Assembly (NCBI RefSeq): GCF_001610975.1
Contig: NZ_CP013342.1
Location: 3,729,001-3,793,000, forward strand
Direction of reading: 5' to 3'
DNA: 64,000 bases
Source: Sphingopyxis terrae subsp. terrae NBRC 15098
GTDB lineage: Bacteria > Pseudomonadota > Alphaproteobacteria > Sphingomonadales > Sphingomonadaceae
The position numbers and the translations under genes were made by a program. The notes beneath the pieces were generated by a model, which was not told the DNA's origin, ran no database searches, and saw nothing but the letters and a program-made list of their open reading frames with translations. Shown piece after piece: positions 1-64,000 of this stretch; position 1 is the stretch's first letter, and the number at the start of each line of letters is the position of its first letter.

Positions 1-816
1 CGCGGTCATCGTGAAGGCGCCGATCAGGCGGTTGTCAGGACTGTAGCGCGCGGCGAAATGGCCCGTCACCGGTCCGCCGGGATAGCTGTATTCGACCCGC
101 GCGATCGGAATCAGCACGTCGGCTGCGCCATATTGGTCGAGGATGACGCGCCACCAGACGCGGCCGCGCCGTCCGGTCTGCCCCGGATTGAGCAGCAGCG
201 TGTCGGCGCCGGTGCCCGCGGTGCGGACATAGTCGATCGCGCTCTGCCCGGTATTATATTCGGCCCAGGCGCGCTGCCACGCGCTGCGCTGTTCGAATAC
301 CTGCTGAATGCCGTCGATCGAATAGACGGGAATCACCAGCAGCGGCGGCGAACGCAGGGTGCGGCCGCTGACGCCGAGGATCTGCCCGGCACGGACGCGG
401 TCGAACTGGACGCCCAGCGTCGCGACATAGCGGCGCGGCCCGACCTGTTCCTTTTCCACCACGATCGCGGTGACGATGCCGTCGAGTACCGAATCGGACA
501 GCGCCGGACCGTCGCTGCCGTTGGTCTTGCGATAGAGTTGCTGCCACCCCTTGCGCTGCGCCTCGCGCCATCCCTTTTCGCGCGCATCCTCCGGATTGTC
601 GCCGGTGACGTCGATCGCGATGCCGCTCGCCAGAAAATCGCCGCTGCTGTTGATCGGCGTGATCCCGCGGTCGCCATGCGCGATCTGCCCCTGGACGACG
701 CCGACGACAAGAATCAGCGTGAGGAAGCCGAGCAGGACGGCAAGCCGCCGGTCGCGGCCAAGAATTCCGCCAAGGTCGATGCGCGGAAGCGGGCGAAGGG
801 ATAGGGCGGAAATCAT
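1..816 (-). CDS. DUF2066-like membrane-anchored protein, 3' end cut off
   Basis: An open minus-strand frame runs from an ATG at 816 without a stop to the left edge (272 codons seen). A purine-rich AGAGAAGAG lies just upstream of the ATG. The product starts with an N-terminal membrane segment around residues 26-41 ([17 protein letters not shown]) and then a soluble, probably periplasmic part. The stretch [20 protein letters not shown] resembles the start of DUF2066-type domains (repeated Ala/Arg helix followed by a beta-rich part). It is divergent from purM, and a DUF2066 gene beside purM-purN is also known in Pseudomonas, which supports the family guess. Function is unknown. The other two frames on this strand are shadows. 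Confidence 0.7.
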
Positions 817-901
817 CTCTTCTCTGTTCTTTGCCCCGAAGTGCGGAGCCGGACAAGGAAATCATGGCATTTGTCGGCCGGAAGCGTTAGTCGCGCGGGC
901 C

Positions 902-2020
902 ATGGATTCCAAGCACAACCCGCCCGACGGCCAACCCGCCTCCTACACCTATGCGCAGGCCGGCGTCTCGATAGAGACCGGCAATGCGCTGGTCCGGGCC
1001 ATCGCCCCGCTTGCCCGCGCAACACGCCGCCCCGGCGCCGATGCCGACCTCGGCGGCTTTGGCGGCTTTTTCGACCTGAAAGCGGCGGGGTTCAACGATC
1101 CGCTGCTCGTCGCCGCGAACGACGGCGTCGGCACCAAGCTCAAACTCGCGATCGACGCGGGCAAGCATAACGGCGTCGGCATCGACCTCGTTGCCATGTG
1201 CGCCAACGACCTGATCGTGCAGGGCGCCGAGCCGCTGTTCTTCCTCGACTATTATGCCACCGGCAAGCTCGACAATGCGATCGCGACCGAAGTGGTCGCC
1301 AGCATCGCGGAGGGCTGCAAGCAGGCGGGCTGCGCGCTGATCGGCGGCGAAACTGCCGAGATGCCGGGGATGTATTCGGACGGCGACTACGATCTTGCGG
1401 GCTTTTGCGTCGGCGCGGTCGAGCGCGACCAGGTACTCACCGCCGACAAGGTCGCGGCGGGCGACGTGATCCTCGGCCTCGCTTCGTCGGGGGTGCATTC
1501 GAACGGCTTTTCGCTCGTGCGCCGCCTCGCCGCCGACAAGGGCTGGAAGCTCGACCGCCCGGCGCTGTTCGATCAGACCGTCCTGCTGATCGACGCGCTG
1601 ATGGCGCCGACGCGCATCTATGTGAAAAGCCTCCTGCCGCTCGTGAAGACCGGCAAGGTCCATGCGCTCGCGCACATCACCGGCGGCGGCCTGCTCGAAA
1701 ATATCCCCCGCGTGCTGCCCAAAACGCTCCACGCGCATATCGATGCCGACGCCTGGGACCAGCCGCGGCTGATGGCGTTCCTGCAGGCGCAGGGCAATAT
1801 CGAGCCCGAAGAAATGGCGCGCACTTTCAACTGCGGGATCGGCATGGCAGTCGTCGTCGCCGAACGCGACGTCGCGGCCGCGACCGAAACGCTCGAAGCA
1901 GCCGGCGAAACCGTCCACCGCATCGGCCACATCGCGGCGGGCGAAAAGGGCTGCACCGTGTCGGGCGGCGCGGAAACGTGGAGCGCGATGGGTGCGTGGA
2001 GCGCCACGCACCACGGCTGA
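902..2020 (+). CDS. purM: Phosphoribosylformylglycinamidine cyclo-ligase
   Basis: PurM (AIR synthetase) makes aminoimidazole ribonucleotide from FGAM with ATP in de novo purine synthesis. The 372-residue product has the expected length and the family landmarks: GVGTKLKLA near residue 78, [11 protein letters not shown] near 150, [13 protein letters not shown] near 200, [16 protein letters not shown] near 255 and FNCGIGM near 310. The frame is open well upstream, but the ATG at 902 starts just before the conserved [17 protein letters not shown] segment and gives the usual length. purN follows after a repeat-filled gap of about 117 bases, so the two purine genes are probably cotranscribed. Confidence 0.97.
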
Positions 2021-2029
2021 CGCACATTT

Positions 2030-2117
2030 CCGTTCGCCCTGAGCTTGTCGAAGGGCCGTCCTTCCCTTTGGACCTTGAAAGAGAAGAACAGTGCTTCGAC
2101 AAGCTCAGCACGAACGG
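2030..2117. repeat. Inverted intergenic repeat with GAGCTTGTCGAAG arms
   Basis: Two arms between purM and purN pair with each other: CGTTCGCCCTGAGCTTGTCG near 2031 and CGACAAGCTCAGCACGAACG near 2097. They can form a long hairpin with about a 40-base loop. This GAGCTTGTCGAAG palindrome is a widespread dispersed element in sphingomonad genomes. It lies inside a probable transcript, so it may act as an mRNA-stability hairpin. Confidence 0.75.
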
Positions 2118-2137
2118 ATTGAAAGGGTGGCGCCGTG

Positions 2138-3085
2138 ATGAAAGCGAAAGTCGCGGTCCTCATCTCGGGCGCCGGGACAAATATGGCGGCGCTGCTCTAT
2201 GCCGCAAAGGCCGCCGGCTGCCCTTATGAACTGGTGCTGGTCGCGAGCAACAACCCGGAAGCGCCGGGCCTCGCGCTCGCCGCTGCCGAAGGCATTGCGA
2301 TCTGGGCGCAATCGCACAAGGAAATGTCGCGCGCCGCCTTCGACGCGCTGGTCGACGAACGGCTACGTGCCGCCGGCGCCGACTATGTCGCGCTTGCGGG
2401 CTATATGCGCATTCTCAGCGACGATTTCGTCGCCGGCTGGACCGACCGGATGCTCAACATCCATCCCAGTCTGTTGCCGCTCTACAAGGGGCTCGACACC
2501 CATCAGCGCGCGATCGACGCTGGCGACCGTTTCGGGGGGTGCAGCGTCCACATTGTCACGCCCGCACTCGACGATGGGCCGGTGCTGGCCCAGACCCCGG
2601 TCGCGATCGTGCCCGGCGACACCGCTGAAACATTGGCGGAACGCGTCCGTTTTGCCGAGCATCAGCTCTATCCCGCCGCGCTCGCCGCCTTCGTGACGCG
2701 CGAACGCGCACCCGACTGGCTGCTCGGCCGTGTCCGCACGCTGGCGATGGCGCTGCCCGAAGCCGACGAAGTGACGTCGCACGGCATGCCCTGTTTTGGC
2801 ATCGTCAAGGGCAAGAAATTCGCCTATTTCACGCACGACCACCATGGCGACGGCAAGACCGCGCTGCTGGTCAAGATCAGCGGCGCCGACGAGCAGGCGC
2901 AGCTCATCGAACTCGACGAAGCGCGCTATTACCGCCCCGCCTATTTCGGCGACGGCTGGATCGGCATCCGCCTCGACCTCGGCGATACCGACTGGGATGC
3001 GATCGGCGACTGGCTCCGCAAGAGCTGGCTGGCGATCGCGCCTAAAAAGCTCGCGGGGCTGATGGGGGTGGCGGAGGAATTTTAG
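2138..3085 (+). CDS. purN: Phosphoribosylglycinamide formyltransferase fused to a MmcQ/YjbR-like domain
   Basis: Residues 1 to about 190 are PurN, which transfers a formyl group from 10-formyl-THF to GAR in purine synthesis. Seen: the N-terminal ISGAGTNM loop, the catalytic Asn and His in MLNIHPSLLP, and the Asp in HIVTPALDDGPVLAQ. PurN is normally about 200 residues; this product is 315. The extra C-terminus, from VRTLAMALPEADEVTSHGMP to the end, matches the MmcQ/YjbR (DUF419) fold pattern: LPEA, then HG.P.F.V.GKKFAYF, and YYRPAYFGDGWIGIRLD. No stop or frameshift separates the two parts. The ATG at 2138 and the GTG at 2135 both sit behind AAAGGGTGG. The role of the second domain is unknown. 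Confidence 0.93.
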   Translation: MKAKVAVLISGAGTNMAALLYAAKAAGCPYELVLVASNNPEAPGLALAAAEGIAIWAQSHKEMSRAAFDALVDERLRAAGADYVALAGYMRILSDDFVAGWTDRMLNIHPSLLPLYKGLDTHQRAIDAGDRFGGCSVHIVTPALDDGPVLAQTPVAIVPGDTAETLAERVRFAEHQLYPAALAAFVTRERAPDWLLGRVRTLAMALPEADEVTSHGMPCFGIVKGKKFAYFTHDHHGDGKTALLVKISGADEQAQLIELDEARYYRPAYFGDGWIGIRLDLGDTDWDAIGDWLRKSWLAIAPKKLAGLMGVAEEF

Positions 3086-3108
3086 GCTCGGGCCGCAGTC
3101 AGCCAATT

Positions 3109-3191
3109 CGTCATCGCGAGCGGAGGGAAGCAACCCAGAGCAGATTACGCCCGCCCGGGATTGCCGCGTCGCTTCGCTCCTCGCAATGACG
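3109..3191. repeat. Palindromic intergenic repeat CGTCATYGCGAG
   Basis: The outer arms CGTCATCGCGAGCGGAGGGA (3109) and TCGCTCCTCGCAATGACG (3174-3191) are inverted copies. This looks like the common alphaproteobacterial dispersed repeat that begins CGTCATTGCGAG. It fills most of the gap between purN and the cardiolipin synthase gene. Confidence 0.75.
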
Positions 3192-3267
3192 CCAAGGATT
3201 CCCCACCTTTCCCCTTCCCCAAAATTCGCACTGGCATTTTGCGCCAAAGCACGATGAACTGGCGGCG

Positions 3268-4713
3268 ATGGAGTATGATTTCGCCCTGATCCTGTGGGCC
3301 GCGTACATCGCGGTCTTCATCGTCATCCTGGGCCGGATCATCCTGCGGCCGCAGCGCGAGCCCGCCTCACGGCTCGCGTGGTTGATCGCGACGATCGCGG
3401 TGCCGGTCGTCGGCATCCTCGCCTATCTGCTGCTCGGCGAGGCTCGGATCAGTGCTAAGCGCCGCGCGCGCTATGCCGCGATCGAGGCGCATCTGCCGCA
3501 CCCCAGCGAGAAGGACGCCGTCCGCCGCGCGCTCGCCCGCAGCGCCTGGGCGGCGCCCTTCGTGCTCGCCGAAACGGTGAACGCGCTGCCGCCGACCGCG
3601 GGCAATCGCGCCCGTCTCGCCGCCGACAGCAACGCCGCGATCCGCGAGATGGTCGACGACATCGACAATGCGAAGTCGACCGTCCACCTCTGTTTCTATA
3701 TCTGGCTCGCCGACAGTAACGGCTTCCGGATCAAGGACGCGCTGGTCCGCGCGGCCCGGCGCGGCGTGAAGGTCCGCGTCCTCGCCGACGCGCTGGGCTC
3801 GCGCGGTTTCATCCGGTCGGCCTATTGGATCGAGCTCGAAAATGCCGGGGTCGATGCGCGCATCGCGCTGCCGATCGGCGGGCTCATCTGGACGCTGATC
3901 CGCGGGCGCTTCGACCTGCGCAATCACCGCAAGCAACTCATCATCGACAATCGCATCGCCTGGTGCGGCAGCCAGAATCTCGCGGACCCCGAATTTCGCA
4001 TCAAGTCGAAATATGCGCCATGGGTCGACATCATGACGCGCTGGGAAGGCCCGGTAGTGCGAGACTGCCAGTTTGTCTTTGCCGCCGACTGGGAAAGCGA
4101 GCGCGGCGACGACATCGGCGACCTTTTGCAGGACGATGCCGAGCCGCCTGCCGCCGCCGACCCGGGCATCGCGGCGCAGGTGATCGCGACCGGCCCCAAT
4201 GTTCGTTATGCCGCGATGACCGCCTGTTTCACCGCGCTCATCCATTCGGCGCGGCACGAGCTGGTCGTCACCACCCCCTATTTCGTCCCCGACGAACAAT
4301 TGCTCTTCGCGCTGCTCGACTGCGCGCGGCGCGGCGTCGCGACGGTGATGATCGTGCCGCACCGCAACGATAGCCGCGTCGTCGCGGGCGCGAGCCGCAG
4401 CTATTATGCCGACCTCGTCGACGCGGGGGTAAAGCTCTACGAATATCGTCCCGGCCTGCTCCACGCCAAGACGATGGTGGTCGACGGCGAAGTCGCACTG
4501 ATCGGCTCCGCCAACCTCGATCGCCGCAGCTTCGAACTCAATTTCGAGAATAATATCCTGTTACGTGACAAGGCTTTCGCTACCGAACTTCGTACGCGGC
4601 AGGAAGTCTACCGCGCCGATTCGATACCCGTCGGCGCCGCCGATGTCGCATCCTTCGGCATCGTCCGGCGGCTGTGGCAAAACCTCGTCGCGACGGTCAG
4701 TCCGCTGCTCTAG
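3268..4713 (+). CDS. cls: Cardiolipin synthase, phospholipase D family
   Basis: Makes cardiolipin from two phosphatidylglycerol molecules at the inner membrane. The 481-residue length is typical of ClsA-type enzymes. Two hydrophobic N-terminal segments (about residues 3-25 and 37-56) anchor it. Two HKD (HxKxxxxD) catalytic motifs are present: HRKQLIIDNRIAWCGSQN near residue 222 and HAKTMVVDGEVALIGSANLD near residue 400. The start at 3268 gives the two membrane segments directly. It sits alone between a repeat and the tail-collar gene. Confidence 0.93.
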   Translation: MEYDFALILWAAYIAVFIVILGRIILRPQREPASRLAWLIATIAVPVVGILAYLLLGEARISAKRRARYAAIEAHLPHPSEKDAVRRALARSAWAAPFVLAETVNALPPTAGNRARLAADSNAAIREMVDDIDNAKSTVHLCFYIWLADSNGFRIKDALVRAARRGVKVRVLADALGSRGFIRSAYWIELENAGVDARIALPIGGLIWTLIRGRFDLRNHRKQLIIDNRIAWCGSQNLADPEFRIKSKYAPWVDIMTRWEGPVVRDCQFVFAADWESERGDDIGDLLQDDAEPPAAADPGIAAQVIATGPNVRYAAMTACFTALIHSARHELVVTTPYFVPDEQLLFALLDCARRGVATVMIVPHRNDSRVVAGASRSYYADLVDAGVKLYEYRPGLLHAKTMVVDGEVALIGSANLDRRSFELNFENNILLRDKAFATELRTRQEVYRADSIPVGAADVASFGIVRRLWQNLVATVSPLL

Positions 4714-4815
4714 CGCCAGCCGCTCCGCCACCGCCCGTTCCACCTGATTGCGGGCATGTTGACAGCGCTCCGCCCCTTCCCGAGAAGTGCGCTGCTAGAT
4801 CTGGGGGATTTGACG

Positions 4816-5244
4816 ATGGGCAAGGAATTCAATGCATTTTCGATCGTGGGCGTGGCGCTGCTGGCGACATCTGTGCCAGCCCATGCAGCGAGCGACCCTT
4901 TTATCGGCGAAGTAATGATGACAGCCGCGACCTTCTGTCCGCGCGGTTGGACCGAAGCCAATGGCCAACTCGTATCAATCAGCGAGAATATGGCGCTTTT
5001 TTCGTTGCTGGGAACGACTTATGGCGGGGATGGGAGCAAGACCTTTGCGCTCCCCGATCTGCGGGGACGCGCGCCGGTTCATGTAGGTAACGGCCGTGAC
5101 GTACCGCCGCTGGTGCTCGGCCAAAAGGGCGGCAACAGCAGCGTCGCCCGCGACCCCGCGGCGTCGGGCGCAGTCAAAACGCAGCCGACACTAGCCATTC
5201 GCTACTGCGTCGCGATCCAAGGCATCTACCCGTCGCGCAACTGA
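4816..5244 (+). CDS. Exported tail-collar (Mdp-like) protein, internally shortened
   Basis: A 142-residue protein with a Sec signal peptide (FNAFSIVGVALLATSVPAHA, cleavage near residue 24). The mature part has the phage tail-collar pattern: PFIGEVMMTAATFCPRGWTE, NGQLVSISENMALFSLLGT, TYGGDGSKTFALPDLRGRAP, then LGQKGGNSSV. The family end IYPSRN is also there. The Ser/Asn/Thr-rich stretch that family members normally carry between GQKGG and the QPxLAIxYCIAxxGIYPSRN end is nearly absent, so roughly 50-60 residues look deleted. The ATG at 4816 lies behind a GGGGGA ribosome site and starts the signal peptide. Function unknown. Confidence 0.75.
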   Translation: MGKEFNAFSIVGVALLATSVPAHAASDPFIGEVMMTAATFCPRGWTEANGQLVSISENMALFSLLGTTYGGDGSKTFALPDLRGRAPVHVGNGRDVPPLVLGQKGGNSSVARDPAASGAVKTQPTLAIRYCVAIQGIYPSRN

Positions 5245-5277
5245 AAAAGGCCGCCGGATCACTCCGGCGGCCTCTTT
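5245..5277. terminator. Bidirectional rho-independent terminator
   Basis: A GGCCGCCGGA/TCCGGCGGCC stem with a TCAC loop is flanked by AAAAA on the left and CTCTTT on the right. It starts at the stop codon of the tail-collar gene and lies 20 bases before the stop of the convergent ndk gene, so it can serve both. Confidence 0.8.
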
Positions 5278-5297
5278 GGCCTTGCGGCTCGGCTGGT

Positions 5298-5720
5298 TCA
5301 GCCGACGATTTCTTCGGGCTTGAAGAAATAGGCGATTTCGATCGCCGCATTTTCGTCGCTGTCGCTGCCGTGCACCGTGTTCGCTTCGATGCTTTCGGCC
5401 AGCTCCTTGCGGATCGTGCCGGGGGCCGCATCCTTGGGGTTGGTAGCGCCCATCACGTCGCGGTTACGCTGCATCGCATTCTCGCCTTCGAGAACCTGGA
5501 CGACGACCGGACCCGAGGTCATGAATTCGACGAGTTCGCCGAAGAAGGGGCGTTCCTTGTGGACCGCGTAAAAGCCCTCGGCCTGTTCCTTGGTCATGTG
5601 GATGCGCTTCGACGCGACGACGCGCAGGCCGGCGTCTTCCAGCATCTTGGTGACGGCGCCGGTGATGTTGCGGCGGGTCGCGTCGGGCTTGATGATCGAA
5701 AAGGTGCGGGTGACCGCCAT
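5298..5720 (-). CDS. ndk: Nucleoside diphosphate kinase
   Basis: Transfers the gamma phosphate of ATP to NDPs through a phosphohistidine. The 140-residue product has the family start [15 protein letters not shown], the [14 protein letters not shown] core, the PGTIRKE loop and the active-site His in NTVHGSDS. The frame is open further upstream, but the ATG at 5720 has an AGGAG site six bases ahead and gives the standard N-terminus. It ends against the shared terminator. Confidence 0.97.
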
Positions 5721-5822
5721 TGGGAAAGCTCCTGCTTTATATCTTGTCGGAATGGGCGCGCCTCTAGCCGCGCTTTCGCCGCTCCGCAAGCAAAGAGCGC
5801 GGGGGCCTTTCCCGGCGCCGGA

Positions 5823-6359
5823 TCAGCCGCCGTGGCCGTAGGTGATCGACCCGTTGACCATGTCGCCCGCCTGCGTCGCCGTGACCTGCACGCCCGACTT
5901 GCTGTCGCCAGGCCGTTCGGCGCCGAACATAGCGGTTTCGCCGGCCTTGACCTCGGTCGTGATCTTCATGCCCGCGGCCTCGGCCTGCTTGCGGAAATGC
6001 GCGATCACGTCAGCGGCCTGGCCCTTGACCTCAAAGCTCGCCATGCCGCCAGCGCCATCCTTGTTCGTCGCGGTGAAGCCGCCCGTAACCTTTGCACCCG
6101 GATAGGGCGAGAAACCGGCGGGGAATTTCGCATTGCCCGCGCCGCCGCCGAACTGCATCTTGCCATCCTCGGTCTTGATGCTGATCGTGCCATTTTCGCC
6201 GCTGGTGTCGGACGTCACCTTATAGTCGGCGGTCTTTCCGGTTTCGGGGTCGGTGTAAGTGCCGCTGGCGACTTCCTTTTCAGATTTCGACCCGCACGCC
6301 GAAAGCGTTATCGCCAGCGCGATCGCGGTGCCAAGCGTCAATGTCCTGAGTGTCGCCAT
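5823..6359 (-). CDS. Putative lipoprotein of unknown function
   Basis: A 178-residue protein with a lipoprotein signal peptide: hydrophobic LTLGTAIALAITLSACG with the lipobox LSAC (Cys at about residue 22). The mature part is rich in Lys, Gly and Thr, with a basic-to-polar linker, a GAKVTGGFTATNK stretch and a C-terminal amphipathic helix (ADVIAHFRKQAEAAGMKI) followed by beta-rich sequence. It has a perfect AGGAGGT site upstream. I recognise no named family. It lies between ndk and holC on the same strand but has its own ribosome site and gaps of about 100 bases on both sides. Confidence 0.8.
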   Translation of the reverse strand: MATLRTLTLGTAIALAITLSACGSKSEKEVASGTYTDPETGKTADYKVTSDTSGENGTISIKTEDGKMQFGGGAGNAKFPAGFSPYPGAKVTGGFTATNKDGAGGMASFEVKGQAADVIAHFRKQAEAAGMKITTEVKAGETAMFGAERPGDSKSGVQVTATQAGDMVNGSITYGHGG

Positions 6360-6475
6360 AATCTACCTCCTGCTGCCCCGAATCTCTCGGCTGCTGTCCC
6401 TAGGGTGCGACCCGATTGCCGTCGGTGATCCCCCTCACAGAAGACGATCTGCCCCGGCTCGGCCAGCCTATCGCG

Positions 6476-6925
6476 TCACGGCCCTTCGGACCAGCGTCCG
6501 CGTTCATCCTGTTTCCAGAAGTGAATTTCTACGCCCTCGGCCGTGGTCAGCGCGCGCCAGGTCGCGCGCGCATCGTCGATGCGGCTGTTGTCGAACAACA
6601 GGAATGCGCGCTGGAACGCCAGCGCCTCTTCGCGCCATTCGCCATCGGCGAGCGCGACATGGGTGGCGCCGTTGATCGCCGGGGCGCTGAGCGTGCCCGC
6701 GAGCAGGATCGGCTCGATCGCCTCGTCCGGCGATCCCGCCGCGCCGTGCGGCAGGAAACTTGCCGGTTGCAGCGTCCACAGCGCCTCGTCAATCGCCTGC
6801 CGCTGCAACGCCGCGGCGGCGACGACGAGCAACCGGTTGCCGCCTTGCAATATGCGCGTGGCGATCGCGGGGAGCACCCGTTCGACCGGGTCGCGGGTCA
6901 GCCGATAGAAGTCGACGCGCGCCAT
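6476..6925 (-). CDS. holC: DNA polymerase III chi subunit
   Basis: HolC binds SSB and the clamp-loader psi subunit. The 149-residue product has the usual size and features: an N-terminal VDFYRLTRDPVERVLPAIA strand-helix, a LLVVAAAALQRQAIDEALWT segment, the FLPHG loop, and a C-terminal DDARATWRAL...WKQDERGRW ending. A GGGGAG site precedes the ATG. It follows pepA with a 15-base gap, so pepA-holC is an operon, a common bacterial pairing. Confidence 0.88.
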   Translation of the reverse strand: MARVDFYRLTRDPVERVLPAIATRILQGGNRLLVVAAAALQRQAIDEALWTLQPASFLPHGAAGSPDEAIEPILLAGTLSAPAINGATHVALADGEWREEALAFQRAFLLFDNSRIDDARATWRALTTAEGVEIHFWKQDERGRWSEGP

Positions 6926-6940
6926 GCTCCCCGAACCGGA

Positions 6941-8386
6941 TCAGCCTTCGTGATTGTCGGCGATATAGCGGTCGAGCAGGCGGACGCCATAGCCCGTCGC
7001 GCCCTTCGCCCACACCGGGCCGTCCTTGTCACTCCAGGCCGTGCCGGCGATGTCGAGGTGCGCCCAGGCGACTCCGTCCTCGACGAAGCGCTTGAGGAAC
7101 TGCGCCGCGGTGATCGAACCGCCTTCGCGCGGGCCGATATTCTTCATGTCGGCGATGGGACTATCGATCAGCTTGTCATAGGCCGGCGACAGCGGAAAGC
7201 GCCACAGCTTGTTGTTCGTCGCCTCACCCGCTGCGATCAGTTTTTCAGAAAGCCCGTCGTCATTGGCGAAAATGCCCGCATATTCGTGGCCGAGCGAGAT
7301 CACCATCGCGCCGGTCAGCGTCGCCAGATCGACGATGACCTTGGGCTCATAGACCTTCTGCGCCCAGGTGATCGCGTCGCACAGCACCAGCCGCCCTTCG
7401 GCGTCGGTATTGAGCACCTCGACCGTCTGGCCCGACATGGTGGTGACGATGTCGCCGGGGCGCTGCGCATTGCCGTCGGGCATATTTTCGACAAGGCCGA
7501 CGATGCCGACGACATTCGCCTTGGCCTTGCGGCCCGCGATCGCTTTCATCGCGCCCGCGACGGCGCCCGCGCCGCCCATGTCCCACTTCATCATGTCCAT
7601 GCCCGGGCCGGGCTTCAGGCTGATCCCGCCGGTATCGAAGGTCACGCCCTTGCCGATGAATACGACCGGCTTGTCGTCGGCATTGCCGCCGTTCCAGCGC
7701 ATCGCGAGCAGCCGCGGCGGCCGCACCGACCCTTGCGCGACGCCAAGCAGCGCGCCCATGCCGAGCGCCTTCATCTGCCGTTCGTCGAGCACCTCGATCT
7801 CGACGCCAAGGTCGGCCAGATGCTGGCAGCGCTCGACGAAGCTTTCGGGATAGAGGATGTTCGGCGGCTCGGCGACCAGCGTCTGGGTCAGCGCCACGCC
7901 GTCGGCAACCGCCGAATAGCTGCCCCAGCGCGCCGAAATATCGCCCGCGGGCGACGCGATCACGATGGTTTTCAGGCTGGGCTTGGCGGTGTCGGAAAGG
8001 CGGGTGCGATAGGTGTCGATGCGCCAATCGCGCAGCTTCGCACCCATCGCGAAGGCGAGCACATCATCCTCGTCGATCTGGCCCGCGCTCGCAAAATCGA
8101 CGTGCAGCACCGCCACGCCGCTCGTCTGCAGCCGCGCGGTCAGCGCGCCGCCGCCGCGCTCGAGATCATGGACCGTCCCTTCGCCGATGCCCACCAGCAG
8201 CAGCCGCGTGGCCCGGTCGCCATCGAAAGCGGCGGTTTCGGCCACCGAACCCGCGGCGCCGTCGAACCGCGCCTGCTTCGCCAGCGCGCCGAGCAACGCG
8301 CCGAGGGCGCCAGCCTCGCCCTTGCGGACCGGAAAAGCGACAACGTCGGCAGACGCATCGATTTGCGCGACAAACTGAATGTCCAT
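6941..8386 (-). CDS. pepA: Leucyl aminopeptidase (M17)
   Basis: A cytosolic two-metal aminopeptidase that removes N-terminal residues from peptides. The 481-residue product has the M17 core: FIGKGVTFDTGGISLKP, KWDMGGAGAVAGAM, NTDAEGRLVLCDAITWA and LTGAMVISLG. The Lys, Asp and Glu ligands of the two metals lie in these segments. The N-terminal 150 residues are the usual variable domain. The start at 8386 gives the family N-terminus (MDIQF). It is divergent from lptD across a 132-base promoter region and leads into holC. Confidence 0.96.
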   Translation of the reverse strand: MDIQFVAQIDASADVVAFPVRKGEAGALGALLGALAKQARFDGAAGSVAETAAFDGDRATRLLLVGIGEGTVHDLERGGGALTARLQTSGVAVLHVDFASAGQIDEDDVLAFAMGAKLRDWRIDTYRTRLSDTAKPSLKTIVIASPAGDISARWGSYSAVADGVALTQTLVAEPPNILYPESFVERCQHLADLGVEIEVLDERQMKALGMGALLGVAQGSVRPPRLLAMRWNGGNADDKPVVFIGKGVTFDTGGISLKPGPGMDMMKWDMGGAGAVAGAMKAIAGRKAKANVVGIVGLVENMPDGNAQRPGDIVTTMSGQTVEVLNTDAEGRLVLCDAITWAQKVYEPKVIVDLATLTGAMVISLGHEYAGIFANDDGLSEKLIAAGEATNNKLWRFPLSPAYDKLIDSPIADMKNIGPREGGSITAAQFLKRFVEDGVAWAHLDIAGTAWSDKDGPVWAKGATGYGVRLLDRYIADNHEG

Positions 8387-8518
8387 CTTTTAACTCTCTT
8401 ATGCGATGATTGATTGGAACGTGCCGGACCGATAGGGGTTTCGCTCGCGAGTTGCAAAACTAAAGCAGCCAGCCCGCAAAGGGTGGACGCAAGATAAGGT
8501 GTGGGACAAAGAAATTAA

Positions 8519-10819
8519 ATGAGTCGGACTTTGTTCCCCCACGCGGCGCGCGCGCGGCCCCTTTGGGTCGCCACCGCAAGCGGCATGCTGCTTGTCGCCG
8601 TGCCCGCCGCGGCACAGACCGACACGCCCGCGTCGGCTCCGGCCGCGCAGCCCGACCTCCAGAATCGCGACGTTTCGGCCGTCACGGTCGATGCACCGAA
8701 GCCCGGTGACGAAGAACAGATCGGCTTTGCCGCCGACAATCTGAATTACGACAGCGATGCCGACATCGTCGTTGCCGACGGCAATGTCGAAATGAACCGC
8801 GACACCATCTCGATGCGCGCCGACAAGGTGACGTGGAACCGCAAGACCGGCGAAGTGGTCGCCGAGGGCGATGTCGCGATCAAGAATCCCGAAGGCGACA
8901 CCGCCTATGGCGACCGCATCGTGCTGACCGACACGCTGCGCGACGGCATCGTCCAAAATATGCTCGTCGTGTTCGATAATGGCGCGCGGCTCGCCGCGGT
9001 GAAGGGTAGGCGCTTCGACAACGGCAATATCGAGCTGGAAAACGCCGCCTACACCCCCTGCCCAGTCGAAGATGACGCGGGCTGCCCCAAGAACCCGAGC
9101 TGGCAGATCCGCGCCGTCCGCGTCGTTTACGACCAGGCGAAGAACAAGATCCGCTACAAGGGCGCGCGCGTCGAAGTCTTCGGCCTGCCGCTCATCCCGC
9201 TGCCGGGGCTCAGCCACCCCGCCAACAATGATGCGGGCAGCGGTATCCTCGTCCCCGACGTCCGCCTCGGCCGCACCAACGGGTTCGAAATTGCCCTTCC
9301 CTATTATCTGCGCCTCGCCCCCGACCGCGACCTGACGATCACACCGCACGTCTACACCAATACAGCGCCGATGATCGAAGGCGAGTTCCGCGCTCTCACC
9401 GATATCGGCGCTTTCCGAATCAACGGCTACGCGACCTACAGCTCGGTGGTGCCGCTGACCGGAACCGGCACCGCCGCCGATCAGCGCAACGATTTTCGCG
9501 GCTATCTGGAAAGCGCAGGCAAGTTCCAGTTCGATCCCAAGTGGAGCCTGACCTATTCGGGCCGGATCACCACCGACCGCACCTTCATGCGCCGCTACGA
9601 TATCAGCCGCGACGACAGGTTGCGATCGATGTTCGAGCTCGAGCGGATCGGTGGGCAGAGCTATTTGTCGATCGCCGGCTGGGCGACGCAGACCCTGCGC
9701 GCGGGCGACAGCCAGGGACAGCAACCGATCGCGCTTCCGATCATCGACTATCGCCAACGCCTGCCCGATCCGTGGCTGGGCGGACAGTTTGAGCTTCAGC
9801 TCAACACGCTGTCGATCGCCCGCACCGCGGGACAGGATACGCAGCGCGCCTTCGCCGGCGCGCGCTGGGATCTGCGCGGGCTGACCGGGCTCGGCCAGGA
9901 AGTGACGCTGACCGCACTGGTGCGCGGCGATGTCTATCACAGTGACGAAAATCTGCTGACGCCGATCGCCGACTATCGCGGCAAGTCGGGCTGGCAGGCC
10001 CGCGGCATCGCCGCCATCGCCGCCGACATGCGCTGGCCCTTCATCGGCGAATTCCTCGGCGGCACCCAGACGCTGACCCCGCGGGTGCAGATCGTCGCGA
10101 CGCCGCCGCTCAAGAATGTCGATATTCCGAACGAGGATTCGCGCGCCTTCGATCTTGAGGACGGCAATCTTTTCGCGATCAATCGCTTCAACGGCTACGA
10201 CCGGTTCGAGGACGGCGCGCGCATCACCTATGGCGTCGAATGGAATTTCAGCCGCCCCGGCTTCAATATCAGCAGCGTCATCGGGCAAAGCTATCGCCTG
10301 TCGGACAAGCCGACGCTGTTCCCCGACGGGACGGGGCTCACCGACCGGCTCTCCGACATCGTCGGGCGGACGACCGTCGCCTACAAGGATTTCCTGCGCC
10401 TCACCCACCGCTTCCGGCTCGACAAGGATAATCTGGCGATCCGCCGCAACGAATTCGACGCGACGATCGGCAGCCGCTCGACCTATGCCGTGCTCGGCTA
10501 TTCGCGCCTCAACCGCGACATCACCCTGCTCGGCGAAGATTTGCAGGATCGCGAAGAAGCGCGCGTCGGCGGCCGTGTGGCGGTCGCGAAAAACTGGTCG
10601 ATCTTCGGCTCGGCGATCGTCGATCTGACCAGCAAGGCCGACGATCCGCTCAGCACATCGGACGGCTTCGACCCGATTCGCCACCGGCTCGGCGTCGCCT
10701 ATGACGACGACTGCCTGTCGATCGCCTTCACCTGGCGCCGCGATTACATCGACACCGGCGACGCGCGGCGCGGCAACAGCTTCTCTTTCCGCGTCGCGTT
10801 CCGCAACCTCGGTTTCTGA
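8519..10819 (+). CDS. lptD: LPS-assembly protein LptD
   Basis: The outer-membrane barrel that inserts lipopolysaccharide (or the glycolipid that replaces it) into the outer leaflet. A 766-residue product with a signal peptide ending near AAAQ (residue 34). An OstA/LptA-like periplasmic domain follows (AADNLNYDSDADIVVADGNV, about 62-170), then a large beta-barrel ending in a C-terminal Phe. Cysteines appear in YTPCPVEDDAGCP and DDDCLSIAF, in places fitting the domain-to-barrel disulfides of the family. First gene of lptD-surA-pdxA-rsmA, an order also found in E. coli. Confidence 0.93.
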   Translation: MSRTLFPHAARARPLWVATASGMLLVAVPAAAQTDTPASAPAAQPDLQNRDVSAVTVDAPKPGDEEQIGFAADNLNYDSDADIVVADGNVEMNRDTISMRADKVTWNRKTGEVVAEGDVAIKNPEGDTAYGDRIVLTDTLRDGIVQNMLVVFDNGARLAAVKGRRFDNGNIELENAAYTPCPVEDDAGCPKNPSWQIRAVRVVYDQAKNKIRYKGARVEVFGLPLIPLPGLSHPANNDAGSGILVPDVRLGRTNGFEIALPYYLRLAPDRDLTITPHVYTNTAPMIEGEFRALTDIGAFRINGYATYSSVVPLTGTGTAADQRNDFRGYLESAGKFQFDPKWSLTYSGRITTDRTFMRRYDISRDDRLRSMFELERIGGQSYLSIAGWATQTLRAGDSQGQQPIALPIIDYRQRLPDPWLGGQFELQLNTLSIARTAGQDTQRAFAGARWDLRGLTGLGQEVTLTALVRGDVYHSDENLLTPIADYRGKSGWQARGIAAIAADMRWPFIGEFLGGTQTLTPRVQIVATPPLKNVDIPNEDSRAFDLEDGNLFAINRFNGYDRFEDGARITYGVEWNFSRPGFNISSVIGQSYRLSDKPTLFPDGTGLTDRLSDIVGRTTVAYKDFLRLTHRFRLDKDNLAIRRNEFDATIGSRSTYAVLGYSRLNRDITLLGEDLQDREEARVGGRVAVAKNWSIFGSAIVDLTSKADDPLSTSDGFDPIRHRLGVAYDDDCLSIAFTWRRDYIDTGDARRGNSFSFRVAFRNLGF

Positions 10820-10941
10820 TCGCTCAGCCTGCGTTCAGCGTTTTCCTGCTATCTCCCGGCTTCAAAGGTCCGGATGGCGGATTGCGCTGGACCATCGGGC
10901 GCCTCGGCTGATACGGAGCGTCGCATTCTTACTCGAATAGG

Positions 10942-12288
10942 ATGGCAATGACCAAAATTTCGACCATGTTCGGACTGATTGCCGCTGCGGCCGTGGGGTC
11001 CGTCCCGGTGTCGGCCCAGACCGTAGCCGACAGCGAAACCCCTGCGACCAACCTCGCCATTCCCGGCAATGTCCAGCTTTACGGCGACGGCAAGCCCAAC
11101 GTCTATCGCCCCTCGGCGATCGTCAACGGCGAAGTCATCACCGCGACCGACATCGAGCAGCGCATGGCGCTGATCCGCATTGCTAACAACAATATGGAAT
11201 TGCCCGCCGAGGAAATTCAGCGGCTGCGCCAGCAGGTGTTCAGCAACCTGATCGACGAAAAGCTCCAGATTCAGGAAGCCCGCGCGGCAAAGATCGACAT
11301 CGACGAAAATGTCATCAACGAACAATTTGCCCGGCTGGCGGCGCGTTTCAAGCAGACGCCCGACGAATTCAGCAAATATCTCGCGTCCAAGGGGTCTTCG
11401 GCCGCCGCGGTAAAGCAGCAAATCCGCGGCGAATTCGCTTGGGACCGCCTTCTGTCGCGCAATATCCAGTCGACGACCAATGTGTCGACCGACGAGGTGG
11501 AAGCGGTGGTCAAGCGGCTGCAGGAGGCCAAGGGGCAGGACGAACTGCACCTCGGCGAAATCTATCTCGCGACGACGCCCGAAAATGCCGCCGCCGTGAT
11601 GGCGAATGCGCAAAAGATCATTCAGGCGCTTCAGGCCGGCGGCAGCTTCGCTGCCTATGCACGCCAATTCTCCGAAGCCTCGACCGCGGTCGTTGGCGGC
11701 GATCTCGGCTGGGTCCGCCCCGCGACCCTTCCGCCGTCGATGGCGCAGGCGGCGCTCAGCATGCAGCCCGGCCAGCTCGTCGGCCCGGTCGAAGTCCCGG
11801 GCGGGATATCGATCCTGCTGATGATCGACCGGCGCCAGGTTCTGACGGCCGACCCGCGCGACGCGGTGCTCAGCCTCAAGCAGGTGTCGCTCGATTTCGC
11901 CCCCGGCACGACCGAAGCAAAGGCGAGCGAGCTCGCCAGCCAGTTCGCCGACGCGACGCGCAGCATCGCCGGTTGCGGCGCGGCCGACGATATCGCCGCC
12001 AAGCTCGGCGCGAATGTCGTGTCGCGCGACAATATCTCGATGCGCGCACTGCCACCGCAGCTGCAGAACACGCTGACCAACATGCAGATCGGCCAAGTCA
12101 CTCAGCCGTTCGGCGCCGCCAATGAAGGGGTCAGCGTCTTGGTCCTTTGCGGCCGCGACCTGCCTGAATCGGCGACCGCTCCCGACGTTCAGGCGATCGA
12201 GCAGAAGCTGCTCGAGGACAAGGTCAACAAGCGCGCGCAACGCTATCTGCGCGACCTGCGCCGGGATGCGGTGATCGAATATAATTGA
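10942..12288 (+). CDS. surA: Periplasmic peptidyl-prolyl isomerase / chaperone SurA
   Basis: SurA escorts outer-membrane proteins such as LptD across the periplasm. The 448-residue product has a signal peptide (cleavage near AAAVGSVPVSAQ), an N-terminal SurA_N chaperone domain beginning PSAIVNGEVITATDIEQRMA, and a PPIC rotamase domain at about 195-290 with GGSFAAYARQFSE and GGDLGWV. A second, more degenerate domain follows. A second ATG at 10948 is possible. Its stop overlaps the start of pdxA by one base. Confidence 0.92.
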   Translation: MAMTKISTMFGLIAAAAVGSVPVSAQTVADSETPATNLAIPGNVQLYGDGKPNVYRPSAIVNGEVITATDIEQRMALIRIANNNMELPAEEIQRLRQQVFSNLIDEKLQIQEARAAKIDIDENVINEQFARLAARFKQTPDEFSKYLASKGSSAAAVKQQIRGEFAWDRLLSRNIQSTTNVSTDEVEAVVKRLQEAKGQDELHLGEIYLATTPENAAAVMANAQKIIQALQAGGSFAAYARQFSEASTAVVGGDLGWVRPATLPPSMAQAALSMQPGQLVGPVEVPGGISILLMIDRRQVLTADPRDAVLSLKQVSLDFAPGTTEAKASELASQFADATRSIAGCGAADDIAAKLGANVVSRDNISMRALPPQLQNTLTNMQIGQVTQPFGAANEGVSVLVLCGRDLPESATAPDVQAIEQKLLEDKVNKRAQRYLRDLRRDAVIEYN

Positions 12289-13307
12289 TGACGGCTATGA
12301 TTAAACGACGCCCGATCGCGGTCACCATGGGCGACCCGGCGGGCGTCGGTCCCGAAGTTGCGGCCCGCGCCTGGGCCGAACGCCACAAGCATGACCTTCC
12401 CCCCTTCGTCACCGTCGGCGACGCTGCGGTGATCGAAGCCGTCTGGGACGGCCCGATCGTTCGCGTCAACGACATGGAGGAGGCCGGACGGCTGTTCGAC
12501 ACGGCGCTGCCCGTCTGGCATCTCGAGGACAGCGGCCCCCTCACCCCCGGCGAACCGACTGCGGCCGGCGCGACTTGCGCCCTGCATGCGCTGGAAACCG
12601 GCATCGGCCTCACCCGCAACGGCGCCGCCGCGGCGCTGGTGACGGGTCCGGTGTCGAAACATGCGCTGCAAAGCATCGGCTATACCCATCCGGGGCAGAC
12701 CGAATTCATCGCCGAACGCTGCGGCGTTACCGCGACCAATGCGGTGATGATGCTCGCCGGCCCCGGCCTGCGCGTCGTACCGCTGACCGTCCATATCCCG
12801 CTCGCCGAGGTGCCCGAACGCCTGACCGCCGAGCTTATCGTTGCCAAGGCGCGCATCGTCGTTCGCGGCCTGATCCGCGACTTCGGTATCGCCCAGCCGC
12901 GCCTCGCGATGGCCGGGCTCAACCCCCATGCCGGCGAAAGCGGCCGACTCGGCGACGAGGAAATCCGCATCATCGCCCCCGCGATCGAGCAGCTTGCCGC
13001 CGAGGGGATCGTCGTCGACGGCCCGCTCGCCGCCGATGCGCTGTTCGCGCCCGGCATCCGCGACCGCTATGACGCTCTGCTCTGCGGCTATCACGATCAG
13101 GCGCTGGCGCCGTTCAAGGCGCTGCATTTCCACGACGGCGTCAACCTGACGCTCGGGCTGCCGATCATCCGTACCTCGCCCGATCATGGCACCGCCTTCA
13201 ACATCGCGGGTTCGGGAACCGCCGATCCCGGACCGACGATCGCCGCGATCGCAATGGCCGCGCGGATGGCCGGGGCGCGGGCGCGCGGCTGCGCCGCCGC
13301 CGCGTGA
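12288..13307 (+). CDS. pdxA: 4-hydroxythreonine-4-phosphate dehydrogenase
   Basis: PdxA oxidises 4-phosphohydroxy-L-threonine in the DXP-independent route to pyridoxal phosphate. A 339-residue product with the family landmarks [14 protein letters not shown] at the start, [22 protein letters not shown] with the metal-binding His, [11 protein letters not shown], and [11 protein letters not shown]. The ATG at 12288 overlaps the surA stop (TGATG). A later ATG at 12297 is also possible. Its 3' end overlaps the rsmA GTG by four bases, so translation is coupled. Confidence 0.95.
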
Positions 13308-14146
13308 CGACGCAGCCCAATCGTCCGCTGCCGCCGCTGCGCGATGTCGTGCGCGCGCACGGCCTCTCGGCCAGCAAGGCGCTTGGGCAGAATTTCCTTT
13401 TCGACGAACAATTGCTCGATCGCGTCGCGGCGATCCCCGGCAATCTCGACGGCGCGACGGTGTTCGAGGTCGGTCCCGGACCGGGCGGGCTGACGCGCGC
13501 GCTGCTGCGCGCCGGGGCGCGGGTGATCGCGGTCGAACGCGACGAACGCTGCCTGCCGCTGCTCGCCGACCTTGCCGATGCCTTCGACGGCCGGTTGACC
13601 GTCGTGTCAGACGACGCGATGGCGGTCGATGCGAACGCGCTGGCGGGCGGCCCCTATCATATCGTCGCCAACCTTCCCTATAATGTCGGTACCGCACTGT
13701 TCACGCGCTGGCTCGAACCCGCTGCCTGGCCGCCGCAATGGCTGTCGCTGACGCTGATGTTCCAGCTCGAGGTCGCCGAACGCATCGTCGCCCCCGTCGG
13801 CAACTCGGCTTACGGGCGGCTCGCGGTGCTGGCGCAGTGGCGCGCCCAGGCGAAGCTCGCGATGAGGGTCCACCGCTCGGCGTTCACCCCGCCGCCCAAG
13901 GTGATGTCGGCGATCGTCCATGTCACCCCGGGAGACGAACCGCCAGGCGTGTCGCCTGCGGTGCTGTCGAAGCTCACCGAAAAGGGGTTCGGACAGCGCC
14001 GCAAGATGCTGCGCCAGAGCCTCAAGGGGGTTCCCGGCGCGATCGAGGCGCTGGACGCGCTCGGTATCGATCCGACCCGGCGCGCTGAGACGGTCAGCGT
14101 CGCCGAATGGGTGGCGCTTGCACGGTCGCTGACGCCCGCCGCCTGA
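13304..14146 (+). CDS. rsmA: 16S rRNA (adenine1518/1519-N6)-dimethyltransferase
   Basis: RsmA (KsgA) dimethylates two adjacent adenines near the 3' end of 16S rRNA. The 280-residue product has [16 protein letters not shown], the SAM-binding [16 protein letters not shown] and the catalytic NLPYNVGT motif, then the C-terminal domain with [13 protein letters not shown]. It starts with GTG at 13304 inside the pdxA stop (GTGA). It ends the lptD operon. Confidence 0.95.
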
Positions 14147-14224
14147 CGCTGGTGGATTGAGGCCCGCGGACCCGGCGCGACGCGACGCCCCTTGGCACCG
14201 CCGCCCATCTGCGCTAGCCTCTAG

Positions 14225-14240
14225 TTAACGTTTACGTAAA
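14225..14240. promoter_or_regulatory. Palindromic candidate operator TTAACGTTTACGTAAA
   Basis: The sequence TTTACGTAAA at 14231-14240 is a perfect 10-base palindrome, extended on the left by TTAACG. It lies immediately before the GGGAGGG ribosome site of the reductase gene at 14253, so a protein bound there would block the promoter or leader. TTTACG-type palindromes occur near acyl-CoA and branched-chain amino-acid genes in proteobacteria. That parallel is inference only, and the regulator is unknown. Confidence 0.4.
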
Positions 14241-14252
14241 TGGGAGGGTGCC

Positions 14253-15425
14253 GTGGCAGAGGCCCGCGAATTCGACATCATCGTCTATGGTGCGACCGGC
14301 TTTACCGGCCGCCTCGTCGCCGAATATTTCGTGCAGCATTATGGCGGCCGCAAGGACGCGCCCAAATGGGCGATGGCGGGACGCAGTCTCGACAAGCTTG
14401 CCGAGGTGCGCGACCTGATCGGCGCGCCGGCCGACACGCCGCTCGTCGTCGCCGACGCCAGCGAGCCCGCCAGCCTCGACATGATGGCGCATCGCACGCG
14501 CGTCGTGCTGACCACCGTCGGCCCCTATCAGCTTTATGGCAGCGACCTCGTCAACGCCTGCGCCAAGGCCGGAACCGCCTATGCCGATCTGTGCGGCGAG
14601 CCCGGCTGGATGCGCGAGATGATCGACGCGCATCAGGATCAGGCGCAGGCATCGGGCGCGCGCATAACCTTTTCGTGCGGTTTCGATTCGATCCCCTTCG
14701 ACCTCGGCGTGCTGTTTCTCCAGGCCGAGGCGGTGAAGCGCCACGGCAAACCCGCGCCGCGCGTCAAGGGCCGCGTACGCAAGATGCAGGGCGGCGCCTC
14801 GGGCGGCACCATCGCCAGCCTGACCGAAACACTGAAAGCCGTCGCCAAGAAGCCGTCGCTCGCGCTGTTGCTCAAATCCTCCTTCGCGCTGACCCCGGGG
14901 TTCGAAGGTCCGCACCAGCCGTCGGGACTGATCCCCGAATATGATCATGCGACCGGCACCTGGACCGCGCCCTTCGTGATGGCGCCGATCAACACCAAAA
15001 ATGTCCACCGCACCAATTTCCTGCTCGGCCACCCATGGGGGTCCGACCTTGTCTATGACGAGATGGTGATGACGACGATCGGCGAGGCCGGAAAGGCGAT
15101 GGCCGAAGCGATGGCGAAGGCGAACCCCTTCGGCGAATCCAAGCTCAAACCCGGCGAGGGACCGAGCAAGGAAGAGCGCGAAAACGGCTTCTACGACATC
15201 CTCTTCGTTGGCGAATATCCCGACGGCACCGCGATCCGCGCCAGCGTCCAGGGCGACCGCGACCCCGGCTATGGATCGACGTCGAAGATGCTCGCCGAAA
15301 CCGGCATGACGCTGCTCGAAACCGATGGCGCGGGCGGCGTGTGGACCCCCGGCGCGCTGCTTGGTCAGGCGCTGATCGACCGGCTGACCGCCCATGCCGG
15401 ACTGACCTTCCAGATCGAGGATTGA
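14253..15425 (+). CDS. Saccharopine dehydrogenase-like NADP-binding oxidoreductase
   Basis: A 390-residue protein with a Rossmann start (FDIIVYGATGFTGRLVAEYF), DASEPASLDMMAHRTRVVLT, TTVGPYQLYGSDLVNACAKA and the DLCGEPGWMREMI, SCGFDSIPFDLG segments. These match the saccharopine-dehydrogenase NADP-binding family that includes the mycobacterial trans-acting enoyl reductases of lipid synthesis. The exact substrate cannot be told. It starts with GTG at 14253 after GGGAGGG, and the thioesterase gene follows after eight bases, which suggests joint work on an acyl substrate. Confidence 0.8.
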   Translation: MAEAREFDIIVYGATGFTGRLVAEYFVQHYGGRKDAPKWAMAGRSLDKLAEVRDLIGAPADTPLVVADASEPASLDMMAHRTRVVLTTVGPYQLYGSDLVNACAKAGTAYADLCGEPGWMREMIDAHQDQAQASGARITFSCGFDSIPFDLGVLFLQAEAVKRHGKPAPRVKGRVRKMQGGASGGTIASLTETLKAVAKKPSLALLLKSSFALTPGFEGPHQPSGLIPEYDHATGTWTAPFVMAPINTKNVHRTNFLLGHPWGSDLVYDEMVMTTIGEAGKAMAEAMAKANPFGESKLKPGEGPSKEERENGFYDILFVGEYPDGTAIRASVQGDRDPGYGSTSKMLAETGMTLLETDGAGGVWTPGALLGQALIDRLTAHAGLTFQIED

Positions 15426-15433
15426 GTTTACCG

Positions 15434-16234
15434 ATGACAAGCTCCCCCAGCGCGCTCGACGCGCTGCTATCCACCCTGCGCGTCGACGGCAATGTCGCGA
15501 CGGCGCATATCGACGACGGCTGGATGCAGGGCCGCACGGCCTATGGCGGGATCAGCTCGGCGGTCGCGCTCGCCGGCACGATGGCGCTCCACCCGACCGA
15601 GGCGCCGCTTCGCTATGCGCAGATCAGCTTCGTCGGGCCGGTCAGCGGCGATTGCACCGTGCATACGCGCGTGCTGCGCCAATCGAAATCGAGCCTGTTC
15701 ATCGACGCTGGCGTCACCAGCGATGCAGGCTTCGGCACCGCCGCGGTCTTCGCCTTCTCGCCCGACCGGCAAAGCCATCTCGATCACGACCGGCTCGCCA
15801 TACCCGACGCGCCCGCCCCCGAAACGCTTCAGCCGGTGCCCGAGCACAAGGCGCGGCCCAGCTTCACCCGCCATTTCGACATGCGCCCGACGACCGGCCC
15901 GCGCTTCAACTGGAAAAGCGATGTCGGCGAATATCTGACCTGGGTGCGCTTTGTCGAAGAGCCCGCCTGTCATCCGGCGGTCGCGCTGCTCGCGATGGGC
16001 GATGCGCTGCCCCCCGCGGCGATGGCGCTGTTCACCGAATTCGGTCCGATCAGCTCGATGAACTGGACGGTCAACATGCTCACCGCAAAGCCCGAGACCG
16101 ACGACGGCTGGTGGCTGCTCTCAGCCAAGACCGGCTTCGCCCGCAACGGGCTGTCGGTGCAGGACATGATGCTGTGGAACCGCGCCGGCGAACCGGTGCT
16201 GCACGGCAGCCAGGCGATTGCGATTTACGCCTGA
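15434..16234 (+). CDS. Thioesterase family protein (TesB-like double hot-dog)
   Basis: A 266-residue product with the pattern of acyl-CoA thioesterase II-like double hot-dog proteins. The first half has GWMQGRTAYGGISSAVALAG and RYAQISFVGPVSGDCTVHTR. The second half has GPISSMNWTVNMLT and WWLLSAKTGFARNGLSVQD, the usual ending of the family. It would hydrolyse an acyl-CoA or acyl-ACP thioester in the cytosol. The ATG at 15434 is preferred over upstream in-frame codons inside the reductase gene. It is probably cotranscribed with that gene. Confidence 0.8.
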   Translation: MTSSPSALDALLSTLRVDGNVATAHIDDGWMQGRTAYGGISSAVALAGTMALHPTEAPLRYAQISFVGPVSGDCTVHTRVLRQSKSSLFIDAGVTSDAGFGTAAVFAFSPDRQSHLDHDRLAIPDAPAPETLQPVPEHKARPSFTRHFDMRPTTGPRFNWKSDVGEYLTWVRFVEEPACHPAVALLAMGDALPPAAMALFTEFGPISSMNWTVNMLTAKPETDDGWWLLSAKTGFARNGLSVQDMMLWNRAGEPVLHGSQAIAIYA

Positions 16235-16279
16235 TAACGACCCCATCGCGGACTTAGGTGACCGAAGCCAAAAAAACAG

Positions 16280-16654
16280 ATGGCTGGCCTGACTCAACTG
16301 GAACGCACTGCATTGCAGGCAATTTTTGCAGAAGCTGGTAATCTCGCAAGAGGTCTTGATCGTCTGCTCGATGCTGAGGTGTTGTCACGCGAAAACACCG
16401 GCGGAGGTTTCTTCACAACCCTAGCTGCACCGATTGCCCCTCGCCGGGAAAGTCTTCATTTAGGAGAGCATGTTTGGGTCGCGGTTGAAGGGCTGGATTT
16501 TGGGCTTGGCATCATCCTTCACCTTCACGAACAGCGGCTACCGTTCATTGAGGGTTACGCGGTTGCGCTGGAAGACACATTGCAGGTGAACTTCGCTGAG
16601 GTCCGATTTGCGATGGTCAGCGAACCCGGCGCGATGCCGGCGGACTTCGGCTAA
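16280..16654 (+). CDS. Small hypothetical protein with atypical composition
   Basis: A 124-residue open frame, ending ten bases before the stop of the convergent kinase gene. I recognise no family. Visible: an N-terminal helix (LTQLERTALQAIFAEAG), a GGGFFTTLAAP turn and a beta-rich middle (EHVWVAVEGLDFGLGIILHL). There is no signal peptide or membrane segment. Its codons use clearly more A and T at third positions than neighbouring genes, which suggests recent arrival. The ribosome site is weak. Confidence 0.55.
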   Translation: MAGLTQLERTALQAIFAEAGNLARGLDRLLDAEVLSRENTGGGFFTTLAAPIAPRRESLHLGEHVWVAVEGLDFGLGIILHLHEQRLPFIEGYAVALEDTLQVNFAEVRFAMVSEPGAMPADFG

Positions 16655-16663
16655 CCACCCGTC

Positions 16664-18001
16664 TTACGTCAGAACCGGTAGCACAATCGCCGCCTCGAGC
16701 CCGCCGCCCGGACGGTTCGCCAGTACCAGCTCGCCGCCCTCGCCCGCCGCAATCTCGCGCGCGATCGACAGGCCGAGGCCGGCGCCGCCCGTCGCGCGGT
16801 TCCGCGACTGCTCGCCGCGCGCAAAGGGTTCGACCAGCGTGAGGATTTGCTCGTCGGTCAGCCCCGGGCCGTCATCGGACACGATGATGCGCGCATGGTC
16901 GCCCTCGCGCACCACCGACAGCCGCGCGCGAACGCCATAGGCCAGCGCATTGTCGATCAGGTTGCGCAGCGCCCGGCGCAGCAGCATCGGGCGCGCCCGC
17001 GCCGCCGCCTCGGCGAGCGCGCCCGCCGCGACATCCTTGCCCTGCTCGCCATAGTCTTCCGTCAGTTCGCGCAGCAGCAGCGGCAGCGCGATCGCCTCGG
17101 GCGCCTCGGTTCCCGCCCCCGACCGCGCGAGCGCCAATATGTCGGCCAGCATCGCGGTCATTTCCTCGATCGAGGCGATCATCTTTTCGCGCAGCCGGTC
17201 GTCGTCGACCTGCTCGACGCGGACGCGCAGACTTGCGAGCGGGGTGCGCAGATCGTGGCCGACCGCACCCAGCATCCGATCCTTGTCGGCGAGCATCGTG
17301 CCGATGCGCGCGCGATAGGCGTTGAACGCCGCAATCAGGTCGCGCACGTCGGACGGCCCCGCCTCGTCGATCGGCGGCAGATCGCGCGCCGCCGGATTGG
17401 CCCGCACCGCGCGGGTCAACTCGCGCAGCGGCGCCGCGACGCGCCACGCGATCAGGATGATCGGCACGAGGAGCAGCAGATAGAGCGACAGCGTCTGCCA
17501 TAGCAAAAAGCCTTGCAGCCGCCCGCCGGTCGCCGGAATGCGGCTCCGCACGGTGAAATAGCGCCCGTCGACGCGCGCGCTCACCACGACGACGCGGCCG
17601 GGATAGCTGGTCTTCTGCGCACGCGGCCGCAGCGGCATCGCCCACGCGGACACCTCGCTCGCCTTGACCCCGCCCTCGCTCAGCAGGTCGGCGACATAGG
17701 CTGACAGGTCGGCAAGCGGCACCGACCCCGGAATCAGCGGCGGCGGCCCGTCGGTAATCAGTAGTTTCTGGACCCGGTCGTGCCGGCCTCTCGCGGCGCC
17801 GTCGTCGATCCGGCCGCGTCGGTCGCGATCAATCGCATCGATGATCCGTGCGACCGCCATGCCGCCGCCATGCGCAAGCGTCTGCTGCTTCTGGCCGCGT
17901 GCGAGCATCACGAAATTGATCCCCTGCGCGACGAACAGCATCGCTGCGACGGCCAGCACCAACTGCCCGATCAGGCTGCGCGGCCACAGACGAATGCTCA
18001 T
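16664..18001 (-). CDS. Sensor histidine kinase, EnvZ-like
   Basis: A 445-residue inner-membrane kinase. Membrane segments are near residues 9-30 (IGQLVLAVAAMLFVAQ) and 155-180 (TLSLYLLLLVPIILIAWRV), with a periplasmic sensor between them. HAMP, the phospho-acceptor His in GHDLRTPLASLR, the N box NLIDNALAYG, the G1 box VSDDGPGL and the G2 box GGAGLGLSIA follow. The ATG at 18001 overlaps the stop of the response regulator by four bases (ATGA), so the pair is translationally coupled. In-frame sequence further upstream lies inside the regulator gene and is not coding. Confidence 0.93.
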   Translation of the reverse strand: MSIRLWPRSLIGQLVLAVAAMLFVAQGINFVMLARGQKQQTLAHGGGMAVARIIDAIDRDRRGRIDDGAARGRHDRVQKLLITDGPPPLIPGSVPLADLSAYVADLLSEGGVKASEVSAWAMPLRPRAQKTSYPGRVVVVSARVDGRYFTVRSRIPATGGRLQGFLLWQTLSLYLLLLVPIILIAWRVAAPLRELTRAVRANPAARDLPPIDEAGPSDVRDLIAAFNAYRARIGTMLADKDRMLGAVGHDLRTPLASLRVRVEQVDDDRLREKMIASIEEMTAMLADILALARSGAGTEAPEAIALPLLLRELTEDYGEQGKDVAAGALAEAAARARPMLLRRALRNLIDNALAYGVRARLSVVREGDHARIIVSDDGPGLTDEQILTLVEPFARGEQSRNRATGGAGLGLSIAREIAAGEGGELVLANRPGGGLEAAIVLPVLT

Positions 18002-18732
18002 GCGGCCGGCCCCAGCCGCTTGACCTCGCAGGCCAGCGTATAGCCGCCGCCCCACACCGTCTTGACGATCTGCGGGTGCGCGGGGTCTTCCTCGATCTTC
18101 TTGCGCAGGCGGCTGACCAGATTGTCGATCGCGCGGTCGAAGATGTCGGCCTCGCGCCCGCGCACCAGATCGAGCAGCCGGTCGCGGCTCATCACCTGTC
18201 GCGGATGGCGCACCAGCGCGTGAAGCAAGTGATATTCGCCCGACGACAGCGCGACTTCGGTGCCCGCCTCGTCGACCAGCACGCGTTCGACCTCGCGCAG
18301 CACCCACGGCCCGAAGGCATAGCTCGTCCCGCCCGGATCGACCGCGCGGCCGTTCGCCTGCGTCCGGCGCAGCACGGTGCGGATGCGCGCGACCAGTTCG
18401 CGCGGGTTGAAGGGTTTGACGACATAGTCATCGGCGCCGATCTCCAGCCCGATGATGCGCTCGGTATCTTCGGCGCGCGCGGTGAGCAGGATCACGGGGA
18501 TGCTGCTCGTCTCGCGCAGATGGCGGGTCAGCGACAGGCCGTCTTCGCCGGGCATCATGATGTCGCTTACTACCAGGTCGACCGATTGCGCGCGCAGCAC
18601 CGACCGCGCTTCGGCGGCATTGGCCGCGTCGGTCACGGCAAATCCCTGCGCCTCCAGATATTCGGAAAGCGGCTCGCGGATCGACGGTTCGTCGTCGATC
18701 AGCAGAATGCGGGGGGTGTCGCTATCGGTCAT
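17998..18732 (-). CDS. OmpR-family response regulator
   Basis: A 244-residue DNA-binding response regulator. The receiver domain has DDE acidic residues near 13-15, the phospho-acceptor Asp in VVSDIMMPGEDG (about residue 57), the Thr in LLTARA and the Lys in VVKPFNPRE. A winged-helix DNA-binding domain follows (about 145-235) with RDRLLDLVRGREADIFDRAI and LRKKIEEDPAHPQIVKTVWG. It partners with the overlapping EnvZ-like kinase. Such regulators usually bind tandem repeats one helical turn apart. A perfect repeat of that form lies upstream of the EF-hand gene next door. Confidence 0.94.
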   Translation of the reverse strand: MTDSDTPRILLIDDEPSIREPLSEYLEAQGFAVTDAANAAEARSVLRAQSVDLVVSDIMMPGEDGLSLTRHLRETSSIPVILLTARAEDTERIIGLEIGADDYVVKPFNPRELVARIRTVLRRTQANGRAVDPGGTSYAFGPWVLREVERVLVDEAGTEVALSSGEYHLLHALVRHPRQVMSRDRLLDLVRGREADIFDRAIDNLVSRLRKKIEEDPAHPQIVKTVWGGGYTLACEVKRLGPAA

Positions 18733-18757
18733 GGCTATCCGCTACAAATAACTAGTT

Positions 18758-18788
18758 CGCCCACCGGCCCGCAGGGGGCCGATGGGCG
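18758..18788. terminator. GC-rich hairpin between EF-hand and response regulator genes
   Basis: CGCCCACCGGCC and GGCCGATGGGCG form a stem of about eleven pairs around a short GCAGG-type loop. It lies after the stop of the minus-strand EF-hand gene and before the regulator start. It lacks a clear U tract, so it could be a terminator or only a stabilising hairpin. Confidence 0.4.
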
Positions 18789-18880
18789 ATAGCTGGCAGG
18801 ACGCGGCGGCAAAGGCAATGCCAGCGTGGGGGGCCAGGGAGGGAGGATAGGCCCGCCCACGCCGCCCGCGTCGCTGCCAA

Positions 18881-19504
18881 TCAGTTGGTGGCGGGCGGCG
18901 CCGGCGGCGCACCGCGCTTGTCGCGCATCCCTTGGCGCATGGCCTGCCGCTCTTCCGCTGTCACCTTGCCGTCCTTGTTGGTATCCATCCGGTCGAAGCG
19001 CGCCAGCGCGCCGGCGACAAATTCGGCCTGGCTGATTGCCTTGTCGCCATTGGCATCGGCCTTCATCCAGCCGCCCGGACCGCCATGTCCGCCGCGCTTG
19101 CCGCCGTGATGGCCGCGCATCGCGTGCCGCTCGCCGCCTTCGCCCGGCGCACCGGCGCGTTCGCCGCGCTTGGCTTTCCATTCGGCGCGCTTCGCCTGGC
19201 GCGCGGCATCGGCCTGGTCCCATTCGGCCTTGCTGATGCTGCCATCCTTGTTGGCGTCAAGGCGGTCGAACATCTGGGCGCGCTTTTCGGCATGGCGTGC
19301 GGCGCGATCGGCCTGGTCGAGCTTGCCGTCCTTGTTGATGTCAAGCTTGACGAACATCGCCTTGGCGTGCGCTTCGGCCTCAGCGCGGGTCAGCACGCCG
19401 TCCTTGTTGGCGTCGCCCATGTTGCGGTCGCCGCCGGGGGCAGCCAGCACCGGCACCGCGATCAGCGCGGCGCCCAGCGTCAAAAGGGTCATCTTTTTCT
19501 TCAC
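18881..19504 (-). CDS. Exported protein with five EF-hand motifs
   Basis: A 207-residue protein with a signal peptide (MTLLTLGAALIAVPVLAAPG). Five calcium-loop patterns are seen: DANKDGVLTRAE, DINKDGKLDQAD, DANKDGSISKAE, DANGDKAISQAE and DTNKDGKVTAEE. A His/Gly/Lys-rich linker (about 118-145) separates loops 3 and 4. The fourth loop carries Lys where Gly is usual and may bind metal weakly. Probably a periplasmic calcium sensor or buffer; the partner is unknown. It is upstream of and codirectional with the two-component system, and its own promoter region carries a tandem 10-bp repeat. Confidence 0.85.
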   Translation of the reverse strand: MKKKMTLLTLGAALIAVPVLAAPGGDRNMGDANKDGVLTRAEAEAHAKAMFVKLDINKDGKLDQADRAARHAEKRAQMFDRLDANKDGSISKAEWDQADAARQAKRAEWKAKRGERAGAPGEGGERHAMRGHHGGKRGGHGGPGGWMKADANGDKAISQAEFVAGALARFDRMDTNKDGKVTAEERQAMRQGMRDKRGAPPAPPATN

Positions 19505-19614
19505 GTCACGAACTCCTGTCCAAGGGACCAGATGAAAGGGGGAAGAGCCTTCGGTCCCGATGACACCCTTCTAGGCTCCGTTTGTCCCACAGCATTGCCG
19601 CATGGTCGGAATAG

Positions 19615-19634
19615 TGTCGCAAAATGTCGCAAAA
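19615..19634. promoter_or_regulatory. Perfect tandem 10-bp repeat, candidate response-regulator site
   Basis: TGTCGCAAAA occurs twice in direct succession. The 10-base phasing puts both copies on the same helix face, as in OmpR/PhoB-type operators. It lies about 110 bases upstream of the EF-hand start and about 117 bases upstream of the divergent CYTH-CHAD start, so it could serve either gene. Binding by the neighbouring OmpR-type regulator is inference. Confidence 0.5.
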
Positions 19635-19750
19635 CGCCCCCCGCGTTCATCCCACTGCAAGTTCCGGCTGCGCCGCCAGGCGATGGCAATCCGGACGCAA
19701 AGGCGCTAAGCAGCGGCACGGGTCGGTGGCGATCGCAAGAGGGGCAAGGG

Positions 19751-21205
19751 ATGGGCGGCAAGTCGAGCGAAGAGGTCGAGCTCAAGCTCGAACTCCCGCC
19801 GGACGCGCGCAGCACGGTCGATTGGCCGGCGCTGTTCGGCGCGCCGCCGACGATGATCGCCCAGCATGCGGTCTATTTCGACACTCCCGACCGCGCGCTC
19901 GCCGCCGCGGGCTTTTCGCTGCGTATCCGCACGAGCGGCACCAAGCGCCTCCAGACGGTGAAGGCGCGTGCCGCGGCCGCAGGCCTCTTCGCACGCGCCG
20001 AATGGGAATTTGCGGTGGAGGGCGACATCCCCGTGCTCGACGATCGCACCCCAGTCGCGGCGACGCTGGGCGCGCGCACGGCGAAGCTTGGCCCCGTCTT
20101 TACGATCGAAAACGAACGGATGCTCTGGGATTTGGGCGGGATCGAGGTCGCACTCGATCACGCCCGCGTCGCCACCCCCGACGCCGAAACCCCGATCGAC
20201 GAGATCGAGCTCGAGGCAAAGGGCAGCGCAATCCCCGCGCTATTCGCCCTCGCCCGCCGGATCGATGCGGCAACCCCGGTTCAGATCGCTATACTCAGCA
20301 AGGCCGACCGCGGCTACCGGCTGCTCGCGCCGCCGGCTCCCGGCGAAAAAGCCCGGCCGGTGGCGCTGGCGGCCGGGATCACGGCGGCGGAGGCGTTTTG
20401 CGCCATCGCCCGCGCCTGCCTGCGCCAGTTCCGCCTCAACGCCGCAACGGTGATCGAGCGCTGCGATCCCGGCGCGCTGCATCAGGCGCGCGTCGCGCTG
20501 CGACGGCTGCGTTCGGCGCTCGCGGTTCACGCGCCGCTGTTTCCGCCCTCCGCTTCCGCGCGCTGGGACGGCGAGCTACGCTGGCTTGCCGGCGAATTGG
20601 GCGCGGCGCGCGATCTCGACGTTCTCGCCGCGCGCGCCGGACCGGGCGCCCTCGCCGACCGGCTGCGTCCCGCGCGCGAAGCCGCCTATGCGCGCGCCAC
20701 CGCAGCGCTGCTTGCCCCGCGCGCGCGGCACCTGATGCTCGATTTCGTCGAGTGGCTCACCATCGGCGACTGGCGCACGGGTGATGAAGCCGCGGCGCCG
20801 TGCGCACGTCCGGTACGCGGCTTCGCGGCCGAGGCGCTGGACCGGCTGCACCGGAAGGTCCGCAAGCGCGGGCGCCACTTCGCGCGCCTCGACGATGCAG
20901 CCCGGCACCGCCTCCGCAAGACGGTCAAGAAGCTGCGCTACACCGCCGATTTCTTCGCACCGCTGTTTTCCGACGACGGGCGGTCTGCGGCCCTGCGCGA
21001 TCATGCCAAGCTCACCGAGGCGCTGCAGGACCATCTCGGCGCGCTCAACGACATCGCCACCGCACCCCAGTTGCTGCGCAGCCTGTCGCTCGATGCGGTT
21101 CCCGAAGTGGTAGCACTTTTCGCCACTGGCGATCGCGAGCGCCTGCTCGGCGAAGCGCGCACCGCCTTTCGCGCGCTCCGCGATGCCGCCCCCTTCTGGC
21201 GCTGA
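19751..21205 (+). CDS. CYTH-CHAD domain protein (putative inorganic triphosphatase)
   Basis: A 484-residue two-domain protein. The N-terminal CYTH domain starts with the ExExK signature EVELKLEL and continues with the conserved basic and acidic strands (FSLRIRTSG, KRLQTVKA, WEFAV, IDEIELEAKG). This tunnel domain binds triphosphates and metals. The C-terminal CHAD domain (about 215-484) is helical and rich in Arg and His: HQARVALRRLRSAL, GELGAARDLDVLAARAG, RHRLRKTVKKLRYTADFF. CHAD binds polyphosphate. The ATG at 19751 follows AGGGGCAAGGG; the frame is open far upstream but is antisense to the EF-hand gene there. Confidence 0.88.
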   Translation: MGGKSSEEVELKLELPPDARSTVDWPALFGAPPTMIAQHAVYFDTPDRALAAAGFSLRIRTSGTKRLQTVKARAAAAGLFARAEWEFAVEGDIPVLDDRTPVAATLGARTAKLGPVFTIENERMLWDLGGIEVALDHARVATPDAETPIDEIELEAKGSAIPALFALARRIDAATPVQIAILSKADRGYRLLAPPAPGEKARPVALAAGITAAEAFCAIARACLRQFRLNAATVIERCDPGALHQARVALRRLRSALAVHAPLFPPSASARWDGELRWLAGELGAARDLDVLAARAGPGALADRLRPAREAAYARATAALLAPRARHLMLDFVEWLTIGDWRTGDEAAAPCARPVRGFAAEALDRLHRKVRKRGRHFARLDDAARHRLRKTVKKLRYTADFFAPLFSDDGRSAALRDHAKLTEALQDHLGALNDIATAPQLLRSLSLDAVPEVVALFATGDRERLLGEARTAFRALRDAAPFWR

Positions 21206-21207
21206 GC

Positions 21208-21669
21208 CTATAGCGGCAGTTCGGTCGTCGACTTGATCTCGGACAGCGCGACCGTCGAATTGATTTCCTGGACGCCGGGCAGCTTGCTCAGCTGATCGAA
21301 GAAGAAGCGTTCATAGGCGTCGATGTCGCGCGCGACGATACGCAGCATGAAATCGGTCGTCCCCATCAGCACATAGGCATCGAGCACTTCGGGAAAGCCG
21401 CGGATCGTCGCGCTGAATTCATCAAGATTGGCGCGGCCGTGCGCGTTGAGCTTCACTTGCGCAAAGACATGCGCGTTCAGTCCGACCTTGCGCCGGTCGA
21501 CGATCGCGACGCGTTTCCGAATAAATCCCTCGCGCTCCAGCCGGTCGATACGCCGCCAGCAGGGCGACACCGACAGCCCGACGCGATCGGCGATCTCGGC
21601 GGTCGTCTGGCTCGCGTCGCGCTGCAATTCGCGAAGGATTTTTATCTCGAACGGATCAAGGTCGGTCAT
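21208..21669 (-). CDS. Lrp/AsnC-family transcriptional regulator
   Basis: A 153-residue regulator with an N-terminal winged HTH (DPFEIKILRELQRD, EIADRVGLSVSPCWRRIDRL) and a C-terminal RAM ligand domain (YVLMGTTDFMLRIVARDIDA, LPGVQEINSTVALSEIKSTT). It is divergent from the amino-acid dehydrogenase gene across about 150 bases, a classic arrangement in which an Lrp-type protein senses the amino acid and switches on its dehydrogenase. Its stop is two bases from the stop of the convergent CYTH-CHAD gene. Confidence 0.93.
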   Translation of the reverse strand: MTDLDPFEIKILRELQRDASQTTAEIADRVGLSVSPCWRRIDRLEREGFIRKRVAIVDRRKVGLNAHVFAQVKLNAHGRANLDEFSATIRGFPEVLDAYVLMGTTDFMLRIVARDIDAYERFFFDQLSKLPGVQEINSTVALSEIKSTTELPL

Positions 21670-21820
21670 TCATTTCCCATATCAGCAGATTTCCGGTTTC
21701 AAAATCCCCAAAATCACCAATGCGGACGAAAATGCGAACAAGTATGTCCGGCGACATGATGCGATAAGGCTGAGCGAATTTACACCGGCCATTCCGCCAA
21801 TCATTTCAAGGAGAACCATG

Positions 21821-22876
21821 ATGGTCAGCCGCCCCGCCCGTATGACCCCGCCGGTCGAATGCGTCCGCCTGTTCGATGCCGCCGCCGGCCTCGACGGCGT
21901 GATCGCAATTCACTCGACCGCGCTCGGGCCGGGCGCTGGCGGTTGCCGCCTGTGGCACTATGACGATGTCGATGGCGCGCTCGCCGATGCGCTGCGGCTG
22001 GCCGAGGGGATGAGCTACAAGAATGCGCTCGCGGGTCTGCCCTTCGGCGGCGCCAAGGCGGTGCTGCGCCGCCCCGCCGGCTCGTTCGACCGCACAGCGC
22101 TGTTCCGCGCTTTCGGCCGCGCGGTCGAGGCGCTCGGCGGGCTCTACGTAACCGCCGAGGACGTCGGCACCACCGTCGCCGACATGCAGGATATCGCGGG
22201 CGTCACGCGTCACGTCGCCGGCCTGCCCCCTGCGGGCGGCCGCGCGGGCGGCGACCCCTCGCCCTGGACCGCGCGCGGCGTCTTCGACGCGATGCAGGCA
22301 GCGGCGGCGCACACGCTGGGCCGCGACCTTACCGGCCTGACCGTCGCGGTGCAGGGCACGGGCAATGTCGGCGCCGACCTCTGCCGCCGCCTCGCCGACG
22401 CCGGAGCGCGGCTCGTCATCGCCGATCCGAACCCCGCGCGGCGCGACCGGCTCGCGGCGATCCACGGGGCAGAGGTCGTGCATGTCGACGACATCCTTCG
22501 CGTCGAAGCCGACATCCTCGCCCCCTGCGCCCTCGGCGGCGCCCTCAATGCCGAAAGCGTCGGCGGGCTGAAGGCGCGGCTGGTGTGCGGCGCCGCGAAC
22601 AACCAGCTCGCCGAACCGGCGGTCGCCGACCTGCTGATGGCGCGCGGCATCGCCTATGTTCCCGATTATGTCGCCAACGCGGGCGGGATCATCAGCGTGT
22701 CGGCCGAATATCTGGGCGAAGACGAAGCCGAGGTTGCGGCGCGCGTGGCGAAGATCGCTCCGCGCGTGACCGCACTCCTCGACCGCGCCGCACAGGAAGG
22801 ACGCTCGCCTGCCGTCGTCGCCGACGAAATGGCCGAGGAGGTCATCGCGGCCGGGGCACAGCGCGCGGCGGCCTGA
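21821..22876 (+). CDS. Glu/Leu/Phe/Val dehydrogenase (leucine dehydrogenase-like)
   Basis: An NAD-dependent oxidative deaminase, 351 residues, the length of leucine or phenylalanine dehydrogenases. Seen: GPGAGGCRLW, the substrate-binding and catalytic lysines in GMSYKNALAGLPFGGAKAVL, the TAEDVGTTVADMQ segment, the nucleotide-binding VAVQGTGNVGADLCRRLADA, and GAANNQLAEP. The ATG at 21821 lies seven bases after AAGGAG; an ATG three bases earlier is also possible. Substrate choice cannot be settled from sequence. An ACT-like gene follows with no gap. Confidence 0.9.
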   Translation: MVSRPARMTPPVECVRLFDAAAGLDGVIAIHSTALGPGAGGCRLWHYDDVDGALADALRLAEGMSYKNALAGLPFGGAKAVLRRPAGSFDRTALFRAFGRAVEALGGLYVTAEDVGTTVADMQDIAGVTRHVAGLPPAGGRAGGDPSPWTARGVFDAMQAAAAHTLGRDLTGLTVAVQGTGNVGADLCRRLADAGARLVIADPNPARRDRLAAIHGAEVVHVDDILRVEADILAPCALGGALNAESVGGLKARLVCGAANNQLAEPAVADLLMARGIAYVPDYVANAGGIISVSAEYLGEDEAEVAARVAKIAPRVTALLDRAAQEGRSPAVVADEMAEEVIAAGAQRAAA

Positions 22877-23119
22877 ATGCACCGCTTTCACATCGCCGCG
22901 CTCGCCGATCCGCAGTCGCTTCCCCGCATCACCGGCTTCTTCGGGCAGCGCGGCCTCGTCCCCGCGGCGGTTGCCATGCAGACCGGCGACGGCGCGATGC
23001 GACTGCGGATCGACGTACCTGGCCTCGACGATGGCGCGGCGGCCGTCATCGCATCGAAACTCGGCGCGCTCTTCGCCGTGACTGATGTCGCAATGATCGA
23101 AGCCGCCCTCGCCGAATAG
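22877..23119 (+). CDS. Small ACT-like domain protein
   Basis: An 80-residue protein whose ATG directly abuts the dehydrogenase stop, so the two are cotranscribed. FHIAALADPQSLPRITGFFG, then QRGLVPAAVAMQTGDGAMRL and a second helix give the beta-alpha-beta order of ACT domains, close to the small regulatory subunits of acetolactate synthase. ACT domains bind amino acids, so it could sense the substrate of the dehydrogenase. No acetolactate synthase large subunit is nearby. Confidence 0.6.
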   Translation: MHRFHIAALADPQSLPRITGFFGQRGLVPAAVAMQTGDGAMRLRIDVPGLDDGAAAVIASKLGALFAVTDVAMIEAALAE

Positions 23120-23120
23120 G

Positions 23121-24299
23121 CTATTTCCCCTGCGCCGCGACGACGCGCAGGATGTTGCCGCTCCACATTTTTTCGATGTCAGCGTCCGAATAGCCTGCGG
23201 CCTTCAGCCGTTCAGTGACTTTCGGCAAGGCCGAAATATCCTCGATGCCCTTCAGGCCGCCGCCGCCGTCCCAGTCGGCGCCGAAGCAGATATGATCGAC
23301 GCCGCCGACCTCGATCGCGCGTAGCACCATCTTCATATAATCCTCAAAATCCGCGGCCCACATCGCCTCGCTCTTGTCGAGTTCGCGCCACTGACGCGTC
23401 AGGTCCGCCTGCGCTTCGGGCGTAATCTCGCCGATATGCTCATATTCTCCGAACAGCTTGGCGCGCGCCGGCGACATGTTCATCTCGGACATGAAGATCG
23501 TCGAAATGCACATCGCCCCGCCCTTTTCGGCCAGCTTGCGCAAGCGTCCTTCGTCTAGGTTTCGTGGATGGTCATGCGCCGACCGCAGGCTCGAATGCGA
23601 GAGCAGGATCGGATATTTCGACAATTGCAGGATCTGGTCTAAGGTCGCGTCCGACGAATGGCTCGCGTCGATCACGATGCCCAGCCGGTTCATTTCGGCC
23701 ACCCATTGCTTGCCGAGCGGGCTCAGCCCGTTCCAGCGCGGCTTGTCGGTCGCGCTGTCGGCAAATTCATTGTTCGCCGAATGGACCGGCCCCGCCAGCC
23801 GCACGCCCTTGTCATAGAACTCCTGCAACAGCGAGAGATCCTCGCCGAGCGGATAGCTGTTCTCCATCGACTTGAAGGCGACGAGCTTGCCTTCCTTGTT
23901 CAGCCGCCGCGCATCCTCGGCGGTGCGCGCCGCGCCGATGACACCGCTGTTGTCGGCGATCATCTTGTCGATCAGGTCGGACCGTTTGCGCGCATGGGCA
24001 AGCGCCGCGGCGTAGCCCGCCGGGGTCAACGGCCCCTGTTCGGTGTAGATGGCAAAGAAGCCGCCATCGAGATTGCCGTCGCGCATCCGCGGGATATCGA
24101 GCTGCGACAGGTCGGTCGCCAGATCGTGCCGGTCGGCAAAGTTCCATCCCTGCCTCTCGAAATGAAGCGGCGTGTCGAGATGGGTGTCGAGCACCAGCAT
24201 CCGGCTGTGCAGCGGCGGCGGCGCCGCCTGCGGCTTGTCGCCCGCCGCCGAACAGGCGGACAGCGCGGCGGCGGCGAGCAGAATGGCAATGCGCTTCAC
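23121..24299 (-). CDS. M19 (renal dipeptidase-type) dipeptidase, lipoprotein
   Basis: A 392-residue dipeptidase with a lipoprotein signal (ILLAAAALSACSA, Cys near 16). M19 enzymes cleave dipeptides and accept D-residues at the C-terminal side. All dinuclear-zinc ligands are visible: the HxD in LDTHLDTPLHF, Glu in FKSMENSYPL, His in VIDASHSSD, His in LLSHSSLRS and Asp in FGADWDGGG. Its ATG overlaps the stop of the upstream hydrolase gene by four bases. It is the last gene of the long minus-strand operon. Confidence 0.92.
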   Translation of the reverse strand: MKRIAILLAAAALSACSAAGDKPQAAPPPLHSRMLVLDTHLDTPLHFERQGWNFADRHDLATDLSQLDIPRMRDGNLDGGFFAIYTEQGPLTPAGYAAALAHARKRSDLIDKMIADNSGVIGAARTAEDARRLNKEGKLVAFKSMENSYPLGEDLSLLQEFYDKGVRLAGPVHSANNEFADSATDKPRWNGLSPLGKQWVAEMNRLGIVIDASHSSDATLDQILQLSKYPILLSHSSLRSAHDHPRNLDEGRLRKLAEKGGAMCISTIFMSEMNMSPARAKLFGEYEHIGEITPEAQADLTRQWRELDKSEAMWAADFEDYMKMVLRAIEVGGVDHICFGADWDGGGGLKGIEDISALPKVTERLKAAGYSDADIEKMWSGNILRVVAAQGK

Positions 24300-25873
24300 T
24301 TCTTGTCCTCCACGGGCTTGAGGTCGAGATCCTGATAATCCCAGCTGAAATCGGCGATCATGCTGACGGGCTTCATCGTCACGCCGGTCACCTTGCCGTC
24401 GGCGTCGAGCGCGAAGGTCACATAGGCGGGCTCGATCGCGGGATCGTCGAATTCGGTGACGAAGCTGTCATACTGCCAATGCTTGAGCCGCCCCGCCATG
24501 CGCGGGGTCGAGGTGAAGTCGATCGTCAGCCCCTTCGCCCCGTCGGCGATCACGACATCGCCGTACCACGGATCGCGATAGCGCCCCGCATAGCCCGCGG
24601 GCTTCAGCGACGGGCCGACCTTCGCCGGCGATGCCTTCGCCTGTTTCAGATAATCGACGCCGCCCGCCAGCCGAGCCTCGAACCAGTCCTGCCATTTGGT
24701 CGTCCAGCCATAATCGGGTGCCCCGAGATAATGGTCGAGCAGCTCGTAGGTCAGCCCCAGGATCATCCCGCTGTCCTCGCTGTTCATCATGATCGCAAAG
24801 CCGACATTCTTGTCGGGAATCATCACGACGCGCGTGATCGAACCGAACACGCCGCCGCTGTGCTGGATGATGCGGTGGCCGCGATAATCCTGCACCTGCC
24901 AGCCGAGCGCATAGGCCTGCTGCATCGGCTGCGCGGGTTTCAGGCTGTCGGGCAGTTCGGTGATCGGCATCGGCGTTACCGGGGTCCACATCTGCTTCGC
25001 TTGTTCCTCGCTGAACAGCCGTCCGCCGCCCGGCAGCGCGCCATGCGCAAGCTGGATCTTCAGCCACGCCGCCATATCGTCGGCGCTCAGCGCCAGTCCG
25101 CCCGCGGGCGCCCCGTTGCGGCCGAGCTCGTCGCGTTCGTCGAGCGCCTGCTGCGGCCCCAGCCCGCGCAGCGCCCCCGACAGGCGCGCATGCGGCCACG
25201 AGCGGTTGGGGATACGGAAGCGGTCTTCGCTATCGCTCGTCGCATTCTTCATGCCGCCGGCGCGCAGCACATGCTCGCGGATGAAATCCTCCCAGCGCTG
25301 GCCGGTCACCTCCTCGATCAACTGCCCGGCAACGGCATAGAGGATATTGTCATAGGCATAGGCCGAGCGGAAACTCGTCTTGGGCTTGAGAAAGGCGACG
25401 CGCTCGACCGTCTGCTTGCGCGTCAGATAGGTGCGCGGCACGAACATCAGGTCGCCCTGCCCCAGCCCCAGCCCGCTCCGGTGGACGAGCAGATCGCGGA
25501 TCGTGATCTCGCGCGTGACCCACGGGTCGTTCATGCGGAACCACGGCATATGCTTGATGACCGGATCGTCCCACGCGATCTTGCCCTGATCGACGAGCAC
25601 CGCCAGCGCGGCGGCGGTCATCGCCTTGCCGGTCGATCCCGTCTGAAAGATGGTTTCGGCGTCGACCGGCGCGCTCTCGCCCAGCTTGCGCACGCCCCAG
25701 CCGCGCGCCAGCGTCGTCCGGCCGTCCTCGACGATCGCGATCGACACGCCGACCGCGCCGATCTTCTGGCGCAGCGCCTCGACGCTGTCGCCGATGTCGG
25801 CGGGCGGCTCGGCCCAGGCGGGCACCGAAAGGGCGAGCATCAGCGATGCCGCCAGCAGACGCGCGGATTTCAT
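24296..25873 (-). CDS. Exported beta-lactamase-fold serine hydrolase with C-terminal DUF3471-like domain
   Basis: A 525-residue periplasmic protein with a Sec signal (LLAASLMLALSVPAWAEP). The class C beta-lactamase/DD-peptidase motifs are SxxK in TGSTGKAMTAA (near residue 80), YxN in YAYDNILYAV and HSG in QHSGGVFGS. The last 100 residues (PAGYAGRYRDPWYGDVVIAD and on) match the DUF3471 tail common in D-aminopeptidase-like members. Likely a peptidase or amidase acting on D-residue peptides. It overlaps the next gene by four bases and the transporter gene upstream by four. Confidence 0.85.
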   Translation of the reverse strand: MKSARLLAASLMLALSVPAWAEPPADIGDSVEALRQKIGAVGVSIAIVEDGRTTLARGWGVRKLGESAPVDAETIFQTGSTGKAMTAAALAVLVDQGKIAWDDPVIKHMPWFRMNDPWVTREITIRDLLVHRSGLGLGQGDLMFVPRTYLTRKQTVERVAFLKPKTSFRSAYAYDNILYAVAGQLIEEVTGQRWEDFIREHVLRAGGMKNATSDSEDRFRIPNRSWPHARLSGALRGLGPQQALDERDELGRNGAPAGGLALSADDMAAWLKIQLAHGALPGGGRLFSEEQAKQMWTPVTPMPITELPDSLKPAQPMQQAYALGWQVQDYRGHRIIQHSGGVFGSITRVVMIPDKNVGFAIMMNSEDSGMILGLTYELLDHYLGAPDYGWTTKWQDWFEARLAGGVDYLKQAKASPAKVGPSLKPAGYAGRYRDPWYGDVVIADGAKGLTIDFTSTPRMAGRLKHWQYDSFVTEFDDPAIEPAYVTFALDADGKVTGVTMKPVSMIADFSWDYQDLDLKPVEDKK

Positions 25874-27009
25874 GGTCGAACCTCCTGCATGGACGAGGGG
25901 CCCCGCTTGACGAGGCGATAGGTGCCGATCCCAAGCAGCGGGACGACGTAAACGGCCAGGAACAGCCAGGCGAGGATGCGGTATCCGCTCGCGATCAGGT
26001 CGACGAGCCCGACGCGCGCCGCGACGAACATGCAACCCGCCAGGATGGCCGCGCCGATCAGCGCGCGTCCCGCGGTGCCGGGCGCCGCGCGACCGCGCGC
26101 CTCGAACGCACCCGCGATCCGTTCGTTGATCGCATGGATCGCCCCCACCCCGCTTTCGAGCAGCGCGGTGAAGATCATCAGCTGGAACAGCAGGTGAAAG
26201 CCCGGCACCGCCATCTGCCGCAAAAGAAAGTCGGAGGGCAGCGTCTCGTCGCCGATGCCGGGATAAAAGGCCATCATCGCCACGAAGAACAGGATCGCGG
26301 GCAGCATGGTCAGCGGCCCGGCGATCGCGCCCGCGATCAACGCGTCGCGGCGGCTCGTCAGGTGGCGCAGCACCGGCAGCACGACGACCGCCCCGACGAT
26401 GTTATAGCTCGCATAGGTGATGCCGCCCGCCATCCACCCGTCCGCCGGCGGTCCGGCCGCGGCGAAACCCGCGCCGATGCGGTCGCCAAAGCGGGTCAGC
26501 GCAAAGAAGAGGAACAGCGCATAGACCGCATAGATCAGCATCGAGGCATATTTGAACAGGCGCTCGACCCCCGCTTCGCCGAACGCGGTCGCGAACAGGA
26601 TCGCGGCGGCCAGCACGACCGCTCCCATCAGTTCGGGCCAGCCGAAGGTCGCCGCGCCGATCGCGCCGGCGGCGGCGCCGAACACCGCGAGGATCAGCAC
26701 GACGAAGATCAGATAGGCCGCCTCGAACAGCACCCAGCCGGGGCCGAGCAATTGCTGAAAGAAGCTGCGATAGTCATAGGCGTGCAATTGCCGCGCGAGC
26801 GCGAAGGTCAGCGCCGCGACGACGCTCCAGATCAGCGTCGCGAGCAGCATCCCGGCAAGCCCGCCCCACGGTCCGGCCGGCACGAAATATTCGGCCAGTT
26901 CGCGGCCCGTCGCATAGCCGCCGCCGATGATGACCGCCTTCAGCGCGAAACCAGGCAGCAGAAAGCGCTGAAACCAGCTCCCTCCGCTGCCCGCCTCGCC
27001 CACCATCAC
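25870..27009 (-). CDS. YkvI-type integral membrane protein, putative amino-acid or peptide transporter
   Basis: A 379-residue protein of about ten membrane segments, starting with FLLPGFALKAVIIGGGYATG, which resembles the first helix of APC-superfamily carriers (glycine-rich broken helix). It matches the YkvI family, whose substrates are not established. It starts with GTG at 27009 (or ATG at 27006), overlapping the dgcN stop, and ends overlapping the serine hydrolase. The tight coupling to dgcN makes D-glutamate or a D-Glu peptide the best substrate guess. Confidence 0.75.
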   Translation of the reverse strand: MMVGEAGSGGSWFQRFLLPGFALKAVIIGGGYATGRELAEYFVPAGPWGGLAGMLLATLIWSVVAALTFALARQLHAYDYRSFFQQLLGPGWVLFEAAYLIFVVLILAVFGAAAGAIGAATFGWPELMGAVVLAAAILFATAFGEAGVERLFKYASMLIYAVYALFLFFALTRFGDRIGAGFAAAGPPADGWMAGGITYASYNIVGAVVVLPVLRHLTSRRDALIAGAIAGPLTMLPAILFFVAMMAFYPGIGDETLPSDFLLRQMAVPGFHLLFQLMIFTALLESGVGAIHAINERIAGAFEARGRAAPGTAGRALIGAAILAGCMFVAARVGLVDLIASGYRILAWLFLAVYVVPLLGIGTYRLVKRGPSSMQEVRP

Positions 27010-28046
27010 GCGAGACAGTTTTCGACGAGCGCCGCGAACGCCGCGCCGCCGCGGATCGGATCGGCGACCGGCAGGCCCAGCCGTGCCGCCTCCGCCGCCA
27101 TCAGCGCCGCGGCCGCATCGGCATCATAGCCCGAGGTGTTGAGGCTGACGCCGCCGCAGCGGATCGCGGGATTGGTCCGGCCGCCGAGCCGGATCGTCAG
27201 GTCGATCACCTCCTCGATGCTCGGCAGGGCGAAGCTTTCCATTCCCAGAATGACCGTGCGCGTCGGATCGTGGCAGACGACGAATACGTCTGGCTGGCTG
27301 CCGTGGAGCAGGCCGAGCGATACCGCGGCATAGGCGGGGTTGAAGATCGACCCCTGCCCCTCGATCAGATCCCAGTGATCGGCAGGCGCGTCGGGGCTCA
27401 GCATTTCGGCGGCGCCCGCTTCGAAATCCGACACCACCGCATCCATCGGCATCCCGCCGCCCGCGATCATGATCCCCGTCTGCCCGGTGGCACGGAAATC
27501 GGCGTCGATCCCGCGCTCGGCAAAGGCGCGGTGCAGCGCCAGCGCGGTATATTTCTTGCCCAAGGCACAATCGGTGCCGACGGTCAGCAGCCGCTTGCCG
27601 CTGCGCTTGCGGCCGTTGCCGATCGGAATCGAAGGCGGCGGGGTGCGAACGTCGATCAGCCGCTGGCCGGTGCGCCGCGCCGCATCGGCGAGCGCGGGGA
27701 TGCTCGTCAGCCGGACGTGAAGCCCGCTCACGATGTCGAGCCCCGCCTCCATCGCCTCGACGAGCACCGCGACCCAGCTGTCGCCGATAATGCCCCCCTG
27801 ATTGGCGACGCCGATGACCAGCGAACGCGCTCCCGCCGCCCGCGCCTCTGCCGGCGACAGGTGCGGCAGGCCGGTGGTGACGGTGCAGCCGCCGATCCCC
27901 CATTCGCCGACGCAGCGGTCGGCGGCCCAGTCGGCAAGGCCAAAGGCGGTCTTGGCATAGCCCGCCTCAGTCGTGTCGCCCAGAAAGAGCAGATAGGGCT
28001 GCGGGAGGGTGAGCTGGCTGTCCAGCCGGCCCGTCGGCGCGTTCAT
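27006..28046 (-). CDS. dgcN: DUF1611 protein, D-glutamate N-acetyltransferase DgcN
   Basis: A 346-residue DUF1611 protein with the N-terminal Rossmann-like part (YLLFLGDTTEAGYAKTAFGL) and a C-terminal P-loop part with LTVGTDCALGKKYTALALHR. In the D-glutamate route described from marine Proteobacteria, a DUF1611 protein (DgcN) makes N-acetyl-D-glutamate and DgcA, an enolase-superfamily enzyme, epimerises it to N-acetyl-L-glutamate. A DgcA-like gene lies at 31501. The ATG at 28046 has CGGAG eight bases ahead; a TTG at 28070 is less likely. The assignment rests on family plus pairing. Confidence 0.75.
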   Translation of the reverse strand: MNAPTGRLDSQLTLPQPYLLFLGDTTEAGYAKTAFGLADWAADRCVGEWGIGGCTVTTGLPHLSPAEARAAGARSLVIGVANQGGIIGDSWVAVLVEAMEAGLDIVSGLHVRLTSIPALADAARRTGQRLIDVRTPPPSIPIGNGRKRSGKRLLTVGTDCALGKKYTALALHRAFAERGIDADFRATGQTGIMIAGGGMPMDAVVSDFEAGAAEMLSPDAPADHWDLIEGQGSIFNPAYAAVSLGLLHGSQPDVFVVCHDPTRTVILGMESFALPSIEEVIDLTIRLGGRTNPAIRCGGVSLNTSGYDADAAAALMAAEAARLGLPVADPIRGGAAFAALVENCLA

Positions 28047-28066
28047 CGCTGTCACTCCGCTTTCGT

Positions 28067-30253
28067 TCAAAAGGCCATGTCGATCGCGACGCCGATCGTG
28101 CGCGGCTGCAACGGCGAGATCGACAGGAAGCTCGGCTGGTTCAGCCCGTCCGCCATCGTCGAGCGCGCCATCTCGCCCTTGTTGTCGAACAGGTTACGCG
28201 CGTAGGCGCGCAGCGTCCAATGGCCGTCCCACGTCACCGACGCATTGAGGTCGACCGAGGTATACGGCTCGGCGCGCGCGGTCAGAGGATCGCTTTCGAC
28301 CAGCGACAAGCGGCTGCTCGCGTGGCGGATGCCGGCGCCGAGGCTGCCCTTGGCGCTGCCGCCCAGCTCAAAGTCGTAGTCGGCGCGGAGCGCGCCGCTG
28401 AACTTCGGCACCGCTGGCAAACGGTCGCCCTTCGCTCCGCTGATTTCGGGAACATCCTCGCTCAGCGAGGCGTCGGTGTAGCTGCCGGTCGCGCTGATCG
28501 TCAGGCCCGGCGCCGGGCGAAAGGCGATGCTGCCCTCGAAACCCTTGCTCGTCGCCTTGCCGCCGTTGGCCCCGCCATTGACCCCGCCGAACGAGCGGAC
28601 GACCTGAATGTCGGTCCAGTCCATCCAGAAGGCGGCGACATCGACCGTCACCATCCGGTCGGCCAGATCGGCCTTCAGTCCGACCTCATAGTTGGTCATG
28701 CGGTCGGCGGATACCGTCGGGGGCACATTGGGAACGATGACGTTCGGGCCGCCCGGACGGTAGCCGGTGGCGACGCGGCCGTAGAGCATTGCGTCCTTGT
28801 TTATGTGAAATTGCGGGCTGACCGAAAAGGTCCAGACGCTCTCTGCAGAGCTTCCCGGATCGTCGGCCTGGGGCACGATCGCGCCCGAGCTAATCTGGCG
28901 GAACGTCTGCTTGTTGCGCGCCCAGCGTAGCCCGCCGGTCACGTCGAACTGCTCGGCGAGCTTCAGCGTCGCATTGCCGAAGATCGCATATTCCTTGTAG
29001 GTCGCGGGCAGCCCGACGATCGCCAGCGGATCGAGCCCGGCGATCGGATCGCCGTTCATGTCATAGGACCGCACAAGCTGCGCGTTGCTCGTCTTCTCGT
29101 CGGTGAAAAAGCCGCCGATCATCCATTCGAACCGCCCGCCGCTTGGCGAGGTCAGCCGGACTTCCTGCGTCCACTTCTTGAGCCCGAGGTCGAGGTAAAA
29201 CGGCGTGATGCCCGGATCGACCGCGCCATCCGTAAGCAGCGGAAAGAGTACGCCGAAAGCATAGCTCGCATCCTGCACCTGACGGCTCTTCGTCTTGCTG
29301 TAGGTGGTCGCAGAGGTCAGCGTTGCCGCGCCGAAATCATAATCGACCGTCGCCGAATAATAATCGAGCGAAATATCATAGGATTCGGGGACATAATTGT
29401 TGAACGAATGGCCGTTGCCGAGCCGGTTGCCCGCAAGATCCGCGGCATAGAGGCCGTTGCCGTCCGAATTGAGCGACTGCCAAATGCCCGCCAGCTTGAC
29501 GCTCAATTGCGGCGTTGGTTGCCAGAGCAACGCCGCGCGGCCGCCGCGCTGTTCGAAATCATTCTGATCGGTCAGCCCGGAATTATTGACGCTGTCGACC
29601 CAGCCCGGGCTCCTGCGCCAGGCGAAACTGCCGCTGATCGCCAGCGTGTCCTGCGCGATCGGGACGTTGACATAGGCTTGCGCGCCCCAGCCGAGACCAC
29701 CTGCATCCTTGATCGAAAAGCCCTCGAGCCCGGCGCGCACGCGGAATTCATGCGTGTCGGGTTGCACCGTGACATATTTGACAAGGCCGCCGATCGAGCT
29801 CGCACCATACAGAGTGCCCTGCGGACCCTTCAGCACTTCGACGCGATCGAGGTCATAGGGCATCAGGTCGATCGTGAAGGCTCCCGCGCGATTGTAGATC
29901 GCGCTCGATCCGACCGGCGCATCGTCGAGATAGATGCCGACCGTCTGCGCGGCGCTCAGCGGTGCGACGCCGCGCAGCGTGATCGTCGTCTGCCCCGGCG
30001 TGCCGCCGTTGCTCACGTTCATGCCGGGAACATAGCCGGCATAATCGACGAGCGAGGCCGAACCCTGCTGCTGGATATCCTCACCGCCGACCACGCTGAT
30101 CGAAATCGGCACGTCCTGCACGTTCTGCACGCGCTTCTGGGCGGTGACGACGATCTCGCCGCTATATTCCGCGCCGCCCGCTTCCTGCGCCTGCACCGGC
30201 ATCGCCACCGCGAGCGCCGCGATGCTGCTTGCAATCCAAAGACCCTGTTTCAT
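28067..30253 (-). CDS. TonB-dependent outer-membrane receptor
   Basis: A 728-residue receptor with a signal peptide (cleavage after AMPVQAQ), a plug domain beginning GEIVVTAQKRVQNVQDVPIS and a 22-strand-type barrel ending in a C-terminal Phe (GVAIDMAF). The plug has TLRGVAPLSAAQTVGIYLDD and RVEVLKGPQGTLYGASSIGG. No siderophore or vitamin partner is nearby; it lies between an M19 dipeptidase (4-base gap) and dgcN (20-base gap). This points to uptake of peptides or muropeptides, as inferred from context. Confidence 0.92.
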   Translation of the reverse strand: MKQGLWIASSIAALAVAMPVQAQEAGGAEYSGEIVVTAQKRVQNVQDVPISISVVGGEDIQQQGSASLVDYAGYVPGMNVSNGGTPGQTTITLRGVAPLSAAQTVGIYLDDAPVGSSAIYNRAGAFTIDLMPYDLDRVEVLKGPQGTLYGASSIGGLVKYVTVQPDTHEFRVRAGLEGFSIKDAGGLGWGAQAYVNVPIAQDTLAISGSFAWRRSPGWVDSVNNSGLTDQNDFEQRGGRAALLWQPTPQLSVKLAGIWQSLNSDGNGLYAADLAGNRLGNGHSFNNYVPESYDISLDYYSATVDYDFGAATLTSATTYSKTKSRQVQDASYAFGVLFPLLTDGAVDPGITPFYLDLGLKKWTQEVRLTSPSGGRFEWMIGGFFTDEKTSNAQLVRSYDMNGDPIAGLDPLAIVGLPATYKEYAIFGNATLKLAEQFDVTGGLRWARNKQTFRQISSGAIVPQADDPGSSAESVWTFSVSPQFHINKDAMLYGRVATGYRPGGPNVIVPNVPPTVSADRMTNYEVGLKADLADRMVTVDVAAFWMDWTDIQVVRSFGGVNGGANGGKATSKGFEGSIAFRPAPGLTISATGSYTDASLSEDVPEISGAKGDRLPAVPKFSGALRADYDFELGGSAKGSLGAGIRHASSRLSLVESDPLTARAEPYTSVDLNASVTWDGHWTLRAYARNLFDNKGEMARSTMADGLNQPSFLSISPLQPRTIGVAIDMAF

Positions 30254-30257
30254 CGCC

Positions 30258-31412
30258 TTACCCCCACACTTGCGCGAGCAGGCGGCGGAAATTGCCCCCC
30301 AGCACCGCGCGGATGTTATCGTCCGAATAGCCGCGACGGATCAGTTCCTCGGTCAGGTCGAAGACCTTGAGCGGGTGGTCGAAACCGTCGATGTCGATCT
30401 TGTCGCGAAAGGCATAGCTGTCCTTGTAGCTTGCCTTCAGCGCCGCATATTCCGCCGGCGCCATGTCGTCATAGCCGTTGAGGTCGGCGTCGGACCCGAT
30501 GCCGACATGCTCGATCCCGACCAGCTTGGCGACATGGTCGATATGATCGGCCATATGGCCGACATTGGTGGGGTCGCTCGCGCGGACGAACATCCGCACT
30601 CCGGTGATCCCCATAACCCCACCCTTGGCGGCGAGCGCCTTGATTGCCTCGTCGGTCTTGACCCGCGGATGGTCGACCAGCGCGCGCGCATTGCTGTGGG
30701 TGATCGCGATCGGCCCCTTGGCGAGCGCGATCGCGTCGAGCGTGGTGCGGTCGCCGCAATGAGACACGTCGATCAGCATCTTCGCCCGCTCCATCGCGTC
30801 GATGATCGCCGCGCCATAGTCGCTGATCCCGCCATCAACTCGGTCGGTGCTGCCCGACCCGATGCGGTTCTGGCTGTTATAGGTGAGTTGCGCGCAGCGC
30901 AGGCCCAGCCGGCGAAAGACCGCGACATCCTCGACGCCGTCGAACTGGTCGGCATTCTGGATGCCCATGATGACGGCGCATTTGCGCATCGCCTTTGCCC
31001 TGTCGAGGTCGTCCACCGTGTCGACGAGCGAAAAAACATGGCCGTTGCGCCCGACGAAGCCCTGCCACCCCGCCATATATTCCATCGCCTGCGCCCGCGC
31101 ATCGGGGCCGCCCAGACCGAAGCTGTTGTGGAAGCCCGTGATCCCGCTCGCGCGAAACTCCCCCGCCTCGGCATCGGTGAGGCGGTGCGCGATATAATCG
31201 GCTGCCATCGTGATCTTGAGCGGCGCGAGCATGTCGATCACCAGCGAGGCGGCGACCAGATCGACGGCGCGCGTCGAATAGCTGCGCGCCGGCGTCGCCG
31301 CGAAGGCATAGGCACCGCGCCCGATCATCGGCGCTGCGATCGTCGCAGACAAGGCTGTCCCGACCGCGCCCGCCACAAAGGCGCGGCGCGTCGCCGGGAA
31401 TGACGCGGTCAT
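30258..31412 (-). CDS. M19-family dipeptidase homologue with altered metal site, Tat-exported
   Basis: A 384-residue protein starting with a twin-arginine signal (ATRRAFVAGAVG). It follows the M19 fold with His in LIDVSHCGD, His in AITHSNARA and Asp in GIGSDADLNG. The first metal motif HxD is replaced by DML in LVIDMLAPL, and the bridging Glu is replaced by Gln in MGIQNADQF. It may use one metal or a different chemistry. The ATG at 31412 follows GGAGGGTGG; a GTG at 31424 is possible. First gene of the operon that runs to 23121. Confidence 0.82.
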   Translation of the reverse strand: MTASFPATRRAFVAGAVGTALSATIAAPMIGRGAYAFAATPARSYSTRAVDLVAASLVIDMLAPLKITMAADYIAHRLTDAEAGEFRASGITGFHNSFGLGGPDARAQAMEYMAGWQGFVGRNGHVFSLVDTVDDLDRAKAMRKCAVIMGIQNADQFDGVEDVAVFRRLGLRCAQLTYNSQNRIGSGSTDRVDGGISDYGAAIIDAMERAKMLIDVSHCGDRTTLDAIALAKGPIAITHSNARALVDHPRVKTDEAIKALAAKGGVMGITGVRMFVRASDPTNVGHMADHIDHVAKLVGIEHVGIGSDADLNGYDDMAPAEYAALKASYKDSYAFRDKIDIDGFDHPLKVFDLTEELIRRGYSDDNIRAVLGGNFRRLLAQVWG

Positions 31413-31447
31413 TCCACCCTCCACCTCAAGAAAATTTCACTTTCAAG

Positions 31448-31487
31448 ACTATTGTCCTAATCAGAAAATTGTCAACCCATTTAGGAC
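31448..31487 (-). promoter_or_regulatory. Promoter and candidate operator of the M19-TonB-dgcN operon
   Basis: On the minus strand, TTGACA (complement of 31470-31475) is followed after 16 bases by AATAGT (complement of 31448-31453), 36 bases before the M19 start. An inverted repeat GTCCTAA (31454-31460) and TTAGGAC (31481-31487) brackets the -35 box. The 21 bases at 31455-31475 match the promoter at 34591 in 18 positions, with the 12-base core GAAAATTGTCAA identical in both. This arrangement suits a repressor, probably the XRE-cupin protein. Confidence 0.65.
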
Positions 31488-31500
31488 AGGATAATTCATA

Positions 31501-32511
31501 TCAGCCGCCACCCCACAGGCTCGGCGGACAATGGATCTTGCCGTCGCGATAGGTGACGCCGGGCTCGCGGTCGCGCGCGAGGAACGTCGGCCCGTCGAGG
31601 TCGACGATGTCGCAGAGCTGCCCCACGAGGTAGGATGGCGCCATCGACAGGCTGGTGCCCATCATATTGCCCACCATCACGTCGAGCCCCAACCGCCGCG
31701 CCTGCCGCGCGATCGCCAGCCCCTCGGTCAGCCCGCCGCACTTGTCGAGCTTGATATTGACGACATCGAAGCGCCCGACGAGCGAGGCGGTGTCGGCGAG
31801 CGACAGCGCGCTTTCGTCGGCAACGAAGGGCAAGGGCCGCTTGATCCCGTCGAGGTCGGCCTCGCGCCCGCGCCGCAGCGGCTGTTCGAGCTGCGCGATG
31901 CGATGCGCGACGAGCAGCGGCAACAGATCGCCCAGCGTAGCGCGGTCATAACCCTGATTGGCATCGACGCCGATCCACGCATGCGGCCGCGCCGCGCGGA
32001 TCGCGGCGATGCGCGCCGCGTCAAGGTCGACCTCGCCCGTCAGCTTTACCTTCACCGGCGCGTGCGGGTCGATCGCCAGCGCGGCGGCGGCCATCGCTTC
32101 GGGGCTGTCGGCGCCGAGCGTCAGCGTCGAGCGCAGCGCGCGCGGCGGGTCGAGCCCGGCCAATTCCCAGACGGGCTTGCCCGCACGCCGGGCCTCGAGA
32201 TCCCAGAAGGCGCAGTCGATCGCGTTGCGCGCGCCGCCGGGGGGCAGCAGATGCTGCAGATCCTCGCGCGTCGCGCCCCCTTCGATCGCGGGCCGCACCC
32301 GCGTCGCTTCGGCGAGCATATGGTCGATATCGTCGCCGAGGTAATAAACCCCCGCCCCCTCGCCGCGGCCCTCATGGCGGCCGTCGGACAGGGTGGCGAC
32401 GAGCAGCGCAGTCTCGGTGAACACATGGCCCGCGATGCGGAACGGCTGGTGATAGGGAAAACGCTCGACGCGAAGGTCGAGCGTCAGTCCGGTCATGACA
32501 TCGGCCGTCAT
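31501..32511 (-). CDS. dgcA: Enolase-superfamily racemase/epimerase, N-acetyl-D-glutamate racemase DgcA
   Basis: A 336-residue muconate-lactonising/dipeptide-epimerase subgroup enzyme. Catalytic lysines lie on opposite faces: KVKLTGE (near residue 160) and NIKLDKCGG (near 264). Metal ligands are in GVDANQGY, LEQPL and ADESAL. Two opposed lysines mark 1,1-proton-transfer racemases. DgcA-type enzymes convert N-acetyl-D-Glu to N-acetyl-L-Glu; L-Ala-D/L-Glu epimerase is the alternative and would also suit muropeptides. The ATG at 32511 shares one base with the upstream hydrolase stop. Confidence 0.8.
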   Translation of the reverse strand: MTADVMTGLTLDLRVERFPYHQPFRIAGHVFTETALLVATLSDGRHEGRGEGAGVYYLGDDIDHMLAEATRVRPAIEGGATREDLQHLLPPGGARNAIDCAFWDLEARRAGKPVWELAGLDPPRALRSTLTLGADSPEAMAAAALAIDPHAPVKVKLTGEVDLDAARIAAIRAARPHAWIGVDANQGYDRATLGDLLPLLVAHRIAQLEQPLRRGREADLDGIKRPLPFVADESALSLADTASLVGRFDVVNIKLDKCGGLTEGLAIARQARRLGLDVMVGNMMGTSLSMAPSYLVGQLCDIVDLDGPTFLARDREPGVTYRDGKIHCPPSLWGGG

Positions 32512-34487
32512 CAGTAGACCATGCCGAAGCCATAGAGGTGGAAGTGCAGCGTCAGCCAGACGAGCACCAGCGCCGACAGCAGCAACAGCACCGCCCCCAG
32601 CTTCATCGTCCAGCGGCGCTTGTCCTTGATGCACAGCCACAGGTGCCACGCGCTCGTCGCCAACAGGCCAAGGCTGGCGATCGGCGTCAGCACGCGCAGC
32701 AGGATGATCAGCCAGTCGAGCGGGCCGCCGACGCTCCCGATATCGCCCGAGAAGGTGACGATGAACATCGCCCATCCGGCGACCGCCGCGATGACGAGCC
32801 ACGCGAACAGCCGCGACAGCCGCCACGCGCGCCGCGCCTGGCCTTCGAGCGCAAAGGTCGCGCCATAGCTGCGGCGGACCAGCGCGCGCACCGGCCACGC
32901 GAGCGCCGCAAGCAGCACGAGCAGCAGCGCTGCGATCAGCGCCGGGTTCAGCCAGGCGACATTTTCGCCCGCCGGGGCCGGCCAGAAGACCATGAAGGGC
33001 GACGCGGCATCCAGGCTGATGCGCACGACGCGTCCGTCCTTGACCTCGGCAGCGAGCCGTTCGCCGGTGCCGGTGTCGCGCCACACAAAGGGCTCGACTT
33101 CGACCCAGTCGCGCGGTCCGGCGCTCAGCCCGTCGAGCGCGGGCATCGCGATCTTGCCGTCGGTTCCGACCACGATCTGCGCCTGGCCGAGCAGGCCGAA
33201 CAGGCTCATGAAATTGGTGAAGGACCCGCGGCTCGACACATAATGGCCGGCCAGCATCGCGGCATGGTCGCGCGCAGTCTTTTCATCGACCTGTCCGGGC
33301 TTGGGCGTGCCGGGCAGATAGCGGTCGGCGAACTGGTGGAACAGCGCGCTGCGGATCGCGCCCGCTGCGCCTTCCTTGCCGGGGCTGTTCATCGACACGA
33401 ACAAGCCGATGTCCGAATCGGGGAACAGCCACAGATAGCTGTGGAACCATTCGGTATCGCCGCCGTGCGCGATCGCGCGATGCCCGTTGACCCATTGTTC
33501 GTAGAAGCCGAGCGCCATGCTGTTGAGCGGGCCGACGCCGGGCGCCTTGTAATCGTGCATCAGCTTCGCCGTCTCGGGCTTCAGCAGCACGCCGCCGTTG
33601 TTCAGATGCGCCATCATGAACTTGCCCATGTCGCCGCCCGACGCCGACAGGCTGCCCGCGGGGGCCGGCACGACGATTTCGAAGGGCTTGGCCTTGTCGG
33701 TCATCACGCGGTAGCCGCTCGACATGAAGGGCGCGAGCGCGGCCGGCAGCGGCTGGCGGAAGCTCGCATATTTCATGCCCAGCGGCGCAAAAATGTGCCG
33801 ATCGATATAATCATCGAAGGATTCGCCGCTGGTGCGCTGAACGATGTATCCGGCCAGCGCGGTCGCATAGTTGGAATAGGCGGGCGTGCTTCCCGGCGCA
33901 AAAACCCGCGCGGGCAGCGCTTCGCGCGCATAATCCTTCAGCGGCATCACCGCCTTGGGATCGCTGCTGATCAGATAGCGGATCGATTCTTCAAAGCCCG
34001 CGGTGTGCGTCATGATATTGCGCAGCGTCACCGGCTTGCCCTCGAAGGGCGGAATCTTGAAATCGAGATAGGTGTTCACATCCTTATCGAGGTCGAGCTT
34101 ACCGGCTTCGACAAGCTGCATCACCGCGGTCCAGGTAAACAGCTTCGACACCGAACCGGGGCGAAACAGCGTCGTCGCGGGATCGACGGGCTTGCGCGAC
34201 GCGACATCGGCAAAGCCATAGCCCTTCTGCAGCACCGTGCCGCCGCCGCGCACCACGACGACGACCGCACCGGCAACCTCGCCGCGCGCGAGCGCATAGG
34301 GCATGAAACCGTCGAGCCACGCCTCGACATCGGCGGCGTCGAGCTTGGCCGCGCCCGCGGGCGGCGGCGGCACGGCCGGCGTCTGCTCCGCCGGCTTGGC
34401 GGCAATCTGCTGCACCGGCCCCTGCGCGGCCAGCGGGACGGCCGCCAGCACTCCCAATCCTATCATAAGCTTGCGAAGGAAACGCAT
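32511..34487 (-). CDS. Beta-lactamase-fold serine hydrolase with C-terminal membrane segments
   Basis: A 658-residue protein with an N-terminal signal or anchor (LMIGLGVLAAVPLAAQG). The beta-lactamase domain (about 45-395) has SxxK in PGSVSKLFTW, YSN in AYSNYATALAGY and HGG in AHGGDTEWFH. A linker domain and four membrane segments follow from about residue 515, the last being LGAVLLLLSALVLVWLTLHF. So the catalytic part is tethered in the periplasm. The ATG at 34487 follows GGGGGA; upstream in-frame codons lack a site. It is cotranscribed with dgcA through a one-base overlap. Confidence 0.83.
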   Translation of the reverse strand: MRFLRKLMIGLGVLAAVPLAAQGPVQQIAAKPAEQTPAVPPPPAGAAKLDAADVEAWLDGFMPYALARGEVAGAVVVVVRGGGTVLQKGYGFADVASRKPVDPATTLFRPGSVSKLFTWTAVMQLVEAGKLDLDKDVNTYLDFKIPPFEGKPVTLRNIMTHTAGFEESIRYLISSDPKAVMPLKDYAREALPARVFAPGSTPAYSNYATALAGYIVQRTSGESFDDYIDRHIFAPLGMKYASFRQPLPAALAPFMSSGYRVMTDKAKPFEIVVPAPAGSLSASGGDMGKFMMAHLNNGGVLLKPETAKLMHDYKAPGVGPLNSMALGFYEQWVNGHRAIAHGGDTEWFHSYLWLFPDSDIGLFVSMNSPGKEGAAGAIRSALFHQFADRYLPGTPKPGQVDEKTARDHAAMLAGHYVSSRGSFTNFMSLFGLLGQAQIVVGTDGKIAMPALDGLSAGPRDWVEVEPFVWRDTGTGERLAAEVKDGRVVRISLDAASPFMVFWPAPAGENVAWLNPALIAALLLVLLAALAWPVRALVRRSYGATFALEGQARRAWRLSRLFAWLVIAAVAGWAMFIVTFSGDIGSVGGPLDWLIILLRVLTPIASLGLLATSAWHLWLCIKDKRRWTMKLGAVLLLLSALVLVWLTLHFHLYGFGMVY

Positions 34488-34554
34488 CGCTTTATCCCCC
34501 TTATCCGGCGCGCCGCGCGACATGCTTGCAGCGAGCCGCGAGACGCCTTACCAA

Positions 34555-34574
34555 GGGTCAGCAATAAGTGACCC
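34555..34574. promoter_or_regulatory. Inverted repeat GGGTCA-N8-TGACCC
   Basis: A perfect 6-base inverted repeat with an 8-base spacer between the divergent hydrolase-dgcA operon and the XRE-cupin gene. It lies just downstream of the predicted minus-strand -10 box, where a bound protein could block initiation. It may be a second operator for the regulator. Confidence 0.4.
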
Positions 34575-34583
34575 AATGCGGAC

Positions 34584-34611
34584 ATAATGATCCTGATTGG
34601 AAAATTGTCAA
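34584..34611 (-). promoter_or_regulatory. Promoter and shared regulatory element upstream of the hydrolase-dgcA operon
   Basis: On the minus strand, TTGACA (complement of 34606-34611) is followed after 16 bases by CATTAT (complement of 34584-34589), about 95 bases before the hydrolase start. The 21-base block 34591-34611 is 18/21 identical to 31455-31475. It also ends 20 bases before the XRE-cupin ATG, so one bound protein could affect both directions. Conservation extends through the spacer, not only the -35 box, which argues for an operator. Confidence 0.6.
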
Positions 34612-34631
34612 ATGAGGAATGGACCGACCCG

Positions 34632-35255
34632 ATGACATCCCGATCGAATCCCCCGACGCTCGGCGAGGTCATGCGGGGAATTCGCACCCGAAATGGCTGG
34701 ACGCTCAAGGAAATGAGCGCGCGCTCGGGCATCCCGGTATCGACGCTGTCGAAGGTCGAACATGACCGGCTGACGCTCAGCTACGACAAGCTGCAACAGC
34801 TCAGCCAGCGGCTCAACATCCGCATGTCCGACCTGTTCGCCGAAGATGCGGGGGACAGCGCGCCGCGCGTCACCGGCCGGCGCAGCGTCGGCACCATCGA
34901 CACCGCGGTTCGCGTCACCACCGACAATTACGACTATCATTATCTCTGCACCGACCTGCGGCAAAAGCGCATGATCCCTATCATCACGCGCATCCGCGCG
35001 CGCAGTGCGAGCGAATTCGGCGAGCTCGTCCACCACCAGGGCGAGGAGTTCATCTATGTCATCGAAGGACGGATCGAAGTGCACAGCGAATTTTACGATC
35101 CCGTGGTCCTCGACGCGGGTCAGGGCATCTATATCGATTCGTCGATGGGTCACGCTTATGTCGTCGCCGACGGCTGCGACGAGGCGCTGGTCCTCGGCGT
35201 CTGCTCGAGCGCCGACGAAGGGTTGATGGATTCGCTGATGAGCCTCCATGCATAG
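34632..35255 (+). CDS. XRE-family regulator with C-terminal cupin domain
   Basis: A 207-residue regulator with an HTH (WTLKEMSARSGIPVSTLSKV, about 19-40) and a cupin ligand domain (GEEFIYVIEGRIEVHSEFYD, VLDAGQGIYIDSSMGHAYVV). Such proteins often repress amino-acid or polyamine catabolism and sense the substrate. An in-frame ATG at 34587 would place the shared promoter element inside the coding region, and the element's twin is intergenic. I therefore choose the ATG at 34632, though its GAGGA site is rather far. Its stop overlaps the deacylase gene by eight bases. Confidence 0.88.
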   Translation: MTSRSNPPTLGEVMRGIRTRNGWTLKEMSARSGIPVSTLSKVEHDRLTLSYDKLQQLSQRLNIRMSDLFAEDAGDSAPRVTGRRSVGTIDTAVRVTTDNYDYHYLCTDLRQKRMIPIITRIRARSASEFGELVHHQGEEFIYVIEGRIEVHSEFYDPVVLDAGQGIYIDSSMGHAYVVADGCDEALVLGVCSSADEGLMDSLMSLHA

Positions 35256-36945
35256 CCGCTCGCCCTTCGTCGCGGCGCTGCTCGCCAGCTCGCTGCTCCT
35301 TTCGGCCTCGGCCGGCGCGCGCGGCGCGGCCCCTGCCTATGACGTCGTCATCCGCGGCGGGACGCTCTACGACGGTTCGGGCGCCGCCCCCGTCGTTGGC
35401 GATATCGCGCTGAAGGGCGACCGCATCGTCGCGGTCGGCACGGTCGCGGGCCGCGGCCGGACCGAGATCGACGCAAAGGGCATGGCTGTCGCGCCCGGCT
35501 TCATCAACATGCTGAGCTGGGCAACCGAATCGCTGATCGCCGACCCGCGCAGCCTCAGCGACATCCGCCAGGGCGTGACGCTCGAAGTGATGGGCGAAGG
35601 CTGGTCGATGGGCCCGTTCAACGCGACGATGAAGGCGCAGGAGACCGAGCGTCAGGGCGATATCAAATATGACATCAGCTGGACGACGCTGGGCGATTAT
35701 TTCGCCTATCTCGAAAAGCGCGGCATTGCGCCCAATGTCGCGAGCTTCGTCGGTGCGGCGACAGTGCGCGTGCACGAACTGGGCGAAGGCGATGTCGATC
35801 CCACCCCCGAACAGCTCGCGCGGATGCGCGCGCTCGTCCGTCAGGCGATGGACGAAGGCGCGCTGGGGGTCGGCAGTTCGCTGATCTATGCCCCCGGCTC
35901 CTATGCCGAGACCGACGAACTCGTCGCGCTGACCAGCGAGGCGGCGCGCTGCGGCGGCATGTATATCAGTCATATGCGCTCGGAAGGCGACCGGCTTGAG
36001 GAAGCGGTCGACGAACTGATCGCCATCGCGCGCCGGTCGGGCGCGCCGGCCGAAATCTATCACCTCAAGATGGCCGGCCGCGCGAACTGGGACAAATTCG
36101 CGCCCGTCGTAGCGAAGATCGAGGCGGCGCGCGCCGCGGGAACGCGGATCACCGCCGACATGTACACCTATACCGCGGGCGCCACCGGGCTCGACGCCGC
36201 CATGCCGACCTGGGTTCAGGCGGGCGGACTGGAAGCGTGGATCGAGCGGCTGAAGGATCCGGCGATCCGCGCCCGCGTCGCGGCCGAAATGAAAAGTCCG
36301 GGCAGCGACTGGGAGAATCTCTACATCGGCGCGGGTGCCGACAAGATGATCCTGACAGGCTTCAAGAATGACGCGCTCAAGCCGCTCACCGGCAAGACGC
36401 TGGCCGAAGTGGCGGCGATGCGCGGAAAATCGCCCGAGGAAACCGCGATGGACCTTGTCGTCGAGGATGGCTCGCGCGTCGGGACCGTCTATTTCCTGAT
36501 GTCGGAAGACAATGTCCGGCGCCAAATCCAGCTTCCCTGGATGAGCTTCGGCTCGGACGCCGCATCGCAGGCGGCCGAGGGCGTGTTCCTGAAGTCGGGC
36601 GCCCACCCACGCACCTATGGCAATTTCGCGCGCCTGCTCGGCCGCTATGTTCGCGACGAAAAGCTGATCCCGCTCGAAGAGGCGGTGCGGCGGCTGACCT
36701 CGCTCCCCGCGGGTAACCTCAACCTTCAGGATCGCGGCGCGCTGCGCCCCGGCTATTTCGGCGATGTCGTGATCTTCGATCCGGCGACCGTCGGCGACCG
36801 CGCGACCTTCGAAAAGCCGCACCAATATGCGACCGGCGTGCGCGATGTGTTCGTCAACGGTACCGCGGTGCTGCGCGGCGGCGACCCGACCGGCGCGACG
36901 CCGGGCAAGGCGGTACGCGGATCGGGCTGGAAGCGCTGCTCCTGA
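35248..36945 (+). CDS. Exported N-acyl-D-amino-acid deacylase-like amidohydrolase, lacking the HxH motif
   Basis: A 565-residue amidohydrolase-superfamily protein with a signal peptide (VAALLASSLLLSASAGARGA). The start of the mature part (YDVVIRGGTLYDGSGA, then GMAVAPGFI) is that of D-aminoacylases. The His in YISHMRSEG, His in IYHLKMAG and Asp in FGSDAASQA match metal and catalytic positions. The usual HxH after APGFI is replaced (APGFINMLSWATES), and VTLEVMGEGWS has Glu where D-aminoacylases carry Cys. A one-metal enzyme is possible. It overlaps the XRE-cupin gene by eight bases. Confidence 0.82.
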   Translation: MHSRSPFVAALLASSLLLSASAGARGAAPAYDVVIRGGTLYDGSGAAPVVGDIALKGDRIVAVGTVAGRGRTEIDAKGMAVAPGFINMLSWATESLIADPRSLSDIRQGVTLEVMGEGWSMGPFNATMKAQETERQGDIKYDISWTTLGDYFAYLEKRGIAPNVASFVGAATVRVHELGEGDVDPTPEQLARMRALVRQAMDEGALGVGSSLIYAPGSYAETDELVALTSEAARCGGMYISHMRSEGDRLEEAVDELIAIARRSGAPAEIYHLKMAGRANWDKFAPVVAKIEAARAAGTRITADMYTYTAGATGLDAAMPTWVQAGGLEAWIERLKDPAIRARVAAEMKSPGSDWENLYIGAGADKMILTGFKNDALKPLTGKTLAEVAAMRGKSPEETAMDLVVEDGSRVGTVYFLMSEDNVRRQIQLPWMSFGSDAASQAAEGVFLKSGAHPRTYGNFARLLGRYVRDEKLIPLEEAVRRLTSLPAGNLNLQDRGALRPGYFGDVVIFDPATVGDRATFEKPHQYATGVRDVFVNGTAVLRGGDPTGATPGKAVRGSGWKRCS

Positions 36946-36974
36946 TCGCGCGCGCATTGATCGGCGGTGATTGA

Positions 36975-37000
36975 CCGGCGGCGGCCGAAACCGCCGCCGG
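36975..37000. terminator. Ten-pair GC hairpin after the deacylase gene
   Basis: CCGGCGGCGG and CCGCCGCCGG pair perfectly around CCGAAA, between two convergent genes. A short T-containing stretch follows about twenty bases later. A terminator role is likely but the U tract is weak. Confidence 0.5.
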
Positions 37001-37020
37001 CCCCGTTCAATTCAGTCTTT

Positions 37021-37368
37021 TCAGTTGGATTCGCTCTGATCGGCGCCGTCGGCGGGCGCTTCGGCCGGCGGGGCGGCCGCGCGCGCCTTGCGCATCGCTT
37101 CCATTTCGGCCTTGTCGACGAAGCCGTCGCCATTGGTGTCGAGCCGCTTCATCAGCGCATCGACCCGCTCGGGCGTCGCCATCGATGGCTCGCCCATGCG
37201 CTCGGCGCGCATTTGCATCATCTTCGCGATCTCGTCCTTGTCGAGCTTGCCGTCGCCATTGGCGTCCATCATCGCGAACATGCGTTCGCCATTATGCGCC
37301 GGCGGCTGCGCGTGCGCGGCCGGTATTGCAAGCATCAGCGGCGCGGCAATCGTCAGAAATTTTCTCAC
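37021..37368 (-). CDS. Exported two-EF-hand protein
   Basis: A 115-residue protein with a signal peptide (FLTIAAPLMLAIPAAHAQ) and two canonical calcium loops, DANGDGKLDKDE and DTNGDGFVDKAE, with flanking helices. The tail is Ala/Glu/Asp-rich. It is like the longer EF-hand protein at 18881 in design but too different to be a recent copy. Likely a periplasmic calcium-binding protein. It stands alone between the deacylase and the quinone oxidoreductase. Confidence 0.82.
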   Translation of the reverse strand: MRKFLTIAAPLMLAIPAAHAQPPAHNGERMFAMMDANGDGKLDKDEIAKMMQMRAERMGEPSMATPERVDALMKRLDTNGDGFVDKAEMEAMRKARAAAPPAEAPADGADQSESN

Positions 37369-37499
37369 ATGTCGTCCTTCACTATGGGCGGCAAAGCGCC
37401 GGGCACCCCGCGGCTCAATGACCCATGGTTTGTCGCAAAACTATGCCAGTTGCGCCGTGGTGCCGCAGTCGCGGGCCAAAGCGCCGCCGCGCCCGCTCG

Positions 37500-38477
37500 T
37501 CAAGGCGTCAGCACGACCTTCCCCACCACCTCGCGCCGCTCGAGCATGGCAAACCCCGCGCGCCAATCGGCAAGATCGAGCACGGCGTGGACATGCGGGC
37601 GGATCGCCCCGCTCTCCGCCATTGCGTCGATTGCGACGATATTCTCGGCCCCGCGCTCGGGAAAGCGGCGGCCATATTCGCCCGCGCGCACCCCAACGAC
37701 CGAAAAGCCTTTGATCAGCGGCATATTGACCGAAATATCGGGAATCCGCCCCGATGCAAAGCCGACGACAAGCAAGCGGCCGCCGAAGGCGATGCAGCGC
37801 GTCGATTCGTCGAACACATCGCCGCCGACCGGGTCGAAGATGACATCGGCGCCCCTCCCTTCCGTCAACGCCTTAACCGTCTCGCGAAAACCGGGCGCCG
37901 CCTCGATCACCGCGTCGGGTGTGTAAAGCGCGGCAATGGCATCGCGCTTCGCGGCGCTGCTTGCCGCCGCAATCACCCGCGCGCCCAGTCCGCGCGCCAG
38001 ATCGACCGTCGCCAGGCCCACACCGCCCGCCGCGCCGTGGACCAGCACCCAGTCGCCGGGCGCGACCCGCGCGCAGCGGACGAGCGCGACATAGGCGGTC
38101 AGATAGGCGACCGGACACGCCGCCGCCGCCGCCCAGTCGAGCGCGGCGGGCTTGCGCCGCAGCGTCGCCGCCGGAACGATGCAATATTCGGCCATCGCAC
38201 CGAAACGATTGCCGCCGATCACCGCATCGCCGGGCGCCCAGCCTTCGACGCCCGCGCCCACCGCATCGACCTCACCCGAAAACTCCAGCCCCGGCACGAA
38301 GGGCAGCTCGGGTTTGAGCTGGTAGGCGCCGCGCGTCATCAGCAGGTCGGGAAAATTCACTGCTGCTGCCCGCACCCGCACCCGCACCTCGCCCGGCCCG
38401 GGTTCGGGTCGCGGCAGGTCGGCGATCGCGCAACCCGCGTGATCGGGCGCCAATTGGCTCACTTGCAGCGCGCGCAT
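37500..38477 (-). CDS. NADPH:quinone oxidoreductase-like zinc-free medium-chain dehydrogenase
   Basis: A 325-residue MDR-family protein. Seen: the N-terminal GroES-like part (ADLPRPEPGPGEVRVRVRAA, NFPDLLMTRGAY, FVPGLEFSGEV) and the NADP-binding VLVHGAAGGVGLATVDLARG. The structural zinc cysteine cluster is absent, which fits the quinone oxidoreductase branch. It starts at 38477 behind an A/T-rich promoter region with several CAATAT words. Physiological substrate unknown. Confidence 0.88.
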   Translation of the reverse strand: MRALQVSQLAPDHAGCAIADLPRPEPGPGEVRVRVRAAAVNFPDLLMTRGAYQLKPELPFVPGLEFSGEVDAVGAGVEGWAPGDAVIGGNRFGAMAEYCIVPAATLRRKPAALDWAAAAACPVAYLTAYVALVRCARVAPGDWVLVHGAAGGVGLATVDLARGLGARVIAAASSAAKRDAIAALYTPDAVIEAAPGFRETVKALTEGRGADVIFDPVGGDVFDESTRCIAFGGRLLVVGFASGRIPDISVNMPLIKGFSVVGVRAGEYGRRFPERGAENIVAIDAMAESGAIRPHVHAVLDLADWRAGFAMLERREVVGKVVLTP

Positions 38478-38545
38478 GAAAATCCTTTCCTACAATATTC
38501 CAATATGGTTCGTTTCAATATCTCAGTGAACTAAAGAAGCGAATC

Positions 38546-39113
38546 ATGTCACTTGCCGACCTGCCCCGCCTTGCGATTGACGCATTGATCGATGCCCTCA
38601 TCGACCGCGAAGGCGGATATGTAAACCACCCCGCCGATTGCGGCGGCCCGACCCGCCGGGGGATCACCGATGCCGTAGCGCGGGCGCAGGGCTATACGGG
38701 GCCAATGCGCGATCTGCCCCGCGCCGAGGCGGCCACCATCTATTGCCGCATCTGTTGGCTGCGCCCCGCCTTCGATCGCATCGCCGCGCGCGCCGCGCAT
38801 TGCGGCCGAACCGTTAGATACCGGCGTCATATGGGTACCGCGATCGCCTCTGGCGTTCTCCAGCGCGCACTCAACGCGCTCAACCGCACGGCGCGCGACT
38901 ATCCCGATATCATGGTCGACCGCGCCATCGGCCCGCGCACGCTGTCAGCGCTCGACGGTTCTTCTGAAAGCGCGCGGCAAGGGCGGCGTAACCGTGCTGC
39001 TGCGAGCGATGGAGGCGCTGCAGGGCGAACGCTACATCGCGCTCGCCGAACGCCGCCCGAGCCAGGAGGCATTTCTCTACGGCTGGCTCGCAAACCGCAT
39101 CGGCGGCGGCTGA
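38546..39113 (+). pseudogene. Frameshifted GH108 peptidoglycan hydrolase (phage or GTA type)
   Basis: The first 80 codons read as a GH108/DUF847 lysozyme: DREGGYVNHPADCGGPTRRG with the catalytic Glu, then LPRAEAATIY and LRPAFDRIA. Three indels break it: an extra base within 38782-38799 (IAAEPLDTG continues in the next frame), a missing base near 38829 that restores frame 1 at MGTAIASGVLQRALNALNR, and another shift near 38957-38961. After that the family ending ALQGERYIALAERRP and LYGWLANRIG is read in a different frame up to the TGA at 39111. A conserved Trp in GGPTRWGIT is also changed to Arg. Start at 38546. Confidence 0.8.
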
Positions 39114-39177
39114 TGAGTATCATCATACCGGGACGTACCGTGAACTTTGACAACTTCCAGCAAAAGGATCCGCAAAT

Positions 39178-39591
39178 ATGAGCATCATCGAAGGCCTGAT
39201 CGGCCCCGTCGCCAAGCTGATCGACAAGATCATCCCCGACCCCGAAGCGCGCGACCACGCCAAGCTCGAACTGCTGAAGCTCGAGGACAGCCAGGAAATG
39301 GAGGCGATCAAAACGCGGATGACCGCGATCGTCGCCGAAGCGAACAGCACCGACCCCTGGACCAGCCGCGCGCGGCCCAGCTTCCTCTACGTCATGTATA
39401 CGCTGCTTCTGTGGGCGATCCCGATGGGCCTGATCGCCGCCACGCGCCCCGACATGGCAAAGGGCATCGCAGAGGGCATGAACGCCTATCTCGCCGGCAT
39501 CCCCGAACCGCTCTACGCGCTCTTCGGCACCGGCTACCTCGGCTACACCGCCGCCCGCGCATGGGGGAAAGCGAAAGGGGGGGAGGACTGA
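39178..39591 (+). CDS. GTA-type three-helix holin
   Basis: A 137-residue protein. An N-terminal amphipathic part (IEGLIGPVAKLIDKIIPD) and a charged helix (HAKLELLKLEDSQEMEAI) are followed by the PWTSRARPSFLY hinge and two or three membrane segments (VMYTLLLWAIPMGLIAA and LYALFGTGYLGYTAARA). This is the pattern of the GTA holin family. AAAGGAT lies nine bases before the ATG. With the broken GH108 gene 64 bases upstream it forms a holin-lysozyme pair, intact on one side only. Confidence 0.82.
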   Translation: MSIIEGLIGPVAKLIDKIIPDPEARDHAKLELLKLEDSQEMEAIKTRMTAIVAEANSTDPWTSRARPSFLYVMYTLLLWAIPMGLIAATRPDMAKGIAEGMNAYLAGIPEPLYALFGTGYLGYTAARAWGKAKGGED

Positions 39592-39614
39592 ACCTTTCCA
39601 AGCCCTACTCTCAA

Positions 39615-39704
39615 TTGTGTGTCCCCGCGAAGGCGGGGACCCATCTCCCGCCGGCTCGTAATTGCACTGCCGGATGATGGATCCCCGCCTTCGCGGGGAT
39701 ACAG
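39615..39704. repeat. Inverted intergenic repeat with CCCCGCGAAGGCGGGG hairpins
   Basis: Two self-complementary hairpins, CCCCGCGAAGGCGGGG at 39623 and CCCCGCCTTCGCGGGG at 39683, are also inverted copies of each other, together with flanking CCATC/GATGG. They lie between convergent genes and can act as a two-way terminator. The element resembles a dispersed repeat found in many alphaproteobacteria. Confidence 0.7.
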
Positions 39705-39711
39705 GTCGCTA

Positions 39712-40200
39712 TTAACTGGCCGCTCTTTCTCCCACCACCGCCGCCAGCTTCGCCAGCGACGACGTCAGCCCCGCCTCATGATCCTTCGCCGAAATCCCCG
39801 GCGGCACATGATGCGCATCGACCGTGACCAGCGTCCCGCCGCCCTTGCGCGACAGATACCAGTGCATCGCCATCGTGCCCGAAAAGCGGGGATCATCCGA
39901 CACGAATTCGACCTCCCACACGATCAGCCGCCCGTCATCGAGCACCGGGATGTGCACCGCGACCAGATCGCTGTCATCGTCGCTCTTGGTCTCGACATCG
40001 GAGTCGTCGAAGGTCAGGCGCAGGCGGAACCCGCCGCCCTCGCGCAGATCGCTATGCTCGAATGCGCCCGTCGCGCCCTCGGGCGGTAGCCAGCGCGCCA
40101 GTTTTTCGGCGCTGGTAAAGGCCGCGAACACATCGACCAGCGGCGCGGCGATCAGCCTCTCGGCATGATCGGTGCGCCGCGTCTTCTTTGTCGGTTTCAC
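39712..40200 (-). CDS. SRPBCC/AHSA1-domain protein
   Basis: A 162-residue START-like protein. The family pattern is visible: ERLIAAPLVDVFAAFTSAEK, LARWLPPEG, an EGGGFRLRLTF strand, VWEVEFVSDDPRFSGTM and a C-terminal helix (SLAKLAAVVGE). Such proteins bind hydrophobic ligands in a deep pocket; no specific role can be given. It lies 11 bases after the alaS stop on the same strand and is probably cotranscribed with alaS. Confidence 0.82.
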   Translation of the reverse strand: MKPTKKTRRTDHAERLIAAPLVDVFAAFTSAEKLARWLPPEGATGAFEHSDLREGGGFRLRLTFDDSDVETKSDDDSDLVAVHIPVLDDGRLIVWEVEFVSDDPRFSGTMAMHWYLSRKGGGTLVTVDAHHVPPGISAKDHEAGLTSSLAKLAAVVGERAAS

Positions 40201-40211
40201 GTCCCACCGTT

Positions 40212-42866
40212 TCAGGCGAGCGCGGCCTTGACCGCCGCGACGGCGTCGTCCGCCGCGCCGCCGTTCGGGCCGCCGCCCTGCGCCATGTCGGGACGGCCGC
40301 CGCCGCCCTGCCCGCCGAGCGCCGCAACCGCGACCTTGACCAGATCGACCGCGCTATGGCTGCCCGTCTTGTCGTCGGTCACGCCAACCGCGACCGACGC
40401 GCGGCCATCATTGACCGCGACGAGCATCGCGACGCCGCTGCCGACCTGCTTCTTGAGGCCATCGACCGTGCCGCGAAGTTCCTTGGGATCGAGCCCCTCG
40501 ACGACCTGCGCCAGAAAGGCGACATCGCCGACCTGTTCGATCGCCGGACCCGCCGCCGCTCCGCCGCCCGCACCGCCGCCACCAAGCGCCAGCGCCTTCT
40601 TCGCGTCGGCCAGCTCGCGTTCGGCTTTCTTCAGCGCCTCGGCCATCGCGGCAACGCGCGCCGGCACCTCGTCGGGCGAGGTCTTGAGCGCCGCCGCCGC
40701 CGACTTCAGCGCCTCGTCGCGGCCCAGCAGCCACTGGCGCGCCGCCTCGCCGGTCAGCGCCTCGATACGCCGGACGCCCGACGAAACCGCGCTTTCGCTG
40801 ATGATCTTGAACAAGGCGATGTCGCCCAGCGCCCGCACGTGCGTACCGCCGCACAGTTCGACCGAATAGCTATGCTCGTCGCCCTTGCCCATGCTGAGCA
40901 CGCGCACCTCGTCGCCATATTTCTCGCCGAACAGCGCCATCGCCCCCGCTGCGATCGCGTCCTCGGGGGTCATGAGCCGCGTCGAGACGGGTTCGTTCGC
41001 CCGGATCTGCGCGTTCACATCGGCTTCGATCTGGGCGATTTCCTCCGGCGTCAGCGCCTTGGGGTGCGAAAAGTCGAACCGGAAACGATCCTCGGCAACC
41101 AGGCTGCCCTTCTGCGTGACATGCGCACCCAGACGGTTGCGCAGCGCGGCGTGGACAAGGTGCGTCGCGCTGTGGTTGGCGCGGATGCGATCGCGGCGCG
41201 CGGCATCGACCGACAGATGCACAGTGTCGCCGACCTTCAGCTTGCCCGCCTCCAGCTTCGCCTGATGCGTGTGCAGCCGGCCGAGCGGCTTGCCGGTGTC
41301 CTCGACATTGGCCTTGGCGCCTTCCAGCGTTGTGATCGTTCCCGCGTCGCCCATCTGGCCGCCGCTTTCGCCATAAAAGGGCGTCTGATTGGTCAGCACG
41401 ACCACCGTGTCGCCGGCTTCGGCGGTCTCGACCGGCTGGCCGTCCTTGACGATCGCGATCACCTCGCCCTCGCCCTCTGTCGAGGTGTAGCCGGTGAACT
41501 CGCTGCTGCCATTGGCTTCGGCAAGGTCGAACCAGATTTCATCCGACGCCTTTTCGCCGCTGCCCTTCCATGCCGCGCGCGCCGCTGCCTTCTGCTGCGC
41601 CATCGCCGCATCGAAGCCCGCGCGATCGACCGCGATACCCTGCGCCCGCAGCGCATCTTCGGTCAGGTCATAGGGAAAGCCGAAGGTGTCATAGAGCTTG
41701 AAGGCGACATCGCCGGGCAGCGTCGCGCCCTTGCCCATGCCCACGGTCGCCTCGTCGAGGAGCCGCAACCCCTTGTCGAGCGTCTGGCGGAACTTGACCT
41801 CCTCGCGCTCCAGCGTCTCGGCGATCAGCGCCTGCGCGCGGATCAGCTCGGGATAGGCCGCGCCCATCTCGGTCGTCAGCGCCGGGAGCAGTCGGTACAT
41901 CAGCGGATCCTTGGCGCCGAGTAGATGCGCGTGCCGCATCGCGCGCCGCATGATCCGGCGCAGCACATAACCGCGCCCTTCGTTCGACGGCAGCACGCCG
42001 TCGGCGATCAGGAAGCTCGATGCGCGCAGATGGTCGGCGATGACACGGTGGCTCGCCTGGCTTCCGCCCTCGGCGGCAACGCCCGTCAGATCGACCGACG
42101 CTGCGATCAGCGCCTTGAACGTGTCGATGTCGTAATTGTCGTGGACGCCCTGCATCACCGCCGCGATGCGTTCCAGCCCCATGCCGGTATCGATGCTCGG
42201 GCGCGGCAGGTCGACCCGCTGCCCATCCGGCATCTGCTCATATTGCATGAACACCAGATTCCAGATCTCGATGAAGCGGTCGCCATCCTCTTCGGGCGAT
42301 CCCGGCGGGCCGCCCCAGATATGGTCGCCATGGTCGTAAAAGATTTCGCTGCACGGCCCGCACGGACCGGTGTCGCCCATCGACCAGAAATTGTCGCTCG
42401 TCGGGATACGGATGATCCGCTCTTCGGGAAGACCCGCAATCTTGCGCCACAGGTCGAACGCCTCGTCGTCGGTGTGATAGACGGTCGCGGTCAGCTTGTC
42501 GGCGGGCAGGCCCCAGGTCTTGTGAACCAGCGTCCAGGCATGGTCGATCGCCTGTTCCTTGAAATAGTCGCCGAAGGAGAAATTCCCCAGCATTTCAAAG
42601 AATGTATGATGCCGCGCCGTATAGCCGACATTGTCGAGATCGTTGTGCTTGCCGCCGGCGCGAACGCATTTCTGCGACGACGCGGCCGTGCTGTACGGAC
42701 GCTTCTCCAGCCCGGTGAAGACATTCTTGAACGGCACCATGCCCGCGTTGACGAACATCAGCGTCGGGTCATTGAACGGCACCAGCGGTGCCGACGGTTC
42801 GATATGGTGGCCGGCCCCGGCAAAATAGTCGAGGAACGAGCGGCGGATGTCGTTGGTCGATGTCAT
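40212..42866 (-). CDS. alaS: Alanyl-tRNA synthetase
   Basis: Charges tRNA-Ala and edits mischarged Ser and Gly. The 884-residue length is normal. The class II catalytic part has [33 protein letters not shown] and the R-rich motif 3 region [14 protein letters not shown]. The editing domain has [13 protein letters not shown] with the zinc His pair and [14 protein letters not shown]. The C-terminal C-Ala domain ([14 protein letters not shown]) is glycine-rich. It starts at 42866. Confidence 0.98.
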
Positions 42867-42917
42867 GCGCGCGATCTAGTGCCGGATCGTCCGTTACTCA
42901 AGCACAGACGCGCAGCA

Positions 42918-43652
42918 TCAGCGCTGGCAGAGCCGGTCGAGCTGCTGCCCGGTCAACCCCTGCTGGTTCACCAGCGCCTGCGAGATGAACTGCACATCAT
43001 ATTGGGCGATGCGATATTCGCCTTCGCGAACGCGCTGCACCAATATCCCGCCGCACGTTCCGGCAATCCCCGGATGATCGTCGAGCACCGAAAACAGGAC
43101 ATAGGCGCCGGGATATGCGGCGCCATCTGGATTGTTGCTCCACGCGACGAATTGCGGCGTCATCGATCCGTCGCCGGTCTGGAACTGCGTGGCGCCGGCA
43201 TGCAGGTTTGCCCAGTCCTTCGGCGTGATTTCCGCCAGCGGGTCCATCATCGCGATCCCGGCCTGATCGCCGCGATCGACCCGGTCGAGGAAGCGCGTCA
43301 CAAAGCTGGTCGCCGCCGCCGTATCGGCGTCGCTCGCCTTCCAGTCCGCCGGAACGGGCTTGTAGGGATCGGTCGCGGGATCGTAGCAGAAGAATTTCTG
43401 CCGCAGATTTTCGATCATCATGACATTGCGGGTCGTATCGACGCGGCTGTCGAAATTATACCGGCCGAAACGCACCTTCATCTTGCCGCAGCGCTGCGCC
43501 GCAATCCGCTGGACCTCTTCCATCGTCGTCGTCAGCCGCGCCGCCTCGATATCGGCGACATCGGCGCTGAAACCACCCGCGGCCAGCTTCTCGACGCGAA
43601 TTGCGGGCTCGCCCGCCGCCGCAAGCAACAGCGCCAATACCAGACCTGCCAT
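42918..43652 (-). CDS. Exported DUF4019-like protein, first of a pair
   Basis: A 244-residue protein with a short signal sequence (MAGLVLALLLAAAGEP). The middle carries a Cys-containing strand (AAQRCGKMKVRFGRYNF) and RQKFFCYDP. The C-terminal half (FVTRFLDRVDRGDQAGIAMM, then a beta-rich GAYVLFSVLDDHPGIAGTCG) resembles DUF4019-type folds, as does the next gene. Function unknown. The ATG at 43652 follows GGGGGGAG. It lies between alaS and its likely paralogue. Confidence 0.6.
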   Translation of the reverse strand: MAGLVLALLLAAAGEPAIRVEKLAAGGFSADVADIEAARLTTTMEEVQRIAAQRCGKMKVRFGRYNFDSRVDTTRNVMMIENLRQKFFCYDPATDPYKPVPADWKASDADTAAATSFVTRFLDRVDRGDQAGIAMMDPLAEITPKDWANLHAGATQFQTGDGSMTPQFVAWSNNPDGAAYPGAYVLFSVLDDHPGIAGTCGGILVQRVREGEYRIAQYDVQFISQALVNQQGLTGQQLDRLCQR

Positions 43653-43760
43653 AACCCCGAACTCCCCCCGCCTTCCGTCGATCGGATGACCGCAGGCCGA
43701 TATTGCGGACAACGGGCGCGCGCCGCAAGTCCGATGAGGGCTGGCTCAGCGCCACTGCGC

Positions 43761-44351
43761 TCAAAAAGCGGTCGCGATGCCCTTGCCCAGATAGCAGGGA
43801 AGCTGATGCAGCACGTCGGCCTTGGGCACCCCGTCCTCGATCAGGGCAGGCGGCACTTCCGACGTATCGACGCGCACGACGGTGAAGGCGGCACGGGGCG
43901 CGCTGCGATGGACGACGACATAGCCGCAATCCATCGTGCCATCCTTGCGATCGCCGCGAAAATCGAACGCGGCATAAAGGCCGGGCGGCTGTCCCGCCGG
44001 GTCGGCATACCAGGTCAGGCGCAGGATGCGCAGCGTGCCATCGGCCCACAGCGCAGCCCGCTTGCGCAGGTTCATCTCCCATTCCAGCCGCGGGTTCGAC
44101 GCCTGAAACGACAGGCGCAGCATCGCATAGGCCGCCTCATAGTCGCGCTTCGCCAACGCCATCGTGAACCCGGTGAAGCGGTCGATCGCGCCCTCCTCGT
44201 CGGCTGGGGCGGGCTCGAAGCTCTTACCCGCGGGTACCACGACGTCGCGCTCGACCCCGGGCCCCAGAACGGGCGGCGCGGCCGCCAACGGGGTCGCCGC
44301 TGTGAATAGTGCGGTCAGGAGCAGCACGCCAAACCGGCGATCAAAAGACAA
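43761..44351 (-). CDS. Exported DUF4019-like protein, second of a pair
   Basis: A roughly 196-residue protein with a signal peptide (FGVLLLTALFTAATPLAAAP). The mature part has FTGFTMALAKRDYEAAYAML, then a beta-rich GLYAAFDFRGDRKDGTMDCG and VVVHRSAPRAAFTVVRV, similar in layout to its neighbour. The start is uncertain: a TTG at 44351 has GGGGGCGA ahead and overlaps the glutathione transferase stop; a GTG at 44327 would also give a signal peptide. Function unknown. Confidence 0.6.
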   Translation of the reverse strand: MSFDRRFGVLLLTALFTAATPLAAAPPVLGPGVERDVVVPAGKSFEPAPADEEGAIDRFTGFTMALAKRDYEAAYAMLRLSFQASNPRLEWEMNLRKRAALWADGTLRILRLTWYADPAGQPPGLYAAFDFRGDRKDGTMDCGYVVVHRSAPRAAFTVVRVDTSEVPPALIEDGVPKADVLHQLPCYLGKGIATAF

Positions 44352-44964
44352 AATAATCGCCCCCGCGTTCGCGCGCGCGCTGCCAGGCGGGGCGCGCGTG
44401 GCACGCCGCGACGAAGGCGGCGAGGCGCGGATAGCGATCGGCACCGTTCATCGCCGCAACCTCGGCCGGGAAGCTCAGCATGATGTCGGCAGCCGACAGG
44501 CGATCGCCGATGAAATGCCCGGCGTCGCCGATCTCGCTTTCGAGATAGGCGAAATGCGCGCCGAGCTGTTCGTCGATCCGCGGTCGCAGCGGCGCCGCAG
44601 CATCGCCGAGGCGGGCAACATAGAGATTGAGGAGAACAGGAGTCATGGCCGAACCTTCGGCAAAGTGCAGCAGCTCAAGGTGCCGGACATGATTGTCGGT
44701 GCCGCGCGGCGGGATCAGGGCGTCACCGCCATGGCGCTCGCACAAATATTCGACGATCGCGCCCGATTCCTGGATCACCCGCCCGTCGTCCTCGAGCAGC
44801 GGCGATTTGCCGAGCGGATGGACGGCTTTCAGCTCGGGCGGCGCGAGGTTGGTAACGGCGTCGCGCTGATAGTGGCGAATTTCGAATGGAGCGCCGATTT
44901 CCTCGAGCAGCCACAATATGCGCTGCGACCGGCTGTTGTTCAGATGGTGGACGATCAGGCTCAC
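44341..44964 (-). CDS. Glutathione S-transferase family protein
   Basis: A 207-residue cytosolic GST. The thioredoxin-like N-terminal domain has LIVHHLNNSRSQRILWLLEE and the glutathione-binding PLGKSPLLEDDGRVIQESGA with cis-Pro and the conserved Glu-Ser. The helical C-terminal domain has GHFIGDRLSAADIMLSFPAE with the N-capping Asp. The class cannot be fixed. Its stop overlaps the DUF4019-like gene and it starts 12 bases after the ureohydrolase gene. Confidence 0.9.
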   Translation of the reverse strand: MSLIVHHLNNSRSQRILWLLEEIGAPFEIRHYQRDAVTNLAPPELKAVHPLGKSPLLEDDGRVIQESGAIVEYLCERHGGDALIPPRGTDNHVRHLELLHFAEGSAMTPVLLNLYVARLGDAAAPLRPRIDEQLGAHFAYLESEIGDAGHFIGDRLSAADIMLSFPAEVAAMNGADRYPRLAAFVAACHARPAWQRARERGGDYFVF

Positions 44965-44976
44965 CGCATTCTCCTC

Positions 44977-45792
44977 TTATCCGCGCCAATATCCGTTGCG
45001 ATCGATTAACGCCGCCAGCTCGCGCACCAGCTTGGCGCCGACAATAGCGGTCACGCCGCCGATGTCGCGGCCCGGATGATGTTCGACGATGTCCGCGCCG
45101 ACGATCGGCGCGCACTGCCGGTGCAGCACCGCGAGCAGTTCGCGCACTGTCAGCCCGCCGGGCTCGGGATGCGCGACGCCGGGCGCCGCCGACGGATCGA
45201 GCCCGTCGAGGTCGATCGAGATATAGAGCGGGCCGCTCAGCACCGGCACCGCTTCGGGAACCAAGTCCGCCATCGGGACGATCTCGACGCCGAAGCGATC
45301 GGCTTGTGTGGCGCAATGGCGATTCAACGTGCGGATACCGACCTGGACCAACCGCGCGGCAAGGCCCGCTTCGCATATCCGGGCAAAGGGCGACGCATGG
45401 CTGCGCGGATTGCCGCCGAAGTCGTCGTACAAGTCGGGATGCGCGTCGATGTGCAGGATGTTGAGCGGACCGAAACAAGCGGCGGCGGCTTCGACGAGCG
45501 GAAATGTCACCGCATGATCGCCGCCGAGCGCGAGCGGAATTTCGCCATCCTCGTGCAGCATCGCGACATGGCGCCGGATCGCGGCATCGTCGTGTGCGAC
45601 ATGCTCGGTCAGCGGCAGGTCGCCATCGTCAGTGAAGGCGATATCCGTGCCGATTTCGGGACCGAGCTCGCTTGCCATATTGCCGCGATCGCTGCGCAGC
45701 GCCGCACGGATCGCCGCAGACCCGCCCGCCGCGCCGCGTTCGAAACTACTGTTGACGTCGGTCGGCAAACCGAAAAGGCGGATCGCGGGCAT
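44977..45792 (-). CDS. Ureohydrolase (arginase/agmatinase family)
   Basis: A 271-residue manganese enzyme of the arginase-agmatinase-formiminoglutamase family. Metal ligands are visible in LGGDHAVTFPL, LHIDAHPDLYDDFGG and SIDLDGLDPSAAPG, and the C-terminal VGADIVEHHPGRDIGG. Substrate cannot be told: arginine, agmatine, guanidinobutyrate or formiminoglutamate are all possible. An ATG at 45792 is chosen; a GTG at 45843 would add 17 residues. Probably cotranscribed with the GST gene. Confidence 0.9.
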   Translation of the reverse strand: MPAIRLFGLPTDVNSSFERGAAGGSAAIRAALRSDRGNMASELGPEIGTDIAFTDDGDLPLTEHVAHDDAAIRRHVAMLHEDGEIPLALGGDHAVTFPLVEAAAACFGPLNILHIDAHPDLYDDFGGNPRSHASPFARICEAGLAARLVQVGIRTLNRHCATQADRFGVEIVPMADLVPEAVPVLSGPLYISIDLDGLDPSAAPGVAHPEPGGLTVRELLAVLHRQCAPIVGADIVEHHPGRDIGGVTAIVGAKLVRELAALIDRNGYWRG

Positions 45793-45961
45793 CGAGCCTG
45801 TGTAGTCCTTGCCCCTGAACACGCAAGCCGGGATGCGGTACACGCCCCCGCCAGCATGGTCAGCGGCGGCATGGTCAACGGCGGCCGGGCCGACCTGCCA
45901 AGAGAGGGGTCGGGCAGATCCAAGGAGGCGTGCCGGAGAGGCACGGACCCGCCGCCGTTCG

Positions 45962-45991
45962 CCGGCGAGCCGTATTGCGACGGCTCGCCGG
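45962..45991 (-). terminator. Eleven-pair hairpin after recA
   Basis: CCGGCGAGCCG and CGGCTCGCCGG pair around TATTGCGA, starting eight bases after the recA stop codon at 45999. Position and strength suggest a recA terminator, though no U tract follows on the minus strand. Confidence 0.5.
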
Positions 45992-45998
45992 ATCCGGA

Positions 45999-47075
45999 TT
46001 AGATATCGTCGTCGTCCGCGTCGGGGCCGGTCATCATCTCTTCGGCCACCGCATCGGTGCGGCTGCGGATCGCCTTTTCGAGCCGTTCCATCAGTTCGGG
46101 ATTTTCGGTCAGGAAATTCTTCGCATTTTCGCGGCCCTGACCGATGCGGATCGAATCATAGCTGAACCAGGCGCCCGATTTTTCGACGAGACCGGCCTTG
46201 ACCCCGAGGTCGAGAATTTCGCCGATCTTCGAAATGCCCTGCCCGTACATGATGTCGAATTCGACCTGCTTGAACGGGGGCGCGACCTTGTTCTTGACGA
46301 CTTTGACACGCGTGGTGTTGCCGACGATTTCGTCGCGGTCCTTGATCTGGCCGGTGCGGCGGATATCGAGGCGGACCGAGGCGTAGAATTTGAGCGCATT
46401 GCCGCCCGTCGTCGTCTCGGGATTGCCGTACATCACGCCGATCTTCATGCGCAGCTGGTTGATGAAGATCACCATGCAGCGCGAACGGCTGATCGAGCCG
46501 GTGAGTTTGCGCAAGCTCTGCGACATCAGGCGCGCCTGAAGGCCGACATGGCTGTCGCCCATCTCGCCTTCGATTTCGGCGCGCGGGACGAGCGCGGCGA
46601 CCGAGTCGACGACGAGCACGTCGATCGCATTCGAGCGCACCAGCGTATCGACGATTTCAAGCGCCTGTTCGCCCGTATCGGGCTGCGACACGATCAGCTC
46701 GTCAATGTTTACGCCCAGCTTCTTCGCATAGACGGGATCGAGCGCATGTTCGGCATCGACGAAAGCCGCGGTTCCGCCGGTCTTCTGCGCTTCGGCGATG
46801 CAATGCAGCGCGAGGGTGGTCTTGCCCGAGCTTTCGGGACCGTAGATTTCGATAACGCGGCCACGCGGCAGACCGCCGACGCCGAGCGCGATGTCGAGCC
46901 CGAGCGATCCGGTCGAGACCGCCTCGACCTGCATCGCTTCCTTCGATCCGAGCTTCATCACCGAGCCCTTGCCGAACGCGCGATCGATCTGCGCGAGTGC
47001 GGCGTCGAGCGCCTTCTGCCTGTCTGTGCTGTTCACTGATTTCCCCGATTCGACGAGTGATAATTGTCCGGCCAT
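45999..47075 (-). CDS. recA: Recombinase RecA
   Basis: Strand-exchange protein and co-protease for LexA in the SOS response. The 358-residue product has the Walker [14 protein letters not shown], Walker [16 protein letters not shown], the L1/L2 DNA-binding loops ([40 protein letters not shown]) and an acidic C-terminus (GPDADDDDI). It starts at 47075. A LexA-type box lies upstream. Confidence 0.99.
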
Positions 47076-47151
47076 GACCGTTCCTTTCCAGCTCTAGAGC
47101 GAAGGCAGAACCACCGCAACGCCAGAGCTGTGTACGCTATTTGTTCTATAG

Positions 47152-47166
47152 GAACAAGTGGAGAAC
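47152..47166 (-). promoter_or_regulatory. LexA (SOS) box upstream of recA
   Basis: The minus strand reads GTTCTCCACTTGTTC, an exact GTTC-N7-GTTC, the alphaproteobacterial LexA operator. It lies about 77 bases upstream of the recA ATG. An imperfect GTTC...GAAC palindrome overlaps on the downstream side at 47143-47155. Confidence 0.85.
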
Positions 47167-47197
47167 AAATATTTTTGCGCTATCGGCGAGGCGCGCG

Positions 47198-47551
47198 CTA
47201 TTCCCCGAAAAAACCATCCAGAACGGCCTCGATTTCGGCGATACGGAACGGCTTCGTCACCAGCTTGCGGTTCGCATGCGGCGCGGGAATCACGTCGCCG
47301 CCGCCTGACGTGAAGGCAAAGGGAATCCCCCGCTCCGCCAGCGCATCGGCGACCGGCCATCCCTTTTCGTCGCCCAGGTTGATATCGACGAGTGCGCCCG
47401 CCACCGGCTGCGACGCGACTACCGCGAGCGCTTCCTCGTTGGTCGTCGCCTGCGCCGGTTCGGGATAGCCGAGCGCGTCGAACATATCGACGAGCATCAT
47501 GCCGATCAGGACATCGTCTTCGACAAGCAGGATCAACCTGTCTTCAGCCAT
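47198..47551 (-). CDS. Single-domain response regulator
   Basis: A 117-residue stand-alone receiver. Acidic pocket in LLVEDDVLIG, phospho-acceptor Asp in ALVDINLGDEKG (about residue 57), Thr in AFTSGGG and Lys in LVTKPFRIAEI. No output domain. The ATG at 47551 overlaps the cckA stop by eight bases, so it is translated with cckA. The partner kinase could be CckA or an orphan. Confidence 0.88.
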   Translation of the reverse strand: MAEDRLILLVEDDVLIGMMLVDMFDALGYPEPAQATTNEEALAVVASQPVAGALVDINLGDEKGWPVADALAERGIPFAFTSGGGDVIPAPHANRKLVTKPFRIAEIEAVLDGFFGE

Positions 47552-49991
47552 GACCCACCCTATGCGCCGCATCGTCGAGCGCCATCGATACTGCTTCTGC
47601 AAGCTGCGCAACCGAGAAGGGCTTGGGCAGGAAGGCGACATCATCGATGTTGATCGACTGGCGCAACTGCTCCTCGGCATAGCCCGACATGAACAGCACC
47701 GGCAGGTTCGCCCGCTTGGCGCGCATCGCGCGGACCATCGTCGGCCCGTCCATCGTCGGCATCACAACGTCGCTGATCACCAGGTCAATCTTGTCCATCG
47801 CGGCGAAGCGTTCAAGCCCCTCTTCGCCCTGCGAAGCGGTAACGACCGTATAACCCGCGCGGGTCAGCGCCCGTTCGGCGACGGCCCGCACCATATCCTC
47901 GTCCTCGACGAGAAGGATGGTACCGGTGCCCCACTGGCTTTTCTTCGCCTTCGCAGCCGGCGGCGGCGTTGCCGGCACGCCGCTTTCGGCTCGGTGGACC
48001 GGCAGGTAAATGGTGAAGCTGGTCCCCGCGCCCGGTTTGCTGTCGGCAAAGATAAAGCCCGCCGATTGTTTGATGATGCCATAGACCGTCGACAGTCCCA
48101 GCCCTGTCCCCTTGCCGACATCTTTGGTCGTGAAAAAGGGTTCGAAAATTTTAGGCAGCACTTCGGCCGGAATGCCGGTCCCCGTATCGCCGACCTTCAG
48201 CGCGCTGTAATCGGCGGGCGGCATGAATTCATTGCCCATCTGGCGAACTTCAGCGGCGGAAACGGGATAGGTTTCGATCGTCAACGTCCCGCCGCCGGGC
48301 ATCGCGTCGCGCGCATTGACCGCAAGGTTGATGATGACCTGCTCTAGCTGCCCGGGGTCGGCGCGCACCGCACCCAGCCCGCGGCCATGATGCACCGACA
48401 ATTGCACCGTATCGCCGATCAGCCGCTTGAGCAGATGCGACACTTCCGAAATCACGTCGGGAAGCTGCAATATCTGCGGCCGCAACGTCTGCTGGCGCGA
48501 AAAGGCGAGCAACTGCCGCGTCAGGCTCGCCGCGCGGTTGGCGTTGCTGCGGATTTGCTGAATATCGTCATAGTCGCTGTCGCCCGGCGTGTGCCGCATC
48601 AGCATCAGATCGCAGCTTCCGAGCACCGCGGTCAGGATATTGTTGAAATCATGCGCGACGCCGCCCGCAAGCTGGCCGACCGCCTGCATCTTCGATGCCT
48701 GCGCCACCTGCCGCTTGAGGCGCGACTCTTCGCTCGAATCCTTGAGGCTAAGCAGAACCGCCGCCTCGCCCAGCCCGCGCACGCCGACGACGCGCATCGA
48801 CACCGGTTCGTCGCCTTGTCCGGCCAGCCGGATCGACAGATCGCCGCCGACCTGCTGCCCGCTGCTGTGACGGCGGATCATGTCGGCGAGTGGTCCCTTG
48901 TCCTCGCCGACCACAAGATCGCCGGGGTAGCGCGGCCTCTTGCCATCGGCGACGCCCGCGGCGCGCATGAAAGCGCGGTTCATGTACAGAAAGCGCCCGT
49001 CGCGATCGACGAGCGCAAGCCCGAAGGGCAGCAGTGACAGCAGCGTTTCGATATAGCTTTGCGCGGTGCCGCGATCGGCGGGTCCGATCTCCTCGTCGAG
49101 CATGGCGAGCAGCATCGGCCCGTGCGTATCGGCCGGCGTCAGCGGGATTTGCAGCATCCGCACCGGCGTTGCCCGATCGCCCTCACGCGCAAAATAGAGC
49201 GCGCCGGCATCATCGAGCCGCAACATTCCGGCGACATCGCGCCCCGCATAATGCAGCGCATCCTCTTCGCCGAGCGCGCGCAAAAGAAATGCCTGATTGG
49301 CAACGCGCAACCGGCCCTCGGCACTGACCAGCGCCGCCATCACCCCCGCCTGCGCCAACGTGCGCCCTGCGGGTCCGTCGAGGTGGCGGACGATCTCTCC
49401 TGCCAGATCGAGCCGTTCATGGGCCGAAAAGCGCCAGATGAGATAGTCTTCGGCCTGCCCCGATCGCAGCACTTGTGCACGAAGTTGCAAGGGCCCGACT
49501 GCGATTTCATCGACCCCGCCCTCACCTTCGCGCCACGCGGTCCGGCCCGCATTTTTGAGCAGCTCGGCGCCGCGCCCTTCGAGCGGCAGGCCCGGCGGCG
49601 TGACGAAGCCGCCCATCCATGTCGCGAACAGGTCGTTCGCACAGACGAGGCGTCCGGCCCGGTCGGTGATCGCAATCGCAATATCGTCATGATTGACCGC
49701 GGCGCGCAGCATCGACCAATCGGTCGGCGCCGCCTCGCCCACCGCGGCCGCCGGAAACAGACGCCGCGCGAGGATCATGCCGCCCGCCGCGAGCGCGAGT
49801 CCGGCAAGGAAACCGGCGGCAAGCACCGCGTCGCCGGTGGCCCAGAACAACAGCCCGACCGACACCAGCGCGAGGCCGCCGAGCAGCGCAAGGTCGATCC
49901 GGGAAAGCCCTTGAATTGCGGAAAGCGGACCGGCAGCGCCCACCCCCCTGCTGAAATCGGTATCAGCGGAAGGCAGGCTCTGCGCGGTCAA
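47544..49991 (-). CDS. cckA: Cell-cycle hybrid histidine kinase CckA
   Basis: CckA feeds the ChpT-CtrA phosphorelay that controls the alphaproteobacterial cell cycle. The 815-residue product has two N-terminal membrane segments (about 33-75), PAS-like domains (TDRAGRLVCANDLFATWMGG, VDRDGRFLYMNRAF), the phospho-acceptor His in AGGVAHDFNNILTAVLGSCD, the ATP-binding DTGTGIP and GKGTGLGLSTVYG boxes, and a C-terminal receiver with the Asp in LVISDVVMPTMDGP and KPFSVAQL. The AHDFNN H-box and domain order are diagnostic. recA beside cckA is a sphingomonad arrangement. Confidence 0.93.
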   Translation of the reverse strand: MTAQSLPSADTDFSRGVGAAGPLSAIQGLSRIDLALLGGLALVSVGLLFWATGDAVLAAGFLAGLALAAGGMILARRLFPAAAVGEAAPTDWSMLRAAVNHDDIAIAITDRAGRLVCANDLFATWMGGFVTPPGLPLEGRGAELLKNAGRTAWREGEGGVDEIAVGPLQLRAQVLRSGQAEDYLIWRFSAHERLDLAGEIVRHLDGPAGRTLAQAGVMAALVSAEGRLRVANQAFLLRALGEEDALHYAGRDVAGMLRLDDAGALYFAREGDRATPVRMLQIPLTPADTHGPMLLAMLDEEIGPADRGTAQSYIETLLSLLPFGLALVDRDGRFLYMNRAFMRAAGVADGKRPRYPGDLVVGEDKGPLADMIRRHSSGQQVGGDLSIRLAGQGDEPVSMRVVGVRGLGEAAVLLSLKDSSEESRLKRQVAQASKMQAVGQLAGGVAHDFNNILTAVLGSCDLMLMRHTPGDSDYDDIQQIRSNANRAASLTRQLLAFSRQQTLRPQILQLPDVISEVSHLLKRLIGDTVQLSVHHGRGLGAVRADPGQLEQVIINLAVNARDAMPGGGTLTIETYPVSAAEVRQMGNEFMPPADYSALKVGDTGTGIPAEVLPKIFEPFFTTKDVGKGTGLGLSTVYGIIKQSAGFIFADSKPGAGTSFTIYLPVHRAESGVPATPPPAAKAKKSQWGTGTILLVEDEDMVRAVAERALTRAGYTVVTASQGEEGLERFAAMDKIDLVISDVVMPTMDGPTMVRAMRAKRANLPVLFMSGYAEEQLRQSINIDDVAFLPKPFSVAQLAEAVSMALDDAAHRVGHG

Positions 49992-50014
49992 TTCACACTT
50001 TCCCAGTCAGCGCA

Positions 50015-52075
50015 TCACCAGATGCGAACACGATCCTTCGGATCCAGATAGAGCGTCTGGCCCGGCTTAACCTGATAGGCCTTATACCAAGGGTCAAGAT
50101 TGCGCGAGACCCAAGTCCGCTGGATCGAGGGCGAATGCGGATCGGTCGAAATGCGCTGCGACAGATTCTGTTCGCGATAGTTGCGCCGCCATACCTGCGC
50201 CCAGCCGAGGAAAAAGCGCTGGTCGCCGGTCAGCCCGTCGATCACCGGCGCCTCCTTGCCGCCCAGCGACGCCTTGTAAGCGTCATAGGCGATGTTGAGG
50301 CCGGCGAGATCGCCGATATTCTCACCCAGCGTGAAGGTGCCGTCGAGATGCTCGCCCGGCAGCACTTCATAGGCGTCATATTGCGCGACGAGCGCCTTGC
50401 TCGCTGCTTCGAACGCCTTCACATCCTCGGGCGTCCACCAGTCGGCGAGTTTGCCGGTTTCGTCATATTTCGAACCCTGGTCGTCGAAATGGTGGCTGAT
50501 CTCATGGCCGATCACCGCGCCGATGCCGCCATAGTTGATTGCGGGGTCGGCCTTCGGATCGAAGAAGGGCGGCTGCAGGATTGCGGCCGGGAAGACGATC
50601 TCGTTCATGCCGAAATTGGCGTAGGCATTGACCGTCATCGGGGTCATGCCCCATTCCCAGCGCCGGATCGGACCGCCGAGACGGCTGATATTGTCGTCAT
50701 GCTGCCACTGGTTGGCGCGCAGCGCGTTACCAAACAGGTCGTCGGCCCGGATCTCCAGCGATCCATAATCCTTCCAGCGATCGGGATAGCCGATCTTGGT
50801 CGTGAAATTGGCCAGCTTCTTCTTCGCCTTCACCTTAGTTTCGGGCTGCATCCACGCAAGATTGTCGATGCGGTGGCCGAGCGCCGCGATGACATTCTTG
50901 ACCAGCTTGTCCATTTCCGCCTTGGTTTCTGGCGGGAAATATTTCGCGACATAATCCTTGCCGACCGCTTCACCCAGATTGCCGGTCGTGAAATCGACCG
51001 CGCGCTTCCAGCGCTCCTGCATCTGCGGCGTTCCCGACAGCGCGGTGCCATAGAAGGAGAAGGCTTCCTTCGCGACCGCATCGGGCAGCACGTCCGAAAA
51101 GCCGTCGAGGCTGCGGACGAGCAGCGCGTCGCGCAGCACGCCGATCGGCGCGTCGGCAATCAGCTTCGCCTCGCCGGTGAAGGCGCTCGGCTGCGACACG
51201 AGCAGCGCGTCTTCCTTGACGCCGATGCCGCGAACAAAGGTCGTCCAGTCGAAGCCCGGCGCCGCCTTTTCCAGTTCGGCAAGCGTCATCTTGTTATAGA
51301 CCTTGGTGGCGTCGCTGCTGTCATTCTTGTCCCAATGGACCGTCGCGATCTGCTTTTCGAAGGCATAGACTGCCTGCGCCCGCGCCGCGGCGTCCTGTTC
51401 GCCTGCCAGCGTCAGGACATTTTCCAGATGCTTGAGGTAAGCCGCCTGCAGCTTGGCGTTGCGCTCATTGTCCTTCAGGTAGAAGTCGCGATCGGGCATG
51501 CCGAGGCCGCCCTGGAACATCGTGTAGATGTAGACGTCGGGATTCTTGTCGTCCTGCCCGACATAGCCGCCGAAGAAGTGCGAGACGCCGTTGCGGTCGG
51601 CTTCGGCGAGCAACGCGGCAAGGCCCGGTTTGTCGACGGTGCGGATCTTCGCGAGCCACGGCTGGATCGGGGCAAGCCCCTTCGCCTCGACCGACGCCGA
51701 ATCGAGATAGGAGGCATAGGCGCGTCCGATCATGCTGCTCGGATCGCCCTTCGCCGCTTCGAGAATCTCCTGCGTGCGCTTTTGCGACAGATCGGCAAGC
51801 GCGGTGAACATGCCATAGTTGGACTTGTCCGCCGGGATCGCGGTGTTCTTGGCCCAGGTGCCATTGGCATAGGCGTAGAAGTCGTTGCCGGGCAGCACGC
51901 TCTTGTCCATGCCGGTCGTGTCGAAGCCGAAATCGCCGATTTCGGGCTTGTCGGCCTTGGCCGAGGCGGCGGCCTGCTCCTTGGCCGAAACCGAAACCGC
52001 CGGCGCCATGCCGAACAGTATCGCGCCCAGCGCGGCGGTCGCCATCAGGCGCGAAGAATGCGTCATACGTGTCAT
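50015..52075 (-). CDS. M13 (neprilysin-like) metallopeptidase, exported
   Basis: A 686-residue zinc peptidase with a signal peptide (LMATAALGAILFGMAPAVSV). Zinc-binding HExxH in GHEISHHFDDQG and the third ligand Glu in LGENIGDLAGLNIA are seen, with NAYANFGMNEIVFPAAILQP upstream of the HExxH, as in all M13 enzymes, and the C-terminal CxxW-like end replaced by KDRVRIW. It acts on peptides in the periplasm or outside. The ATG at 52075 follows TGGGGAT; an ATG at 52066 is also possible. Confidence 0.94.
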   Translation of the reverse strand: MTRMTHSSRLMATAALGAILFGMAPAVSVSAKEQAAASAKADKPEIGDFGFDTTGMDKSVLPGNDFYAYANGTWAKNTAIPADKSNYGMFTALADLSQKRTQEILEAAKGDPSSMIGRAYASYLDSASVEAKGLAPIQPWLAKIRTVDKPGLAALLAEADRNGVSHFFGGYVGQDDKNPDVYIYTMFQGGLGMPDRDFYLKDNERNAKLQAAYLKHLENVLTLAGEQDAAARAQAVYAFEKQIATVHWDKNDSSDATKVYNKMTLAELEKAAPGFDWTTFVRGIGVKEDALLVSQPSAFTGEAKLIADAPIGVLRDALLVRSLDGFSDVLPDAVAKEAFSFYGTALSGTPQMQERWKRAVDFTTGNLGEAVGKDYVAKYFPPETKAEMDKLVKNVIAALGHRIDNLAWMQPETKVKAKKKLANFTTKIGYPDRWKDYGSLEIRADDLFGNALRANQWQHDDNISRLGGPIRRWEWGMTPMTVNAYANFGMNEIVFPAAILQPPFFDPKADPAINYGGIGAVIGHEISHHFDDQGSKYDETGKLADWWTPEDVKAFEAASKALVAQYDAYEVLPGEHLDGTFTLGENIGDLAGLNIAYDAYKASLGGKEAPVIDGLTGDQRFFLGWAQVWRRNYREQNLSQRISTDPHSPSIQRTWVSRNLDPWYKAYQVKPGQTLYLDPKDRVRIW

Positions 52076-52171
52076 GATTATCCCCAGGTTGACGGGCAGG
52101 ACATGATTCTCCGCACCGTGAATGGCGCGGATCCTGCGATGGAGACAGCTATAAAAGCTGGCGGCCTGCGA

Positions 52172-52786
52172 TCAACCGGCCGCCGTGTCGCTCGTCGATG
52201 ACTCAAGTCGTTGGTCGCGCGCGCGGCGCAATTTGCGCCGCCAGCGCAGGCGGATCCAATTGTCCCAGATTACCGCCGCGAGCAGGAAGCCGACCACCGC
52301 GGTGACGACCGAGATTACGAACAGGCCCGCGATCAGAGCCGGCGCAGCGTCGGACAACAGCCACCGCGCCCATTCGCCGACCGATGCGCCATTGTCGATC
52401 ATGATCGAGAAGGTCGCGACATTCGCATGCAGCCCGAACAGATCATTGCCGAGCCAAACCGCCGCGGCGATCAGCAGCGGCGTCGTCGCGGGGTTGGACA
52501 GGAAAGTCATCGCGACGCCGATCGGAATATTGGCACGGAAAGGCAGCGCGAGCATTGCCACGCCCAGTATCTGCGCGCCAGGGATCAGGAAAAAGATGCC
52601 GACGAACAGACCGAGCGCGGTGCCACGGCGCACCGAGGTGCGGGTGAAGCGCCATAAATGGCTATGCGCGACGCGATGGGCAAAGGGCTTGACGAACCGG
52701 CTTTCGAGCAGCTCCTCACGCGACGGCGAGTGGCGCTTGATCCAGTTCATCACCGCCGCCTTGTCGCGCGGCTTCCCCCCGCTCAT
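52172..52786 (-). CDS. DUF2062 membrane protein
   Basis: A 204-residue protein with three membrane segments. [20 protein letters not shown], then [20 protein letters not shown] and [19 protein letters not shown] are the DUF2062 signature region. The last segment is [18 protein letters not shown], followed by a basic tail. The role of the family is unclear. Its ATG (52786) overlaps the smpB stop by four bases, so it is cotranscribed with smpB. Confidence 0.88.
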
Positions 52787-53268
52787 CCCCGTTCCTTCAT
52801 CAATCGCTGCTTGTCGCGCTTCCAGTCGCGTTCCTTGATCGACTCGCGTTTGTCGTGCGCCTTCTTGCCCTTGGCGAGCGCGAGTTCGACCTTCGCGCGC
52901 CCGCGTCCGTTGAAATATACGCTCAAGGGCACCAGCGTCATCCCTTGCCGGGCCACCGCCGCGTGCAATTTATTGATCTCGCGCGTGTTGAGCAGCAGCT
53001 TGCGGGGTCGGCGCGGTTCATGATTGAAACGGTTGCCATGGCTGAATTCGGGGATGTTGGCGTTGATCAGCCACACCTCGCCGCCCGCGACTTCCGCATA
53101 GCTTTCGGCGATCGTCCCCTCGCCGAAGCGCAACGATTTCACCTCGGTGCCCTGCAGCGCGATCCCCGCCTCGAACACCTCGTCGATGGCATAGTCGAAG
53201 CGCGCGCGCCGATTTTCGGCGACGACCTTCTTCTTGTCGAATTCGGGGGCGGATTGCGGACGGGCCAT
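52783..53268 (-). CDS. smpB: SsrA-binding protein SmpB
   Basis: Partner of tmRNA in ribosome rescue. The 161-residue product has [50 protein letters not shown], the RRPRKLLLN segment and the basic helical tail [20 protein letters not shown]. The ATG at 53268 gives the standard N-terminus. It is 13 bases after the dapA stop; dapA-smpB-DUF2062 is one operon. Confidence 0.97.
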
Positions 53269-53281
53269 GAATGAAGAAAAC

Positions 53282-54157
53282 CTAGAGAACGCCCGCCGAA
53301 ACCAGTGCGGCATCGACGGCGGCGCGCGATGCAGCGGACGCCGGAATGATAGGTAGGCGCACATCGGGCGAAAACCAGTCGTGCACCCGCGCCAGCGCAT
53401 ATTTGACCGGCGCCGGTGACGCGTCGGTGAACATCGCCTTGTGCAGCGGAAACAGCCGGTCGTGCAGGACCAGCGCGCGCGCCCAGTCGCCTGCGGCGCA
53501 AGCGGCGGCGAAATCGGCGCACAGGCGCGGCGCGACATTGGCGGTGACCGAAATGCAGCCCACCCCGCCCAGAACGGCGTGCGGCAACCACAGGTCGTCG
53601 TTGCCGCTGAGCTGGCAGAAATCGGCGCCCGCCCCGGCCCGGTGCATCGTCACGCGCGCAAGGTCGCCGCTCGCATCCTTGGTCGCGACGACCGTCGGAA
53701 TTTCGGCGAGTTTGCACATGGTTTCAGCGCTGATGTCGGCGACGGTACGGCCGGGGACATTGTAGACGACGATCGGCAGATCGCTCGCGTCGGCGAGCGC
53801 CCTGAAATGGGCGAGCATGCCTTCCTGTGTCGGGCGGTTGTAATAGGGCGCGACGATCAGCGCGGCGCTCGCCCCTGCGGCCTGCGCATGCCGCATGTGG
53901 CGGATCGCGGTGGCGGTGTCGTTCGACCCGCAGCCGGCGATCACCGGCACCCGTCCCGCCGCCGCCTCGATGCACGCGTCGATGATGCGATAATGTTCGT
54001 CGAAGCTCAGCGTCGGGCTCTCGCCGGTCGTACCGCACGGCACGAGCGCGCTCGTCCCCTCTTTGATCTGCCAGTCGACGAGGCGCGCAAAGGCCTGCAT
54101 ATCCAACGCACCGTCGCGAAATGGCGTCACCAAAGCGGGAATCGACCCCGAGAACAT
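53282..54157 (-). CDS. dapA: 4-hydroxy-tetrahydrodipicolinate synthase
   Basis: Condenses pyruvate with aspartate semialdehyde, first step toward diaminopimelate and lysine. The 291-residue product has [15 protein letters not shown], the [10 protein letters not shown] loop, the Tyr in VVYNVPGRT and the Schiff-base Lys in [12 protein letters not shown]. Product DAP is used in peptidoglycan. It is divergent from the lytic transglycosylase gene. Confidence 0.96.
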
Positions 54158-54258
54158 GCTCCGCTCCTTTACAAAAAGCCGCTTTCACCGATAGAATCCG
54201 GTCAGCGCGCCGCGTCATGAACGCCTATTCAGCGCCCTGCAAGGAGTTTGCCACTAAC

Positions 54259-56292
54259 ATGGCCGGCATGTTTTCGCTGCCCCCAATTTCCCGCCTCGCG
54301 CTCGCTGCGGCGCTGCTTGTCCCATCGGTCGCCACCGCGAGCGAACTGACGCCCGATCAGATGGCGTGGTATCGCGCTCAGATGGGGCTCGCGTCGGTCT
54401 CGACCTCGCCGCCGAGCGCGACCAACACCGTCGGCGACGCGGTGCTCGAATGGCGGCGGCTGACGCAGGACCAGACTGCGTCGTTCGACCGGCTTTCGCG
54501 GTTCCTGATGGCCAATCGCGACTGGCCCGATGCCGACAAGATGCGCGTCCGCGCCGAAAAGGCGATCGCGATCGACAGTTTCGATCCCGCGCGCACGCTC
54601 GCCTATTTCCAGGCCTTTCCGCCGCGCACCGCGAGCGGCGAGCTGCGTATGGCGCTAGCGCTCAACGCGTCGGGCCGCCGCGACGAAGCCTATGCCGCGG
54701 TGCGCCGGGCCTGGACCGGCGGCACGCTCGATGAAGCGGAGGTCAGCCGGGTGCTGAGTCTCTTCCCCGGCGCGATCTCGCTAGCCGATCATGATGCACG
54801 CATGGACAAGCTGTTGTGGCTGGGCGCGACCGGCCCCGCCTCGCGCCAACTCGCCTTCACCTCGCCCGACCGGCGGCCGATCTTCGCGGTGCGGCTCGCA
54901 ATGCGCAGCGGCGCGGTCGACGCCGCGATGCAAGCGTCGGCGATCGAAGCGCAATATCCGTCGCTGACCCGCACCGACCCCGGCTATATCGCCGACAAGG
55001 CAACGTGGCTGCGCAAGGCGGGCCGCGTCGGCGAAGCGCGCGCGCTGCTCGCTGGGCCGCGCAATCTGGCCTCGGCACCCACTGATGCGGAGGAATGGCT
55101 CGAAACCCTGCTCACCAACGCGCGCCAGGCCGATGCCGCGGGCGACAAGGTGACTGCCTATAATATCGCGCGGCAGCTTGATGACGCGCTGCCGTCGGGG
55201 ACGGTCGTGCGGGAACAGCCGCTCGGCGTGCGCGACGATTATACCTCGCTGGCATGGCTCGCAGGCCAGCTCGCTTACAAGAGCCTCGGCCGGCCAGGCG
55301 AAGCGGTACGGCTGTTCCGCGCTTATGGCGAAGCCGCGCGCTCGGCGCAGACGCGCACCAAGGGCTTTTACTGGGCGGGCCGCGCCGCGCTCGCAGCGGG
55401 CGACACGGCTGCGGCCAGTGCGCATTTCGCCGACGCGGCCGAACATTATGACCAGTTTTACGGCCAGCTCTCGCTCGAACGGCTTGGCCGCCGCCAGCCC
55501 AAGCCGGTGCCCGTCCCGACGATCCGGGTCAGCGCGTCAGAGCGCGAGGCATTCGATGACGACCGGCTGGTGCGCGCCGCGCGCGCGCTGGGCGAAATTG
55601 GCGCGTGGCGTGAACAGTCGCTGTTCCTCCGTGCGCTGGCGCAGCGCGCGACGACGCCGACCGATCATGTTCTGGCGGGCCAGCTCGCCGCGTCGATCGG
55701 CCGTCCCGACCTCGGCGTCATGATCGGCCGCAGCGCGCAGGCGAACAGCCTCGACGCGGTCGAGGTTTCGGGCTTCCCCACGGTGCGTGTCCCGGCGGGG
55801 CAGGAAAACAACTGGACCTTCATCCACGCGATCACCCGTCAGGAAAGCCAGTTCGACCGCCAGGCGATCAGTCACGCCGGCGCGCGCGGGATGATGCAGT
55901 TGATGCCGGGAACCGCGCGCGAAGTCGCAAGCAAGCTCGGCCTCGGCTATGACGCGAACTCGCTGACCAGCGACACCAATTATAATATGACATTGGGGTC
56001 GACCTATTTTCAGCAGATGCTCAGCTATTTCGGCGGCAGCTATCCGCTCGCGGTCGCGGCCTACAATGCCGGGCCGGGGAATGTGAACAAATGGCTGCGC
56101 GCCAATGGCGATCCGCGATCGGGCACGGTTGACATGATCGACTGGATCGAGGCTATTCCGATTTTCGAAACGCGCAACTATGTCCAGCGCGTGCTCGAAA
56201 ATGCGGTCGTCTACGACACGCTGCGCGACGGCGACCGGTCGCTGCCCAATGCACCGCTGAGCTTCTATCTCGGCAAGCGCACACCCGGCTGA
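54259..56292 (+). CDS. Soluble lytic murein transglycosylase (Slt-type)
   Basis: A 677-residue periplasmic enzyme that cleaves MurNAc-GlcNAc bonds to form 1,6-anhydro ends. Signal peptide SRLALAAALLVPSVATASE. A long helical superhelix with many Ala/Arg repeats (about 30-480) leads to the GH23 domain: catalytic Glu in ITRQESQFDRQA, then GARGMMQLMPGTAREVA, AAYNAGPGNVNKWL and IPIFETRNYVQRVLE. The ATG at 54259 is chosen for the signal peptide; an ATG at 54217 is also in frame. Confidence 0.92.
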   Translation: MAGMFSLPPISRLALAAALLVPSVATASELTPDQMAWYRAQMGLASVSTSPPSATNTVGDAVLEWRRLTQDQTASFDRLSRFLMANRDWPDADKMRVRAEKAIAIDSFDPARTLAYFQAFPPRTASGELRMALALNASGRRDEAYAAVRRAWTGGTLDEAEVSRVLSLFPGAISLADHDARMDKLLWLGATGPASRQLAFTSPDRRPIFAVRLAMRSGAVDAAMQASAIEAQYPSLTRTDPGYIADKATWLRKAGRVGEARALLAGPRNLASAPTDAEEWLETLLTNARQADAAGDKVTAYNIARQLDDALPSGTVVREQPLGVRDDYTSLAWLAGQLAYKSLGRPGEAVRLFRAYGEAARSAQTRTKGFYWAGRAALAAGDTAAASAHFADAAEHYDQFYGQLSLERLGRRQPKPVPVPTIRVSASEREAFDDDRLVRAARALGEIGAWREQSLFLRALAQRATTPTDHVLAGQLAASIGRPDLGVMIGRSAQANSLDAVEVSGFPTVRVPAGQENNWTFIHAITRQESQFDRQAISHAGARGMMQLMPGTAREVASKLGLGYDANSLTSDTNYNMTLGSTYFQQMLSYFGGSYPLAVAAYNAGPGNVNKWLRANGDPRSGTVDMIDWIEAIPIFETRNYVQRVLENAVVYDTLRDGDRSLPNAPLSFYLGKRTPG

Positions 56293-56299
56293 CCGGTCG

Positions 56300-56782
56300 A
56301 TGGCGGGGGACAAGACCAATATCATCAGCCCGTCGGGCTTCGCCGCGCTGCGCGCCGAATATGATCGGCTGTTCGTAACCGAACGCCCCAAGCTCGTCGA
56401 AACGATCAGTTGGGCGGCCGGCAATGGCGACCGCAGCGAGAATGGCGACTATATCTACGGCCGCAAACGGCTGCGCGAGATCGACCGGCGGCTGTCCTTC
56501 CTCGCGCGCCGGATGAAGGCCGCGCGGGTCGTCGATCCCGCGGAACAGCCCGACAAGCACCGTATCTGGTTCGGCGCCACGGTCGAACTCGCCGACGAGG
56601 AGGACGCGCGCCGCACCGTCACGCTGGTCGGCGACGATGAGGCGGATGCGGGCGCCGGCCGGATCGGCTGGAACAGTCCGCTGGCCCGGGCGCTGCGCGG
56701 CGCGGCGACCGGCGATTTGCGCACGGTCCAACTGCCCGCGGGGCCCAAGGAATGGGAAATCGTCGCCATCGCCTATCCCTGA
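56300..56782 (+). CDS. greB: Transcription elongation factor GreB
   Basis: Rescues backtracked RNA polymerase by stimulating transcript cleavage. A 160-residue protein with the coiled-coil N-terminus: ISPSGFAALRAEYDRLF, GNGDRSENGDYIYGRKRLRE with the two acidic tip residues in DRSENGDY, then IDRRLSFLARRMKAARVV. A FKBP-like C-terminal domain follows (GWNSPLARALRGAATGD). GreB rather than GreA because of YIYGRKRLREIDRR. It lies seven bases after the transglycosylase stop. Confidence 0.93.
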   Translation: MAGDKTNIISPSGFAALRAEYDRLFVTERPKLVETISWAAGNGDRSENGDYIYGRKRLREIDRRLSFLARRMKAARVVDPAEQPDKHRIWFGATVELADEEDARRTVTLVGDDEADAGAGRIGWNSPLARALRGAATGDLRTVQLPAGPKEWEIVAIAYP

Positions 56783-56870
56783 TCGCGGCACGTGCCGCCT
56801 GTGCGCGCGATCACAGCGACGCGCGAAAGATCGTGCGAAGCCATCCGATCGTCACGCAAGGAGAGGGTCG

Positions 56871-57497
56871 ATGCGGGGAATCATCATCGTTGCATTGTCG
56901 CTGGCGGCAACCGATAGCCAGGCGATGCAGCCGCCGGGCGACGCGCAGATCAAGGCCGAACTGGGCCGCGGCGAAGAGATTGAAGCACGCATCGCGGGTG
57001 ACCTGAATGGCGACGGCGTCGATGACATCGCCTATATCGTGCGCGGCGACGACAAGAGGATATTGCGCGTCCGCCTGGCCGACAAGGGCAAGGGTTTCGG
57101 CCGCGCGCCGCAGGGCATGCTCGACCTCGACGCCTACCCGCTCGGCGCAGCCGAGATGTCCGTCGCGAAAGGCGTATTGGTCGTCAAGGATCTGACCGGG
57201 GGAACGACCGCGACGGCGGCAACCTATCGCTTTCGGCTAGACCCGGAGGCTGGGCGCATGAAGCTCATCGGCCTTGATGCAACGATGTATAGCCGCACCT
57301 TCGCGCACGACGGCAGCGAACTGAGCTGGAACCTGCTGACCGGCGACGTCATCACCTCGACGCTCAAGCTAAGCGGGTCGGGCGAAAATGCATCCTATCA
57401 AAAGACGGGACTCAAGCGCTTCCGCCGCCCGATCCGCGTCTATTGGATGGAAGACGCCCCCAGCGGCGAGGATGCGTTCGGCGCTGCCGCCAAATAA
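56871..57497 (+). CDS. Small exported FG-GAP-like protein
   Basis: A 208-residue protein with a short signal sequence (MRGIIIVALSLAATDSQAMQ). The DLNGDGVDDIAYIVRGDDKR stretch has the calcium-loop form of FG-GAP or dockerin-like repeats. The remainder is beta-rich (VLVVKDLTGGTTATAATYRF, LIGLDATMYSRTFAHDGSEL). No known family can be named. The ATG at 56871 follows AAGGAGAGGG. It may continue the greB transcript, or have its own promoter in the 88-base gap. Confidence 0.65.
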   Translation: MRGIIIVALSLAATDSQAMQPPGDAQIKAELGRGEEIEARIAGDLNGDGVDDIAYIVRGDDKRILRVRLADKGKGFGRAPQGMLDLDAYPLGAAEMSVAKGVLVVKDLTGGTTATAATYRFRLDPEAGRMKLIGLDATMYSRTFAHDGSELSWNLLTGDVITSTLKLSGSGENASYQKTGLKRFRRPIRVYWMEDAPSGEDAFGAAAK

Positions 57498-57659
57498 TTA
57501 TTGCCCCTGCCCCATCAGCGCCGGGATGATCCAGACCACCGATAGCACGATGACTGCCAGAAACAGCGAAATCGCAAGGACATAGCGCACGCCGTTGCCT
57601 TTGACGCCGCTGCTGGCTTCTTCGTCGGTCACTTCGACATGGTCGTCGACGACTTTCAT
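57498..57659 (-). CDS. 53-residue single-pass membrane protein
   Basis: A short minus-strand gene: ATG at 57659 with GGGAG six bases ahead, stop TAA at 57500-57498. The N-terminal part is acidic and polar (MKVVDDHVEVTDEEASSGVK). One membrane segment follows (VLAISLFLAVIVLSVVWIIP) and a short tail. The codon pattern fits the genome. Its stop abuts the stop of the convergent gene. Function unknown; small acidic tail-anchored proteins of this kind are often subunits of membrane complexes. Confidence 0.7.
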   Translation of the reverse strand: MKVVDDHVEVTDEEASSGVKGNGVRYVLAISLFLAVIVLSVVWIIPALMGQGQ

Positions 57660-57748
57660 GGTTCGTCTCCCTTCAGACTGTCTGCATCCAACGCGGGGCT
57701 GGACAGCGCGGTTCCCGCGCGCGGGGCGCGCGGGGATGGGAGAGTGAA

Positions 57749-58132
57749 GCCAGAGGGTCTGTAAGCCGGGTTCTGTCCACCCCGTTGCCGGGGATGGGCG
57801 ATCATTCCTCTAGGCGGCCGGTTGCCCGGACGCTCAAGCAGTCAACCCGGACGGCGGGGCCGGAACCAGCCCTGAGTCACCTCGTGCCATCCCTATTCGA
57901 CCTTGCTCCCGGTGGGGTTTGCCGTGCCGCGTCCGTTGCCGTCCGCGCGGTGCGCTCTTACCGCACCCTTTCACCTTTCGCCGGGCCGAAGCCGTTGGCG
58001 GTCTGCTCTCTGTGGCACTTTCCCTTGCTCCGGTTGCCCGAAGCCGCCGGACGTTATCCGGCACCGTGGTTTCCGTGGAGCCCGGACTTTCCTCCCCCGC
58101 TTGCGCGGCGGCGATCGCCCGACCCTCTGGCC
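57749..58132 (-). ncRNA. rnpB: RNase P RNA, bacterial class A
   Basis: The catalytic RNA that trims the 5' leader of tRNAs. The ends pair as stem P1 (GCCAGAGGGTC and GACCCTCTGGC). On the minus strand the universal regions are visible: GAGGAAAGTCCGGGCTCC near the 5' end and ACAGAACCCGGCTTA near the 3' end. Between them GGGTGCGGTAAGAGCGCACC and AGGTGACTCAGGGC follow the class A order. The length of about 384 bases is normal. A TATAAC -10 box is positioned correctly upstream. Confidence 0.96.
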
Positions 58133-58139
58133 TCATGCG

Positions 58140-58145
58140 GTTATA
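58140..58145 (-). promoter_or_regulatory. -10 box of the rnpB promoter
   Basis: TATAAC on the minus strand ends seven bases before the P1 5' end of RNase P RNA at 58132, the expected distance to the start site. It is part of the palindrome GTTATAAC. The -35 box is unclear (TCGCAA at a 17-base spacing). Confidence 0.55.
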
Positions 58146-58216
58146 ACGCGAACGAACGCCGATTGCGAGCGATTGCGCGAACGACTGACATGGGTGGATC
58201 CCAGCCTTTTAACGCT

Positions 58217-58245
58217 CGTCATGCTGAATCAAGTTCAGGATGACG
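58217..58245. repeat. Short palindromic repeat CGTCATGCTGAA
   Basis: CGTCATGCTGAA and TTCAGGATGACG form a stem with one mismatch around TCAAG. It is a small intergenic palindrome between rnpB and the amidase stop, of a type dispersed in alphaproteobacteria. It could act as a terminator for the amidase gene. Confidence 0.6.
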
Positions 58246-58281
58246 ATGCTGCGATGTCTCGCTTCGGTCACTCCCGCTCGA

Positions 58282-58971
58282 TCAATCACCTTCGGGCTGC
58301 GGCAGCAGCAGTGCGAGCAGGATCGCGCGGCATTCGCCGTCGATCGTTCCGTCGATCAGTTCGGGGCGGAAGCGGCGCTGAAAGGCGACGGTCGCGGCAA
58401 AGCCGTCGGTGACATCATAGCCGAAACGTTCAAGCGCGAGCAGGAAGCCGGCGTCGGTCCATAGCGGATCGGTCAGTTTCTTGGTCGGCCGCGGCAGCGC
58501 CAGGCGCCGGCGCGCCAGCTCACCCCACGGAAAAAGCTCGCCCGGATCCTGCTTGCGCGTCGGCGCGATGTCCGAATGACCGACGACATTGCCGCGCGTG
58601 ATCGCGTGGCGGTCCTTGATCTGGTGCACGAGCCGCACGACCGAGGCGACTTGCGGGTCGGGAAAGGGGACATAGCCGAATTCATGCCCGGGATTGACGA
58701 TTTCGATACCGACGCTCGCCGAATTGATGTCACTGATCCCGCGCCAGTGCGACTTGCCCGCGTGCCACGCGCGCCTGTCCTCGGGCACCATATGGGTGAT
58801 CTGGCCGTCTTCGCTGACGACATAATGCGCCGACACCTTCGCCTCGGGATCAGCAAGCCGATCAAGGGCTTCGGCGCCGGTCTTCATGCCGGTATAATGC
58901 AGCACGATCATCGAGATGGGCAGCGCGCGCTCGTCGAAATTGGGTGACCAGCGTTCGATAAAGTCGCTCAT
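58282..58971 (-). CDS. N-acetylmuramoyl-L-alanine amidase, AmpD-like, with peptidoglycan-binding end
   Basis: A 229-residue zinc amidase that removes the stem peptide from MurNAc or anhydro-MurNAc. Zinc ligands: His in MIVLHYTGMK, His in VVGHSDIAPTRKQDPGELFP and the Asp in the same stretch. The C-terminus (FLLALERFGYDVTDGFAATV, FQRRFRPELIDG) resembles a PG_binding_1 domain. No signal peptide, so it is probably cytosolic and in muropeptide recycling. The ATG at 58971 gives the conserved SDFIERWSPNFDER start. Confidence 0.92.
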   Translation of the reverse strand: MSDFIERWSPNFDERALPISMIVLHYTGMKTGAEALDRLADPEAKVSAHYVVSEDGQITHMVPEDRRAWHAGKSHWRGISDINSASVGIEIVNPGHEFGYVPFPDPQVASVVRLVHQIKDRHAITRGNVVGHSDIAPTRKQDPGELFPWGELARRRLALPRPTKKLTDPLWTDAGFLLALERFGYDVTDGFAATVAFQRRFRPELIDGTIDGECRAILLALLLPQPEGD

Positions 58972-59037
58972 GCGTGTCGCGGCCCGTTCCTGCCCTGCCT
59001 TGTGTTCGCTTGCGCCAGTCGAGCGCAAAATGCAAGG

Positions 59038-59895
59038 TCAGGCCGCGACCGGCGCGCGCACCTGCTGATCGGCCGGCTCATAAAGTCCGCGCAGACGGCG
59101 GCTCGCCACGAACTGGTCGGTCTGGCCGAGCACCGTCTCGCCCGCTCCCAAGACCAGAAAGCTTTGCGGCGCGGCCACAGAACGCAGCCGCGCGAAAGCC
59201 TTCTGGCGCATCGGCAGCGAGAAATAGAGCAACAGGTTGCGGCAGAAGATCAGATCGGCCGGGCTGGCAAGCGGCGGGCGGTCGACGAGCATATTCTGCA
59301 CGGAAAAGTCGATCCGGCGCCTCAGGTCGGCCTTGGCAAGCCAACCGCCTTCGGTCTGGTCGAACCATCGCACCATGCGCTGCACTGGCAGGCCGCGCTG
59401 AATCTCGAACTGGCTGTACAGCCCGACGCGCGCGCGGCTGATCGCATGATAGCTGACGTCGGTGCCGACGACATCGACCTGCCACCCCGCCCATTGCTCG
59501 CCCTGTTCGGCGAGCAGCATCGCCATCGAATAGGCTTCCTGGCCGGTCGACACGCCGCAATGCCAGATGGTCACGCGCCGCTTGGCCGCATTGGTTTCGC
59601 GAATATGCTCAAGCGCTGTCTTCGCTATGTCATCGAACACACTGTGTTCGCGGTAGAAATAAGTTTCATTGTTGAGCATCGCATCGACCGTGTCGTCAAG
59701 CAGCTGCCGGCTGGTCGAGGTGACGAGCGCAGCGACGAGCGCGTCGAGATCCGCGATACCGTGACGCTGCATCACCGGCTTCAGCGACATTTCGATCCGC
59801 CATATCCGGTTCGGCGACAGCGTCTGGCCGGTGCGCGATTCGAGCACGCCCATCAGCACGCGATAGGCGGACTCGCTGGCACCGCCGCCCATCAT
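59038..59895 (-). CDS. cheR: Chemotaxis protein methyltransferase CheR
   Basis: Methylates glutamates of chemoreceptors with SAM. A 285-residue product with the N-terminal helical domain, the SAM motif WHCGVSTGQEAYSMAMLL, DVVGTDVSYHAISRARVG and the FCRNLLLYFSLPMRQKAFAR segment. It starts at 59895, overlapping the cheB stop by four bases. Last gene of the chemotaxis operon. Confidence 0.95.
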   Translation of the reverse strand: MMGGGASESAYRVLMGVLESRTGQTLSPNRIWRIEMSLKPVMQRHGIADLDALVAALVTSTSRQLLDDTVDAMLNNETYFYREHSVFDDIAKTALEHIRETNAAKRRVTIWHCGVSTGQEAYSMAMLLAEQGEQWAGWQVDVVGTDVSYHAISRARVGLYSQFEIQRGLPVQRMVRWFDQTEGGWLAKADLRRRIDFSVQNMLVDRPPLASPADLIFCRNLLLYFSLPMRQKAFARLRSVAAPQSFLVLGAGETVLGQTDQFVASRRLRGLYEPADQQVRAPVAA

Positions 59896-61007
59896 GACTT
59901 TTTGCTGCCGCCAAGATAGGAGCCGAGCATCAGCGCGATCGCATCGGGGTTGAGCGTCGCCGCGGCAATCCCCGCCTTGGCAACGGCACCGGGCATCCCC
60001 CAGATAACGCAGCTTTCGGGCGCCTGCGCGAGGACGGTCCCGCCTGCATCCTTCAGCCGCGCCGCGCCGGTCGCCCCGTCACGGCCCATGCCGCTCAGCA
60101 CGACGGCCACGCCCCCGGCGCCGTAGACATCGGCGACCGAAGCCAGCATCGGGTCGGCGGAGGGGCAACAGCCATTGTCGACCGGACGGCGATCGAGCGC
60201 GATCTCCTGCCGCCGCCCTGCGTTGACGACCATCAGATGGGCATCGCCGGGGGCGAGATAGATATGGTTCGGCAACACCGGCATGCCCGCCGCCGCGACG
60301 CGGACGGTGCGCACCGTCATCGTCGCAATCTGGCGCGCGTAAAATTCCATGAAGGCATCAGGCAGATGCTGGGTCAGCAGGATCGGCGCCGAAATTCGCG
60401 GGTCGAGATTGGCGAGGAAGTTGGTGAAGGCCGGAATGCCGCCGGTCGAGGCCGCGACTGCGATGCAGGCGAGCGGCGCCGCCGCATCGAATGCCACCGG
60501 GGCCGGGGGCGGAATTTCGCGGCGGGCGAGCCGCGCCTCGGGCGGGATCGGTTGCCGCTGGCCGAGCGACAGGATGCGGTCGGTCAGAATCTCGGCGAAG
60601 CGACCCGAAAAGCTGCCCCGCCCCGGCTTCGCCAGCGTATCGCTCGCGCCGAGCGAGAGCGCGTCGATCGCGGCCGGGCCGCCTTCGACGCAGTTCGACG
60701 AGAGGATCAGGACACGGGCGTTCACGGCGCTGCGCAGGATATGCGGCAGCGCGTCGATCCCGTTCATCCCCGGCATTTCGATATCGAGCACCACGACATC
60801 GACGGGCTCGCTCGCCAGAAAGGCAAGCGCATCATGCGCCGATGCGACCGAGGCACACACCGTCAGCCCCGGCGTTCCGTCGACGATGCGTTCAAGGATG
60901 CTGCGGACGACCAGGCTGTCGTCGACCAGCATCACGCGAACCGTGCGCGCCGCCGGTATGTCGGTTTCGACCCTGGGATCGGTCAGCGAAGATTGGGGCA
61001 GCGACAC
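59892..61007 (-). CDS. cheB: Chemotaxis methylesterase/response regulator CheB
   Basis: Removes methyl groups from chemoreceptors when phosphorylated by CheA. The 371-residue product has a receiver domain (MLVDDSLVVRSILERIVD, Asp in VVVLDIEMPGMNG) and the esterase domain with Ser in VAASTGGIPAF, His in LLTQHLPDAF and Asp in LSGMGRDGATGAARL. The GTG at 61007, nine bases after the cheY stop, is the likely start; in-frame sequence before it lies inside cheY. Confidence 0.94.
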   Translation of the reverse strand: MSLPQSSLTDPRVETDIPAARTVRVMLVDDSLVVRSILERIVDGTPGLTVCASVASAHDALAFLASEPVDVVVLDIEMPGMNGIDALPHILRSAVNARVLILSSNCVEGGPAAIDALSLGASDTLAKPGRGSFSGRFAEILTDRILSLGQRQPIPPEARLARREIPPPAPVAFDAAAPLACIAVAASTGGIPAFTNFLANLDPRISAPILLTQHLPDAFMEFYARQIATMTVRTVRVAAAGMPVLPNHIYLAPGDAHLMVVNAGRRQEIALDRRPVDNGCCPSADPMLASVADVYGAGGVAVVLSGMGRDGATGAARLKDAGGTVLAQAPESCVIWGMPGAVAKAGIAAATLNPDAIALMLGSYLGGSKKS

Positions 61008-61015
61008 GTCCGGGC

Positions 61016-61390
61016 TCAGGCAACGCCGACGAGTTGCAATTTCCCTTCCAGCGTCTCGCGATCGAACGGCTTCATGACATATTCGTCGGCTCCGGCCTCG
61101 ATCGCGGCGCGGATATGGTCGATGCTGTTTTCGGTCGTGCAAAAGACGACGCGCGGGCGCTCCTCGATCCCGAAATCGAGATCGTTGAAGGCGCCGAGAA
61201 ATTCCATCCCGCTCATCACCGGCATATTCCAGTCGAGCAGGATCACGTCGGGCCGATTGGCGCGGCAGAAGGTCAGCGCCTCCTGCCCGTCGGCCGCTTC
61301 GTCGACCGAAAAGGACATGCTTTCAAGAATATGTCGCGCGACCTTGCGAATGACTTTGCTGTCATCGACGACCAGACAGGATTTCGACAT
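61016..61390 (-). CDS. cheY: Chemotaxis response regulator CheY
   Basis: A 124-residue single-domain receiver that carries the signal from CheA to the flagellar switch. CLVVDDSKVIRKVARHILE, phospho-acceptor Asp in ILLDWNMPVMSGMEFL, Thr in VFCTTEN and Lys in VMKPFDRETL are typical. It is preceded by a 72-base gap after cheW and followed by cheB. Confidence 0.95.
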   Translation of the reverse strand: MSKSCLVVDDSKVIRKVARHILESMSFSVDEAADGQEALTFCRANRPDVILLDWNMPVMSGMEFLGAFNDLDFGIEERPRVVFCTTENSIDHIRAAIEAGADEYVMKPFDRETLEGKLQLVGVA

Positions 61391-61462
61391 TTATTCCTCC
61401 GACCCCCGGAATTTACGCCACGTTACGGCCAAGGGGTGTCCACTATGTTAATACGGCCCGCA

Positions 61463-61900
61463 TCACGCTGCCTTAAGCGCGGGCGGTACGATAAAATGCG
61501 ACGGGTCGACCACGAGCAGCGACGCGCCCTCATGCTCGATCATCGCTTCGGCGACACGCGCCCATCCCGGCATCAGCTTGCCGGCCAGGCGCGTCTCGGC
61601 CGCGTCGATGAAGCACACATCCTCGATTTCATCGGCGAGCAGCGCGTAGCCATGTTCCGCAACATCGACCACGATCACCCGCTGCCCGCTCGCCACCGCC
61701 ACCGGCGGCAGGCCGACGACGACATGCGGGTCGATCAGCGTGAAGACGCGGCTGCGCAGCGCGAACAGGCCTGCGACGTGCGGCGGCGCGCCCGGCACCT
61801 CGACCGGTGCCCCGACCGTGACCACCGAATTGATCGAGCGCGAGCGCAGCGCGACGCGCGTGTCGGCGATACGCGCGATCAGATACAGTTTTTCCATCAT
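61463..61900 (-). CDS. cheW: Chemotaxis adaptor CheW
   Basis: A 145-residue adaptor that couples CheA to receptors. The SH3-like CheW pattern is visible: LYLIARIADTRVALRSRSIN, VEVPGAPPHVAGLFALRSRV, FTLIDPHVVVGL, and VIVVDVAEHGYALLADEIED. The ATG at 61900 overlaps the cheA stop by four bases. Confidence 0.93.
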   Translation of the reverse strand: MMEKLYLIARIADTRVALRSRSINSVVTVGAPVEVPGAPPHVAGLFALRSRVFTLIDPHVVVGLPPVAVASGQRVIVVDVAEHGYALLADEIEDVCFIDAAETRLAGKLMPGWARVAEAMIEHEGASLLVVDPSHFIVPPALKAA

Positions 61901-64000
61901 GACCGCGCTCCTCCGACCTTACGGCGCAGCGCCGCGAGCAAGCCCGCTCGATCGTAGCGATAGACGCTCGCATCCTCGGGGCTTGCCGAAACCGCTGCCG
62001 ATCGCAGGCAGATGACGGGAAGATCGCCCCCATCATGGGCGCAGCCCTGCCCGCTTTCGGTCAGGCACAGCATCACATCGGCCCCCTCGCCCGCGTCGGC
62101 GGCCGTGGCAACGCGGTAGCCCGCGCCGCGCAGCAGCGGCGCCAGAAAATTCTCGCCCCACCCGTCGGCATCGCCTGCGAGCCGGCACAGCGGCGCGCGG
62201 CCCGCGACGGCGGTGCGGCCGCCGGCGTGACACTCCATGATCCAGAAAGGATCGATGAGTTCGACGGGCTCGCCACCGACCAGCACCACGCCCGCGATCA
62301 GGCCCGGTGCCGACGCGGGTTCGACCACGTCGGGCAGGCGCACGATGTCGATCACCGCCGCGATCGGGTAACAGATCACCGTGTCGCCGTCGTACAGCCG
62401 AAGCAGCTTCACCGCCGCCTCGCCGGCAGGCACCGTTGCCGCATGGACCGGGAATATCCCGTCGCCAACCTGCACCCGAACGGCGCCGCCGCTTTCAAAC
62501 AGTGCCGATTGCGGCACTTCTTCGACCCGTTCGATCACCGACAGGCGAACACCGCGCGTGCGGCCGTCGGCCTCGCGGAACAGCAGCAATTGCGTCGCGT
62601 TGCGCGCCCGCTCGGCCTGCGCCTCGCGTTCGTCGGCGCGGTCCTGACTGCGGCCAGCCTCACCGGCATCGACGCCCGACGCCGCGAGCAGCCCCTGAAC
62701 ATCGAGCAGCAGCACCGGCCGCCCGTTGTCGGGCAGCGTGGTGCCCGCATAAAGGCCGGTCGCCATGATCATCGGTGCGGCGGGCTTGATGACCAGTTCC
62801 TCATGGTCATGGATCGCCGCGACGCTGAGCGCATAGCTCTGCCCCTGCCCAGGCCGGATGATGACGAGAGCGCGGTCGTCCACATCGTCGTCGTCGCCGC
62901 GCTGACGCGCCAGCACATCCTCGAGCCGCAGCAAGGGGAATTGCTCGCCGCGCACCGTTGCGATTTCGCCGCCACCGAGCCGCTCGATACGAACGCTGTC
63001 GTTCGTCTCGAGCAGAATTTCGCGCACCGATCCGCGCGGAATGGCAAAATATTGCCCTGCAGCGCGCACCATCAGCCCCGAAATGATCGTCAGCGTCATC
63101 GGAACGCGCAGCAACACCGACAGGCCGCGTCCCTCTTCATTGCGCAGTTCGACGAGGCCGCCGATCTTTTCGACATTCGCCTTGACGATGTCCATGCCGA
63201 CGCCGCGGCCGGAAATTTCCGTAATCTGCGCCGCGGTCGAAAAGCCCGGACGAAAGATCAGCTCCAGCTTTTCAGCCGGCGTCAGCGTCCGTGCGTCGGC
63301 CGCCGAGAGCAGCCGGTTGGCGATCGCCTTGGCAACCAGCGCGTCGGGCGAAAGGCCGCGCCCGTCGTCGCTCACCTCGATTTCGATCTGATTGCCCGAC
63401 TGGCGCGCCGAAACCCTTATGGTGGCGGTAATATCCTTCCCCGCCGCGACCCGCTCGTCGAGCCCCTCGATCCCGTGATCGATGGCGTTGCGGACGATGT
63501 GGATCAACGGATCGCGGATATTCTCCATCATCTCGCGGTCGAGTTCGACCTCGCCGCCGCTCGTGTCGAAATGGATCTTCTTGCCGAGTTCCTGCGCCAG
63601 ATCGCGCACAATGCGCGGCAACGGCGCAAACAGCTTGTCGATGCGCTGCATCCGCATCTGGCTCACCGATTGGCGCATCCCCGCGATCGAATCGGACAAA
63701 CGGTCGAACGCGCCAATCAGCGCCGCATCGGCCCCCGATTCGCGCAGCATCCGCGCGAACTCGTTGCGCGCGAGCACGATGTCGGTAACCCCCGTCATCA
63801 CGCTGTCGAGCAGCGGCAGCGGGACGCGGATCGACCGCCAGCCCTGCAATTCGGTGATGATATCATCTTCGCGCCGTATCCGGATCGCCTCCGGAACCGC
63901 GGGTGCCGCGTCCGCCTGCACCGGATCAGGCGCACCGGCTGACAGGGCGGCGATCACGTCGCCATCCTCACCCGCCGGCTCGGCGCCTTCGCTCGCCAAC
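61897..64000 (-). CDS. cheA: Chemotaxis histidine kinase CheA, 5' part cut off, with extra C-terminal domains
   Basis: The visible 700 residues lack the N-terminal Hpt domain, which lies beyond the right edge. Seen in order: dimerisation helices (IRVPLPLLDSVMTGVTDIVL), the kinase N box DPLIHIVRNAIDHGIE, VSDDGRGLSPDAL, the G box GFSTAAQITEISGRGVGMDI and a first CheW-like domain with LRVPMTLTIISGLMVRAAGQ. A second CheW-like domain (QLLLFREADGRTRGVRLSVI, IAGVVLVGGEPVELIDPFWI) and a C-terminal receiver-like part (FLAPLLRGAGYRVATAADAG) follow. The latter has no Asp in the phospho-acceptor position. Confidence 0.95.
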   Translation of the reverse strand, partial: LASEGAEPAGEDGDVIAALSAGAPDPVQADAAPAVPEAIRIRREDDIITELQGWRSIRVPLPLLDSVMTGVTDIVLARNEFARMLRESGADAALIGAFDRLSDSIAGMRQSVSQMRMQRIDKLFAPLPRIVRDLAQELGKKIHFDTSGGEVELDREMMENIRDPLIHIVRNAIDHGIEGLDERVAAGKDITATIRVSARQSGNQIEIEVSDDGRGLSPDALVAKAIANRLLSAADARTLTPAEKLELIFRPGFSTAAQITEISGRGVGMDIVKANVEKIGGLVELRNEEGRGLSVLLRVPMTLTIISGLMVRAAGQYFAIPRGSVREILLETNDSVRIERLGGGEIATVRGEQFPLLRLEDVLARQRGDDDDVDDRALVIIRPGQGQSYALSVAAIHDHEELVIKPAAPMIMATGLYAGTTLPDNGRPVLLLDVQGLLAASGVDAGEAGRSQDRADEREAQAERARNATQLLLFREADGRTRGVRLSVIERVEEVPQSALFESGGAVRVQVGDGIFPVHAATVPAGEAAVKLLRLYDGDTVICYPIAAVIDIVRLPDVVEPASAPGLIAGVVLVGGEPVELIDPFWIMECHAGGRTAVAGRAPLCRLAGDADGWGENFLAPLLRGAGYRVATAADAGEGADVMLCLTESGQGCAHDGGDLPVICLRSAAVSASPEDASVYRYDRAGLLAALRRKVGGARS

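Follow-up and report, generated by a model that had tools for sequence, protein, structure and literature searches.

A 64,000-nucleotide stretch of the Sphingopyxis terrae subsp. terrae NBRC 15098 genome (the window) carries a DgcN-like and a DgcA-like gene among candidate genes for peptide import and hydrolysis, which raises the question of which D-amino acids this pair would handle. The features described below suggest a regulated operon that scavenges peptides whose D-amino acids are non-acidic and probably hydrophobic or aromatic, a reading whose chances we consider evenly balanced.

Gene content and conservation of the locus

The minus strand of the window between 23121 and 34523 is a single compact eight-gene operon with the order S12 hydrolase, DgcA-like enolase, M19-like protein, TonB receptor, DgcN-like protein, YkvI-like carrier, S12 hydrolase and M19 dipeptidase, and with an XRE-cupin regulator gene and a D-aminoacylase-like gene divergent from it. 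The junctions are mostly 4-nt overlaps or short gaps, the largest (76 bp) lying before 31424. Genes were assigned by hand, the window DgcA gene having been missed by the first gene caller. Pfam, NCBIfam and PDB searches bore out the initial annotation's inventory for the M19 and M19-like proteins, both S12 hydrolases, the DUF1611 protein, the enolase, the TonB receptor, the XRE-cupin protein and the Amidohydro_3 protein; that inventory did not list the Lrp/Leu-type dehydrogenase pair (21208–22876) or a conserved 32-bp block (34581–34612). The features are:

21208–21669, minus: Lrp/AsnC-family regulator, divergent from the dehydrogenase gene (Pfam AsnC_trans_reg/HTH)
21815–22876 (start chosen by eye), plus: leucine/tryptophan/phenylalanine-dehydrogenase-like gene, convergent with the operon (PDB)
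23121–24299, minus: M19 dipeptidase, lipobox-like signal LSAC (Pfam, 301.8 bits)
24296–25873, minus: S12 serine hydrolase with DUF3471, Sec-like signal (Pfam)
25870–27009, minus: YkvI-like putative inner-membrane carrier (hydrophobic sequence)
27006–28070, minus: DgcN-like protein, DUF1611 (Pfam, NCBIfam, PDB 7xrj at 342 bits)
28067–30253, minus: TonB-dependent outer-membrane receptor (Pfam Plug and barrel)
30258–31424, minus: M19-like protein, Tat-like signal RRAF (Pfam, 250.8 bits)
31501–32496, minus: DgcA-like enolase-superfamily epimerase/racemase, G-type (NCBIfam, clade)
32511–34523, minus: S12 serine hydrolase, C-terminal hydrophobic segments (Pfam, 206.2 bits; sequence)
34581–34612, minus: 32-bp conserved promoter/operator-like block (TTGACA, with CATTAT 16 nt on)
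34632–35255 (listed start 34587), plus: XRE-cupin regulator (Pfam HTH_3 and Cupin_2)
35248–36945, plus: D-aminoacylase-like amidohydrolase, Sec-like signal (Pfam Amidohydro_3)

The complete set of seven core genes was found in 46 of the 80 relatives, with the window order kept in 42, and the neighbourhood search proposed at the outset thus revealed a conserved gene set whose grouping exceeds chance. The DgcN and G-type enolase genes occur together in 67 of the 80 loci. In an additional set of loci with lower similarity to the window, S12/TonB/M19/YkvI neighbours were observed at 13 of 15 G-type loci versus 1 of 48 R-type (Arg-type) loci. A literature search, with most subscription journals outside its coverage, found no paper describing the operon.

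Of the 79 G-type loci, 39 carry an exact copy of the 32-bp block that separates the regulator gene from the operon, and 20 have no copy within 8 mismatches, nor do any of the 48 R-type loci; a reversed-pattern control gave 0/160, and a regulon search of the genome at ≤3 mismatches found this one copy. Because the block covers the longer N-terminus, the true start of the XRE-cupin regulator is probably 34632, not 34587. On the far side of the operon, the Lrp/AsnC-family regulator scored 96.6 bits against NCBIfam Lrp (cut-off 233), and the dehydrogenase matched leucine dehydrogenases in the PDB at 270–291 bits, tryptophan dehydrogenase at 231, phenylalanine dehydrogenases at 191–193 and glutamate dehydrogenases at ≤98. 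Such a Leu-type dehydrogenase gene is found close by in 15 of the 79 G-type loci compared with 1 of 31 loci without DgcA. Against a role in the pathway proposed here, orthologs of the dehydrogenase lie apart from DgcN in six Sphingopyxis-genus genomes with this operon type and occur in three genomes without DgcN.

The M19 protein at 23121–24299 (closest PDB entry 2rag, 421 bits) has all six metal-ligand positions, which we take from the renal-dipeptidase list to be HxD, E, H, H and D, and these ligands are kept in 52/52 family sequences. The M19-like protein at 30258–31424 (closest PDB entry 2i5g, 133 bits) has lost three of these six ligands, the HxD residues and the Glu, as have all 46 family members at ≥60% identity; of the two M19 dipeptidases originally proposed, only the former retains all six. 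For the S12 hydrolase at 24296–25873, the top PDB match was 7spn (IS11, 103 bits), with the Pab-type PBP-related protein, ClbP peptidase and alkaline D-peptidase at 63–73 bits. Its SxxK/YxN motifs are present in 60/60 family sequences, as they are in 51/55 for the family of the second S12 hydrolase (32511–34523). In the PDB, the aminoacylase-like protein matched D-aminoacylase at 253 bits and N-acyl-D-Glu deacylase at 223 bits.

The putative carrier is a hydrophobic protein found in 70 of the 80 relatives. Its "YkvI-type" label could not be verified, as Pfam, NCBIfam and PDB profile searches gave no match, and plasmid homologs, where annotated, are named hypothetical protein or membrane protein. 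The neighbours of two haloarchaeal homologs of the carrier are a gene annotated "maleate cis-trans isomerase" and one for an IclR regulator, and a DUF1611 gene is listed for neither stretch.

The DgcA-like enolase and the DgcN-like protein

The window enolase scored 358.4 bits against NCBIfam DgcA (NF042940; equivalog cut-off 400) and 231.5 bits against the L-Ala-D/L-Glu epimerase model NF011708 (cut-off 343). The G-type enolases form a separate clade of one origin (support 100/98), and E. coli AEE, the L-Ala-D/L-Glu epimerase, nests among Arg-type rows (100/99) in a group that excludes the window enolase. The 20s and 50s loops have a role in enolase specificity, and in a comparison based on sequence alignment, the residues matching E. 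coli 21, 24 and 50 are basic in 48/48, 41/48 and 41/48 R-type enolases, where G-type enolases have Gly (80/80, by definition of the type), Phe (75/80) and Tyr (79/80). Position 21 is an imperfect divider, with three Arg-labelled rows outside the Arg group and an Asn-bearing row (L138) within the G-type clade. We infer that the basic residues at these positions bind the Glu side chain. The G-type enolases have conserved arginines of their own, at residues 170 (80/80) and 209 (77/80) of the window enolase, and these could bind a carboxylate.

A 20s-loop division is also seen among epimerases of solved structure, with Arg in the E. coli and B. subtilis epimerases, 3r0k and 4gfi, and Gly in the T. 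maritima epimerase, 3jva and 3q45, the residue of B. subtilis, 3r0k, 3jva and 3q45 lying one column after the others. We take 3jva, 3q45 and 3r0k to act on Tyr, Val and Glu dipeptides, respectively. The E. coli and B. subtilis epimerases are described as Glu-specific (PMC5808125) and the T. maritima enzyme as accepting Phe/Tyr/His and hydrophobic dipeptides (PMC5808125, PMC13338154). The former source also describes the catalytic lysine pair of enolase-superfamily epimerases, which was mapped onto the alignment columns in the present analysis: K149, K151, D178, E204, D227, K249 and K252, the catalytic lysines and acidic metal ligands, are invariant among 43 chosen sequences. A DxD motif (D299, D301) is likewise invariant in this alignment, Arg-type DgcA included, and would be as compatible with dipeptide substrates as with N-acyl amino acids.

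The DgcN-like protein, in which no export signal was seen, scored 447.5 bits against NCBIfam DgcN (NF041892; equivalog cut-off 480). Only two group-specific columns were found under strict limits, one of them in a C-terminal extension, on comparing 82 near with 21 less similar sequences, groups split by identity to the window protein and not by DgcA type. Because there are almost no clean group-specific residues, the DgcN-like protein may still prefer acidic substrates; PMC12363236 gives the substrates of DgcN as D-amino acids of the acidic kind and the corresponding amides.

Candidate pathway and alternative substrates

From gene content and order, conservation, the separate enolase clade, its residue changes and the conserved block, we infer the following reactions, transport directions, substrate and regulator–operator pairing. 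The TonB receptor would import a peptide. Once in the periplasm, this would be cut to short L-D peptides or single D-amino acids by the S12 hydrolases, which are exported, by the M19 dipeptidase that keeps its ligands and by the aminoacylase-like enzyme. The product would enter through the YkvI-like carrier, the DgcN-like protein would N-acylate the D-amino acid and the G-type enolase would convert it to its L enantiomer. Deamination would follow, a step that the neighboring Leu-type dehydrogenase may perform in this genome. The XRE-cupin protein would control the operon at the 32-bp block. The general layout envisaged earlier, in which a peptide is imported, trimmed in the periplasm, taken up across the inner membrane and converted in the cytosol, agrees with the conservation of the genes and with export signals identified by visual inspection. 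The reading as an operon for non-acidic D-residues is favored by the conserved gene unit, the separate G-type clade, the loop residues with the Gly of the 20s loop, the neighbors, the Leu-type dehydrogenase, the D-peptidase relatives of the S12 hydrolases, the operator-like block and the invariant catalytic lysines.

The initial annotation had favored D-Glu or L-Ala-D-Glu (muropeptide) salvage by the ordinary DgcN–DgcA route, with the top-scoring NCBIfam models being DgcN and DgcA, D-peptide-type hydrolases surrounding the two genes, and a GH108 muramidase-like ORF (38546–39181) lying 1.6 kb beyond the aminoacylase gene. This now appears unlikely: both enzymes fall under the equivalog cut-offs, whereas a Sphingopyxis paralog pair passes them (510.2 and 424.6 bits), and the enolase groups apart from the Arg-type sequences and has lost the three basic loop residues, with a hydrophobic-amino-acid-type dehydrogenase linked to it in 15 of the 79 G-type loci. 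The operon contains no peptidoglycan endopeptidase or amidase gene, the 25 most frequent of the 169 families found in 117 neighbor proteins include no peptidoglycan hydrolase family, and the GH108 ORF has no match in 162 loci, although its position falls just outside the S. terrae locus. A second, Arg-bearing enolase is encoded elsewhere in the genome (C1:2072363), also with no peptidoglycan genes among the enolase and 10 neighbors scanned. Degradation of microcystin-like cyanobacterial peptides, previously a weaker alternative, is weaker still and highly improbable. Related operons do occur in Sphingosinicella microcystinivorans (L100) and Sphingopyxis microcysteis (L033), but PF07364, presumably MlrC, has no member in the window's genome, in S. 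microcysteis or in S. terrae, against four in the control genome of S. microcystinivorans, and the operon type is also found in Rudaea, Luteimonas and other unrelated taxa.

It is also conceivable, if doubtful, that the operon handles L-X-D-Y dipeptides. The G-type enolase would then epimerize the intact dipeptide, giving an L,L product for ordinary peptidases to split, and free D-amino acids would take a separate branch through DgcN and the YkvI-like carrier. In Rudaea, Luteimonas, Sphingobium (2), Allosphingosinicella and a Croceicoccus plasmid, the gene immediately after that of the G-type enolase encodes a POT-family di/tripeptide transporter, but this holds for no more than 5 of the 160 loci typed and one of the two plasmid loci examined, and the window operon has no such gene. 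The enolases on two plasmids are named "dipeptide epimerase" by NCBI, and the invariant DxD motif would suit this activity, but Arg-type DgcA keeps the motif too, and the pairing of DgcN with the enolase in 67 of the 80 loci would suit sequential steps.

Relationship to known systems

Scavenging of non-acidic D-residues would extend, somewhat tentatively, to a second, undescribed DgcN–DgcA branch performing one-way inversion of hydrophobic D-amino acids (N-acylation and racemization). It would be coupled to a TonB receptor and D-peptidases of its own for the consumption of D-residue (e.g. nonribosomal) peptides, and would have spread, in part by way of plasmids, among sphingomonads and some Gammaproteobacteria, with interchangeable receptors. 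D-Amino acids make up a large pool of organic matter that turns over slowly, and the operon supplies a candidate receptor, carrier and peptidases for D-residue peptides. Environmental surveys count dgcN among the genes for D-Glu use (PMC12363236); should one branch of this family have substrates other than Glu, part of those counts would be misread.

With the DgcN–DgcA D-glutamate pathway (NF041892, NF042940) the window system shares the same two, mostly adjacent, families and a probable N-acylation followed by racemization. It differs in its separate enolase clade, sub-cut-off scores, other loop residues and large peptide import and trimming operon: S12, TonB or M19 genes lie within 8 kb of Arg-type DgcN–DgcA pairs in 0/48 loci, and an aminoacylase gene in 16/48. 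The window S12 hydrolases have the family and the SxxK/YxN/HxG motifs in common with ClbP and alkaline D-peptidase, but match these at only 63–69 bits, and one copy carries DUF3471. Finally, the enolase family, catalytic Lys pair and DxD motif are common to the window enolase and E. coli YcjG, B. subtilis YkfB and T. maritima AEE, and its 20s-loop Gly is like that of the T. maritima enzyme; it is distinguished from these epimerases by its NF011708 score, its linkage to DgcN and the lack of an adjoining peptidoglycan endopeptidase gene.

Operon layout and conservation

Eight genes on the minus strand of the window run in the same direction from 34523 to 23121, separated by 4-nt overlaps or short gaps. 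The genome is 3.98 Mb in size, and its DgcN-like (DUF1611) protein is 99% identical in S. terrae NBRC 15098, the nearest named relative found.

Features of the locus
34523-23121 (-): operon, in the order S12 hydrolase, DgcA-like enolase, M19-like protein (30258-31424), TonB receptor (28067-30253), DgcN-like protein, YkvI-like carrier, S12 hydrolase with DUF3471, M19 protein (23121-24299)
Opposite direction to the operon: XRE-cupin regulator and D-aminoacylase-like gene
21815-22876: leucine-dehydrogenase-like gene, just past the operon
Divergent from 21815-22876: Lrp-family regulator

All members of the gene set named in the initial annotation (DgcN, DgcA, TonB receptor, carrier, two S12 proteins, an M19 pair, aminoacylase and XRE-cupin regulator) are found here. 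Inspection by eye revealed a lipobox on M19, a Tat-like motif on the M19-like protein and Sec-like signals on both S12 proteins and the aminoacylase, with no export signal seen on DgcN or DgcA. The M19-like family is devoid of the HxD and Glu metal-ligand residues in 46/46 members, and its activity may be different or is doubtful. Downstream of the cluster lies a GH108 muramidase-like ORF (38546-39181, plus strand; 60.7 bits), with a peptidoglycan-binding domain match just below its cut-off; it had no match in 162 loci, although the corresponding position in S. terrae falls just beyond the end of that locus.

A genome-neighbourhood search revealed that the gene set is conserved. Among the 80 closest DgcN-like loci, picked by similarity to the window's DgcN and in some cases truncated by contig ends, all seven core genes were present in 46, with the window order kept in 42 of these. 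Individual counts were DgcN 80, second S12 78, carrier 70, DgcA, first S12 and XRE 67 each, TonB receptor 57, M19 56, M19-like 46 and aminoacylase 43. Hosts include Sphingopyxis, Sphingomonas, Erythrobacteraceae and a Blastomonas bin, with a rearranged order in Rudaea, M19 missing from a Luteimonas bin, and plasmid-borne copies in Sphingobium and Croceicoccus. On two haloarchaeal plasmids (Haladaptatus; L204, L207), YkvI-like genes are flanked by an IclR regulator on one side and by an annotated maleate cis-trans isomerase gene on the other.

The TonB receptor is swapped among relatives at a fixed place in the operon. Where DgcN identity was ≥78% and a receptor was matched (39 loci), receptor identity was ≥80% in 23, ∼50–60% in 4 and ≤42% in 12, and differed even inside one genus (39% in locus L051 versus 82% in L056). 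Phage escape or a change of ligand is a possible cause.

Two kinds of DgcA and their neighbours

The window pair falls below the NCBIfam equivalog cut-offs (DgcN-like, 447.5 versus 480 bits; DgcA-like, 358.4 versus 400 bits). In a survey of 398 genomes of the phylum, 62 genomes carried a DgcN over the cut-off, and full-length matches scored either ≥499 bits or 434–469 bits (8 sequences). When the DgcA proteins encoded close to a DgcN were classified according to their residue at E. coli position 21, 80 rows (79 loci) were Gly-type, 48 Arg-type and 3 other or unaligned; a further 31 DgcN lacked a DgcA within 8 kb. In the genus, six of the genomes fetched carry both a window-kind DgcN and a second one, 50–55% identical to the window's, which pairs with an Arg-type DgcA and has little beyond an aminoacylase nearby among the families searched for; one of these Arg-type pairs passes both cut-offs (510.2 and 424.6 bits). 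In a DgcA tree of 87 reduced rows, all 40 Gly-type rows, and also L138, sit on one side of a single branch (100/98), and Arg-type rows surround the L-Ala-D/L-Glu epimerase of E. coli (100/99). The Arg group is weakly supported (87/71), with Arg-labelled L135, L137 and L190 outside it, and the DgcN tree divides in broadly the same way (97/89), though the types are more intermingled there. The window's genome has a second DgcA/AEE-like enolase with a loop Arg (L134, C1:2072363-2073319) adjoining a MarR regulator, and no second DgcN was found in that genome.

The neighbour set tracks DgcA type. Within 8 kb and above 200 bits, Gly-type versus Arg-type counts were S12 76/80 versus 0/48, carrier 70/80 versus 1/48, TonB and M19 each 57/80 versus 0/48, and aminoacylase 24/80 versus 16/48, in rows that are related and so not independent. 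Because similarity to the window was the criterion by which the majority of Gly-type rows were retrieved, and profiles were seeded mainly from such loci, the later-fetched, less similar loci (L112 on) give a fairer figure: at least one of S12, carrier, TonB and M19 in 13/15 Gly-type loci (S12 11, carrier 8, TonB 6, M19 4; 5 of the 15 served as profile seeds) versus 1/48 Arg-type. The sole Arg exception, L190 (carrier only), is among the three Arg-labelled rows outside the Arg group in the tree. One or more of these four families also accompany 24/31 of the DgcN without a nearby DgcA.

Candidate control block and adjoining dehydrogenase

A 32-bp block beginning TTGACA sits between the regulator and the operon, exact in 39/79 Gly-type loci and with at most one mismatch in 42/79; none was found within eight mismatches in 20/79, and it is absent from 48/48 Arg-type loci. 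It is unique in the genome at ≤3 mismatches, a reversed-pattern control gave 0/160 loci at up to eight mismatches, and its flanks are little conserved (45 loci with ≤1 mismatch). The block overlaps the first-listed start of the XRE-cupin regulator, whose true start is probably 34632.

In PDB matches, the dehydrogenase-like protein scored 270–291 bits against leucine, 231 against tryptophan and 191–193 against phenylalanine dehydrogenases, and far lower (≤98 bits) against glutamate dehydrogenases. Its gene is present in 15/79 Gly-type loci, 1/31 without DgcA and 0/48 Arg-type, which lends modest support to a link with hydrophobic amino acids. However, orthologs lie away from the window-kind DgcN in six genomes of the genus (G035, G097, G166, G214, G290, G329), three others (G080, G201, G295) have the dehydrogenase without any DgcN match, and some dehydrogenase match occurs in all but one of 35 genomes searched.

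Residues and predicted substrate

Arg-type rows have basic residues at E. coli positions 21 (48/48), 24 (41/48) and 50 (41/48), where Gly-type rows have Gly, Phe (75/80) and Tyr (79/80). The types also differ at positions 179 (Gln 79/80 versus Glu 44/48), 251 (Cys 79/80 versus Thr 40/48) and 275 (Asn 78/80 versus Cys 47/48; Gly-type first). Among solved epimerases, a 20s-loop Arg occurs in 3r0k and 4gfi as well as in the enzymes of E. coli and B. subtilis, which are Glu-specific; the T. maritima enzyme, 3jva and 3q45 have Gly there. The residue stands one column later in B. subtilis, 3r0k, 3jva and 3q45 than in the others. These loop residues and comparisons argue for a non-acidic side chain on the predicted substrate of the Gly-type enolase, although Gly-type enzymes have gained conserved Arg residues at window positions 170 and 209.

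The enolase may act either on N-acyl amino acids or on dipeptides. A POT di/tripeptide transporter gene lies directly behind the Gly-type enolase in six loci (5/160 typed loci and one plasmid), which favors dipeptides for those lineages.

POT genes behind a Gly-type enolase
L206: 3098-4447
Also L078, L089, L094, L102 and L104

The locus is a well conserved, out of the ordinary, operon-scale variant of a known pathway. Its Gly-type enolase shares the 20s-loop Gly with the T. maritima epimerase, for which L-Ala-D/L-Phe, -Tyr and -His are substrates (PMC5808125) and which also accepts hydrophobic C-terminal residues (PMC13338154).
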